DNA of 64,000 nt from Beroe forskalii (Eukaryota > Ctenophora > Nuda > Beroida > Beroidae). The notes under the pieces were generated by a model. That model was given only the letters and a program-made list of their open reading frames with translations. It was not told the DNA's origin and did not search any database. This document shows positions 1 through 64,000 of the stretch, piece after piece. A program made the position numbers and the translations under genes. The stretch lies in the NCBI GenBank assembly GCA_011033025.1, contig WFMF01000026.1, forward strand, positions 372,001-436,000. Direction: 5' to 3'. Positions within the stretch are counted from its first letter, which is position 1; each line of letters starts with the position of its first letter.

Positions 1-3000
1 TTCCCGTTCTTCAGATCGGTTGCTGAGCAGCTCGACAGTTCCCACGCTGGCTGATGTGAAGCAGAAGGTTCTAATCAAGGTAATCAAAACTATCGCAATT
101 CTATCGCAATTCCCAACTTTTATCGAGCCCACCGTCAATCGAATGATCTGCACACATTATATGCGTTACTGAAGTAGCGGCATTAATAAAAAAGCTCCTT
201 ATAATTTATTAAAGTTCTGTTGAATAACGTTGCTGTCCTGCAATTAAATGCGTAAATAGGCATTTAATCTTTTGATAATTTAGTCTGGAGACTGGAATTA
301 ACTAATTAGTTATTACCCCAGGCCAAGTCAGTCTACAAGGATCTCAGTGCTTCCAATGGTAACGTTAACTCGGACGACTCAGACAACGAGATACTCAACT
401 CTACCCCTAACCTCAGGAAGAGGAAAAGAAAGGTTTGTGGAATTGCTGGTTTCTGCGGATTAGAAGATTTAGGAACTATTTATCCGGAATTCATGGTGTT
501 TGATCAAATTTCATGACCCAATTTTGTATGATTTTTGAAATATTCCAGCACATTTTTCTCACATTTTTCTAGCTCATCTATATCTTTTCAGAACGGACCC
601 TCGTGTGACGATACTCTCAATATCCCAACCTTTTTCTGTTCTTACGTGGACGAAAAGGATGAACCTAGTGAGTACATATTATAAAGTACAATAGTACATG
701 TTTATTTTATGGAAGGATGAACCTAGTGAGAACATCACGAAGTACATAGACACGCGCCTATCGGGTCAAGATTGGGATTCTTCCCGAGGGCGCAGCCCGA
801 GGGTTGTATCCTGTTCTGGGTCTAAATCAATTGGTCCGCATGAAAACGTCAGAGTGTATCATAATACAGTACAATAGTGTGTACATTGTGTAATGGTTCA
901 TGTATACGGGGGATCGTGTTTCATTCATTCCTCTGATGGAAAGTACACAATCAAGTGTGTATAAGAGTGTGGAAAGAGTATCGCATCTACTGTGTATAAT
1001 GGTGTAGTGCTTTTTACCGCACAATAAAGAGCTAAGATTTGGCAGCATTCCAATTATTGTGAGTCCGTAAAAGCTGTTGTTCGGAAAATCACATCAAAAA
1101 TCACAACTAGCGCGTGTTTTAATATATATACACGCACTTTCCCCATTGACGTAACTCACATGTCTGTTTGTCCTCTTGGAACGGTGAAAACACAAAAACC
1201 CTTTATAAATCGAACTCGAATTGTTGGAATTGAGCGGTTGCCAGGCGTTAAAATGCGTACTGGTGCTTTCACTGACTCTCTACACTCTACAGTCTGCTCT
1301 TTAAATAACTCCATAAGTCCAAAGCCTATGTTTCACTGTTCCACTCCCAAATAATGTGCAATCCTGCTTCATGCTGTCATCTATCAAAAACCTTTTAACA
1401 TGAATAATGGTAACAGCCTCTTTGGAGTTTGCCAGTCTATTCTCACATTATTACTACAACCCAGTGTCGAAATACCATAAACATCTTACCAACATTGTAG
1501 CTCTCAATAAGTGTGCGGTGACGCAGAAATGTCAAACAAAAGTCTCACATTTTGCAAAGTCCCCGTGACACATTACAATCTTAATAATTGAGAGTTTTAA
1601 TGAAGGTTCTGATTGCCTCTCTTGACAGACTGCAACTACGCAACGCAGCTAGTGGACAGCAAGGTGGATCACGTGATAGACCTGAACTCTGGGGAGCTGA
1701 TTTCTCACAACAGGTTACAGTCTACTCTTTATATTTCTCACAACAGGTCAGGGTTGCGGAAAATGTGCCAACTTGCTTGATATTCCATTGTGTAAGTAAC
1801 AATCATACCTAAGGTATATATACTTATATAGCATATTGATCTAAGTGTTCAATTGAATTTTAAATAGGTATAAGTTATTAAAACTTTAAATAATACTTCC
1901 TTCAGGGAGAGTTACACTTTCATCCACCCTGAGACTTACACAAAGAACATTGTATCCCCTCTGGGGCAGTGGCAGTGCGGCTGTCAGTTCGGTAAGTCTC
2001 CTCCAGGGCAGTGGCAGTGCGGCTGTCAGTTCGGTAAGTCCCCTCTAGGGCAGTGGCAGTGCGGCTGTCAGTTCGGTAAGTCCCCTCTGGGGCAGTGGCA
2101 GTGCGGCTGTCAGTTCGGTAAGTCGTCTTTCTTTACTTTTGGTACGTTCTGGTTCGGTAAGTCGTGGTTTTAACCTTCAGCACTTTAGTAAGTTCTGGTT
2201 CGGCAAGTCGATAATCCAGATCCGGGCCAGTGCAGAGTAGTAGCTTAGTAGTTGATAGCTAGTTTTGTAAGTTTGGTAAGACAATTATCCCTCAGTTTTA
2301 GTATCAACCAAGTCACTGGTCAGTTTGCTAAGATAACTTTTATTTAGAAAATCCTTATATTAAGACATAAGCCTTTTGTCGGATCATCACAAATCCTCAA
2401 CGTGTTGAATATTTGACGAGATTCAGCCACGACATTCCGACAATGTCATCACGGAACAGTAGCTGCTTGAACGTACCTAGCAGGCTGCTTAAAGTGTAGT
2501 AATTCCGACATTGTGCTCGCCTAGTAGTCGCATGCGACCTTTACACAAATCATCCTGTTTTACGTCTAACGCTGGTAAAGTATTCAGCCTGCTAGCAGTA
2601 GGGAGTGATCAAGGGTCGTATGTGATTGGATCTGTGTCATCAGCTCTCCACTCTAACCCCTGATAATGACGTCACTCAGCCAGGTGTATTGCTAATATTT
2701 CTGTACAGAAGCCTTAGAATCAGAGCCTGTAGGTGTTATGGGAATGTTGCACAGGTTCTTTGAACGGAGTTTTCAGCTGAGGAATTGTTGTAAAAGATAC
2801 TCAATACTGGCGGGAATTGGGGAGAAAAGTCATTGGTGCTCTTGTGAGAATCGGGGAAAAGAGAAAGTCATTGATGTATCCTTGTGATGATCGGAAGGGA
2901 ATGTCTCGGACAAAGTCATTGCTATCGAGTGAGAATTCTTTTTCACATAGCGAGAGAAATGATAAGGTGTTTTTGATCGGGTTCGCCTACGGAGAAAGTA

Positions 3001-6000
3001 TGTGATCTCTGATCTAGTCGGTATTTAGGAACTCTCTACTCGTTCAATATTTTCTTATTTTCTACCCGAACTCAGAAGATACACCTATAATATTTAGAGA
3101 AGGTGTATTTTGCGAGTACCACAATTGCTGGTATTCTAGAGAAACGTGTGTACTTCTGAGAAATCCTATAAAAAGACACTGAGACCTATGACGTGCCCAC
3201 TATTGTTCTGTAAGGGTCAAGGTTCGGGCGTTACATTTGAGGAAGAAGCAAGAGGCTACCCATGGAAATTCTAGGTATTTCGAAGTGACCATCCGCGCAT
3301 TTTAAATCATGACGATTAAGTCATTCTCAAGCACCTACTTGTAAGTTGTACTTACTCCTTGGGAACATGCTCAGGCTCTCAGGCAATGGTATTGAGTTAA
3401 AGGAAGGGTTAGAGACTTTAGTAGTTAGGTATTAGAGGCAATATTTTAATAGGTGTATTGGGTTTAGAGGATACATCGTTAGACTCTGAACCTACCCTGA
3501 ACCTATAAAGAGCCTCTGGATTAAGGATTTAGATAGTCAAGAATGAATTTAAATAGGTAAATCGGTACTCAAGAAATAATTCCTTAGAATCCCATCAAGT
3601 AACCTCCCATTATTTCAGTGTCAGTGTACAACGCACAGCAGGACTTCACAACCATGCTCAACAGATCTATGTTCTTACAGGTAAAACATAGGCATTTTAA
3701 GCATGTTTTGCTCCCCTTACTGGAAACACTCAAACTAGAAACTCTCAGAAATCACAGAGCTCAGAGATCCAAAACCTCTGGATTATTCCCAGAATTTGCG
3801 TTAAATCGTTATTATTATTAGAATATACAGTACTTGATAGCTTGAATATTATCAACCCCTTCAAGTATCCTCTGAACGTACGTGAATGTTTGAAACACGT
3901 GGATACTTAGATACTTGAAGCACGGTATACTTGAGGCTTTCCGCCGAGGGGCGCCTCAATGTTTGGTAAAACTCCTGATAATTCCCTGCAGTGTGGTGGT
4001 AAAGGGATGGTGTTAAAACCGGAGCTACTCAGAAGAGAGTGCTACCACTACTCAATCGACACAGACACACACATAGCTGGCATCCATCCCGTCCACCTTA
4101 ATATACGGGTAATTAATGTGTTAACAGTGCTATTACCATAGTAATGTAGTGCTATTACCATAGTAACCGTGCTATTACTATGGTAATAGCACTCATTCCA
4201 TCTCAACATACGGGTATTTAATGTGTTGTTAATGGAGGAGAATAGAGTACTCAAGTAGAGTACTAGAGAAGGAGAATTGATGTAGAGTACCTACTGGAGT
4301 ATTCTGTGTTTAAACTAGAATAATCCAGTGTTATTATGTGCACTTTAACTTGAAAACTTAGAGGTGCAATGTATTGAATTTTGTAAACATTTCTAAGCGA
4401 AGTATCTGACAGATACTATCTGTCTTCTCAACTCCCCATCACTCCACTCACTCCCCTTCCCCTCACTCCTCCCACTAACTCCCTCGCTCCTCTCAGCTGA
4501 TCAGTGCTCAGCAGCTCCCTAAACCCGAGGGGAGTGTTAGTAAGATCGACACTGTGGACCCGTACATCGTGGTGCGGATTATTGGGATTCCCGCTGACTC
4601 TCACGAGTACCGGACCTACGCAGTCAAGAACGACGGTAAGTGAGAGGGGGTCATGACTTAGGTGTCACTTAGTGAGAGGGGGCCTTCTACACACCTCTAA
4701 GAGGGCTTAGAGGTGTGCGACGATAACAGTGCTCCATTCAAATTCATGATAGTGACATTGACACTTTAATATCACACCATTTCATCGATGTTAAGTTGTT
4801 AGCTGAAAGGGTTAGGGCCTGCATTTGTTCAAAAGTTTGATAACCGAAAGCGAACTTTGAGGAATGTTCACCGACGTTCGCTGAATCAAACGATTTTTTC
4901 GTGGAAGGCACTCCATTTTTTAGACATTTTTCATACCATTTTTAATTGCACAGTGCGAATCTTTTGCGAAAGAACACCATTATGTGACGTAATTCAACAT
5001 ATTTAGCACATGGGCGTTGCAGAGACGTTCTATTGAACTGCTATCATTACTACCCTCGCACTAAAAACACACAGTTTGACGGCATCAAAGCACTGTTTTA
5101 CATCATGATAATGACGTCACTCTCAACACGCCTTGTGAGGGTGTCAGTTGAAATGGGATTGAGTTCGGGTCACGCCCTTTCACGTGGCTTGCTTTTATTT
5201 TTCTTGAATACGCAATCGAGATTCGAGGAGATTGAAAAGCTCTGAAATTTGGAATGGCAATGGATTTTAATGTTGAAGTGAAATGGCATCAAAGAGATCC
5301 CGAGAGATCTAGGTTGAAATGATATTGAGGAATAAAAATTAAATGCAGGAAGATGGCTTCATAAATGACTCAGAAAAATAGTTCGTGAAATGAAGGGTAA
5401 TAAATAAGTAAATAGGTTAATAGGTTATATTTGCAGTGTTCCTTTCTCGCTGGTTTCCACCTGGATAACAACCATAGTCAGTGCTATTACCTTAGTAACT
5501 GTGCTATTACCCTAGTAACAGCACTCCTCTCCCAGGTTTCCACCCAGTTACCATAGTAACAGTGTTATTACCCTAGTAACAACACTCCTCTCTCGCAGGT
5601 TTCCACCCGGTTACCATAGTAACAGTGTTATTACCATAGTAACAGTGTAATTACCATAGTAACAACACTCTTCTCGCAGGTTTCCACCCAGTTTGGGAGG
5701 AGGACGTCTCTTTCACCGTCCTGAATCCTGACTGCGCCTTTCTCCACATTCTAATGCTGGATTACGACTTTATTGGGGACGACTACATCGGACAGGTGAG
5801 AGGATCTTCTTGTGGTGGCTTTTTATTGTTATTTCTTGGTCATCTTTCATTCATATTCATGAGAAGTTTATCATATCGTGTGATTCTTGTCGTCTTTCTT
5901 CAGTGATTTTTGTTTCATCAGTATAGCTATTTTAAGTTATATTGTCTGTTGATCAATTTAAATGTTGTCTCCGGCTGTTTTTCCTCATTTTCGTGTACTT

Positions 6001-8076
6001 TATATCTCCGATTCAGCCATGTTGACTTGCTATCGTGTGTCTGTGACATATCTGTAAGCGCATCACACCAATATGTGAAATGGAGATGAGGCACCATCAC
6101 TCCTGTCAAAAGTGCTATTATTGCACTAATAAAATCCAGAGGGCTTGTCACCTGATTATAGACTAGGGTTAGATGGAACTTTCAAATAATTCTCATCATT
6201 TGTATTCCGACTTACTATGTTCCTGGTAGGCATATATTTTTATCTTCATGAAAATATTTGATGCTTTGTATAGAAATGGTACAATAAACCCTTCTAACTC
6301 ATGAAAAAGACGCCTTTTAACGACCTATTGTTTATCATCACAGTGTACATTATTAAACCAGACACACGTCTAGATAATATATACATCTAAAGTTAGACAA
6401 TGTTTTGCTGAATATTGTAAAGCGTCCTTGTTTTACATCTATACACACAGAGCTAGAGATTAGAGAATAATAACCAGTTATAATTATCTGAGAGATAATT
6501 ATCATATACATATCATTCTGAACAAAGGCTGGAGAGGTGATGTAATGAACAACGAGAAAAGAGAAGCTAATTATAAACAACGAGAAAAGGGGCTAATTAT
6601 AAACAATTTGTAAAGGGGCTTATTCTAAACAACTGAAAAAGAAGCTTGTTAAAATGTTAAACCCCTTCAGAAAGGTGATAATAAACAAGAAAAAGACCTG
6701 ATAAGAGACTAGTTTGTGTCTGGGAGTGGAAAGTGGATCCTGTCTCTTTTTCTTCCTCTAACCAACCTAACAGTCTCATGTTTTTGCCTGACTCCTGTTT
6801 GGCCCTCAAAACCACTTTAATCTTTTTTTCAAGTCCTTTTTTCTGCCCTCTCATTCAGTTTAATAACGCCACCATTGAGTCCATACTTATACGTTTTATA
6901 GAATGAAATATATTAATTGGTGTACTGCCGTTATTCACCTCAAAACTCATAACTATGGCAATACCTACGTTGTCATGACGCCATAATCACATTTCAAAGC
7001 GGTAAACTGTCGGAATTGCATCGCCTATTCCGTATAAACCTGGTCTAACAATGTGTTGGTCAGATGTTTTTGTCTTTCTATTAAATATCATTGTTAGTTT
7101 ATAATAGACACCATCTGGTCACATATTTCATTATGTGTGTTCGTGTGTTTGTAAAGAGTTTGTGTGAATGTACATACTATTATCAATGTGTTTGTGTCGC
7201 AGCATCATTACTGTGGTTTTCATATAGAAATATCTGTATTAAAGTGTTAATAATATGACCTATAAACATCAACTAAGGAGTGCTATCAACACCATGGTTC
7301 ATAATCATAACGCTTTAGCACTCTCTAACATCCAATTACTTTGCAAATGTAAAATAATCGATACATTCTCACTTTGAGAGCTGTACCAGTGCCCTCACAC
7401 GGCTCTTGCGTTATCCACACAGCTCTCAAAGTTAGAAGTAATACTTCAGTTGTTATAATTCGATCTCACAACCCCAACCACATTGAAACAGATCGCACAA
7501 ACCACCGTACACCAGTGTGAAATCTAATATCATTTCACAGTAACAACAGGGGTATTTCACCTTGAGACGAAGTGTGCTGAATTTAATACACCTATGATTT
7601 GGTGTGACGAATCAAATTAGGAGTGAAATTCTCTGCCTTTGAATAGTGCTCGGGGAAATTAAAAGGCTGCTCTCGGCAGTCAAACGTTCTAGATTTCATA
7701 CAGCCACCCTGCAACAAACATCATATTGACTTATTGAAACGAAATACTACAAAGCTCAAATTGGATGTTTCTGGGGTGTGCGGAAAAATTTAAAATTGTG
7801 ATTTCTACATTTCTTCGCTCATTTCTCAACCTTTTCTCCCTATCTCACCCCCTTCCTCTCAGGTGCTAGTCCCTCTGAAGATGGTGAGGCCAGGTTTCAG
7901 ACACCTCCCTCTATGTGCTAGAGACGGCAGCACCCTCGAACCTGCCTCTGTCTTCGTGCATATTGACATCAAGGACTACCTTGATATCAGCATCAAGAGG
8001 AGCATCACGGGGATTAAGAAGAATAAGAGTGTGGTCAGGACGGAACACTTGCGGCTTACCAACGTGCCAAATATTG
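1..8076 (+). CDS. Phospholipase C-like protein of the PLC-L/PRIP type, partial (10 exons)
   Basis: Ten exons can be chained with GT-AG borders and matching phases: 1-79 (open at the window edge), 322-432, 592-667, 1629-1713, 1906-1991, 3619-3680, 3992-4108, 4497-4635, 5680-5795 and 7863-8076. Exon 1 ends in DVKQKVLIK, like the end of the PLC X domain (KGKILIK). Exon 2 is an acidic then basic X-Y linker. Exons 4-7 are a divergent Y domain with CGCQFVSV (usual GCQLVAL) and CGGKGMVLKPELLRR (usual CGYVLKP). Exons 8-10 form a C2 domain (VDPYIVVRIIGIPADSHEYR, DYDFIGDDYIGQ, FRHLPL, FVHIDIKDY). The tail after C2 and the GIPAD/DDYIGQ wording resemble PLC-related inactive proteins (PRIP/PLCL) more than PLC-beta, but the X-domain catalytic residues lie outside the window, so activity cannot be judged. 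The next exon (phase 1) was not found downstream. Many internal exon borders are tandemly duplicated. Confidence 0.82.
653..733 (+). repeat. Duplicated exon end plus 5' splice site (PLC exon 3)
   Basis: The last bases of exon 3 and its donor (AAGGATGAACCTA then GTGAGT) recur about 57 bp later at 712-730 as AAGGATGAACCTA followed by GTGAGA. The second copy keeps a usable GT donor inside the intron. Confidence 0.8.
1701..1748 (+). repeat. Duplicated exon end plus 5' splice site (PLC exon 4)
   Basis: TTTCTCACAACAGGT, which is the end of exon 4 with its GT, occurs at 1701-1715 and again exactly at 1734-1748. The offset is 33 bp, a multiple of three, and the DNA between stays open in the gene's frame. 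Confidence 0.75.
1956..2123 (+). repeat. Four-copy 42-bp tandem array of a 5' splice site (PLC exon 5)
   Basis: Four near-identical 42-bp units each contain the end of exon 5 (residues GQWQCGCQF) and the donor G|GTAAGT. Donors start at 1992, 2034, 2076 and 2118. Because 42 is a multiple of three and the units are open, use of a downstream donor would add 14, 28 or 42 residues in frame. Further degraded copies of TTCGGTAAGT follow to about 2215. Confidence 0.9.
4094..4231 (+). repeat. Duplicated exon end plus donor with a palindromic minisatellite (PLC exon 7)
   Basis: The exon 7 end (ATACGG|GTAATTAATGTGTT at 4103) recurs at about 4208 as ATACGG|GTATTTAATGTGTT. Between the copies are repeats of GTGCTATTACCATAGTAA, the last in inverted orientation (ending GTAATAGCAC), so the stretch could fold. 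The same 18-bp motif recurs in the intron before exon 9. Confidence 0.75.
5446..5692 (+). repeat. Four-copy array of a 3' splice site (before PLC exon 9)
   Basis: The acceptor and first exon bases CTCGCAG|GTTTCCACCC occur as the real site (5671-5692) and as upstream copies near 5446 (CAG lost), 5530 and 5590. They are separated by units of the motif GTGCTATTACCATAGTAAC. Starting the exon at the copies near 5530 or 5590 would reach a stop codon within about 15 codons. Confidence 0.85.
5796..7862 (+). other. Intron of the PLC-like gene, no gene seen
   Basis: This ~2 kb AT-rich intron lies between the two halves of the C2 domain. I see no recognisable coding region or repeat family in it. It ends in a pyrimidine-rich acceptor, CTCTCAG. 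Confidence 0.5.
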
Positions 8077-8697
8077 GTAGGATATAATAACCTCTATTTG
8101 TGATATTTTTACCTTTCAGGGCCCCTAGATTTGACTGCAATAAACCTATCCGTATGCCACCTCTCATCTAGATAAGTTTTATTTAGGGAGGGAGCAAGTG
8201 ATACAAAGTATTTGTTAAATTCATTTACAATAGTTCTCCTATCTGTAATTCGTTTGTTGTTAATAACAAAATTTGGCTTCAAGAGTCTATTATTTTACCC
8301 CTCACGCTATTTATAATTTTCCAGATTTTCTTACTGTCTCCTGCACATTCCTCAATTTTCCCACTGAAGTATTTCGATTTTCTTTCGTTGATCAAATACT
8401 TCAGTGTTTTTCTATACTTTCTAAATTTTCATATCTTGTTCGAATATCAACACAGAAGTAGCAATTACAACTTTCTCTATCGGATGGTTCATTGAGCTTA
8501 TGAATACACATTTTCTTCATAGCCGATTGCCATAATTTGTACAATTTGTCTTTGCTAGCAATGGAGACAATAAGCCCATTTGTTATCCATGGATTATTAA
8601 AGTATTAATGACAGTGTCGCTAGAACATTTTGGCTTATTAAGTTTACATGACTGGTCTAGCTTAAGATGAAATAAGGTTGAGAATTCTTTAAAGTTG

Positions 8698-9216
8698 TTA
8701 GGGGTTATTTAAGAGTTCATTGCCAAGTTCAGTTTTGAATTTCTCAACATTAGAGTTGCAATAATCGTAGTATTGAATAAGCTTACTTACCTTACTACCG
8801 CTATGAGTAATACTATCTGTGATTAGGAATACAGCTAAGTGGTGAGAAATATGCAGTTTGAGTGTCCCCGAAAGATGAGTACTTTCTGGGTCATTTGTGA
8901 AAATGTTATCTATGCATGTTTTCCTGCATCCTGGTTTCTCGTGAGTGTAGGTTGAGATTTGAGGATAAAGTCCAAAGGCTAGTGTTGAGTCTTCCAGTAA
9001 TTGAATTTCTCTAGAGCTAACCTTGTGCATATCAATATTGAAGTCGCCTATTATATAAGAATCATTTGGAAGTTGTTCAGCAATCCTGCTAAGCTCACTG
9101 ATAGCATCATTTAGCACTCCACTTGGTGGGCGGTACACTACTCCTACAGTTGTTGACTTGTTGTCACTGTTATTAATAGTAACAAATAGAGTTTCTAGGT
9201 TAGTGGGATGAAACAT
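8698..9216 (-). pseudogene. LINE (non-LTR retrotransposon) endonuclease fragment
   Basis: A 172-residue reading frame shows the second half of an exonuclease-endonuclease-phosphatase domain: GVVYRPPSG, then SYIIGDFNIDM, a tail TCIDNIFTN and HHLAVFL in place of the usual SDH. It resembles the ORF2 endonuclease of LINEs. It is cut at the N terminus where it meets the gag-like frame on the same strand, and no reverse transcriptase follows, so it is a fragment. Flanking 8083-8697 holds nothing else recognised. Confidence 0.8.
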
Positions 9217-10175
9217 GTCCTCTCCTTCTTCGGGCTCCTGCCATAGGGTTTGAATCTGCTTCTCTGATTCCCGTAAGGTGGACTCCTGTCCTGGTAGTTT
9301 CCTCTGTAGGAGAATCTCCCATTCTTTTGAGGTGGGATTCTTGCTTGGTTTCCATATGGGTTAGAGGCTCTGAAATCTCGTTGAAAACCTCTCTGATTCC
9401 TCGTGGGGTTCTGACTATAGTAGATACCCCCTGCTCTATCATCATCCTCTTCATGATAGTACTGCTGATCCTCTTCATGGCCACTGGTAAGAAACACTGG
9501 TTCCTCTTTCACCTTGACTTCTGGTGAAGCTGACTTGTAAGGTAGTGAACTCTTTACAAGTCCTGATGTGTTGAGACCATCTCCATAGGTCCTCTTCAAT
9601 GTCTCTGTCATCACTTCCACAGTGAGAGGCTTAGCAATTGCCTTCACAATCCTCTGATCCTCAACAGACAGCTCTGCCTGCATCAACATCTTGTATGCCA
9701 GAATTCCATCTTCATAGCTGTCCTTCCCCTCACGACATTCTACCACACTCTTGTAGAGTCGAGTGAATTCAGCAATGTACTCATCCATTGACATGGACTT
9801 TGAGCGTTTGAACTTCTCAAATGCATCAATAGCACAGAACAACTGTTGAGTGTTGTCCTTCAAGAACAGCTTGTCCATCTCCTTGACAAGTAGATCTAGT
9901 CCTCCTGCAACTGCCAACGTCTCTGGATCAAGTTGCACAGCTACTGTCCTTGGCTTGCCAGTCATAGCCAGGATTACTGTATGAGCCCTCTTTTTTGGAT
10001 CAACATTTGTTGCATGCTTCCAGAATGCAATCTCCTTCTTCCATGAGCTCATGAGGAATACACTGTGTTCTCTGTCAACACTGGAATGCTCTTGTAGGAA
10101 GATGTCATGATTACCTATGAATTTTGAATTCAAATTTGATATTTGAGTTAGAGTTGTATTTTCCTGAGTACTCAC
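9195..10175 (-). CDS. Retrotransposon gag-like protein
   Basis: A 326-residue uninterrupted frame begins shortly inside the right end of the fragment. The N-terminal half resembles gag proteins of LTR-type retroelements in invertebrates (WKKEIAFWKHATN, LDLLVKEMDKLFLKD, FEKFKRSKSMSMDEYIAEF, YGDGLN). The C-terminal third is rich in R, G, Y, N and P (GNYQDRSPPYGNQRSRFKPY), typical of a nucleic-acid-binding tail. No protease, integrase or reverse transcriptase of the same element is seen, and no zinc knuckle. The frame runs into the LINE endonuclease and ends at 9195, so the last few residues come from LINE DNA. A related gag piece is at about 16,270. Confidence 0.7.
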   Translation of the reverse strand: MSTQENTTLTQISNLNSKFIGNHDIFLQEHSSVDREHSVFLMSSWKKEIAFWKHATNVDPKKRAHTVILAMTGKPRTVAVQLDPETLAVAGGLDLLVKEMDKLFLKDNTQQLFCAIDAFEKFKRSKSMSMDEYIAEFTRLYKSVVECREGKDSYEDGILAYKMLMQAELSVEDQRIVKAIAKPLTVEVMTETLKRTYGDGLNTSGLVKSSLPYKSASPEVKVKEEPVFLTSGHEEDQQYYHEEDDDRAGGIYYSQNPTRNQRGFQRDFRASNPYGNQARIPPQKNGRFSYRGNYQDRSPPYGNQRSRFKPYGRSPKKERTCFIPLT

Positions 10176-11245
10176 TGCGATGGACCGTCTCCTCTTGCTT
10201 CTGCTATCACTGTTAATACCCCCATACCCTGTACCAAATATAAAGGGCAGTTATGACAAAAATATTGGAATTGGCTGCAAAAGGTCATTAAAGTTGCTTC
10301 CATGCGTTTTTCGGTAGTTTAGGGTGTAAATAATCGGAATTTCACGGGAAGCAAATTTTTCGACCTGCGGAACATGCTCCCAGGGCCACGCCCATCAGGA
10401 CCGTGGGAAAATTTTGAAAATTTTTATTTTATGGGAAATATGGCATGTGGGACCACTAACTATACCTAAAATTGGCCGCTGAGTCGATTCCCGGCAACAC
10501 TTTAGAGCAATAATGACGCCAAAAATTTCGAATATATTGCCAAAAATCGTGTTGCGCCCATGAATACAGTCAAAAATTGGATTTAAAAGTAGACAAACTC
10601 TACACCAAACGATTTTGCATGGTTTCCATGGTTTTTTGCATGAAAAATCGATCTAACAACTTTCCACATCTCTCCATGGTGAGAAAAGTGCCAAAAAATC
10701 GATTTTTTATTGAGCCAGAGCCGAGTGATATATTAAAATTCTATCTCGGCTCAGGAAGGTCGTAGAGACTTCGTTTTGGGCGGAAAATGTTCACAATGGC
10801 CATGTTTATATACGACTTGTTAACAAACATATGCCCTAAAATGCTCAAGAACGGAGTTATGGACAAAAAATCAAAATTTTGGTACCAGCGAGCCCTGATT
10901 AAGGCGATTTTTGTATCTCAGTCCATGAAGGTCTTAGAGACTTCATCTTGGGTGGAAAATGTGCTCAATGGCCATGTTTATTTAGGGCTTGTTGATGAAT
11001 ATACTGCCCTAAAATGCTCAGGAACAAATTTATGAGCGAAAAAAAGATTTTTCGGGCAGGCGCAAGACCTGATTTATGCGATTTTATCATTTTGGCTCAG
11101 GAAGGTCGTAGAGACTTCATCTTGTGTGGAAAATGTTCGCAATGGCCAAATTTATATACGACTTGCTAACAAACATATGCCCTAAAATGCTCAGAAACGG
11201 GGTTATGGCGAAAGACTAAAATTTTGGTCTGCGAGCCCTGTCTAA

Positions 11246-11560
11246 GGGGCCGTCCATAAAGGACGTCCGCAATGAGGGGGGAGTCTGGCCAATACGTACG
11301 TTTGCGGACGTAGGGGGGAGGGTGGTGTTTAGCCAAATGCGGACGTCCACAATTCATGGAAATTTTGGACGATTTGACGGCTGTTTCACTAGAAAATCAT
11401 GAAATTTCGGGGCCAAAAATGATGACCCAAAACATTTTGAAGAAAAATGCGGACGTTCGGGGGGAGGGAGGGGCTTCTGGATTGCGGACGTTTGCGGACA
11501 AGAGGGAGGGAGGGGTCTGAAATGGCCGAAATATTGCGGACGTCCTATATGGATGGCCCC
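11246..11560. mobile_element. 315-bp MITE, copy 1 (nested in the foldback element)
   Basis: Begins GGGGCCGTCCATAAAGGACG and ends with its imperfect inverse (CCTATATGGATGGCCCC). It is flanked by TAA on both sides. It sits in one unit of the host subrepeat whose unfilled form (CCCTGATTAAGGCGA) is visible near 10,895, giving a built-in empty site. The interior is strongly purine-biased (GGGGGGAG). Confidence 0.85.
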
Positions 11561-11950
11561 TAAGGCGATTTTTTAATCTCATTCCATGAAGGTCGTTGAG
11601 ACTTCATCGTGGGAGGAAAATATATCCATATACATGTAAAATCCAATATAATTTTCCAAAAACATCGGAAAATCAAATGAGGGACACTTCTTGAGACTTA
11701 AAAAACAATAGTAAAACATTTGCTCCACTATCAACTCGGCAATAAAGATTTAATTTTTAGACACGAGACTCGAATCACCCTGTATAGCTCACTCGGCGGT
11801 GCTTCGCGCCAACTCGTTCACAAGTTTTGAAAAAAGTACGGATTGAAACCATCTAGGTAACCATCCAATAATTAACCAAAAGCAAAATATTCAATTTTCA
11901 TTGTTCGTCGGTTAAACCATGTGATATGAGTCGTGCTTAAAACTATGGGT

Positions 11951-12769
11951 AAAGGGACACTTGACGCCTTGACATTACATCTCCCGACATTACATCCCCC
12001 AACACTACATCCCCCGACACTACACCCCCTTCTACAGTACTGTGAATCTATAGAGGAAAGTGGGTGGTCAAACGTTGCAGTTCGACGATTGCTGCGGCAT
12101 TTGACCCCCCCCCCCGGTATTAAATCCCCCGATGAATAAACATAGATCAAACGCACTGATACGCGGCTTAACCAAAGTGTCTAAGTGCGACATTTGACCC
12201 CCGACATCACATCCCCTCTATGTGCACAGTAAACTTCGATGCAACTGTGCTTGGGAGTGAAGGAGCTGGCGGCACTGGCCTTCGTTCTTGTTGCGGATGT
12301 TATGACTTCCTGCTGGAGGACGACGACTCCCCTTGATCTTCCCTCTCCACATGTGGAACGTCCGTGAGAGAGCTTCGGCTGGATCTGCTCGCACCACCAA
12401 CGCCCCGGAGTCCTTTCACCACTCCTTCAACTCCCTGCTGTCCTGCCACCACCCCTCAATCTGGATCCTTCTCAAGACACTCCAGACGCAGCAGAACCTA
12501 TCCAGAGCCAAGATGTTCCGTGTTACCAGAGGAGACGTGTTCAAGTAATCTGCCCTGGTGAGAAGGAGGAACGACAGGATCCAGAACCTCATCCAGAACT
12601 ACTCCAGACCTTCTGCTACAGCTTCCTATCTGGAATTCCTTACAATTACATGTCTTTCAAGTGTCGGGGGGTCAAGTGTCGGGGATGTAAAGTCGGGGGA
12701 TGTACTGTCGAGGGATGTACTGTCGGAGGATGTAATGTCGGGGGGGGGGGGGGTTAAATGTCGCCCTTT
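11951..12769. mobile_element. MULE-like nested element, copy 1
   Basis: An ~820-bp insert starts AAAGGGACACTTGAC and ends with the inverse of AAAGGGCGACATTTAAC. Each end has several ~16-bp units of the type CGACATTACATCCCC, in opposite orientation at the two ends. The centre encodes a broken transposase-like segment. The same insert is present in copy 2 of the host element. Confidence 0.7.
12330..12545 (+). pseudogene. Transposase C-terminal fragment (MULE-like)
   Basis: Residues include MWNVRERA, RTTNAPESFHHSFNSLL, CHHPSIWILLK and QNLSRAKMFR. This resembles the segment near the C terminus of MULE-type transposases (RTNNxxEGFHxxFxxxxxxxHPxIWxF). There is no catalytic core upstream, and a stop precedes the continuing frame (NDRIQNLIQNYS), so it is a remnant. 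Confidence 0.5.
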
Positions 12770-12858
12770 CCGCCCAAAACGAAGTCTCTACAACCTTCAA
12801 GAACTGAGATTTAAAAAATCGGCTATACTTGGCGCAATAACTATAACTAAGTATTGGC

Positions 12859-13024
12859 TGACGTGATCAAAACCTTTCAACCCCACTAGATCGGCACTGG
12901 AGGCACCCATCAACTTGAAACTCTCAGTACACGGAACGTGTCCACACTCCGTATACTGAAAGTTCCAAGTTGATAGGTGTCTCCAGTGCCGCCCAAGTGG
13001 GGTTGAAAGGTTTTGATCACGTCA
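12859..13024. repeat. Perfect-armed palindromic element, copy 1
   Basis: The arms TGACGTGATCAAAACCTTTC and its exact inverse enclose ~165 bp, with an inner inverted repeat (AACTTGAAACTCTCAGTA with its near inverse). A second hairpin around GGAGTGTCACCTCCAGAGGC follows at about 13,030-13,100. It would form a long stem if transcribed or extruded. Confidence 0.8.
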
Positions 13025-13763
13025 TGTAGTTGAAACTTTCAGTTCATGGAGTGTCACCTCCAGAGGCGACACTCCACGAACTGAAGGTTTCAAGTACATA
13101 GGTGGTTTCAACACTGCCTCAGAGAAGTTCCAAAACTTCGATTGTGTGGAGTACTCGGCCAATACTTATTGCGCTGAGTTTAGTCTTTCATATAAACGAG
13201 AGCCTTCATTATCTAAGACAATGACGTAGATACCCAGAAAAATATAATTTAGCCCATCGAGCACTTAAAAGATAAGGGTTAGGATCAGGATTAGGGTCAG
13301 GATTTGTAAAATTTAGGGTAAGGATTAATGTTAGGGTTATGGTTAAGGTTATGTTTAGGATTAAGATACAAAAAGATTGAGGTTTTTATCTGTGACGTCA
13401 CTAAAGAGCCGTTTATATGAGAGAGAAACCGAAAAGTTGCCTTCACCAGGGCTTGCGGGTACCAAAATGCCCATAAATCCGTTCCTGAGCATTTTAGGAC
13501 ATTATATGTTTGTTAACAAGTCAAATATACACATGGCAATTGCTAAGTTTTTTCTCCCAAGATGAAGTCTCTACGACCTTCCTGAGCCGAAATGATAAAA
13601 TCGCATAAATCAGGTCTTGCGCCTGCCCGAAAAATCAGTTTTTCGCCCATAAATTTGTTCCTGAGCATTTAAAGGCAGTATATTCATCAACAAGCCCTAA
13701 ATAAACATGGCCATTGAGCACATTTTCCACCCAAGATGAAGTCTCTAAGACCTTCATGGACTG

Positions 13764-14425
13764 AAAAAAGATTTAGGAGTGCAAGTTGTCCCGTCTCTAA
13801 AATGGAATGCCCAGCACAAAAAATTGCTAAATAAGGCCAGTCAAAAAATTGGCCTTCTTAGAAGAAATTGCTCCTTCAATAGAAACACAAATCAACGTAA
13901 AATTTTATTTTTAGCTATAATTCGGTCACAGTTTGAGCACTGTTCACAAATTTGGAGGCCTGTGCACAAAACAAACATCGATAAGTTTGAAGCCATGCAG
14001 AAAAGAGCCGTTAAGTGGGTTTTCAGTGAAGATTTTTGCAGCTATACCAAATCAGAATACCACCTTAAATTAAAGAATCTAGATGTCCTGCCAATGAAAT
14101 ACAAGTTTGATTATAACGACTTAGTCTTGTTCTATAAGATGTTTAATCATCCTAGCCCATTTTCAAGTATCCCTGAATATCTTAGGAAAGCACCTCCCTG
14201 ACCCAAAATTAACTCGATATACTAGGAGTATGTCATCATCTGATGAACTTCAATTAGAATGCTCCATAAAACCTAGAATAGATGTTTTAAAAATTCATAC
14301 TTCTACCGCACACATTTACTTTGGAATGAAGTTCCATTGAATATAAGATCTGAAAATTGCTTAACAACCGTTAAGACTAAACTCAAGGAATATCTCTGGA
14401 TGAAAGCGGACAGTGAATTTGACTA
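13764..14425 (+). pseudogene. LINE reverse transcriptase, C-terminal part
   Basis: KDLGVQVVPSLKWNAQHKK, then NKASQKIGLLRRN, IIRSQFEHCSQIW, MQKRAVKWVF and a tail with WNEVPLNIR is the classic region behind the reverse transcriptase of CR1/L2-like LINEs. The upstream half is missing because copy 1 of the foldback element abuts it. The frame breaks near 14,200 and continues in another frame to about 14,425. Confidence 0.8.
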
Positions 14426-14429
14426 ATTT

Positions 14430-15575
14430 TTGGTTAATATGTTAATATCCTAAACATGTGCTTTCCTATGATAAGGGTAAAGGGACAGGAAGATAGGTAA
14501 GGAACAGGAAGAAAGGAAAAGGTATACAAAGGGATTCATATCATGTTCATAGGGATCACCAGGTTCAGGTTCACCACCCACATCACATACATCTTTTTTG
14601 AATATTGCAGAGATTTATATCACTCAAGCACTCAGAGTAATAAAAGTAATTTATCATTATCTTATATATAATTTGGAGATGGCACGTGAATTATGTTTGT
14701 CTGTGCGGGCGCACAGTTTAAATTTGAGCTTGCCAAGAAAATATCAAGAAAAACGAATGCACACGGGAGAAATGAGGTGCCGTTGCTATGGAGTTGGATA
14801 TTTGCGCACGTGCAACATAAAGTAGTTCGTAAGGTAGTGCTACTATTACATTAGTGATTTAAGCTGTCGAGATGTTGCTTTTAAATGTTGATGTTTTTAA
14901 TTTTTTAGTTCATGAGGCATGTAGGAATATTTTAGACGACAGTTATCGGAAGTTTTGGATAGTAGGAAGTTATTACAAAAACTATCTAAGCAGTAAAGTT
15001 CAACCGATGAAATAAATTCGCATCGAACGATGTTCCTACGTCTCGGCGTGTTTCAAAATTAATGAGAAGTTCACGAATTTCGATTCAGAACACTTTACGT
15101 AAACGTAAGGGAAAATAAAATTGTTGAACTAACAAAACGCGACGCGCGCGCATTTTAATCTTGCGCGCAACGCAGAAACTCTGCGCGCGTCGCAAAGTTA
15201 ATTCAGATATATTTACGAACTTACAAAACAAAATGCGCGGCGTAAAATTATGAATTTGATTTTGCGCTTAGTCTGAGCCGAGTGAGCAATGTAATTGCAG
15301 GCCCACTGGGCCTGCTAGTTTTATTATATTTTTAAGATAAATTTTTACCATCTACTTTAAATGCAATTTTACCAATTATGTAACTAACTAATCTGTGTGA
15401 TTTAAGATTTTTGAGGGCGTAATTGTGCAGCATAGAGTAGTTTCGACTACTCTGCACGTGCCCCACTCATAGCATATGCAACAAGTTAGACTCTACTATG
15501 TTTATTTTTTATTCAACTATGATTATTCAATTCTTTTGGTTGGGGCATCCTCATGTTTCATGAATTATTTTATAT
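14430..15575. other. Non-coding stretch between LINE fragments
   Basis: Mostly AT-rich. At about 15,130-15,290 there is a CG-dense patch with inverted runs of GCGACGCGCGCGC and GCGCGCGTCGC, unlike its surroundings. No gene is seen. Confidence 0.5.
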
Positions 15576-15599
15576 AGGGCAAGTGACAATGTATAATTT

Positions 15600-15980
15600 G
15601 TTGTGTATACTATTTGTGATTTTAAAAAAGCATTTGATAGTGTAAATCATGACATAATTTTAGAGAAACTGAAATTTTCTTATGGCATTGATGGGTACCT
15701 ACTGAGATTCATTAAAGAATATCTTAAAGGAAGGCAACAGTGCGTATCCATTGATGGTTCTCTCTCAGGCATGTCCCCAGTTCTGTCTGGGGTACCCCAG
15801 GATCTATTTTAGGTCCATTGCTCTTTGTATTGTTTATTAACGATATAACTGAGGTTATCGACATCTCAACCAAGATTCTTCTTTATGCTGATGATATGAA
15901 AATCTTTAGGCAAATTAACAATGAACACGATCGTGTAATCTTGCAACAAGATATCAGCTCTCTCCAAAAGTGGGCTGTGT
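15600..15980 (+). pseudogene. LINE reverse transcriptase core fragment
   Basis: Shows the reverse transcriptase blocks in order: DFKKAFDSVNHDIILEKL, LSGVPQ, then after a frameshift near 15,810 GSILGPLLFVLFINDI and LLYADDMKIF with the catalytic YADD. It stops abruptly after LQKWAV, where unrelated sequence begins. It is a different copy from the 13.8 kb fragment, because the protein order would be reversed if they were one element. Confidence 0.85.
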
Positions 15981-16219
15981 TTAACTTCTAATCAATCTCC
16001 TTTGTAGCAATGAAAATGTGATAACAGGACCACGAACAGTGATCGAACTACTTTGGGTTTTGTAGTTATCCACCTTCAGTGGTAAGTTTATATTATTCAC
16101 AAGGGTTGTTATTTCATCATGAGTATATTTTGATTGTGATAATGTTTGCTGCCTTATATGTTCGAATACCTATACTTGTTATTGATTCCTAATATTCTAT
16201 TTCATTTCAGTTTGATATA

Positions 16220-16610
16220 TACCAATTGGTTGTTTCATTCAACTAACATTGGTAGCAGCCACTGTGGAATGGAGGTATCAAGCAAAAATCAGGTCCCAAG
16301 GTTTGATGGAACTGATTATAGGAGATGGAAAAAGATGGTTGCTATTTGGAAGACTGTTACTAAAGTTGAAGCTGCTAAAATGGGTCCTACACTTATACTC
16401 AATATGAAAGGAAAAGGCTTTGGATATTGCTTTAGAATTACAGGATAATGATATTGATAACCTTCGGAAAAAGCTCGAGGGAAGTTTATGGTAGCTCTGA
16501 TGAGCTTTTTAATCAGGTTTTGAAGAGTACGACTCTTTGAAGAGGAACTAATCAGCCAACAGGGGAATTCATCCATCTGTTTGAGAAAATCAAGCAAAAT
16601 AGTATGTAGG
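16220..16610 (+). pseudogene. Retrotransposon gag fragment with a primer-binding-like site
   Basis: VPRFDGTDYRRWKKMVAIWK followed by GPTLILNMKGK and, in other frames, LDIALELQDNDIDNL resembles the start of the gag at 9.2-10.2 kb. TTGGTAGCAGCCACTG just before it (about 16,249) looks like the initiator-tRNA primer site that follows a left LTR, so the DNA upstream may be an LTR end. The frame is broken by several shifts and no pol region follows. Confidence 0.55.
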
Positions 16611-16614
16611 CACT

Positions 16615-17676
16615 AGCAGCAACAAAAAAATTCCATAAAATGTACACTCTGTAGAACACTGAAGGACAAACCAAGAAAAAGTACAAAATGAAGAACTAGA
16701 TAACTCACTCATGAGTACACTTACACTGTAATCCGTATACATTGCACAGCTGTAGGTAATTATAGGTTTTGCAAATGTAAAAAGTATGATGATTCAAGGG
16801 TGTTGGTTATTGTGTTTGTGCGTAAATAGTAGGTACATCATACATACAGTTCTTTGGGAGTAAGGTAAAAGCTTGGTTATAAAACTGAACAGGGTAAATG
16901 AACACGGAAAATAAATAGGTATATGGTAGTATGGTACCTAAATGAGTTGGTCAAATAAATAGGGTACCTACTACCTACGTTACTATAAAAGCAAACAACT
17001 GCAAACATTTAAAGGTACTTTTTGTTTCATTTTCAAGATGAAATGCGGCAAACTAGCAAAATATAACCACTTGTGTTTCATGCCAGGGAGCTTTCATTGA
17101 GTTTTCGCTCCATATACACATGACTCAACTAGGTAATATTACTACTTAGGTATAAAAAACCAGTGTTGAAAGCGGAGAGCTTATATAGGTACCAAAAAAT
17201 CAAAATGTACCAATGACTTGGAATACTTATACAGATTAAAAACCCACTGTAAAATGAAAACTAAAAATCTTATGAAGTTATGAAAAAGTCTGAAATCTAT
17301 GGTTTATTAGGAGCTAAAGAATTACATGCGTAATTACATTCCCGCATGTACCTTAAGGCCTTTGTGTCCCTATCAAGTTGAATAATATAAATGGAGATGA
17401 AAAATTGCTACATTGGAACTTCAAATGGAAGATTTTGCTGCTCTAGGTGATTTACCCTTGGACACAGTGTAGGCCTTCATACTCAGTGAGTAATTCAGCC
17501 TCATCTGAATGAGAATTAGAATGCTAAACTTAAAGCTTTTAAGTCAAATTACAACTCTATAAAAGTCTAAATTGTAAAGAATATGTTAAACATGCATTGA
17601 TGCCATGAAAGCATGAAAGCATGAAGCAAAAAATTGCTCCTATTTTTCGTTGGTCTGCTTATTGAAGATCAAATGA
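16615..17676. other. Non-coding stretch
   Basis: AT-rich DNA with no recognised gene. It may be decayed retroelement downstream of the gag fragment. Confidence 0.4.
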
Positions 17677-17680
17677 TTAA

Positions 17681-18302
17681 AGGACGAGTAAAGCGAAATT
17701 TAAGGTATATGAAAAAATTCATATTATGATACTGTAGATATCATAATTAAAAACACTTTAGTCAAAGTCCGATGTTTCTATTCACTTCCTACTGCACGCT
17801 ATAGCTAAATCAAAGAGCAATTCTAGGCGCAAAATATGAGGCAGTATGGTCCCCAGTATCGAATTACACCCTGAGTTCACTATGTAAACACAGTATATGA
17901 GTATATATTGCACTGTTATTGACGGTTTTGATTGATTTATTCACGCCTCGATTATTAATTAGATAGATTTTTTGATTTCTTTTATTGACTCAGAAAATTG
18001 AGAATTCCACTAGACGAAACAAAACGCTGTTTAACCACTCATATACGATGGATAATTATACCAATACGCAAGATAAATAACATACAAAGTACATAACATG
18101 CAAGGTCGCGTGAATAGGAAGGGGACCAAATCTCGACATCAACTGCATGTTATGTATGATAAATATACGGAAGGGAATATCTCGTCTTGTGGGTGTGGTA
18201 GAATCTTCGTTTTTTAACGATTAGATTAGAGAATTGCCCTAGATTCTGTGTACAACGTCTGAAAACGATATTTGAATAAAATTTCTTCGCTTTACTCGTC
18301 CT
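17681..18302. mobile_element. 622-bp MITE with TTAA target duplication
   Basis: Left end AGGACGAGTAAAGCGAA, with the inverse at the right end (TTCGCTTTACTCGTCCT). It is flanked on both sides by TTAA (17,677-17,680 and 18,303-18,306). TTAA duplications are the hallmark of the piggyBac superfamily, though the terminal bases are not the usual CCY. No transposase is encoded. Confidence 0.8.
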
Positions 18303-19473
18303 TTAAGAAAAAGTCCGACAGAGCAACAGCTGACTCCTGCAGAAAAACAAATGGACAGCACGCCCAGTCAAACTCACCAAAACGTACTCTTTAGCACAAT
18401 AATCATGATAAATAATAAATAATCATAATAAAAGCTAGGTACCTATATAACTATATAGTTAGGGCAGTTATGACAAAAATATTGGAATTGGCTGCAAAAG
18501 GTCATTAAAGTTGCTTCCATGCGTTTTTCGGTAGTTTAGGGTGTAAATAATCGGAATTTCACGGGAAGCAAATTTTTCGACCTGCGGAACATGCTCCCAG
18601 GGCCACGCCCATCAGGACCGTGGGAAAATTTTGAAAATTTATATTTTATGGGAAATATGGCATGTGGGACCACTAACTATACCTAAAATTGGCCGCTGAG
18701 TCGATTCCCGGCAATATTGAACACTTTAGAGCAATATTGACGCCAAAAATTTCGAATATATTGCCAAAAATCGTGTTGCGCCCATGAATACAGTCAAAAA
18801 TTGGATTTAAAAGTAGACAAACTCTACACCAAACGATTTTGCATGGTTTCCATGGTTTTTTGCATGAAAAATCGATCTAACAACTTTCCACACCTCTCCG
18901 GGGTGAGAAAAGTGCCAAAAAATCGATTTTTTTTATTGAGCTAGAGCCGAGTGATATATTAAAATTCTATCTCGGCTCAGGAAGGTCGTAGAGACTTCGT
19001 TTTGGGCGGAAAATGTTCACAATGGCCATGTTTATATACGACTTGTTAACAAACATATGCCCCTAAAATGCTCAAGAACGGAGTTATGGACAAAAAAATC
19101 AAAATTTTGGTACCAGCGAGCCCTGATTAAGGCGATTTTTGTATCTCAGTCCATGAAGGTCTTAGAGACTTCATCTTGGGTGGAAAATGTGCTCAATGGC
19201 CATGTTTATTTAGGGCTTGTTGATGAATATACTGCCCTAAAATGCTCAGGAACAAATTTATGAGCGAAAAACTGATTTTTCGGGCAGGCGCAAGACCTGA
19301 TTTATGCGATTTTATCATTTCGGCTCAGGAAGGTCGTAGAGACTTCATCTTGTGTGGAAAATGTTCGCAATGGCCAAATTTATATACGACTTGCTAACAA
19401 ACATATGCCCTAAAATGCTCAGAAACGGGGTTATGGCGAAAGACTAAAATTTTGGTCTGCGAGCCCTGTCTAA

Positions 19474-19788
19474 GGGGCCGTCCATAAAGGACGTCCGCAA
19501 TGAGGGGGGAGTCTGGCCAATACGTACGTTTGCGGACGTAGGGGGGAGGGTGGTGTTTAGCCAAATGCGGACGTCCGCAATTCATGGAAATTTTGGACGA
19601 TTTGACGGCTGTTTCACTAGAAAATCATGAAATTTCGGGGCCAAAAATGATGACCCAAAACATTTTGAAGAAAAATGCGGACGTTCGGGGGGGAGGGAGG
19701 GGCTTCTGGATTGCGGACGTTTGCGGACAAGAGGGAGGAGGGGTCTGAAATGGCCGAAATATTGCGGACGTCCTATATGGATGGCCCC
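19474..19788. mobile_element. 315-bp MITE, copy 2
   Basis: Same as the copy at 11,246 with the same TAA flanks, nested at the equivalent place in the second foldback element. Confidence 0.85.
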
Positions 19789-20178
19789 TAAGGCGATTTT
19801 TTAATCTCATTCCATGAAGGTCGTTGAGACTTCATCGTGGGAGGAAAATATATCCATATACATGTAAAATCCAATATAATTTTCCAAAAACATCGGAAAA
19901 TCAAATGAGGGACACTTCTTGAGACTTAAAAAACAATAGTAAAACATTTGCTCCACTATCAACTCGGCAATAAAGATTTACTTTTTAGACACGAGACTCG
20001 AAACACCCTGTATAGCTCACTCGGCGGTGCTTCGCGCCAACTCGTTCACAAGTTTTGAAAAAAGTACGGATTGAAACCATCTAGGTAACCATCCAATAAT
20101 TAACCAAAAGCAAAATATTCAATTTTCATTGTTCGTCGGTTAAACCATGTGATATGAGTCGTGCTTAAAACTATGGGT

Positions 20179-20992
20179 AAAGGGACACTTGACCCCTCGA
20201 CATTACATCTCCCGACATTACATCCCCCGACACTACATCCCCCGACACTACACCCCCTTCTACAGTACTGTGAATCTATAGAGGAAAGCGGGGGGTCAAA
20301 CGTTGCAGTTCGACGATTGCTGCGGCATTTGACCCCCCCCCGGTATTAAATCCCCCGATGAATAAACATAGATCAAACGCACTGATACGCGGCTTAACCA
20401 AAGTGTCTAAGTGCGACATTTGACCCCCGACATCACATCCCCTCTATGTGCACAGTAAACTTCGATGCAACTGTGCTTGGGAGTGAAGGAGCTGGCGGCA
20501 CTGGCCTTCGTTCTTGTTGCGGATGTTATGACTTCCTGCTGGAGGACGACGACTCCCCTTGATCTTCCCTCTCCACATGTGGAACGTCCGTGAGAGAGCT
20601 TCGGCTGGATCTGCTCGCACCACCAACGCCCTGGAGTCCTTTCACCACTCCTTCAACTCTCTGCTGTCCTGCCACCACCCCTCAATCTGGATCCTTCTCA
20701 AGACACTCCAGACGCAGCAGAACCTATCCAGAGCCAAGATGTTCCGTGTTACCAGAGGAGACGTGTTCAAGTAATCTGCCCTGGTGAGAAGGAGGAACGA
20801 CAGGATCCAGAACCTCATCCAGAACTACTCCAGACCTTCTGCTACAGCTTCCTATCTGGAATTCCTTACAATTACATGTCTTTCAAGTGTCGGGGGGTCA
20901 AGTGTCGGGGATGTAAAGTCGGGGGATGTACTGTCGAGGGATGTACTGTCGGAGGATGTAATGTCGGGGGGGGGGGTCAAATGTCGCCCTTT
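20179..20992. mobile_element. MULE-like nested element, copy 2
   Basis: Matches the element at 11,951 apart from a few substitutions and a shorter G tract. It contains the same transposase-like fragment at about 20,556-20,771 (RTTNALESFHHSFN; copy 1 reads RTTNAPES). Confidence 0.7.
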
Positions 20993-21081
20993 CCGCCCAA
21001 AACGAAGTCTCTACGACCTTCAAGAACTGAGATTTAAAAAATCGGCTATACTTGGCGCAATAACTATAACTAAGTATTGGC

Positions 21082-21246
21082 TGACGTGATCAAAACCTTT
21101 CAACCCCACTAGATTGGCACTGGAGGCACCCATCAACTTGAAACTTTCAGTACACGGAACGTGTCCACACTCCGTATACTGAAAGTTCCAAGTTGATAGG
21201 TGTCTCCGGTGCTGCCCCAGTGGGGTTGAAAGGTTTTGATCACGTC
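21082..21246. repeat. Perfect-armed palindromic element, copy 2
   Basis: Second copy of the palindrome at 12,859, with identical outer arms (TGACGTGATCAAAACC and its inverse). Confidence 0.8.
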
Positions 21247-22649
21247 ATGTAGTTGAAACTTTCAGTTCATGGAGTGTCACCTCCAGAGGCGACACTCCAC
21301 GAACTGAAGGTTTCAAGCCCATAGGTGGTTCCAACACTGCCTCAGAGAAGTTCCAAAACTTCGATTGTGTGGAGTACTCGGCCAATACTTATTGCGCTGA
21401 GTTTAGTCTTTCATATAAACGAGAGCCTTCATTATCAAAGACAATGACGTAGATACCCAGAAAAATATAATTTAGCCCATCGAGCACTTAAAAGATAAGG
21501 ATCAGGATAAGGGTCAGGATTTGTAAAATTTAGGGTAAGGATTAATGTTAGGGTTATGGTTAAGGTTAGGTTTAGGATTAAGATACAAAAAGATTGAGGT
21601 TTTTATCTGTGACGTCACTAAAGAGCCGTTTATATGAGAGAGAAACCGAAAAGTTGCCTTCACCAGGGCTTGCGGGTACCAAAATGCCCATAAATCCGTT
21701 CCTGAGCATTTTAGGGCATTATATGTTTGTTAACAAGTCAAATATACACATGGCAATTGCTAAGTTTTTTCTCCCAAGATGAAGTCTCTACGACCTTCCT
21801 GGGCCGAAATGATAAAATCGCATAAATCAGGTCTTGCGCCTGCCCGGAAAATCAGTTTTTCGCCCATAAATTTGTTCCTGAGCATTTTAGGGCAGTATAT
21901 TCATCAACAAGCCCTAAATAAACATGGCCATTGAGCACATTTTCCACCCAAGATGAAGTCTCTAAGACCTTCATGGACTGAGATACAAAAATCGCCTTAA
22001 TCAGGGCTCGCTGGTACCAAAATTTTGATTTTTCGTCCATAACTCCGTTCTTGAGCATTTTAGGGCATATGTTTGTTAACAAGTCGTATATAAACATGGC
22101 CATTGTGAACATTTTCCGCCCAAAACGAAGTCTCTACGACCTTCCTGAGCCGAGATAGAATTTTAATATATCACTCGGCTCTGGCTCAATGAAAAAATCG
22201 ATTTTTTGGCACTTTTCTCACCCCGGAGAGGTGTGGAAAGTTGTTAGATCGATTTTTCATGCAAAAAACCATGGAAACCATGCAAAATCGTTTGGTGTAG
22301 AGTTTGTCTACTTTTAAATCCAATTTTTGACTGTATTCATGGGCGCAACACGATTTTTGGCAATATATTCGAAATTTTTGGCGTCAATATTGCTCTAAAG
22401 TGTTCAATATTGCCGGGAATCGACTCAGCGGCCAATTTTAGGTATAGTTAGTGGTCCCACATGCCATATTTCCCATAAAATAAAAATTTTCAAAATTTTC
22501 CCACGGTCCTGATGGGCGTGGCCCTGGGAGCATGTTCCGCAGGTCGAAAAATTTGCTTCCCGTGAAATTCCGATTATTTACACCCTAAACTACCGAAAAA
22601 CGCATGGAAGCAACTTTAATGACCTTTTGCAGCCTGATTGGCATAACTG

Positions 22650-23791
22650 ATCTGACTAATATTATTAGCTTGAGCTAATACCGGTCAGAAGTCATGAAAG
22701 TGATCTAGAGACTTGAGGAGTACCAGCAGTTAAACTTCTGAGATAGGTAATGTTTCTTTGTTTTAAAGATTGACGTCTTATAACTTTATAATCGACTTAA
22801 ATAACTAAATAAGTGACAAGTCAATACAATCTTGCAATAAATAAATTGAAAGGAAATAATATTTAAAATTCTAAAATTGAATTGAATTGAATTGAATATC
22901 AATCAGCAGAAAGCTCAGATACACAAGCTGATCCTGTGAGTGCCGATGATCGATATGGAAATGCCACATACATATACTGTTTCATGTGAACAAAGACCAA
23001 ATTGATCATGATGGGTACCTTAAGAACTGACTGGGTCAAGGTGGAAATCCATGACAGTAAAATTCGGAAAAAATAAAAATGCAATACGCAGAGCCGGCAC
23101 AAGCAACAGATAAAATGGCATGAAAAGTTGTAGCAGCACACCCAGAGACTGAACACGAGGTGAGTGAAGCCAGCGCTCGATTTTGGAGCGAGGCTGGACG
23201 CCCGAGCAACTTACCGAGAATTCACTGAAACGCCCATAACTTTTGATCCATTACCCCTTTTTCAAATATTTTTGCATGAATGTGTAGCTGAGAATGAGAT
23301 CTATCGAATGGTATAAGATTTGTAAAAAGTTTTTGAAATAATTTTCACTCATTTGCCAACCAGAGCAAAATATCGCTATGAAATGCTAAACGAACGCGCG
23401 CGCGTCGTTCCGTAGCGCTACACCTTAACCCCTGATAATGACGTCGACACGCGCTCAGCCAATCAGATCGTGCAGCAAATTCTGCTGCACAGCCTGTCGT
23501 ATTGAGCCCTACCCTCCCCGCGGAGAAAAATGGCGCGCGGCGGAGGGTAGGGTAAAATCCTACTAGACGAAGATATAACGAAATTTAGTCAGTTTCGAAC
23601 AGAAACTGCCAGTTTGGTCCGAAACTAACTTCATTTTGCAATATCTTCTTCATTTTTCCCTATCCAGGGGTGTCGCGAAACGACACCCCTGGTTTGGAGC
23701 AAGGCGCGGCGCGCGCGTAAGACTAGGGATCTGGTTAGAGCGATCCTCATTTGTGTATGAAAATGCTTCAATATTTCAACACAGGCTATCT
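22650..23791. other. Non-coding repeats and hairpins
   Basis: 22,873-22,898 is a run of GAATT units, the type of microsatellite that ends some LINEs. 23,395-23,560 is CG-rich and has inverted pairs such as CCCTACCCTCC with GGAGGGTAGGG. 23,667-23,695 is a perfect hairpin (CCAGGGGTGTCG, loop, CGACACCCCTGG). No gene is recognised. Confidence 0.6.
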
Positions 23792-24040
23792 TATGCCATA
23801 AACAATATTCCTGGAAAAGTTGGTATCAATTGGACATGACATTCACAAATGGTTTTATGAGTGAAGTGGTCAAAATTTGCATGCAGCACTTCCACTCCGA
23901 AATTATATAATGTTGTGCAAAGTAACATCAAACATGTATGTCCATCTTTGCTGGTTCCCTATGTCCGTATAAGACATTGCCATGGTGTTCAAGTATGGAG
24001 TTGGAAAAAATTCTTGTAGATTGATGTCTTGATGAAAGAT
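23792..24040. repeat. 249-bp direct repeat, copy A
   Basis: Practically identical to 24,670-24,918; both start ATGCCATAAACAATATTCC and end TGATGAAAGAT. Its last ~55 bp recur in diverged form at about 27,650-27,700. The copies are ~880 bp apart and could be terminal repeats of a small element, but the DNA between them codes for nothing I recognise. Confidence 0.7.
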
Positions 24041-24669
24041 CTTAGTCTTAGTAAAAGTGGCCATGGTTGGTTTAATCAACCAGGCCGGTGGCAGCCATGC
24101 GGAGCATGGAGACTTCCCTATACACTAGGCCAAGGGTGTGAACTCCTGGGTGGTTTTTAGGCCACCCGACTGCCGGGTTATATTTGAGCTGAGCAACCCA
24201 GTCCTGGACCACGCAGGTCTGGAGTTCTACCAACTGTGATGGCTTCAAACGGACTGCAAGGCAAGTCAAGGCTTGCCTGCAGATTGGGTCAACTGTCAGC
24301 CGAAGATGGCTATGTATCTCCCCTTCGTCTAGTGGATCACAGGGTGGCCTGATCCCGACCAGACTGTACAAATCATATTCCCATTGATTGGGTTTTAACT
24401 GGGCTCAATAAAGCCCAGTTCCAGGATACTACCTGGAACAGCAGGTAAGGATTAATGGTGTTTTTTATTTTTATATATTTTATCGTCTTGGGGATATAGG
24501 CTTTGTGAATTGTGGGACTTTTTGAAGCAATCTGATTTGTCAAAGAATTTTATGATGCACAGTGTCGTAGGAAGTGGGTTTTTGCTGTTTAGAATTTCTA
24601 TTAGTGTCACCCTGAAATTTTGGAAGTGGTGGATTCTTTGTATGGCGAAAGCTGGGCAATCTTCTATTA

Positions 24670-24918
24670 TATGCCATAAACAATATTCCTGGAAAAGTTG
24701 GTATCAATTGGACATGACATTCACAAATGGTTTTATGAGTGAAGTGGTCAAAATTTGCATGCAGCACTTCCACTCCGAAATTATATAATGTTGTGCAAAG
24801 TAACATCAAACATGTATGTCCATCTTTGCTGGTTCCCTATGTCCGTATAAGACATTGCCATGGTGTTCAAGTATGGAGTTGGAAAAAATTCTTGTAGATT
24901 GATGTCTTGATGAAAGAT
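24670..24918. repeat. 249-bp direct repeat, copy B
   Basis: Second copy of the 23,792 repeat. It is followed within 3 bp by the ~230-bp TIR element, so that MITE may have landed in or next to it. Confidence 0.7.
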
Positions 24919-24920
24919 TT

Positions 24921-25151
24921 GGTGCCCATAACGTTCGTCGGTCGATCGAATGGAGTTGGTCGATTGATCAACTCCATTTGAACGAATGATGTGTTTTACT
25001 AGTCCCTAATGACTTGAATCGTGTTAAAATGAGCAATATTTACTTGTTCCCTACTAGCTCAAAGATTTTATATTTAAAACACATCAGTCGATCAAATGAA
25101 ATTGATCGATCGACCGGTTCCGTTCGATTGACCGACGAACGTTACGGGTGC
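24921..25151. mobile_element. ~230-bp MITE, copy 1
   Basis: The ends are long inverted repeats containing TAACGTTCGTCGGTCGATCG and a series of CGATCGA steps. The interior includes ATGACTTGAATCGTGTT and GAGCAATATTTA, which also occur in copy 2. There is no coding capacity. Confidence 0.8.
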
Positions 25152-25319
25152 TTTTCTTTTTAATTCAAATGGGATTGTGAATTATAGGATTTTAATTTCC
25201 GTTCAATCACAGACTTCATGAATTAGTACCAAATCTTTCACATTTAATTATATCTTTGGATGAAACGTTTTCAAATGTTCATGTCAACATCCTATTGAAA
25301 GATAAAATGTTAGATCAGA

Positions 25320-27045
25320 CTTACAAATACCTAGGAATCTTCTTTGTAGAACAAATACAGTCATCTTTGTAGTCAAGCCACAGAACTCTCCAACAACTCC
25401 AACCATAGTCTTTGACGGGATCCATGAAAGAAATGCCTTCATCAGAGAGCTAGGCAGATCCAAAAAAAAGCATGAGACACCAAAAATGATATGGTGTACT
25501 GAGGAAACTAACACTGTGGCACACGGACTTGCGACCGTGTTGTGGGGTTGAATGCATTTGGCGAGCTAACGCTCCCCCAACCACAAGATGTAGTGTGTGT
25601 TAGTTTCAAGCTCCAAGTTCATCAAGGAAATAAAGTTCATCAATGTCTTTATCCAGTGTAGGGAAGATAAAGTTCCATCTGGTCCTAACAAGATCAGAAG
25701 ATCAAGTCGACTGTGTTTGCCGTAAACATAAATCAGGCCGCGACTCGAAGGGCGAAATGAACCAGAGAAACAATGGGACTCCATTCTGGGCAACTTTACC
25801 CTTGCTTGCAAAGGTTAAAACATCTTCTTTGTAGAACAAATACAGTCATCTTTGTAGTCAAGCCACAGAACTCTCCAACAACTCAACCATAGTCTTTGAT
25901 GGGATCCATGAAAGAAATGCCTTCATCAGAGAGCAAGGCAGATCCAAAAAAAAGCATGAGACACCAAAAATGATATGGTGTACTGAGAGCTAACACTGTG
26001 GCACACGGACTTGCGACCGTGTTGTGGGGTTGAATGCATTTGACGGGCGCCCAAGCTCCCAACCACAAGATGTAGTGTGTTAGTTTCAGAAGCCAAGTTC
26101 ATCAAGGAAATTAAGTTCATCAATGTCTTTATCCAGTGTAGGGAAGATAAAGTTCCATCTGGTCCTAACAAGTCAGAAGTCAAGTCGACTGTGTTTACTT
26201 GTAAACATAAATCAGGCTGCGACTCCGAAGAGACGAGAATGAACCAGAGAAACAATGGGACTCCATTCTGGGCGACTTTACCCTTGCTTGCAAGGTTAAA
26301 ACATCTTCTTTGTAGAACAAATACAGTTATCTTTGTAGTCAAGCCACAGAACTCTCCAACAACTCCAACCATAGTCTTTGATGGGATCCATGAAAGAAAT
26401 GCCTTCATCAGAGAGCAAGGCAGATCCAAAAAAAGCATGAGACACCAAAAATGATATGGTGTACTGAGAGCTAACACTGTGGCACACGGACTTGCGACCG
26501 TGTTGTGGGGTTGAATGCATTTGACGGGCGACCAACGCTCCCCCAACCACAAGATGTAGAGTGTTAGTTTCAGAAGCTCCAAGTTCATCAAGGAAATTAA
26601 GTTCATCAATGTCTTTATCCAGTGTAGGGAAGATAAAGTTCCATCTGGTCCTAACAAGATCAGAAGATCAAGTCGACTGTGTTTACTTGTGAACATAAAT
26701 CAGGCTGCGACTCTTGAAGGTTAAAACATCTTCTTTTTAGAACAAATACAGTCACAAGCCACAGAACTCTCCAACAACTCCAACCAATGAACCAGAGAAA
26801 CAATGGGACTCCATTCTGGGCGACTTGTGGCACACGGACCCCGTGTTGTGGGGTTGAATGCATTTGCAAGGTTAAAACATCTTCTTTGTTATCTGGAACA
26901 AATACAGTCATCATTTTGAATGAACCAGAGAAACAATGGGTCATTCTGGGCGAAGCCACAGAACAAAACTCTCCAACAACTCCAACCATAGTCTTTGACG
27001 GGATCCATATGAAAGAAATGCCTTCATCAGAGAGCTAGGCAGATC
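25320..27045. repeat. ~480-bp tandem block, scrambled at its right end
   Basis: Units starting ATCTTCTTTGTAGAACAAAT occur at about 25,337, 25,828 and 26,303 (periods 491 and 475). After about 26,700 shortened and rejoined pieces of the same unit alternate. Each unit can be read on the + strand as SPTTPTIVFDGIHERNAF and NQRNNGTPFWATLPL, but indels break every frame, and I recognise no family. Confidence 0.7.
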
Positions 27046-27734
27046 CAAAAAAAAATACCTAGGAAAATTCTAAAAAATACCAAAATTAATCAAATATTAG
27101 AAACTAAATCAAACTAAAATCATATATCTAGAATGGGTAAACTGAATGGGCTGACTGTATTGATTCCAAAGGGTTTTAAAGTTTTCAATTCATGGATGTA
27201 TCTTTTTAATTCAAATATGTTTTAACCCTGATTTTCAGGAGAAGCATCTCTCAAGATGGAGTATTGGATCAGGATGCATGCCACTTCTCATTAATTTATT
27301 AATGTGCAATGTAAAAGGACAGAAATAACCCGGATCCATCCACTGGTCCTCTACCTCTCTTCACTAAGTGTGTTACATAATTTTTTGATGCTTAGAGTAC
27401 ATACAAAGACCAATTAAGAGCAAGTTTCAGTTTAATTCAGGCTGGTGGTCACTGCACTTGACAGTGCTATACCCTGTTACCAGGGGGTGACTGCTGGGGG
27501 GCCTATCTCATAAAAAGCTTCGCAATTTAAACACCCCGAAAGCTGAGGTAGGTATTCATCTGAAGAAGCCTGCACACCACTCATCTTGGTGTGACTCATT
27601 TGGATGCTGCTGCTCTCTACATTGAATTACCTAAAGGGATCATGTTGGAGTTCAAGTACGGAGTTGGAGAAAAGTCTTGCAGATCGATGTCTTGAAGAAA
27701 GTGTTCTTTTTAATTCAAACATGGATGTATCTTA

Positions 27735-27966
27735 GGTGGCTGTAACGTTCATCGGTCGATTGAATGGAATTGATCGATCGATCAACTCCATTTGAATGAA
27801 TGATGTGTTTAATGGTCCCTGTTGACTTGAATCGTGTTTAAATGAGCAATATTTAGTTGTTTCCCTACTAGCTGAATGATTTTCTATCAAAAACCCATCA
27901 GTTGATCAAATGAAGCTGATCGATCGACCAATTCCATTCGATCGACCGACGAACGTTACATGCGCC
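27735..27966. mobile_element. ~230-bp MITE, copy 2
   Basis: Diverged copy of 24,921-25,151 with the same TAACGTTCxTCGGTCGAT ends. It lies just right of a partial third copy of the 249-bp direct repeat (about 27,650-27,700). Confidence 0.75.
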
Positions 27967-27969
27967 TAA

Positions 27970-29990
27970 TATCTATATTCCTGAACTTCTAAAACTTGTG
28001 GGCTGCACACATCAATTAGGAAAACTTTATAAGCAAAACTGAATGTATTTAATTTGAATTAAGAATTTTTGTGGAATCCCTTTCCATCCACCTAGTCAGA
28101 CAGAATTTTGGCTGGTTATGAATTCCCTAGACTCACTGGCAGCACCATGGCAGTGGTGATATAGATAATGATTCTATTAAAGATTTCATCCCAATTGGAA
28201 AAAAAGGTTTCAGCTTATAAATGGGCAAATACGTGTTTGTCTTGAGTATATGTGTGCTCCTCAGTCAAAAGCACCTCATCAAAAGGGTATTAAACAGGGC
28301 TGTTTCAACTCCAGGAAAACTGTTCTTACTGGTCAAAAATGCAGTTGAAGGGGTTGTAAAAAAGGCTCAAAAGCCAAAGCATGGACAGTTTTTCATTTTG
28401 GGGAATTGAAAAAAACTGCTTTATAACTATATTGAGTTATAAAGCAGTTTTAAATCATTATTTTGGGATTTTAATAACTCTTTCTAGTTTCTTCAATCCT
28501 TTCACTACCTTTGCTTTCTGCTGATGAGCACACATGATAGCAATTATAAAAGGCAGTTAGAAATTGTTGGCACTAAAAGTGCTAAAATACTGGCCGCCAA
28601 GTACCTAATAGGAAGTCTATCCAATGGAGAACTTTTGCAGGGCACTACCAATCTGAGCATGTTGATGCAGTAGTTGGAGCATGTGGAACTAACTGAACAC
28701 TGGATCCAGTCTAGTCAGAGAGACTCCATGTCATACCTGGTTTTCACTAGACAGGGCCAACTGCAGTCATCACAATCATATCTCTGCACTAGAGCTATGC
28801 TAATGCAGAGATGTACTCTCTAGGATACTAAATATGATTTCTGCTCACATACCACTAAGGAACCATGTCGGCCAATGTTTCTGGAAGGGTATGGTTGGGC
28901 ATATATGACCTCCAATTCTGTGTGTTGGGGGCACTACAGGGGCTTTAGTAAGCCTTCTGTCAACTATCTATCTATCTATAAGCTTATCTATAACTCTATA
29001 AGCTTTTTGGCCTCGTAAAACTGACTCTTTATTTAACTGACCCTTACTACTTAATGGGGATGGATCTGCAAGAGATCCAGACAGAGTCCACAGCACGGTA
29101 CCTCCTGCTGGGCTATTGTGGATGTGAACGAATTCCATACCTCCTCAGGAACTGGCCCTTAAAAGCCAGTTGAATAACTAAATAAAGAACCATAACCATG
29201 GTGCCTAGACCTACTTTATGCTGCATAATGCCCAGGGGCCAGGTGTTACACAGTGACATCACACTTTTTCTGTGCTGACAATGTTGTGTGGTGCTATAAC
29301 TTTTAATGGGTTATAGATTCGTCCGGGTTATTGCGTGAGGATTTAGCCAGCGGGAGGGGATAAAAAATAGAGCAATAGACGCTGGCATAATCCCTCTATC
29401 AAAATACATTCACTGTCTCTATCACATAGTTTCTGTACTCCTTTCAAACAACACGCACTACTCGCAACATGTATACCAAATGTTTCGCCGAGAATCTCTC
29501 TAAACATGTAATTACCGTCCCTCTGCCACGGCTCGCACACGTGCCACTGTTACTGTACCAAATCAAGGTTTGCCACATCGGAGCAATATCCTTCAGCAAG
29601 CACAGTTTTTTGCACTTAATATCTGTTTCGTTTCGCCGTTCTGGCTGTCACTCTTTTCCATGCTCTTGCAGATTATCGTAATGCCCTAATATTCGTCGAT
29701 ATTGTGTTTGTTGTTTTGATTCTTTGATTGATATTGTTTTTGTTGTTGCATTTGTTATCGTACAATAGTCCTCTTTGAAACATACTCCTGTTTAATTCAT
29801 AGACTTATTTCTGTTCATGAACCATCCTTCTCCTGCCATCCTCAAGTCAATTCTGCAAAGTTTCAAATCAACCAATCAAAGCACTGAATCTCTTGAAAAG
29901 CTGAAATGCTTGTTCTGCCAATTGTGTTACCAGTTATTTCCATTAGTTGTGTTTTTAGACTCTCATGCAATAACCCGGACTCATCTATAA
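27970..29990. other. Non-coding stretch
   Basis: No recognised gene. A short perfect hairpin lies at 28,412-28,450 (AAACTGCTTTATAACT with its inverse), and TCTA-type microsatellite steps occur at about 28,966-29,003. Short reading frames here look random. Confidence 0.5.
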
Positions 29991-30163
29991 TACATAGACA
30001 CGGTGCTCTCAGAGTCTTTTTAAGTGTAACCCCTCGACTTCGTCTCGGGATTACACAAAGAATGAAAACTCGTGCGCTGCGCGCACTTGTATCATTCTAT
30101 CAGATAGAACCCGCTACGCGGGTTCTATCTGAAATAGATCCCTTCGCGCACCGTGTCTATGTA
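29991..30163. mobile_element. 173-bp MITE
   Basis: Ends in TACATAGACACGGTG and its exact inverse. Inside is a second strong hairpin (CAGATAGAACCCGC/GCGGGTTCTATCTG). It has no coding capacity. Confidence 0.8.
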
Positions 30164-30613
30164 TTTTATAAATTAGTTAATCAAAGGTCAGTACCATGCC
30201 ACATTGTCAGCTTCAAAAATGAGAAATTGCAATATGCTGCATATCAGCTGGCATTACCTTATGAAATAAATTTATGGAACAATAATTCCGGGGATGGAAA
30301 TTTTGGAAGTAAGAAATTTGGGGATATATTTGGGAATATTTTTGGGAATATTACTCATGTTAGTGAATGATGATGACGTCATTTTGAAATTTTTTGGGGA
30401 ACGATAATATGGGGATCTTGGTGTAAAATCCCCAAATTTCGTACCTTATGAATTTGTCTCATAATGTATGCAGCATCAACTAGGTCAAGGTACCTACATA
30501 GCAGCCTCATGCGCCCTTATAACCAATGAACTGCTTTTGAGTATGTAATTATGGACTATGTTACAGAAAAATAAAGATCTAACAAGAAAACCAGATTATA
30601 ACAACTTAACAAC

Positions 30614-33600
30614 ATGCCTACAGAAATTATAACGACCAAAAGGAACACAGAAATAGGGAGACTCTTGGAAAGAGTTATACGTGATCATAGGAAGGACATC
30701 TCTGCCTATAGTAGAGGTTTGTGGGTTTGTTACTTAACATAATATATACCAGGTGGCACATAAAAGTTAACAAAAGTAATGTGTGATAACTTTAGCTGCA
30801 TTTAGATTTTCTTGATGGAAACTAAACTTGAAATTCAGGATGTCATAGATATGGATGATAAGCTTGTGCCTCAAGAAACATAAAATACGTCTGTATTGAG
30901 GGGGGAGTCTGGCCAATGCAGACATTTGTGGACATAGGGAGGAGGGGGTGTTTGGCCAAATGTGGACATCTGGCATCTGCAGTTGTTGGAAATTTTGACA
31001 GGTATTTCACTAGAAAATCATGAAATTTTGAACCCAAAATGATGTCCCAAACGATTTTCACAAAAATACAGATTTCCGGGGGAGGGAGAGATTCCTCAAA
31101 TGCAGACGTTTGCAAACAAGGGGGACTGGAGAGGGAGGGGTCTAAAATGGCCAAAATGTTGCAGACATCCTAGTTAAATACCTGTCAACATACATTATGA
31201 AATTATAATCACGAAACCCAATTATAATCATATATTTGAATTCTAACCTCCAAGTTTTAGGCCACCTCAATGAAAACAATCTATACAAGCCTCCTGAGGC
31301 TGGAAGAAAATCTTGGGAAAGTGCCAAGCTTCCAGCAATCAAACTGAAACATGCTGTCTCAGTAAGTTAAGATGAATAAATGAGGATCTATCAAAGTCAT
31401 TAATTATATATTAGTATATTACTATCTTACTACCAATGGAATGTGTTGAATTGCTGAAGCCTGAACATGATGTGTTACTTATCTTTTAAAGCTGGAAATG
31501 ATCTCAATATTGAATGACCGAGTCATTTAGCATTTCAAAATTTTTAGCCTACTTATACCAAAAGGCTACTCAGGTTGAAAAAGAAGACCGAGATAAGAAA
31601 ATGTGGGATGCTGTAGCTTGCTTTTCTGCAGGTTCGCCCTTTGGAGCTATCAAACCTGTAGGGAAACCTAAGGCGAGCCCAGAAGATCCATTACAGGTAT
31701 TTTTACTTTTGAATAAAATGAGTGAGCATAAAATTGACATCGGCATTGAATTTAATTTAAATCAATTTATTATACCTAATTAATGTACGATATATAACAG
31801 TATGTACCTTGTACATTCCACAGGGAATGAGTGTTGAAAAAGACAATGTCAATCTGGAGGAATTTGATGCATCGTATTTCATGATTCCCAAAGCTGATGG
31901 TTTTAGAGTGAGTTGAACCCAAATTTATTTTGAAAATAAAACTGGTTAATTGCAGCTCTGCCAGAAGAATATGCTCTGTGCTCATCATTCTGATGTCCAA
32001 TCTCTGATCGCATCTTGAAAGCATTAAAAGTAACAAAATATAGGCACATCAAATTGGCATCAGTTGAAACTGACTGTCTTAGAATACCTAGAGTTTAATA
32101 GTTTACGAATAATTTGATGTCCAAAGTTGTAATAATAATGAAGCACATTATTGGATGTTCAGCGTCGAGGTATCAATTTCTTTGATCAGTTTTCATTTGA
32201 CAGACAGTTCATAACCGCAGCCGTTTGGAACCCCAACGAAAAGAAGCGAAGTAATAACACAATAATATGTTCAGGTAGTACCTAGCCTGGAGGGATGTCT
32301 CAGTAAAAAGGACGAGATGGCACAGAGGAGGCTCTTTGACGATCAGATCGTCGAAAAACATAATCTAACTGACAGAGGCTGGTACGATGGTACTAGAGCT
32401 ACTAAGAACATCAAGTTCAACCCTGAGAAATCTAATAATATCCAAGTAAGACTTAACATCTCACAATTCCTGATATGAGGCTTGTGAAGTAGCTAGGTTT
32501 ACCTTTTTACACGTGGAAAGTTGTTATTGCACTATTATTACTTGTTGAGTCCTGCTTTACGCAACAATTTGTTGATATAGCAGGACTCAGTAGGAGTTTT
32601 GATGAGGCGTTGGGCCTTAAGATCATGTCAGTAAGTCTGTAGAATGGAGAAAATTATCACCTTGGGTTAGAGCAATGTGGGCAGTGCTCGACCACTGCCA
32701 TTATGATTTTCACATTGCCTGAATTCAAATGATGGCTGCTAAAAGAACTTAATGTCAGGCATATCAGAAGCTGTGGGACGAAGTCTCTAACTCGTGTAAC
32801 TTGTACAGCCCTGTTCTTGGAGATATCAGGGACTTCTACCTCGGTTATCATAGCTTCCTTAAACAGTCCCCCGATACCACACAGACTACCACTGGTTAGT
32901 TGAAAATGTTTGTCAATTACTTGCTAGAAGACACGTGTAAATTACGGTGCTATCAGCTGTTCTAAAAAGATCGTAAGGACTTTTTTACTAGTTAACTCGT
33001 GAAAATAGCATGCCAGTACAGTTTGATCCAACTAGTCCAAGTATGTCAAAGAATTTCCGATTTTTCCAGGGTTACCATGTGGTCAGATTGCACAAAAATT
33101 TTGTTTCATTTGCACGGGAAGGATAAAATTATGCGGCAAAGTTTTACCACAGGAACATGACCAAGATTAGCCGCCATTAGCCTCCATGGAGGCTGAGTGG
33201 AGCCTAGTGGAGGCTGAGTGGAGCCTAGTGGAGGCTGAGTGAAGGCTAGTGGAGGCTGAGTGGCGGCTAGTGGAGGCTATTGGAGGCTGAGTGGAGCCTA
33301 GTGGAGGCTACTGGAGGCTGAGTGGAGCCTGAATAGAGGCTAGTGGATGCTATTGGAGGCTAATGGAGATTGAGTGAAGGCTAGTGGAGGCTGAGTAGAG
33401 CCTAGAGCATTGAAAGAAGAAAAGTAAACTGAACAAAAAGTTAAGTGCTAATAAGTGATAATAATATACTGCATAATTCTAATATAAGTATGTAATATTT
33501 TGTACTGCCGACACTGGAATACAATTAATAATCAATAAAATGCCAGGGGTCCAAGTGTGTAGTGTGTAGAATGTATTGCACCAACAGTTGTTGTCATCTC

Positions 33601-36600
33601 AGCAGACAACAGATTATTAACTGATGACTGAAGAGGCGATGTTTTGACAGCGAGAGGACCAATTCGTATCTTAGGATTTACGAGCGTGGCTGATGATTCG
33701 TAAATTGAAATTAATTTACCAAACGCATCTCTTTATTTCATTCCATTACCCAAAACACACCCGAAACGCCCCAAGATAAACCTTCATAAAATGTAAGTTA
33801 ATTTTTGGCGAATTGCGACAGGAGCCCGCGCGCGTACTGTAATCACATCAAAAATTCCGTTCCAAAAATCCCATCACTCAGGTTACGAACAGAATCCTTC
33901 TACCACAGAGTTCCCCCGGAGGCCACGATGCCCCCTATCATCTCCAGCCCAAACCCCCAACTTAGCCATTGCCACCCCGATTCCCGAAGACCCCTCCCTG
34001 CCTCCTTAATATGCGTTGCGTAAGTGAATCATCTAGCACCCTAACTACCTTCTTCAGTTTTTAAATGGAAATTAAGGCAAATCACGCAAGACTACCTGCT
34101 AAGATTTTATTGGGAAGGCAAACATGTGCATTTACTTTTTCTGAAGAAGATTCCTCAGAAAAGTAAGTGCACCTGTAAGCTGGTGGTTTACCACTGAACA
34201 CAGCTCTTTAACCTCAGTTAACTCCCATGTTACACAGTATACACACAATGAAAACTACTCCTATAATCCATGCCAAGGATTGTGCTGGGTTTGACCCATG
34301 GGAACCAGGCAATCTAGACAGCGAGGTTGCCAGTCTCTCAACTCCTTTATTTTAAAAACACGCACTGCAACTGCCGCTCTCACTTTATAACTTCTCCGTG
34401 ATGGTAATCCTGGCCGTTCTGCTGTTTAGTGCTCTTTTAGGCGTCACTGAATCCCAATATAGCTGTTTTGACACTGTTCCTGGTGTCTATCTTGGCTATC
34501 GTATGTTGTACCCAGCCGCGTACACCAGTCCACTGAGGCACGCTCACCATCTCTGTAGCTTGGATGACGAATGTATGGGGTTCGCGTGTGACAATTATTG
34601 CGACTCAAGTGATAGGTGTTGTCTGGTCAGATTCATGGAGAACATGGAACACAAGAACGTGGGCGATGAAGGATTTGATGAGTATATGAGCAGAGTAACA
34701 CACAGTGGGAAGGGGGAGCAGTACAGGAGTTTTGTGAAGAAAGTGGGTTGCGTTGAGGATGGCTAAGGAGAGGATGGAGGTGATGATGATAGCAATGCTA
34801 ACAATATTATCATTAACGAGAGCAGCATTAACGATGGTGCAGCATCATCGAAAGCAGCATTAACGATGACAACATTAACGATAGCAGCGCGTTAACGATT
34901 GCAGCATTAACGATAGTTGCATTAACGAAAGCAGTAAAGACAGTGACACAACCGCAGACGACGATGAACAAGTGTGTATTGACAAATTAATGTTAATGTC
35001 ACTGAATCCCAATACAGTAACAAGTAATCCCAATATAGTAACAAGTTTGGTTGCTCTGGTTGCGTTAACATCGAATACATGATATCCGATATATGCTGGA
35101 TATTATGAGGGAAGTAGATAGACTACGCATGTTTTGTTTTGTTTTGTTTTGTTTTGTTTTGTATACACTAAGCACGGTAAAACTACTTGTTAGGGAAAAG
35201 TAGTCGAGAAAAGATCATGCTACAAATATAAGAATCATTAGTTAATAATGAACGGTGAAGAATGAATGGTACTACTAACAATTTAAGTACTTAATTAAAA
35301 CAGAAAGGTCCTCATGGGCTAAAACGGGTCATCCGCCGGGCTAGGGCGACCGCGCAGCACGAAGTGTACTGCACGCGATTTCCCAGCCTCCAAGCCCAAG
35401 AAACCATACACCCCGGAGGCCGTGCGTACCACTGTACACACCCCGACTGATACCTAAAGCCGAAAAAATTAAAACTAAAAAGAACCACTGTTTTTAAAAG
35501 AAAAGAATTGAAGGTTAAAGAGTTAAGGTTAAGAATTCATGCTTGACAGAACTTTCATAACAAACTTACAGTAGGACAGTAGCTTTCGTACGTAATAAAC
35601 GTGAAACAGACAAACAACAATTGTTAGTAGGAAAAACATAGAGAGTACAACATTGTTTTTTAATCTATAAACTACAGTACAGAATTGCTGTAGTTTGCAT
35701 TTGGACCGTGCATATCTCAGGGTTACAAATGGCAACAGACTTGTCTCGCTTGATTCATTGATTTAATTGATATCAGTCTTACACTTAATTGCAATTAATA
35801 ATAACCTTATTTTCTTTCTTCTTTTCTCCGATTGAATCTATCTACTGCATAATAGTTTGATACTATTCATAAATTAAGTTCCTCTACTACGCTTCTGTTG
35901 AATGTGTACAGTGAATTATGTTGTTTGTCAAACATTTGAAGGCATGATAACTTACTTTATCTTTATCTATTCATTATTTTCTATCGATTCTTAGCATTTA
36001 CTAATTAATTGAGTTATTGTTTAATAGTTTGGTTACGGTTCGGGGTGCATATGGACTGGTTTCACCCTCTATATGTGCGGCCTCCGATCAGGGGTATAGG
36101 TTTCTTGAGGTTGGAGGCCGAAATAATGGAGTGAAGTCACCTTATGCCGCACAATCACCCCAGACCTTGAGTACCTTAAAATAATCAATCTGTATTTAGG
36201 GTTAACAATGTCGAAAGTAAAGTTGAAACCGAGCCTGGTGATCATTGCAAGTCTAGCTACCCTAACCAATATCAGTCTCTTCTACCGTTCCACTTCCCTG
36301 ACACACGGTTAGTTCATCTTAATTCCTTGTTTAATGGAAGTTGAGAAATATATAGGTATTCTGGATTGGTATCGGCCATACCGTACCAATGTTTGATTGA
36401 GATTATTCCTCGATATAAAAAGTCGGAACGATGAGCAAGTATTGTCGCATTAACCTATAAAATGCCACAACCCCTAATTAAATAATTAGCCCCAAAATTA
36501 GCTATTGACATTCTAACTCCGATCTCCCACAGGATTTGAAGTTCCTTCTCCGCAGTGTCTACGACCCTCTTCCACCAACCACCTGATCAGCCTTCTCAAC

Positions 36601-39600
36601 CAATCAGACACGACCATTACCCGGCTCTCCTGTTTCCACGGCCTCCTACAACTCATGAACTCGCTATACCAAGTCGACATCAGCATTGATCACGTGACAG
36701 TGCCAGGTACCATGGTGCCGCTGGTCCGTGACACCTGGTTCCGGGGCAATACCACCCTCTACACCATGTTCCAACACCCCCAGACACTCACCGTAACAGA
36801 TCGGTACACCTCGGAGACCTCAAATGTCAACCTCATCCGGTCTCTGAGACCTAAACCTGCCTCTACGGGGAGTGACGATGCGTTGACAGCGGTGAGGAAG
36901 CTGATAGAAGCCGCCCGACCGGGCTGTAACTTCTGCGACACAGACCACACAGTGGAGGACTCCTTTGGGAGGGTGCGGGTGGCGCAGAGCAACATCTTCA
37001 CTGCCGAGAACTCGTTCCGCTTCCTGGACTACTCAGGGCTGGTGATACCGGGGGACATCCACTCCTTCCTGGAGATGGACTACCCTACTCTCCGGAGTAT
37101 GGTAGTGGAGGCTGCAGTACCCTGGTTCAGGAACATACACTCCCTACACGGAGCTAACACCCACCCTATCATGGTATGGGATATCATGAGCAAGGCAGGA
37201 GCCAGCCAGGTCCACCCCCATATCCACACCTTGCTGGGGAGGGGCAGATACCCCGGCAAGTGGGGCCTCATGGACCAGGCCCGGACTCGTTACCATGACG
37301 ACACAGAAGGGAGGGACTATCTCCAAGATATTGTGGACTTGCACGTGTCCCTGGGACTAGGGATACGTTACCGGTCAGCTGCAGTGATAGTGAGCATCAA
37401 CCCCGTCAAGGACAGGGAGATATGGGTCATTGGGACGGGTAACATAACGGATTGGACCTGGCTGCACTACCTGGCGTACCGGACCTTTATAGATGAGCTG
37501 GAAGTGTACTGTTTCAGTCAGTCGATGGCACTGCCTGTATCTCACGTGACAGGGAAGAGGGGAGAGGGTGTTTCAGGAGACCTGATGGTGGCTAAGATAG
37601 GGGCACGGGGGGACTGTACCAGCCCTTTTAATGATGTCAGTGCGTTAGAGTTGTATGCTACTAACAGCATAGCAACGGATTACTACGAAACTATGAGGGC
37701 TTTCCAGAGAACTTTCCACAAATATAGTGGCCCTTGAAAACTCGGACAATTGAATAGAGTTAGGTTATCAAATTCTATATTAACTCACCTTATCAATTAT
37801 TTTGTATTTGTGTTCAGGTAATATTCTACTTTGTATAGAATTCTAATTCTGATGAAATACTAATATGTGTTGAATACAAGAATATTCAACACTACTTTAT
37901 ACAATCAAATTTGAGGAATGCTAAAGATGAATGTACGAATGAAAATTCGAAGATGTCAAATTCCTGAATAAAACTTGTTGTGTCATTGCCCTCCAATCAA
38001 AACTAAATTAAAATATTCGATCAAGGCACTTAATAAACCCCCAGCGCAAAAAATAGGCGATTTAACGTCACGAATCTGGGAATGTTGTGAGAAAAACGAT
38101 TTTGTAAACCAACCTACTACATTATGCTATGATAATGACGTCATCTTAACCGCCTATTTCTCGAATGAGTATAGCCACAGCATTTAACCTGTTCCTTATT
38201 GAGATGCTTCATTCATCACACTTCATGCTACTCAGGTCCATTAACATTAAGATCGATGAGTGAAAGCCCATTGGATATAGGAATATATTGAATATTTAAT
38301 ATTGCGTAACATGATAATGTTGTGGAGGCTGAGTAGAGGCCAGTGGAGGCTGAGTGGAAGCTATTGGAGATTGAGTGAAGGCTAGTGGAGGCTAGTGGAG
38401 GCTGACTGGGGACTCAGTGGAGACTAGTGGAGGCTGACTTGAGGCTAGTGGAGACTGAGTTAAGGCTAGTGGAGACTGAGTGGACCCTAGTGGAGGCTAG
38501 CGGAGCCTAGTGGAAGCTGAGTGGAGGCTAGTGGAGGCTGAGTGAAGGCTAAGTGGAGGCTGTGTGGAGGCTAGTGGAGCCTGAGTGGAGCCGAGCCTAC
38601 TGGAGGCTGAGTGGAGCCTAGTGGAGGTTGAGTGGAGGATAGTTGGAGCTGTCTGAAAGTTTGAATCTATAATTCCAAATTTGTGCACATTTTACCAGTT
38701 TCAGCCTCCATTTTGTTTCATGGAGGCTAGTTAATTTAAGCTTAAACCATCCTCCAAATAGCCTCCATTAGCCTCCTTATTAATGCCCTAGCCTCTACGA
38801 AAATGTTATATTTCAGTTTCCGTGGAGGCTAATGGAGGCTAATTCTTCAGTGGCGGTTAGTGGAGGCTAAAGCAAAATTTTAGCCTCCATGGAGGCTGCG
38901 TGGAGGCTGAGTGTCGGCTAATGGAGGCTAGTGGAAGCTAATTAGCCTCCGGAGTGGAGGATATTTTTCAAAAATTAGCCTATTGCAACCATTAGCCTCC
39001 ATGGAGGCTAATTCTTGCAATTAGCCTCCACTCAGCCTCCACTCAGCCTCCACCCAGCCTCCACTAAGACTCCATGGAGGCTAATGGAGGCTAATTTTGG
39101 TCATGTTCCTGTGGTTAAACTTTGCCAATTATGCTGTCTCGTTGGACAAAATAAAATTATTCTAAATTATTACTCAAGTAACTATGAACATAGAAAAGGT
39201 ACTAAAATCATTTCGCGTTCTTTGCATCCTCAGCTGAAGAAAAGACAGCAGATTTGATGGAAAAGAACGAAAACATAAACTTGCTTACGGACGAAGTCGC
39301 CAGTTTAGAAAACACGGCACTGAAGATTATGAAAACTAATGAGAGGCTCAAAGAACAGCATGTGAGTCGTAATAATATCCCTCATTCTGATACAGATCTG
39401 TGTGATCTCATACGAACCCTGCACCCCTGTAACTCTAACTGGTAAGGTAGCACCCTCTACCCTAAACCCCTTTAACCAGCTAGGTAGCACTACACCTTTA
39501 ACTGGGTAGTTACCATCCATAATTACATAATTCTACACCCAATCAACTGATCAAGAACCACCCTTCTCCCTGCCCCCTTTCACGTTGCCAGGCGTTGCCT

Positions 39601-40565
39601 GGCCCCCTCTGCGGACAGACAACGGACCTGGCAAGTTTCACGAGTTTGTTACCACCCTCTTCTCACCAGTTAGGTACTGCCCACCAGGAAGCAACAGCCT
39701 CAGTGGTCTCGGAGATAAAACTCCAAAGTGAGATGGTGGATTCCGTCATCTCCAAACGCGGACTCTGTGCTCGATCAACCGACCCTCGCCACTCAGGTCG
39801 ATACCCTCAGACGGGACATCTTGCAGAAACGGGCAGACATTCAGGCGCTTCATGTGAGTTGTCAAAAGCAGGGAAATACTGCAACATTTCAAAGAATGTA
39901 AGAAAATGATCATTTCAAAAACAACGGAGCTCGCATAATTCCACTTGGATTAAGTGGTCTGTACCTTTCAGAGATATCAAATTATTTTTCACATAAGGTT
40001 TGCATCAGAATCTATTCGAATATTGAAATTTCCACATTTTCCATACTATTTGAATCTCTGTAGAACATCCGCATGTATTTTCAGCACCATCAAAGGAGGG
40101 TAATGGTTCCAATGGAAGTGTATCAGTGCATGGTACAGTGTGTACAGAGCGCTGAGATAGAACTGCAGAAGAGCGTGAAGAGCAAAGAGGTACGGGGTCG
40201 GGTGTTTATTGTTTTATTAGAGGGTTTATTAGGGGGTTTATAAGGGAGTTAATTGATGTATTCAGTATTGAGGTAAATATATTCGATGTGGATCTTGCTG
40301 TTGTTAGAAATTTCAATGACAAATATTGAATTTTCAGAGCCCTAGATACTATCAACCATCCAATATCAAGAATGATACATATTTCATTTAGTCACTTCAT
40401 CATCTTCTTCAGACGTTAGAGAAGAAATTCAACAAGCAGGACACGATTCTGTCAGACGAGTTTGAGAGGTTGGGACTTACCCCTGAACAACGGGAGCGAC
40501 TCATGGCGCTTGCAGCTTCTGTTAGTGATGCCGCAGAGACTTCAGAGTCAAATGTGGAGACTTAG
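30614..40565 (+). CDS. Coiled-coil protein, possibly TSNAXIP1-like, split by a 6-kb transposon in an intron
   Basis: Exons with consistent phase: 30,614-30,716 (start MPTEIITTKRN), 31,261-31,361, 31,523-31,696, 31,824-31,907, 32,275-32,445, 32,759-32,894, 39,234-39,361, part of about 39,591-39,873 (borders uncertain; ends TLRRDILQKRADIQALH), 40,085-40,189 and 40,413-40,565 (stop). The first half is charged with no clear fold. The segment LWDEVSNSCNLYSPVLGDI recalls the N-terminal region of translin-associated factor X-interacting proteins (FREVFECFIEDFKTYKPLL), and the later exons are helical and heptad-like (LLTDEVASLENTALKIM). Such proteins are linked to sperm and cilia in animals. The family call is weak, but the gene model is strong because phase 1 is kept across the 6.3 kb intron with the inserted element. 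Confidence 0.7.
30885..31170. mobile_element. Degenerate copy of the 315-bp MITE
   Basis: Shares GAGGGGGGAGTCTGGCCAAT and TTTCACTAGAAAATCATGAA with the copies at 11,246 and 19,474, but CG sites have mostly turned into TG/CA and the terminal repeats are eroded. It lies in the first intron of the coiled-coil gene and is clearly older than the nested copies. Confidence 0.75.
33178..33412. repeat. Left subterminal minisatellite
   Basis: About 230 bp of tandem GGAGGCTGAGT and GGAGCCTAGT units (~21-bp double unit) directly inside the left TIR. Confidence 0.85.
34398..34766 (+). CDS. Small secreted cysteine-rich protein
   Basis: A 122-residue single-exon frame. Residues 1-19 are a clear signal peptide (MMVILAVLLFSALLGVTES). 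The mature part is rich in cysteine (SCFD, LCSLDDECMGFACDNYCDSS, CCLVRF, VGCVEDG) with spacing that suggests disulfides and recalls PAN/apple-like modules, but I do not recognise the family. No transmembrane segment follows. It lies inside the 6-kb TIR element, ~1.4 kb upstream of the HIT/GalT-like gene. It could be the last exon of a longer gene, but the signal peptide start argues that it is complete. Confidence 0.7.
   Translation: MMVILAVLLFSALLGVTESQYSCFDTVPGVYLGYRMLYPAAYTSPLRHAHHLCSLDDECMGFACDNYCDSSDRCCLVRFMENMEHKNVGDEGFDEYMSRVTHSGKGEQYRSFVKKVGCVEDG
34780..34945. repeat. GCAGCATTAACGAT tandem repeat
   Basis: About ten imperfect ~15-bp units directly after the stop codon of the Cys-rich gene, in its presumed 3' UTR. 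Confidence 0.75.
35131..35161. repeat. (GTTTT)n microsatellite
   Basis: Six uninterrupted GTTTT units inside the 6-kb element. The rest of 34,950-36,207 shows no gene; 35,335-35,455 is a GC-rich patch of unknown nature. Confidence 0.9.
36208..37737 (+). CDS. Membrane-anchored HIT/GalT-like superfamily protein
   Basis: Two exons, 36,208-36,307 and 36,533-37,737, joined in phase, give 434 residues. Residues ~9-27 (LVIIASLATLTNISLFY) form one hydrophobic segment near the start, as in type II Golgi or ER proteins. The catalytic-like region has CNFC (possible metal site), AQSNIFTAENSFRFLDYSG, IPGDIHSFLEM and AGASQVHPHIHTLLGRG. The HPHIH stretch, preceded by AGAS, matches the histidine-triad fold shared by galactose-1-phosphate uridylyltransferases (AGASxPHPHxQ) and HIT hydrolases; here the last position is His rather than the Gln of GalT. 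Substrate unknown. The reading frame is GC-rich compared with its surroundings. It sits inside the 6-kb TIR element, so it may be a captured or cargo gene. Confidence 0.75.
38325..39090. repeat. Right subterminal minisatellite with inverted blocks
   Basis: About 320 bp of GGAGGCTAGT/GGAGGCTGAG units, then shorter blocks with many TAGCCTCCATGGAGGCTA palindromes and a final run in the opposite orientation next to the right TIR. It mirrors the left end of the 6-kb element. Confidence 0.85.
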
Positions 40566-40569
40566 AGAC

Positions 40570-43240
40570 GAACATACTAACTTAAAAGTTAGAGAATAGA
40601 GACATTTAGATGCTAGTGTAATAACTTAGGGACATTTAGAGTCACAAATATATAAACTATCCGATTTCACAGTAGTCGATACTGAATCAAAAATCATTGA
40701 TGATGCAGCAATTCATTGCAGTTTATTAGTTAGTCAGAGTATCATAGTGAATCATTATTTTGTTTATATCATGTAATAAAACGGTTTGTGTTTAGTTTAA
40801 TGATGATGAAGCTGCAGTCAGCTATCACTTGTTACCCAATCTTTATCTTCATGTGTTATATCTCAGACAGCAAAGTTCAATGTAACAGTATATATCGAAT
40901 AGTGGACCCATTCGTCCATTTATGAGAATAATATTTCACCAGAATTTCGGAGATTTCACGTCTTAGTTTGTATAATTGTTTGAGTTATTAACATCCACGA
41001 GTTTTTTGTATCATTTCTTTGAATCCTACTCGAAAATATTCAGTTATCTGATTGCATTCGTGTCGAGATATTTTAATCTACCCCCTCATATCCAATGCTG
41101 AATTGTTCGTACTATGAAGGTTGAACTGTCCATACAAGGTTGTGACCAAAACAAATGGGGCCGTCACAAGGGATTTGCACATATTTGGTACGCGCGACGA
41201 CATTTTGATGTAAAATCAAAACTTTTTTGCATTTAGTGTGTGCAGTGATCTGAATGAAGAATTTGCGCGCGCGCGCGGCACATTAAATAGTGCGCGCACG
41301 GCTCAGCTCATTTTGTCAATGTGACACTAGTGTCATGTGTGCACGTCAGCCAAAAGCAACTCGCAAAAGGGAAGTAAAAGGGTCAATTTAAATGTCAAGT
41401 TTGGTCCCACAGCCCGTTTCCACACTGTTTTAGCCCAAGGAAAACTTTTCCCATCTATCTCGAGTGGTGGCCGGCGGGGTCTTGGCTTTATCGAACCAGA
41501 CCTTTTTATTTCTACCCTTTTGAAATGTTGCTTTAACTGAGTAACATACACCGCAGTGTGTCATATTGACCAAGAGAGCTCAGCCGTTCAAGAGGTTATG
41601 AAGTTAGCCAACCATCCTCTTATCTCTGGACACGAATTGTTTAATAGGAGTCGTTTGAGATTGGTTGGAAACCTCTGGAGAAAGGGAATTGGAAATCAGC
41701 AAAGACTGGAGCCATAAATAGAATCAACCAAACCGAGATTCGAAAAAATTTGAGTTGAGAAGTGTTCCTTAGTAATTTATACTTTAAATTTTAACTGTTT
41801 AAGTTAGAAACCAAGCTATCGTTTGCACTTCTCAAGAGTGTGCTGATATCAGTGAGGGGTTCCCGAGGGAGACAACTACGCAATGTTGAGCTTTCGATCT
41901 CTGACATATCGTTTAATTTAATTCCGGATGGGTTGTCAGAGAGTTACTCCTCGCCTAAATTCTAAAGTTTCATTTGCTGATATTGTTGGCCATATTAGTA
42001 TTAGTAAGATAATTAAACTGATGATTCACGGGTATTTTGGAAGATGTTTAAGTTAGAAGAAAAAGCGTTCTCAAATTGTATTGTCGATAATGGCCCATTT
42101 TGACCTTCGTATTACCTTAATCTCTTTCTGCTTTCAACCCTATTCAAAGTCACTTTAAACTGTTAAAAAAGGCTTTTCAGCAGAGTATACACCTGGAGTA
42201 AAGAGGATTACGAATCTAACTCAGCTCCCTACGGTAGGAGGGTCTAGAATTTTGTGAAAGCTAAGACTCTAAGAGGGGTTTGCAATTATCAACATATTGT
42301 AATCCTTTGTTGTTTACTTGGAGGACAGATTGGTAAAAGATTGGTGACACACACCATGAAGTAATTCCCTGCAATTCACCTCTAATTTAATCACTTAGTA
42401 AGCTAATATCTTGATTAAACTAGGATACCCATGCTTAAAATTATAACAATAGGTATAATCGTGATTAAACTTGATAAATACACTGCTATTTGTGGCTGTA
42501 TAACTAAAATAGTCCAACTATGATGTCCTTATTACGTCAATATTAGGAAGTTAGGAACGTTATTCTATCGATAAAATCCGCAGTATTTGAGTATTTGACA
42601 CTTTCACCATCTATTTCTAATGCTCATATTTCGTTAATAAACTTCGATCAGGTAATTAAAAATGCCATATTGCTGAACACCATGTTAAATTTTAAAGCGA
42701 TTTGGCTGTTCAAACTGATCATCGGTTGTTATAACTACTCTTATTTTGTTAACTAAACAACGCAGCTCGGCCGTTTATGTCGAGTGAAAAATTATATTAT
42801 GTTCTATTATTTTATTTTATTATATTTTGCTCTTGGATCCATTCCATGAACAGTGGGGCGTTCAAACGTATTAAATTTAAAAGAATAGATGATTCGATCA
42901 TCGATTTAATTATACGTTTGCAATCTTAAAATAAAACTTAGTTTTAGCTATTTTAATATTTGCTACGCCTAGATCACAGGATTTGCAACATATGTTGCAA
43001 ATTTCATGTCCTTCTCGACTATAAAGCTTAATAATCTATTCCACATCCATAATGTGCTATCATTCCAACCTATCCACGCGGTAGTTGGATTACAAAAGTC
43101 GCATGAGTTTATTTACAGTAGTCACGGACATTTTTTCTTTTCTCTTTTTTTGCTTTCTCAGACCTATTTCCAAAATCTAAAATTTTTCGATAGAATCCGA
43201 AACATTTTATAAAGGAGCACATATTAACATCATATTTTCT
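40570..43240. other. Intergenic stretch
   Basis: 3' flank of the coiled-coil gene (AATAAA near 40,775), then AT-rich DNA with a CG-rich patch at about 41,265-41,305. Exons of the next gene may hide here, but I could not support any. Confidence 0.45.
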
Positions 43241-43251
43241 TACTAATCTAG

Positions 43252-44618
43252 CTCCAGTTCTTTCGTTCTGGCTCGTCAATAAAGTGTAAAGGAGCTCTGT
43301 CAGTACTGTTGGACGTAAGTGTGCTTGTTAGTCTAGAGTTTGCATAATACGTTATCACCGTTGCAACCAACCAATGCTTGAGTATTGTTTAAAAACGGTC
43401 GTGATTTATAACTAGCACTTTGCTTGTGATAACTCGCTTCTGTCTCATCATTTTTGAACACTGGTGTACTGTAATTTGTAATCGTTTTTGATTTCAGCGA
43501 CCAGTTTCCTGTTATGGCTAACTTTGTAGCTCGAGACGATATCTGGTAGGCTTCGAAACTTCGTATTACTATTAGCAGTGACCAAATCGATTTAAATTCT
43601 ATATGAACAAAACTTATTTGAATGAATATTTTTTGTTGCAAATATACCACTAAAATACGCAAATGAGTAACAATTGTTTCTTATTTTCTGGAAAATCCAC
43701 ATCTGTAGAGAGAATACCGCCTCTAAAAGTTGGACAAACAAATGGGGATTCCTAACGTCGGAATACAAAGATGTAATTAGTCTTTTCAATCTCAATCTTA
43801 ACTATAGCTCGAGTCGAAGTTTAGGGTATTTTTCTGAGACCAGTTTTCCTTTCTTTTCTATGAGACATATTTCGTACACCCTTAACTTTTAAACTCTGCA
43901 CAACATTGCAGATGTTTGACAAGAGCAGAGCCATGAGGAAAGGCCAGCAGGTGAAGTCAGACGAAGACTCTGTCGTTTTCCCACCCATTGAAGACGGAAA
44001 ACCTCTGACCCAGGGACAGAACGTGTCTCTCATTCCCAAAACAAGCGGACAGGTTTGTTAGAAACATAGTCTTCTAAAGACATGCTGGAAAATTGAGAAA
44101 TCGGAAGCAAGTAAGAATTACTGGCAGGGTGTGACTGGTATGGTTTCCATGGTGCTCATATAAACAGTTTTATATTGCAGTAATAAACTGATGTATTGAA
44201 GTTCACAACAGTTGTGGATCTTTTCCATCGGACCCATCTCGATCATAGATCAACGAAAGACAATTGGATGTCCATTGTCCTTGTGCACTGGACAAAATTT
44301 AATTTTTAGGAATTTACCTATCAATGTCCAACTCCAATGGATCGATTAGACAGAATATTCCGAACGAAAGTATTTCCATCATAGTCGTACATCTGATGCC
44401 TGATGGATGTTCATGAACAATATTGACAACTCTTGTGATCATTTCAAGGAACTGGTCGCTATATGACCCGGTATCTAACGCCCTTATTCTCTCAGTGTGT
44501 GGGGTGGAAAGTTGGAACAGAACACAGACTCAACCCATTCGGAAGTGCAGCCAGTGAAGCGGCCCCCAGACAGGACCTGGCCAGAAAGTTGGGGTGGCCC
44601 AAAGAGGCGCTACTCTGA
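43252..44618 (+). CDS. C-terminal exons of an unrecognised protein
   Basis: Three exons in phase 0 with good splice sites: 43,252-43,314 (FFRSGSSIKCKGALSVLLD), 43,912-44,052 (MFDKSRAMRKGQQVKSDED, then PPIEDGKPLTQGQNVSL) and 44,496-44,618 (CVGWKVGTEHRLNPFGSAAS, ending LGWPKEALL and TGA). Upstream exons are not identified; an alternative is a short protein starting at ATG 43,912. The end of the last exon (about 44,565-44,620) is repeated with changes at about 44,622-44,690, after the stop. Function unknown. Confidence 0.55.
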
Positions 44619-44699
44619 GCGGCTCCCAGACAAGACCTAGTCAGAGCCCAGAAAGTTAGGGTGGCCCAAAGAGGCGCTACTCTGAGCAGACTCCCAACA

Positions 44700-47600
44700 A
44701 CCGCTCTATTATTCAACAAGCCTTTTTTAATTTACTGCTACGCTTTCAACGAGGACTATAAGTGCTTCTTGATCATTCAGTGAATGTTTTCTTTAGAAAA
44801 CGGGTATTTTCTTATTAACTACCTATAGGGGATTGTCATGCTGGACAATTGTAATGCATAATGTTGTGAATTATATTAAAGTTGAGAATTTTATGTTTTT
44901 ATATTTGCAATGATATTAAATCAACACAGTCAATTATTGCCGCTTCATTGGATTTCCTTAATTCGGAGTTCCCAGTGAAAACAATCAGGCATAATAGAAC
45001 TTTTTACCAGTTCAAGAATCAAGGGCAGTCCATTGGAGACGTCCAAACTAAAGGGGGATTTTCGAAAAAAGCGTAAATTTAAGAAATCGGGGGCATTGGC
45101 AGGAGGCTATATGCGGGCAGCTGTATTCTGCAAATCAGGACCTGGGTAAATTAAATGCGGATTTCGGAATTTCCACACATTGATAATCGTCTGTCGATTG
45201 TCAATTCTCAGCAATCAAGACAAGAGTTGGAGTGAAGATAATCATGCTATTTACTGCTTTAGAAATTACAACTTCACCATTATTACTGCAATATGGGACT
45301 GTTCATGATCTCGGCACGCACGGCGCTTTTTGCAGAAATTACATTCCTTCGTCTTCCTTCGTCTTCCTTCGTCTTCCTGGTCCTCTCTTTCCTCCAGAAG
45401 TCCTCAACTCCCACCATGCAAGGAGTACAGTTGAAGTAGCGAGCAGTAGGAAAAGGTATACCAACCATCTTCAACAGACTATTTGAGTTGCTTCTTGTAC
45501 ACCAGCCTTTTCAAGGAGAACAAATTCACTCTAAGGGGTGTCTCTGATAGCACAGAACTCACATGCCTCCTCTTTGTCAGAAATGGAATAAAAAGCATTA
45601 TACCCCTCCCAAGCTTGTTTTGGCGACCGTATAAGTTTGGTTATACGGTCTCCATTGAATTACAGTGCAAAAAAGCTGAAAATGAAATTTGATTTTATAA
45701 AAGAGCACTCAAAAATCTACTTAAGCGTTGAATCGGACGAGGTCGTCAGACAGTAGGAAAAAATACTGTTGTTTGGTCATAGAATAGTCGGTCCTAGCTG
45801 TTTCCGGTCGGGGTATAATCCGGTTCCATGATCTCAGCTGTGACCGTATGGTGATAATGAACTCGGCACGCCTCGTCCATTATCCACCTTACACAGTCTC
45901 GGCTGTCGCCTCGACCATGTAAGTTGCGGTATACGGTCACCACTTCGACATGTAACCGCTTATTATTTGGCACGAGGTTATATACTGTCTTGGTAGGACC
46001 ACGAAATTCAGAAAGTGGGAACCAGTGGCATAACCTTTCTTGGAAAAGGCGCAATCATCCATTCGGAATAATTCGTTAGACAGACTACACGATGTAAAGA
46101 ACACGATGAAAAGAATAAACCTAATTACTTAATTAAATGATAGTTAAACGATAAACATGTCTATTTAATATGATCAATTAGCTTTTTCCTTACTCAACTT
46201 CACAAACGATTGTAAAGTGCTGCACTGGTAGTACACTGTTCCTCATTCATGTGACAGTTTGACTAAAAATGGTCAAGCTGGGATGGTTTGTTATGGTAAT
46301 AGAATGGAGAATGGGTCAATGTGAAATGCCCCCTTCTTATCATGAAAATTTCCGGAGATTTCATGGCTGCCAGGGGTCACTCAATATCAGATATCACAAC
46401 ATTGCAATGAGCTGCTGTTTGGAATAAGGAATGAGCAGTACGACTAATGTTGTATGCTGATAATATACGAATAGACATGGACATCAAGAGCCCATTGATA
46501 ATGAGGCATAAATTTCAGATAAGATACTGATCTTTTGATACAAAAATTTCCTTTAATGTCCTCTCATTAAAATGCAAGAAAACCATTAGAATTCCAATAT
46601 TTTTGCAGATCACTTGAGACGTCTATACCGGCGTATATACCCTCGATTCAGCTAGCAATTCATGTTTACCATGCCCCGCTGTTATTGATAGTCACATTGC
46701 AGGGTCTACATGTAACGCAATAAGGAGGTCTAGGGTGGATGTAACGAATGATTTGGTCTATAAACCTTGCAGGAGCTATGCTGCAGCTCTGCAGTGGCCG
46801 CATCCACTGTTATGAGTGGTACGTTTGAGTGGTATTCGAGTCACGAGTGGTATGTTAGAGTGGTATGTTTGAAGTTCTATAGTCGTCTTGCTTTGTAATA
46901 TTGTAATCTGTCGCACACTGGTGTGTGCTGTGATCAGCTTGCGCACCTGCACATACTACCGCACGTAGAATGCAGATACTTGGTAAATATAGCTTTGTTG
47001 TGAGATCTCGTGATGATCAGAGAGCAATTGGAGGCACAACATAGCTCCCTGTGTAGTGGATATGTATCTCTGAGACTCTCTAGCAACCGACATCTGTTCT
47101 ATGGTTCTTCGCGTCTATGTACCAGGGTTGTTTGCATCAAAAGTCCCATGATTTGTAAAATTATGTTTATCAAAATTTGTTTGGAACTTCACTTCTGAGT
47201 GGCAATAAACTCCTCAATGCCTGTGGTAGCTATAATTGGTCCCCCTTTCTGCCCTGTTTCCGAATTCCGTCACATTCGAAAGTTGGTGTCTGCATAGACT
47301 TAGGTAGATCGATCAAATTCTTAAACTGAAAAGATGTAAAAGTGGTCATGCATGATGCATGCTCTGCTTTGTGATACCGTAATTGTGAACATATTGTAAA
47401 CATATTCACAATGCTTTTCCTCAAATCCGCTCATGTTCAAGCACACAAGTTTAAAATGTAATAATTCATTCGATCAACCTAAGTCTATGCAGGCTCCGTA
47501 TGCTAAATGCCAGACACCAGTTTGTCTATGTGTCTGCAAAGTGTAAACTGTATGCCCAAGTCTGTGTGTCCCTCTGTCTGTATCAAGACACAGTATGTGG

Positions 47601-48190
47601 CATGTGTGCATTCTGTAAGTGTAAATGTAAATCCTTGAGTGCCAGTACACCATAAGTTTTTTGTGAGATTTGAAACAACCATGCTGCAGTGCAATAGTAC
47701 GTCAGTAGCTTGCTTACAAACATCAAGTTAAACTCTCTCACTCTCACTCTAAACTTGATCAGAAGGTGGTTTAGCAGCAGCAACTCGTTAAGTAGTATAC
47801 TACACGACACTACTCACACAGTTTGTGAACTATTCATTATATTATCATGTGGTAATATGTGAGTGCTGCGGTTCAGTTGCTATGGCACTGGCACTTGTGC
47901 TATTAACTATGTGAGAACTCAATGCTGCTATATGAGATAGTTCTTTGCATTTGTATCATTGTTCTCGTTGATCTTGTAACGTTTGAGCTTGCTTGATGAT
48001 AATTCCGAAAATACGCCGAGCAATTTAAACTTCCTAGATCAAAATTGAAGAGCTGAACATTTCAAATTATTATTTGAAATTATTATTTGAATCTTTAACA
48101 GGAACCTGAAATGGAACCTAAAATGAAGTTTGGTGATATCGTTTCAGCAAGGAAACGATAGATATCTCTTAGGTACACAATTGAGCAAAG
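44700..48190. other. Intergenic stretch
   Basis: No supported gene. 45,345-45,378 holds CCTTCGTCTT tandem units. A 48-bp inverted pair around GATATCGTTTC (about 48,136-48,165) precedes the phosphatase. The remaining short reading frames lack family features. Confidence 0.45.
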
Positions 48191-48198
48191 AGATCAGT

Positions 48199-51100
48199 AT
48201 GACATTTGATGAAATCTGCCACAACCATCTGTATTTAGGTGAGTTGAAACATGAAAATTAATAAATTATCTGCGTCTCTAGAATAGATGACTGATTCCAG
48301 GTTATTTCAGACTTGCCAATCCTGCCCAATCCTTGCAGAAAACCAATGGAATAAACTGGCCATTTGTGAAAATATAACTGCTTGCACAAACTAATCACCT
48401 GTGTAACTGTCAGCTACTGACTCTGTGACAGTCTCAAAAATCTAAATGATTAGATAGAGCAAATGATACAATTGCAACACTTTGCAGGCAGCTGGAGCTC
48501 TATAAAAGAAGCATGTAAGACGTGTAACGTAGGACACATTATCAACATCACACGGGACCTGCCGCCACCGAACGTAAAGAACGTGCAGTTTCACAGGTAA
48601 ATCACAATGACACCATCTACTGAATGATTGACACCAGTCACCATCTACTGTAACTGAATGATTGACACCAGTCACCATCTACTGAATGATTGACACCAGT
48701 CAGCATCTACCGAATGATTGACACCAGTCAGCACTTAGCATCTGCTGCATGAATGTCAACCTCTACTGAATAACTGGCTTACTGACACCATCTACCGAAT
48801 GAATTCCATCTTCTACTGAATTAATGACACCATCTGGCATCTACTGAATGACTGACACCATCGACTGGATGAATGGCTTCGTAGTTGATATTTCTAAGTT
48901 TTTTACTACATATGAAAAGTTTTTCCTGCATAAATATTCACGATGTTCACTTTATTTCGTTTGTCTGTCCAGCAGAGGTAATATTTTTAAAGAAAAAGGA
49001 TAGCCTCCAAAGGTATGTCAGTTTTACAAACATTGTTCGTGACAAAAACACTTGTCTCCACAAAAATTGGAAGAATTTCAAAGACCACCCTGGTGTTTCC
49101 CCGCCTGATTCTTGTCTCCTGTATAAAAGTCGGTATAAGTTAGGTACAGCTCTACCGGCTATAAGATGACCTGGTGCTGCAGTGACCGGTGTGACAGGGT
49201 GTTTAACTCCGAGGCTCCTCACACAACACTCCTCGACCTCACGGGGCTTATTATCGATATAAACACACGTTATAATTACTGAACCTCTTTTAAAAACGAT
49301 AATATGCCATTATAACCCGTACATGTGCTGTCAAAGAGCTGTGATACGCTGTAGGCTCGTTCTAACCCTGGTTCCAGCAGGAGTGCGCATTGTTAAACAC
49401 AACCCCCTCTCTCTCCCTCTCTCCAGCTCCCCCTGGTCAAGCCATGGTAGTGTCCGTATCTCTTGCATGGTACTCCAATAATCGCATATTTTAATATTTA
49501 TATTTTAATAATGTTACTATAATTCTCAGGTCCTATATATAAATTAATATATTTTCGATATAACAAGAGTTCTCTTCCTAGAATAAATGTATGTGCTCGG
49601 GAGGTGTTTGTGTGTATTTTAGGAATTATTATATGTCCACAACATTTCTCCAAGCAGTTATACTGATTTATTTCTCCCCCTTTAAAGTGTTTTCTCTGGT
49701 CACACATTTGTCGTTAATTAGATATTAAAATTCCTAGTAATTTCCACCACTCCTTAATATTTTTTAAAAGTCTTACTGTACACACTCCACTACTCCAGTA
49801 GAGTCTAGTCTTCTCTAGCATTTTCTTCTGCAATTCTTGTGAAGTTTCTCTCTTTTGGAGTCCGTTATTAACTTTTTTTATTTCTGTTATTTATTTATCA
49901 AGGTATTTTTCATGTTTTGGTTTCCTTAAACTTATTTTTACGAAAAACGTCTGATTTAAACTTCGTAATTCAAATGCAAGTTAACATTTCACTTATTGAT
50001 ATGTGCAAAATGAGACACTTATTCTTGGCAGTTGGCTGTTAACACTTCCAAACTGTAAATCATTTGCCATCGGATATACTTAGGTCAAAGGTTCATTGAC
50101 CATTGCTTATGATAATAGTGTTAAGTAATCGCCTTTTCCCAGGGCCAAAATTCATTCTCAAGGCTAAAACTCTCAAAAGTGACTCAGTATTCCCAATATT
50201 CAACGAATGGATGGCCTAATCATGCAAATGCCTGGTAAGCTAGAAGCTTCATATTCAACACATTGGCGATGTCGAGAGAATGAAATATGATAGAGAGACA
50301 GAGTTGTGTTTTGCCGATGGAGCCGTCAACACAAACCATTAACACAATGTCACGTTACATATCCCCAACAATACTACCTGCTTTATGTCACCTCTATACC
50401 ACTGTATCTAGACTGCGAGGCTTCCTGTCACACCACATTGTAACTACAAAAACATCTGTCAGTCCCTTAATAAACTCAGTAAAACGCATAGTACACAGAA
50501 GTCATATAATCCTGAAGTCATGGAAGTCAGTACTATGAATTCAGTACACAATACAATCACTAGTTAGAACTAAGTAGCTCCGGTCCATCATGCCACTTCC
50601 GATGCAGGATGTACAGTGGTATACGCTCATTTCTCATACATATCCTCACGACGGAGGCTGCAGGAGTCAATAAAACTGTAATATCGTGACACGTATAATG
50701 TAATATATTGGTAACATATGTTACAGAGTTTGTCAACAAATATCACAATGCCGTGATGTTGCAGCGTTACTTGAACGTAGACCGGAGGAAGGCTGGAATA
50801 TCGACACTGCAAACATTTACCTGAGAACATTTTATCCGAGAGCGTATACCGTGTGAGCGTGAATCAGGGAGATCTCCCGCACTTTACTGCTGTATAAGGA
50901 GTTTGTTTGTCATGGGCGATGTGTTTGCTACGTTCGTCATGGTCATACTACGCACTTGTAAGGACATATTAAATTATTAATATTAAGATGACGTATGGTG
51001 ATCTCATAACCACCAGCGGTCCACCCAAGTCTCCGTAGTCGATTTTAAAGCAGACGTTTTGTAGAATTATTTGTGAAGTTCGCCACATTCCACGCCCAGA

Positions 51101-54100
51101 TCTGTCACTAGGAGCTCGTCATGAGACCTCGTGCGACCCTTTGATTGGCCTAAAGCCGGTCGCGTGACCGGGCTGCAGTCCCTCTGATTGGCTAGTGAGG
51201 TAGAATGAGAAAGATGATGATGCCGTGATAACACATGGGGTATTTATAAACCCACTGTGTGTGATTTATTCCTTGTGTGTCGGGTAATAAGTTACTTTTT
51301 CCGGAGATCATTACCTTGATTCGTTTCCTTTTATTATCGTCGTATACTCTTATAGTTATGGTAGTTATAGGATAGCCTATAAGTTTGCCAAAAGTGTACT
51401 TGTAATTTTCAGCAGTAATCGACCAATGTTGCATAAGCATGAAAATTGAAGACATCAGGTTTAGCAAACGTTATTTTGAATATAATTTTCATCTCTAAAT
51501 TTTCGAGAAATTCTTGAAGGTACTGGATTATTCTTAAAATAGAAAATACCTTTTCAATGCTCTAATCATTACAATGCCTAAGATTAATTTTCCAGTTTAT
51601 AATCGCCAACAGCAGAGCTGCAGTCACGCGCAAAGCCAGATTTCTAAATTTACTTTAAGACACTGATTTTTATGTTCTAAAAGATTTCAGAGCCACAAAT
51701 TTCGAAAAATTTGAAAAATATGTGTGGAACTCAAAAATGAAAAATCAAATTTAGAGGATTTTTTAACTTCAAACTACTAAATTTTTATAATTTTCCTCTT
51801 TTCACAGTCATACTGCATTATCAACTCACTTCTTTTTCATGAAGATCGTATACGCAGACACGTGTAAATTGACATTTAACTTGATTTTCCGTTTTACGTG
51901 CGATAATGAGTGACAGCCATTTCGTCATAGTGGACGATGTGGATTGTGCACAGCACCAAACACAATCTTGGTGGCTGCAAATGTGACACCAGTTTAATGC
52001 CAGCCAAACACCAAGTTTAAACACGCACATAAGTACAGTGGTTTGTGATTACACTAACAAACTAGACAGACACGTGAACGATCAGCGTTTTCTGCAAGTG
52101 ATGGTTTGTTTTTGGCGGTGTCTGGATTCTATAAACCAGACGAGATGGATTATTCAGCCTTTCGGCATAAATGATTAAACTGGTACTGGTTTGGTTTGCT
52201 TAATGACCACAACAGAATAAAGAGATCATACAGAGTTTCCCTAAGCTGAAATATTTGAATCTAGAATGAAACAACTTATATTTAACGTTTATAGCGATTT
52301 TCTGTTGAAAACTTTCATTTGGAACCAAGTATGTTTTCGATAGATAGAACCTAAGAAGCTGAAAGCCTAAGATAATGATTAATGACATTTTAGTTTCAAA
52401 CCACCCAACTTGTCATATGTTAAGTATGGGTGTCATGATACCATATTGCATATGATTGGTTGTCAGAACGGTCAAGAGACAATAACGAAATTCCATTGGC
52501 TGTCGCCTCGGTCACGTGACATTCATTGGTAGATTACTGGTACAATCTTAAAATATCACGAGGGAATATTATTCTAGAAATCAGTAGTTGTTGTTGTGTT
52601 TGATAACCTGCTAAAAGAGAATACAAGTGTTTAATTTAGAAACCCTATAACCAAGCCTTCAGAAGATATTATATCGAGGCCGATAGTTCGAATCCAGAAA
52701 ATCGTACTTGTATTCCGCTTTTTATGTTCAGTTTACCCCGTAGGATAATAATAATATGTGCCCGTGTTTATATTAAGAGGGATATATATTTGCTATTCGT
52801 TCTGCGCCCTTACTTCAATGAACCTAATATGAAATCAATATTTTATTTGCTGAGACTGGCACCAGAGCAGTCTATAGTATTACGTTGCTTTTCTACGTTG
52901 AGTAGTATTCTCAGCATACCAAGGGGGAGAAATGTGTTAATTTGACTAATTTTTATTACAAAGTATACGTTCAGCCACCTCTATATATGTACTTCTCCTC
53001 CCACCCCTCTCTTGTCTTCTCCTTTTCCTTTTCTCGGTGTTAATTAAAATGTAATTGTTGTGCTCCTGTTTTATATGCAACATACAGTATTTTATTATTT
53101 TATATGTTCTAAATATTACTCAGGTGGACTAACATATAACACTCTAAGCTTCATAGTGAAGACAACTCGGAAAGGCCAAAGAACGACATCAAAAGCGCGT
53201 CCAATTCGCACATTTGATTTCTTTCCCTAGACACCCACACAGAGAGTCGACACACACGTGTGTGCTTGTTTCCAGCTCTTGACGACCTCTAACTCTCTCA
53301 GTGACACATGTCAGGTCACGTGACTGCTGACGTTGTTCCGATCAGTCGGAGTATTTCAGAAGAAGACCCGGCGGAAATGGCCGATCAGTTCTTGTCTGAG
53401 TTGTCAGGACCTCAGGTATCCAAGGTAGAGCTAGTGGACAGTTCCCCCACAGAAGACATTGCTCCTCTTCCCACCTTCAAGAAGCCCCCTCGAACACCCA
53501 CCAGACGGGTCAGTGCCCCCGTGATGCAGGGAAACATTGAGAAGTACAAGGCTACACCTCAGGAGGACACAGTGAAACTCATCAGCGAGGAAGAGGGAGA
53601 TGGGGAGAAGAAGGACCCGAAGATAAGGAGGCCGAGTGTGGCGGCAATCTACGAGATACCGGTCTTCAAAACAGATAACAAGTACGATAAGAAGCCTGAC
53701 GCAGGGAAGTCTTATCTAGCCCTGCAGACTGATGACCCCTTTGGGTTGGGGGAGCTGAGGTACGCAAACCCCAAGATAAAGGGGATGAAACCCCCAGAGA
53801 GCAATGGTACAGCAGGTAGCTTGCAACCCCTGCTGCAAGGAACAGACGAGTCAGCTGCCCTGCAATGACAGGAAATGCATCGGGCTTCAAAACTCATGTT
53901 CCGGGAATATTTGGCAAGATCCAAGCCAAGACTTCCACCAGACTGGTGGAAGAGCAGCTTAGCGACGAAGAGGATGATTTCAGTGATTTGATATTCAAAC
54001 CAAATATGAACAGAGCATCCCCTGTTCCAGCTCAAAAAGTAGCTGTTCCACCACCAACTCCTGAAAAGAAGACGCCAACACCGCCTCCCATTGAGAAGAA

Positions 54101-56954
54101 AGAGACAACGCCTGAACCTGCTGTCAATAAAACCCCGACTCCTGAACCTCCTGTAAATAAAACCCCAACGCCTGAACCTCCTGTCAATAAAACCCCCACT
54201 CCTGTGACCCCTGATGGGGACACAAAACGGGGTTCCTTCAGCCGATCGTCTTCTGTCCTCAGCTCCGACGACCCACTTGAGATAGCAGACCAATGTCTGG
54301 CCGAGCTGGCAGAGACACCACCCATCCCGTCCATATCTGTGGGATCACCCGTCAAATCCCCACCGTCACCTCGCCACAACGCGTCACTAGTCCTGCTAAT
54401 GACTTCATCAAGCCGTCCATTGGCGTCACCAGTCCCACTAACCACACTCCCAATAACATTGGCAGTCCTCCGCCCCAAACCCTAAAGCCCGCACCAGCGC
54501 CATCACGGAGGGTTAGTGCCCCGGCAATGGCGGGAAATCCAGCAGGTTTCAAGACCCATGTCCCGGGAATATTCGGCAAGATCCAATCTAAGATGGATCC
54601 CTCCGCAAAGCTGATTGAGGAAGAGGAAGAGGAGGATATGATCTTCCCGCCAAAGTTTGTAAAAGCCAAGTCTGAGACCCACATCAAGCCCAAGACAGCA
54701 GAGGACGTAGTGAGGGGGAACACGTTGGCAGCACCCCCTCAAATGAGCAGGAGGGTGAGTGCCCCTGCCATGCCCAGTAGGGGAGGCTTCAAAACCCATG
54801 TCCCGGGGATATTCAACAAGATCCAAGCTAAGTTGGATTCAGCTCTGGTTGACGAGGGCAGCGATTCTGATTGAAGTGACGTGGGATTTGGGTGTTAGAC
54901 CTCACTCAGGAATGCTGGACTGTCTGTTGTTATCAATACTCTGTGCTTGAAATCACAATTAAATGGGACATAGAGACAAACAAGGTTATAACCAGCCTGA
55001 TAAGTGTGGAGACTTAATCGGACAATGCGTTTAGGTATCAAAAGCAAGTGATGCCCACACCATGAGGATCCTGAACTACACATTCTGTTTGCAGAGACAT
55101 TCATCAAAAAGTGTGTCAACTTGAATAAACTATGAAATGGCCTTGAGAAATTGAATGGTCCAATTACCATTAGCACTTGGGTCAAGACTCAAGAACAATG
55201 TGCAATCAGCAAATGAAGACTGATGAAATCAATGATTGATGTACAGCCGTATTTTAGGAACTCAACTAACAATTAAGACTTGTATAAGTTATACTTAGCT
55301 ATTGAGTAAGGATCAATTGGCTTTTGTTCGAAAGGACTAATTAACTGAATGATATCTTTTCGATATTTTACTGGATGCTACCCATCCATTAGGGTAAAAT
55401 ATACAAATCTATACAGTCATTTTTGATTGATTATAAATTTAATATGGGGTATGACTGATGTGCACTACTCTTAAACGGTGAATACCTTAATCTTAACGAC
55501 GTAGATAATATAGAAGCGTAGGTATTATAGTTGACACGTATCAAACAAATTGTCATTTCTGTAGTAACCGCAGATGAATAATTTGTATTTGATCTGAATT
55601 TCGTTTTTTTAATGAGAATTTGAAAGTTTTGAATAATTAAGTAATTATAGATTCCTAGCTTTGTACTTTTGTCTTTCTGTCAGCAGCTTCCTTACTCCAA
55701 GAGACTCTAAGATTGAAACGGTTATAAGAAATTAAAAGGTATGTTTCTGTCTAATTTTCAATATGAACGAAAATTGAATCTCAGCAGACTGGTGATAAAA
55801 TTTAAAAGAATTAACTTCTTGTTTCTATTAATTTTCCCCAAATCCTCAGCCTATCATTTTGTCTTTGGTCAAAATCAGACTGGACCTAAGTTACACTGTA
55901 TACTGACTGCACCTAACTACCCAACATAATGTTATTATTATTTGAAATTGAGAGGTTTCAGCTGCAGCACAGGCACATTGTAAAAATACACAGAGTATTT
56001 GTTCATAATCACAGAATTAATTTAAAGCTTATAGTCTGTACGGAAACATTCCGCAATCTAGGAATATCGTTGTTGACTCAATCAGACTGAAGTTCATGAA
56101 GTTCGATTTAGACGACTTTCACCATTGAGCATTCCGACATATTTGTAAATTTTCCAAGTTGTCACAACATAATTCACTGGTAAATTAAGCGTTCTGTTGA
56201 CTCCAGTATCACACCAACCACATAATTATTACGATATTACGATGTGTTTTGTTCCCAGAGTGGCGTTAGACGACGCTCCTAACGTGAAGATAATGAAGCA
56301 CTTCGAGAAAACGACCCGGAGGATATTTGACGTAATCAAGACGGGAGGGAAGGTGATTGTGACGTGTCGGGCTGGGATCAGCAGGTCAAGTACCATAGTC
56401 CTGGCCTTCCTCATGAGGTACCACAAGATGAAACTAGCAGACGCGCACAGACTCGTGATAAGCAAGCGACCTAAGGTAAGAAGCACTCTCAAGTTGTTTT
56501 TGAATAGTTCATGGTATGGAACTGGCCAGAAAACATGAAACTGTGAGCCCTCGAATGAAATAAGAAGTAGATTTACAAGTGCACAGTATTTAGTAACCCA
56601 CTCTCCTCTCTCAGGTCCGTCCAAACGACGGGTTTCTAAAAACACAGTATTTGGTAACCCGTCCTCCTCTCTCAGATCCGTCCTAACGACGGGTTTCTAA
56701 AAACACAGTATTTGGTAACCCGTCCTCCTCTCTCAGATCCGTCCTAACGACGGGTTTTTAAAAACACAGTATTTGGTAACCCACTCTCCTCTCAGATCCG
56801 TCCTAACGACGGGTTCTGGAAGCAGCTTGTAGAGTACGAGAGACTGCTGTACGACACAAACACAGTGCAGTTGGTGAGGACTAAGGACGGGCTGATACCC
56901 AGTGTCTACTTGAGTGACACCCCTCCGTCCAGAGAAGCTTTAGACACACTGTGA
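48199..56954 (+). CDS. Atypical dual-specificity phosphatase, DUSP14/18/21-like
   Basis: Exons 48,199-48,238 (start uncertain), 48,488-48,596, 56,259-56,475 and 56,796-56,954 join in phase into a ~174-residue protein. It starts with MTFDEICHNHLYLGSW as in small DUSPs, has the general-acid loop VALDDAPN and the active-site loop VTCRAGISRSST (Cys nucleophile, Arg). It then has AFLMRYHKMKLADAH, RPKIRPNDGFWKQL and NTVQLV...GLIPSVY, which line up well with the C-terminal signature of DUSP14/18/21. The His before the catalytic Cys (usual HCxxGxxR) is Thr. The substrate is presumably phosphoprotein. The last intron ends in a four-copy acceptor array, and another gene is nested in the third intron from the end. 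Confidence 0.9.
48608..48870. repeat. Minisatellite next to the DUSP exon 2 donor
   Basis: Imperfect units of CATCTACTGAATGATTGACA and CCAGTCA begin about 10 bp after the 5' splice site at 48,597 and decay rightwards. Confidence 0.8.
48875..53300. other. Large DUSP intron, left part
   Basis: AT-rich. CCAAT-like boxes (ATTGG) cluster at 51,140-51,190 and 52,450-52,520, the latter with CACGTGAC, and could belong to a promoter for the nested gene at 53,308. No coding region is recognised. Confidence 0.4.
53308..54874 (+). CDS. Low-complexity RRVSAP-repeat protein with two apparent frameshifts
   Basis: Three abutting frames (53,308-~53,820; ~53,820-~54,375; ~54,375-54,874), each shifted by -1 from the last, together encode ~520 residues. 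Repeated modules cross the shifts. RRVSAP or RRVSCP occurs four times, and FKTHVPGIFGKIQ or a variant follows the last three. (D)DPxExADQxLxEL occurs twice, and there is a run of TPTPEPPVNK units. An acceptor-like CTCTCAG lies just before the ATG. RRVSAP fits basophilic kinase (PKA-type) and 14-3-3 mode-like sites. I do not recognise the family. It lies on the same strand in a large intron of the phosphatase gene. Single missing bases in the assembly would explain the shifts; real pseudogenisation is the alternative. Confidence 0.65.
54880..56250. other. 3' flank of the nested gene and rest of the DUSP intron
   Basis: AT-rich DNA with no gene or repeat family recognised. Confidence 0.45.
56583..56820 (+). 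repeat. Four-copy array of a 3' splice site (DUSP last exon)
   Basis: Units of 59-61 bp each contain the pyrimidine tract, CAG and the exon start (CTCTCAG|ATCCGTCCTAACGACGG). AGs end at 56,614, 56,675, 56,736 and 56,795. Only the last leads to the full C terminus (GFWKQL); the first three reach a stop within about 25-45 codons. Confidence 0.9.
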
Positions 56955-57038
56955 CACCAGTGTGAAGTGACAACAGTGACACCAGCCTCTTTAAAGTTAC
57001 TCGTTGAAACGAGAGAGAAATTCATAAAACTTTGTGGT

Positions 57039-57300
57039 AAAACTATGTCTATGTGACCGAGATTCGTGTTTCAGTGATTATTGTACCCGATTTAGAGGAG
57101 GTTAACTTCAGACGTGGTTAAACTATGTCTATGTCAACGAGGCTCGTGTTTCAAAGATTACTACCCAACTTAGAGGAGGTTAACTTCAAGTCCAGACGTG
57201 GTAAAACTATGTCTATGTGAACGAGACTCGTGTTTCAGTGATTATTGTACCCAATTTAGAGACTCGTGTTTCAGCGGTTATTGTACCCAATTCAGAGTTT
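57039..57300. repeat. ~77-bp tandem repeat in the presumed DUSP 3' UTR
   Basis: Three full units and one partial around AAACTATGTCTATGTGAACG, CTCGTGTTTCAGTGATTATT and AGAGGAGGTTAACTTCA follow the phosphatase stop codon. Confidence 0.8.
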
Positions 57301-57309
57301 TAGAGGGGG

Positions 57310-58475
57310 ACATGAGGATTTACGGTGCACCACAGAGAACACTAGAGGAGTGATATGATAATGGTAACTCGGTCATGCCATGAAGACTTATGTATTCTAC
57401 GCCTGTTTGCTACTTCAGTACTTCTGAACAAAGTTATCTGCAGTGAAATACTCAGATTCATTTGGCTGTAACTGGAGTTAACTGGTACAATAGAAACGAG
57501 ATTTTTATAAACTTTGGGTCATTAAAAACAATCCAAAACTCTCAAAATATTCCCTCGTAAATATGCTATTTTGAGTTCATATAAGATTTTTGGAGGAACG
57601 GTAACAATCGTTTTTAATTTAACGAGTTGTGCCAATATATTGGAAACTGATATCACTAATTTTTATTCAATATGCTTATTTTTTTGAGGAAATCAATTGG
57701 TGGGTCAATTGCCAAAGCAAAAATCACTATTCCTTTTCTTAGATGAAGCAACAAACACTAAGGTTCGTAGGTTTGTGGGAGTTGATTAATTTTCATGAAA
57801 TTCAGTACAGCACATTGCCAGATAATCAAATCCGACAATGGCGACATTTGTCGTGAGAAGCATCTGTTTTTACACCTTACTTTACAAACTTTTCAAAAAT
57901 TCACCCCTTTGAAGGGGAACAAATAGGTCCGGAACCAAAGGGTCCGGCACGTTACTTAGGATTCTAATATAATGAAAAGAAGAGTGTAACCCATTAGAGA
58001 AGTGTTGAAGGTCTAAGTAGATAAGTTTGGCAGGTTGATTTGTCGCTCCTTCAGAATATTCAACGCATCTTCCGTATTTCCTGGAGGAGTGGAGTAACGT
58101 AAGGACCAAAGAAATATCAAATTCATGGTGGATTCCTGAATTTGGAAAAATGGCACAAACTTTGTTCATTGGGCTGTCTGAAGGCACGCGCGCGTCTGAC
58201 GCACACGCGCGTTTGCTAGTGTTTACCAAAACTCACAGACACGAACCCTCAAAATGAATCTGCGACATTTGCAGGCAACAAAAGGTGGATTCACCTCTAG
58301 GATGTAACTTGTAGGAAGTTAGTCGTAGGATTTAACCCTACACTCACGCGCGCCGCGCAACGTTCCACATTAGTTCGTCGCCTTTGAGGACAGCACCTGC
58401 CGAGGACTTACCTTGTCGGAGTTCTATGTAGACGAGTAGCATGGTCGCTTGCGGGGGAACTTCGTCCTCCTTCAG
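57310..58475. other. Intergenic stretch
   Basis: AT-rich, then CG-dense blocks (CACGCGCGCGTCTGACGC at about 58,184; ACGCGCGCCGCGC at about 58,345). No gene is supported. Confidence 0.45.
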
Positions 58476-58479
58476 TGTC

Positions 58480-60235
58480 GAGAGATGCTGAGAGGAGAAG
58501 GAGGGTTAGAGATAAGGTGAGGAGGTGTAGTTTTGGAAAGGTGTGTTAGAGGTGCTGAGAGGAGGAGGAGGGTTAGAGATTGGGTGAGGAGGTGTAGTTG
58601 TGGAAAGGTGTGTTAGAGGTGCTGGGAGGAGGGGGAGGGTTAGAGATTGGGTGAGGAGGTGTAGTTGTGGAAAGGTGTGTTAGAGATGCTGGGAGGAGGA
58701 GGAGGGTTAGAGATTGAGTGAGGAAGTGTAGTTGTGGAAAGGTGTGTTAGAGGTGCTGGGAGGGGGAGGAGGGTAAGAGATTGGGTGAGAGAGCAGTTGT
58801 GGAAAGGTGTGTTAGAGATGCTGGGAGGAGGAGGAGGGTTAGAGATTAGGTGAGGAGGTGTAGTTGTGGAAAGGTGTGTTAGAGGTGCTGGGAGGAGGAG
58901 GGTTAGAGATTGGGTGAGAAGGTGTAGTTGTGGAAAGGTGTGTTAGAGATGCTGGGAGGAGGAGGAGGGTTAGAGATTGAGTGAGGAAGTGTTGTTGTGG
59001 AAAGGTGTGTTAGAGGTGCTGGGAGGGGGAGGAGGAGGGTGAGAGAGCAGTTGTGGAAAGGTGTGTTAGAGATGCTGGGAGGAGGAGGGTTAGGGCTGTG
59101 GAAAGGTGTTGAGATGCTGAGGAGGAGGGTTAGAGATTGGGTGAGGAAGTGTAGTTGTGAAAGGTGTGTTAGAGGTGCTGGGGAGGAGGGGGTTAGAGAT
59201 TGGGTGAGGAGGTGTAGTTGTGGAAAGGTGTGTTAGAGGTGCTGGGAGGAGGAGGGTTAGAGATTGGGTGAGAAGGTGTAGTTGTGGAAAGGTGTGTTAG
59301 AGATGCTGGGAGGAGGAGGAGGGTTAGAGGAAGTGTAGTTGTGGAAAGGTGTGTTAGAGGTGCTGGGAGGGGGAGGAGGGTAAGAGATTGGGTGAGAGAG
59401 CAGTTGTGGAAAGGTGTGTTAGAGATGCTGGGAGGAGGAGGGTTAGAGATAAGGTGAGGAGGTGTAGTTTTGGAAAGGTGTGTTAGAGATGCTGAGAGGA
59501 GAAGGAGGGTTAGAGATTGGGTGAGGAGGTAGTTTGGAAAGGTGTGTTAGAGGTGCTGGGAGAGGGTTAGGATTGGGTGTGGAGGAGGTGTTGTGGGGTG
59601 TTAGAGATGCTGGGAGGGGAGGAGGGTTAGAGATTGGGTGAGGAGGTGTAGTTGTGGAAAGGTGTGTTAGAGATGCTGGGAGGAGGAGGGTTAGAGATTG
59701 GGTGAGAAGGTGTAGTTGTGGAAAGGTGTGTTAGAGATGCTGGGAGGAGGAGGAGGGTTAGAGATTGAGTGAGGAAGTGTAGTTGTGGAAAGGTGTGTTA
59801 GAGGTGCTGGGAGGGGGAGGAGGGTAAGAGATTGGGTGAGAGAGGAGTTGTGGAAAGGTGTGTTAGAGATGCTGGGAGGAGGAGGGTTAGAGATTGGGTG
59901 AGGAGGTGTAGTTGTGGAAAGGTGTGTTAGAGGTGCTGGGAGGGGGAGGAGGGTTAGAGATTGGGTGAGGAGGTACAGTTGTGGAAAGGTGTGTTAGAGA
60001 TGCTGGGAGGAGGAGGAGGAGGGTTAGAGATTGGGTGATGAGGTGCAGTTGTGGAAAGGTGTGTTAGAGATTCTGGGAGGAGGAGGAGGGTTAGAGATTA
60101 GGTGATGAGGTGTAGTTGTGGAAAGGTGTGTTAGAGATGCTGGGAGGAGGGGGAGGGTTAGAGATTGGGTGAGGAGGTGTAGTTGTGGAAAGGTGTGTTA
60201 GAGATGCTGGGAGGAGGGGGAGGGTTAGAGATTGG
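58480..60235. repeat. ~67-bp minisatellite array, left block
   Basis: About 26 units containing GGAAAGGTGTGTTAGAGATG, CTGGGAGGAGGAGG and GTTAGAGATTGGGTGAGGAG. Units differ by GGA-triplet number and small deletions. The + strand is almost free of C. Reading frames here are by-products of the repeat. Confidence 0.95.
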
Positions 60236-60469
60236 GTTCCTACCCCCACCACCGACCCTACCCCCGACTTGGCTCCCCTCATCCAGAACGTCACCAAACA
60301 ACTCGGAGACGGAATGGAATCCTCGGTCACACACCAGGTTACCTCTGTATTGTCTGACTATGACCCACAACGTGACACTACCCGTGACAATTTGACTAAA
60401 CAACAACGTTCTGCTTTGACATCACTCAAGAAACTTAAGTCTGAACTGCTTTCTTCCTGCTGACAAAGG

Positions 60470-61400
60470 CAACGCCACCGTTGTCTTGACCAACCAGCAA
60501 TACATTGACAAGGTTAACGACCACTTATCTTCAGGAAGCTACACTCTTCTCTCGTCCGACCCTACAGCGTCCATCACCAACAAACTTCACAACGTCCTCA
60601 AGAAGCTGCTCAAGGAGAAGAAGATCGACGCCTCCTCTTCAAACAGATGCGGAACCTCCACCCCAGATGGCCTCAACTCTACGGTCAACCGAAGATCCAC
60701 AAACCTGGAGCTCCCATCCGTCCTGTGGTCTCCTTCTACAACACCCTCTCGAGGCTCTCCACAAAACCCTGTCCCATATCCTGAAGCCCCTGACGCAGAA
60801 CCACCTCCGCCTCAAGGACTCCCTCGACTTCCGATCCAGATTCCTAGCATCCCTCAACCCTTCCTACTCCTTACCACTCCTCCCTCGACGTCCAGTCCCT
60901 CTACACCTCCCGTGACATGCGCCTAGCAATGAAGTCAGCCATCCTCCTTCTGAGCAGAACCCCTCCCCTCCTACCTTCCAACCTCCTCCTCTACCATCAG
61001 GACTCATCTCCTTCTGCCTTGACAACTCCTACCTCGAGTTCAACGGCCCTTCTACTGCAGGATGTTGGTGGGACCCATGGGCTCCCCCCCTCACGGTGCA
61101 GCTAGCAGAGATCCGGGTAGCAGAAGTCGAAGACCCGCCCTCTCCACCCCTCCTGACCCTCCCAACTCCTACTGCCACTTCGTTGACGACGGCCTTGGCC
61201 CTTCCAGGGACAGACAACACGCAGACTCCTTCCTCAACTTCATCAACTCCCTGACGGACGACCTCACCTTCACCCTGGAACACCCCTCTCCTGACGGAAC
61301 CATCCCCTTCCTTGACGTCCTCATCCATCCCGACAAGTCCACATCGGTCTACAGGAAACCCACCACACCAACCTCTACACCTGCCATGACTCCTGCACAA
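60470..61400 (+). pseudogene. Penelope-like reverse transcriptase (frameshifted)
   Basis: Order of blocks across frames: GNATVVLTNQQYIDKVNDHL, YGQPKIHKPGAPIRPVVSFY, LHKTLSHILKPL, SLDVQSLYT, FCLDNSYLEFNGPFYC, GPMGSPLTVQ, YCHFVDDGLG (catalytic VDD) and a YRKPT box. This matches Penelope-like elements rather than LINEs. At least five frame changes break it, so it is inactive unless they are assembly errors. Confidence 0.85.
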
Positions 61401-61771
61401 CGATCTCCTCCAAGGACAGTGTCATCAGATCCCTCACCAGACGGGCCCACAACCTCTGCTCTCCTCAACACCTCGACGCGGAACTTCAGACAGTACGACA
61501 CACCCTCCTACAGAACGGATTCCCTCCCTCCCGCATCTCCCCTCCATCATGACAGAGGTCTCCCAGAAGTTCAATTCCTCCACCCACCACCCTCGCTGCC
61601 TTCAACAGAGACATCAAACCACGACCCTCCTTGAAGACCTTCCTCCCTTCCATCCCTCCCTCCAAACCCATCAAGAAGATCCTCAACGACCACGACATCG
61701 ACGTCACCTTCTCCTCCAACACCTCTCCGGAACCTCCTCACCAAGACAAGACTACTCCTCCCTCCCTCCCA

Positions 61772-61970
61772 GACTCCCAACACCATCTACGAGATCAGCT
61801 GCCTCGACTGCCCCGCCAAGTACAACGGACAGACCTACCGCCCCCTCCTCGACAGAATGAAAGAACACGAGAGATGCTACAGACTGAATAACGCAGTTGA
61901 CGACACCACAGACAGAGTGAAATCTGCTCCAGCTCATCACTCCCTCACCACCGGACACAACATCGCCTGA
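61772..61970 (+). pseudogene. GIY-YIG-like endonuclease domain of the Penelope-like element
   Basis: NTIYEISCLDCPAKYNGQT, RPLLDRMKEH and, later, HHSLTTGHNI resemble the CxxC-bearing GIY-YIG domain downstream of Penelope reverse transcriptases (IYQIPCxxCxxxYVGxT, R...EH). It ends in TGA near 61,970. Confidence 0.75.
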
Positions 61971-62412
61971 ACGACATCCACATCCTCAAATCCCTCCCCC
62001 TCCCGCTCCCACCTAGACCTGACAGAACAGGCTGCCATAGCCACTAGGAAACCATCTATGAACAGAACAGACAGCGCTCCAAAGTGCAGCACCCTGTGGA
62101 ACCCCATCCTCCCCAAGATCTCCTCAACCTTCAGACCTACTGACTCAGGAATCCTCTTCCCTAACTACTGACACCACTCTTCCCTAACTACTGACACCAC
62201 TTTTCTTGTTTATGTTATTAGTGATATTGTATTTGATTATCCCGTCACCTGATCACTACACTACCCCCATCCCCCACTCCCCGGACACCACTCATTTCAT
62301 TTATAAGCATCCTCTCACCTTCCATCTTCAGCTGACGACGATAATCACATGATTTTCGAAAGCTCCTGATTTAAAGTTTATCGTATCATTTAAACGTTTT
62401 AATCATTTAAGA

Positions 62413-63826
62413 CGTATGGGAAAGGTGTGTGTTAGAGGTGCTGAGAGGAGGAGGGTTAGAGATTGGGTGAGAGAGCAGTTGTGGAAAGGTGTGTTAGAGA
62501 TGCTGAGAGGAGAAGGAGGGTTAGAGATTGGGTGAGGAGGTGTAGTTGTGGAAAGGTGTGTTAGAGGTGCTGGGAGGGGGAGGAGGGTTAGAGATAAGAG
62601 GAGGTACAGTTGTGGAAAGGTGTGTTAGAGATGCTGGGAGGAGGAGGAGGAGGGTTAGAGATTGGGTGATGAGGTGTAGTTGTGGAAAGGTGTGTTAGAG
62701 ATGCTGGGAGGAGGAGGAGGAGGGTTAGAGATTGGGTGATGAGGTGTAGTTTAGAGATGCTGGGAGGAGGAGGAGGGTTAGAGATTGGGTGAGGAAGTGT
62801 AGTTGTGGAAAGGTGTTAGAGATGCTGGGAGGAGGAGGGGGTTAGAGATTGGGTGAGGAGGTGTGTTTAGGAAAGGGGTGTTAGAGGTGGGGGAGGAGGA
62901 TAGAGTGGAAAGGTGTGTTAGAGATGCTGGGAGGAGGGGGGTTAGAGATTGGGTGAGGAGGGTGTAGAGGTTGAGGGAAAGGAGTGTGGAGGTTAGAGGT
63001 GCTAGAGATGCTGGGAGGAGGAGGAGGGTTAGAGATTGGGTGAGGTGTGGTTAGAGATTGTGGGTGGAAAGGTGTGTTAGAGATGCTGGGAGGAGAGGTT
63101 GGGTGAGGGGGTTAGAGATTGTGAGGAGTTGTGGGAAAGGTGTGTTAGAGATGCTGGGAGGAGGAGGGTTGAGGACAGGAGGTGTAGTTGTGGAAAGGTG
63201 CTAGAGGGAGGGGGGGTTAGGAGGGAGATTGGGTGGGGGGGAGGAGGGAGAGAGAGCAGTTGTGGAAAGGTGTGTTAGAGATGCTGGGAGGAGGAGGAGG
63301 GTTAGAGATTGGGTGAGGAAGTGTAGTTGTGGAAAGGTGTGTTAGAGGTGCTGGGAGGAGGAGGAGGGTTAGAGATTGGGTGAGGAAGTGTAGTTGTGGA
63401 AAGGTGTGTTAGAGATGCTGGGAGGAGGGGAGGGTTAGAGATTGGGTGAGGAGGTGTAGTTGTGGAAAGGTGTGTTAGAGATGCTGGGAGGAGGGGGGTT
63501 AGAGATTGGGTGAGGAGGTGTAGTTGTGGAAAGGTGTGTTAGAGATGCTGGGAGGAGGAGGAGGGTTAGAGATTGGGTGTGGAGGTGTAGTTGTGGAAAG
63601 GTGTGTTAGAGATGCTGGGAGGAGGAGGAGGGTTAGAGATTGGGTGTGGAGGTGTAGTTGTGGAAAGGTGTGTTAGAGATGCTGGGAGGAGGAGGAGGGT
63701 TAGAGATTGGGTGTGGAGGTGTAGTTGTGGAAAGGTGTGTTAGAGATGCTGGGAGGAGGAGGAGGGTTAGAGATTGGGTAAGGAAGTGTAGTTGTGGAAA
63801 GGTGTTTTACAGGTACTGGGAGGAGG
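62413..63826. repeat. ~67-bp minisatellite array, right block
   Basis: Same unit as 58,480-60,235. The middle (about 62,860-63,250) is irregular with shortened, shuffled units; the right end (63,540-63,780) is very homogeneous, with a GTGTGGAGGT variant shared by neighbouring units. Confidence 0.95.
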
Positions 63827-63829
63827 AAT

Positions 63830-64000
63830 AAAGAAATAAACGCATTCATTCTTGAACTTTGCTTAAACTTTGATAAGTTTAAAGTTTTAGATGAAACTTC
63901 GTGCGAAGTCAATACCTTCTCACTTTAAAAGCCGTGCTAAATCCCAAAACCTGCCTCCTTACTGTTCATACCTGCGCTAAGATACGCTTCGCTCGGTTTA
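63830..64000. other. Right edge of the window
   Basis: Unique-looking AT-rich DNA after the minisatellite, with an imperfect inverted pair around AAACTTTGATAAGTTTAAAG. No gene is seen. Confidence 0.4.

Follow-up and report, generated by a model that had tools for sequence, protein, structure and literature searches.

A gene-bearing 5,992-bp terminal inverted repeat element in an intron of a TSNAXIP1-like gene of Beroe forskalii

An intron of a TSNAXIP1-like gene of Beroe forskalii harbours an element of 5,992 bp (33135–39126 of the window, the whole 64-kb stretch of DNA that was analysed), which displays inverted ends and a perfect 8-bp duplication on both outer sides, contains an intact gene (gene B) and a second, probable one (gene A), and encodes no recognised transposase. 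The ends are directly bounded by a target duplication of equal length, as in terminal inverted repeat (TIR) elements of the cut-and-paste type. With somewhat better than even probability, it would be a nonautonomous DNA transposon that has ends of the Merlin or Mutator kind and was inserted as a whole 5,992-bp unit together with its cargo.

The initial annotation described inverted ends of about 60 bp and a perfect 8-bp duplication directly outside both, and the two features were recovered. The left TIR (33135–33205, plus strand), which starts with GGCAAAGTTTTACCACAGGAACATGACCAA, is 92% complementary to the right TIR (39056–39126, minus strand), the pair extending over 71 nt with six mismatches, a divergence of 8% that could mean an old insertion. 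The terminal bases are GGCAA, the 30-bp terminal sequence is GGCAAAGTTTWACCACAGGAACATGACCAA and the outermost bases match at 29 of 30 positions. The target-site duplication, AATTATGC, is identical on the left (33127–33134) and on the right (39127–39134); on the plus strand these are its only two occurrences in the whole 64-kb window, and its complement is found at 33471 and 39933. The window was scanned from exact inverted 12-mer pairs lying 100–15,000 bases apart (2,740 pairs), under a strict rule by which at least 24 of 30 inner bases match, at most nine of 20 outer bases match and a perfect duplication lies directly outside. Over the 64 kb, the 33135–39126 unit was the sole case with an 8-bp duplication; there was no case for 7, 9 or 10 bp, and a 6-bp duplication returned the same element offset by one base. 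A looser scan gave 19 further candidates, which all fail the strict rule and are read as positions within longer inverted repeats or minisatellites. The window contains no third full copy of the terminal repeat, the outer 30 bases matching elsewhere over only 15 nt (57033–57047), and neither end therefore resembles a separate small element. An exact 22-base TIR pattern had no matches in viral and prokaryotic contigs, neither of which sets would include the organism, the minisatellite pattern had none in viral contigs and a search of Rfam also gave none. One of the TIR or minisatellite strings occurs in 56 papers; among the 20 of these that were listed there was only the 10-base string, in papers with unrelated titles.

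The exons of the TSNAXIP1-like gene that flank the element are both on the plus strand. The upstream exon (32759–32894), the start of which was read by eye, ends at G/GTTAGT in phase 1, and the downstream exon (39234–39361) continues in phase 1, as originally proposed for the host gene across the insertion. Both were picked by eye among candidates, and in neither region was the exon chosen the one with the highest score. Residues 1–85 of the joined peptide match the Pfam family TSNAXIP1_N with an E-value of 4.6e-5 and 24.1 bits, below the curated cut-off of 27, and the match crosses the exon–exon junction. Since the exons join in phase 1 and the match spans their junction, the element is placed inside the host intron, which measures 339 nt once the element is subtracted.

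Gene B is a solid, intact gene on the plus strand, with its own intron as first described. Exon 1 (36208–36307) ends at G/GTTAGT in phase 1 and contains a hydrophobic stretch, read as a putative signal anchor, while exon 2 (36533–37737) includes the stop codon; the product has 434 amino acids, or 431 with an alternative acceptor. With 406 codons, its frame is longer than any that arose in 300 shuffles of 33421–38320 (maximum 230), and a possible polyadenylation signal, AATAAA, lies about 230 nt past the stop (37967–37972, plus strand). The retained intron and the gene's own AATAAA argue for acquisition at the DNA level. The label of HIT/GalT-like protein holds as far as two motifs in exon 2 are concerned, whereas no profile or sequence match accompanies them: gene B has CNFC at residue 165 followed by GASQVHPHIH, with HPH at 261, and Escherichia coli GalT has CFLC at 52 followed by GCSNPHPHGQ, with HPH at 164. 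Gene B thus agrees with the pattern CxxC then G-x-S-x-x-H-P-H-x-[QH], which was itself derived from this comparison and from background knowledge. By these motifs the product looks like a cellular enzyme. No match was found in Pfam or NCBIfam at E-values up to 10 or in the PDB at E-values up to 5, and there was no significant alignment with E. coli GalT; seven stretches in prokaryotic contigs fit a search pattern, none being confirmed as a relative, and viral contigs and phages yielded no relatives. Single-sequence structure models of exon 2 and of its core had mean pLDDT values of 31 and 32.

Gene A (34401–34766, plus strand) would encode 121 amino acids with a hydrophobic N-terminus and eight cysteines. 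It is probable as a real gene and may not be a gene at all: in 43 of the 300 shuffles of 33421–38320 the longest frame reaches 136 codons, so that the length of its frame is not significant and was dropped as evidence. The proposal that the cargo comprises two intact genes is consequently firm for gene B and only probable for gene A. No protein family was found for it in Pfam or NCBIfam, its PDB matches (four Rab5 exchange factor chains, E-values of 0.17–0.46) were not significant, nor were those of further PDB searches (best E-values of 0.73 and 0.68), and four stretches in viral contigs were not confirmed as relatives.

The cargo had been reported to lack a transposase, and none was recognised at a meaningful score in 41 of the 56 open reading frames (ORFs) of the element, together with genes A and B; the 13 element ORFs outside the profile scans are located at the element edges, in minisatellite frames or in frames overlapping gene B. 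The scan of the element ORFs gave five weak matches only (E-values of 0.08–0.15). One of them, on the strand opposite gene A (34598–34762), is to the KDZ transposase-associated cysteine cluster CxC1; with an E-value of 0.15 and a score of 12.7 bits, where the cut-off is 26.9, it was rejected as chance level. Among window ORFs of at least 75 amino acids, 70 of 133 were scanned together and none is a transposase; some of the remaining ones were covered by the other profile scans. The transposase of Merlin elements is of the IS1016/IS1595-type DDE class.

Tandem repeats adjoin the two ends. The left subterminal minisatellite (33187–33405, plus strand) has a period of about 21 (10 + 11), with ten forward and no reverse copies of TGGAGGCT in 33187–33420, and the large right array (38322–38648, plus strand) has the same orientation, with 11 forward and no reverse copies. 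A small outer right array (39023–39074, minus strand), consisting of 4.7 copies of AGCCTCCACTC, overlaps the right end and is inverted relative to the left minisatellite; 39013–39126 contains two forward and four reverse copies of TGGAGGCT. The description of these minisatellites as mirrored thus applies to the small array, whereas the two large arrays are co-oriented.

The terminal consensus of hAT elements is YARNG. The hAT-like class suggested in the initial annotation finds no support beyond the length of the duplication, 8 bp being common to hAT, Merlin, Mutator-like (MULE) and Zisupton elements, and was set aside because the GGCAA termini do not fit that consensus. Merlin elements are described as having terminal GG, TIRs of 24–462 bp and duplications of 8–9 bp (PMC8101967), and the present element agrees in its GG termini, 71-nt TIR and 8-bp duplication, differing in the absence of a transposase. 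MULE duplications are given as 8–11 bp (PMC6446971), a range that includes the present one, and the fit to animal Mutator-like elements extends to the subterminal repeats. Spectre, with TIRs of 74–76 bp and 8-bp duplications, is similar, and Rehavkus shares a minisatellite before the 3′ TIR but has 9-bp duplications (PMC6446971). Animal Mutator-like elements are comparable in their duplications of 8–9 bp, and subterminal tandem repeats of 9–15 bp are reported for ten of 12 long-TIR Muta families; on the other hand, the Beroe TIR is shorter than those of 12 of 14 Muta families, which exceed 100 bp (PMC5225508). The element further differs from animal Mutator-like elements in having no transposase and in its large arrays being co-oriented rather than mirrored. 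From these comparisons, the ends are likely to be Merlin-like or Mutator-like.

We infer that the unit moved as such, with a transposase acting in trans and a cargo captured from elsewhere. A genomic stretch of up to ~4.9 kb, comprising gene B with its intron and probably gene A, would have been placed at the DNA level between the ends at another site. A transposase provided in trans would recognise the inverted repeats by their GG-ended termini, possibly together with the subterminal repeats; the complete 5,992-bp unit would then have been excised and inserted into the 339-nt intron of the TSNAXIP1-like gene, duplicating AATTATGC. No source copy of the cargo was detected by blastn or tblastn in the window (33 kb to the left and 25 kb to the right). 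Points against movement as a unit are the single copy seen in the window and the failure of the searches to reveal a source gene, a further copy or a transposase.

The duplication had been taken as proof that the whole unit moved, but it does not discriminate in this respect, since in-place gap filling of a small element leaves identical ends. In that scenario, to which we assign a realistic if minor chance, a small TIR element inserted first, duplicating AATTATGC, and broke, and template-switching repair copied in the genes, so that the 6-kb unit never moved. Such a history has been proposed for the majority of single-copy animal Pack-TIRs, and repetitive TIRs have been proposed as sites of fork stalling and breakage (PMC8277862); here, large minisatellites adjoin both ends. 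In-place filling, however, favours nearby sources, with 160 of 281 lying within 15 kb (PMC8277862), and the lack of a source copy in the window for this reason counts for movement as a unit. The filler would also be large compared with the 3,585 bp of the biggest human case, in a survey that limited fillers to 5,000 bp and in which a limit of 10,000 bp added none in humans (PMC8277862). Since the sequence of an empty site can be predicted to single-base precision, in-place filling and assembly followed by transposition could be precisely tested against each other.

It is distinctly improbable that the cargo genes are long-standing resident accessory genes of a transposon family, of which this copy lost or never had the transposase. 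Both reading frames are intact despite the 8% difference between the TIRs and neither protein matched a known family, as such an origin would suggest, but intact frames prove little, and by its motifs gene B resembles a cellular enzyme. In neutral simulations without indels both frames survive in ~10% of cases at 4% change per site and in ~30% at 2%, and intactness was accordingly dropped as a sign of selection. It is hardly credible that the genes were nested in the intron beforehand and came by chance to be flanked by two small elements of separate origin or by unrelated TIR-like repeats, given that one perfect duplication joins both outer sides (chance of 1 in 65,536 per end pair with equal base use), is unique in the window by the strict scan and is accompanied by no further full terminal copy of either end, so that two small elements were rejected and the possibility, raised at the outset, of each TIR belonging to its own element has no support in the window.

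The view that gene-bearing TIR elements are chiefly a feature of plants is out of date: in 100 animal genomes, 370 Pack-TIRs have been reported, the gene in Ssk-FB4 of Drosophila is nearly complete (PMC8277862) and ~20% of Aedes Muta1 derivatives contain host gene fragments (PMC5225508). Gene-carrying elements are thus already known in animals, and whole genes as cargo are rare. As in animal Pack-TIRs, the ends of a single TIR element enclose interior DNA in the Beroe element and a target duplication lies outside; the survey, unlike the present comparison, demanded a source copy and an annotated transposable element (PMC8277862). Ssk-FB4 has repetitive foldback ends, TIRs of ~700 bp and duplications of 9–10 bp, in contrast to 71 nt and 8 bp here, and its nearly complete gene compares with a cargo of up to ~4.9 kb holding one complete and one probable gene (PMC8277862). 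In the Ising TE of Drosophila, another animal case, DNA segments flanked by foldback transposons are likewise mobilised, but there hundreds of kilobases lie between complete foldback elements (PMC6431247). A complete intron-bearing gene, perhaps two, in an animal element would demonstrate that a cut-and-paste transposon has duplicated whole genes. A more ambitious and unlikely reading is that of a mobile two-gene cassette, in which complete genes for a secreted Cys-rich protein and a membrane-anchored GalT-like enzyme would move as one unit, along with regulatory DNA of their own, between ends of the Merlin or Mutator type and remain functional at the new site; if true, the transposon would spread working genes and not fragments.

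Between genes A and B lies an imperfect inverted pair, the left arm of which (35338–35422, plus strand) is identical at 64 of 90 positions to the complement of the right arm (36078–36166, minus strand), with an E-value of 2e-9 in a 311 × 301 comparison; it is possibly an old nested element.

A 5,992-bp unit at 33135-39126 is bounded by terminal inverted repeats (TIRs) of 71 nt with six mismatches, whose outermost 30 bases agree at 29 positions. Directly outside each end lies AATTATGC, a perfect 8-bp duplication with no other + strand occurrence in the 64-kb window. A duplication scan started from exact inverted 12-mer pairs 100-15,000 bases apart (2,740 pairs) and required at least 24 of 30 inner bases to match, at most nine of 20 outer bases to match and a perfect duplication directly outside. 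Under this strict rule the element was the sole 8-bp case in the window, in support of the TIR element first proposed; 7-, 9- and 10-bp duplications gave no cases in the window, while 6 bp returned the element site offset by one base. The 19 extra candidates from a looser scan all failed the strict rule and are read as positions within longer inverted repeats or minisatellites.

The element lies in an intron of a TSNAXIP1-like host gene. Exon candidates came from a simple exon scan and direct reading; the final pair (32759-32894 and 39234-39361) was picked by eye with TSNAXIP1 in mind, and the join was tested after this choice by Pfam match of the joined peptide. Residues 1-85 match profile positions 25-111 of TSNAXIP1_N (E 4.6e-5) with 24.1 bits, below the curated cut-off of 27; since this sub-cut-off match spans the junction with nearly equal lengths, we treat the two exons as parts of a single gene. 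Each has phase 1 at their common intron, consistent with an insertion that kept the phase, as had been suggested. Subtracting the element and one duplication copy shortens this intron from 6,339 nt to 339 nt. AATAAA occurs within it in the host-gene sense at 33534, 35594, 37967 and 38032, and these signals could truncate host transcripts.

Of the two intact cargo genes initially described, gene B is the firmer. Its exons, 36208-36307 and 36533-37737 (donor G/GTTAGT, acceptor CCACAG/G), confirm a cargo gene with its own intron and encode 434 aa, or 431 aa with an alternative acceptor 9 nt further; the N-terminus has a hydrophobic stretch, and the AATAAA at 37967 is a possible polyadenylation signal of this gene. 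When 33421-38320 was dinucleotide-shuffled 300 times, the longest frame reached at most 230 codons, against 406 for gene B. Gene A (34401-34766; 121 aa, hydrophobic start, eight Cys) is probable but not proven, because 43 of the 300 shuffles contain a longest frame of at least 136 codons. A 20-bp piece of its frame (34443-34462) recurs downstream at 34998-35017 and 35019-35038 (95% and 75%), suggesting local duplication.

The HIT/GalT-like description of gene B holds at the motif level: a CxxC followed by G-x-S-x-x-H-P-H-x-[QH] is found in the same order in E. coli GalT, but the two proteins give no significant alignment, and searches of Pfam and NCBIfam (E up to 10) and of PDB chains (E up to 5) gave no match for gene B. 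Neither genes A and B nor the 41 element ORFs scanned, out of 56 with at least 45 aa, showed a transposase domain, in line with a cargo lacking one. The ORF scan gave five weak matches (E 0.08-0.15); that to CxC1, which belongs to a KDZ-transposase-associated cluster, lies on the opposite strand of gene A (12.7 bits, cut-off 26.9). Between the two genes, an imperfect inverted pair (35338-35422 and 36078-36166; 64 of 90 positions shared; E 2e-9, comparison of 311 x 301) may mark the termini of an older element nested here.

The subterminal minisatellites are only partly mirrored. The left array (33187-33405; ten forward units, no reverse) and the large right array (38322-38648; 11 forward, no reverse) share the unit TGGAGGCT, a spacing of about 10/11 nt and an identical orientation, inversion being limited to a small array inside the right end (39023-39074).

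The hAT terminal consensus is YARNG, which the GGCAA termini of the element do not fit. Nor does duplication length sustain the hAT-like class drawn from it, 8-bp duplications being made by hAT and Zisupton (PMC12730594), Merlin (PMC8101967) and Mutator-like elements (PMC5225508; PMC6446971). In its terminal GG, the length of its TIRs and its duplication, the element agrees with the structural description of Merlin (PMC8101967), and similar structures occur in Mutator-like elements, with 8-9 bp duplications and short subterminal tandem repeats in Aedes (PMC5225508) and 74-bp TIRs with 8-bp duplications in Spectre (PMC6446971). Given these likenesses and the hAT mismatch, we place the ends as putatively Merlin-like or Mutator-like.

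As to how the cargo came to lie here, we lean towards a two-step history, in which the segment would have been joined to TIR ends at another site and a transposase acting in trans would then have inserted the whole unit at the present one. The duplication, initially regarded as proof of such movement, does not establish it, as filling of a smaller TIR element in place would result in identical TIRs and duplication. In-place filling, the main rival, is also how most single-copy Pack-TIRs of animals, TIR elements carrying non-TE DNA, are explained (PMC8277862), but appears less likely here: the window, which extends 33 kb to the left of the element and 25 kb to its right, contains no source copy, and in 160 of 281 known cases a source lay within 15 kb (PMC8277862). 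The ends do not look like those of two independent small elements, since a third full copy of the terminal repeat is absent from the window, where the sole other match to the outer 30 bases is one of 15 nt at 57033-57047. The intact frames of genes A and B do not show selection, because simulated neutral change (substitutions only, no indels) left both intact in about 10% of cases at 4% per site and about 30% at 2%, and the TIRs may already have been non-identical at insertion.

Gene-carrying TIR elements are established in animals, contrary to the initial annotation, which held them to be known mainly in plants: 370 Pack-TIRs are reported across 100 animal genomes and Ssk-FB4 carries a gene that is nearly complete (PMC8277862), host genes align with about 20% of the Muta1 derivatives of Aedes (PMC5225508), and DNA moved between foldback elements was reported earlier still in Drosophila (PMC6431247). 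If the putative capture is real, the size and completeness of the cargo would be unusual, since the animal survey considered interiors of 100-5,000 bp, its largest human example measured 3,585 bp and raising the limit to 10,000 bp brought no further human cases (PMC8277862), and acquisition of full-length genes is described as exceptionally rare for Helitrons and likewise for Pack-MULEs (PMC6431247).

Elsewhere in the window, two 3.5-kb copies (10244-13764 and 18461-21981) are 98% identical and each contains mirrored 15-bp minisatellites (11971-12029 and 12662-12744 in the first), which may be another foldback-like structure of this genome. Retroelement remains lie at 8698-10250 (-), with an endonuclease-reverse transcriptase domain in 8701-9360; a scan of 70 of the 133 window ORFs of at least 75 aa gave one RVT_1 match, not assigned to a particular ORF. 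Frames at 60420-61970, retroelement-like as judged by eye only, are flanked by two large related 67-bp minisatellites (58481-60237 and 62427-63827). A second host-type gene encodes a dual specificity phosphatase catalytic domain at 56173-56538 (E 8.3e-20).
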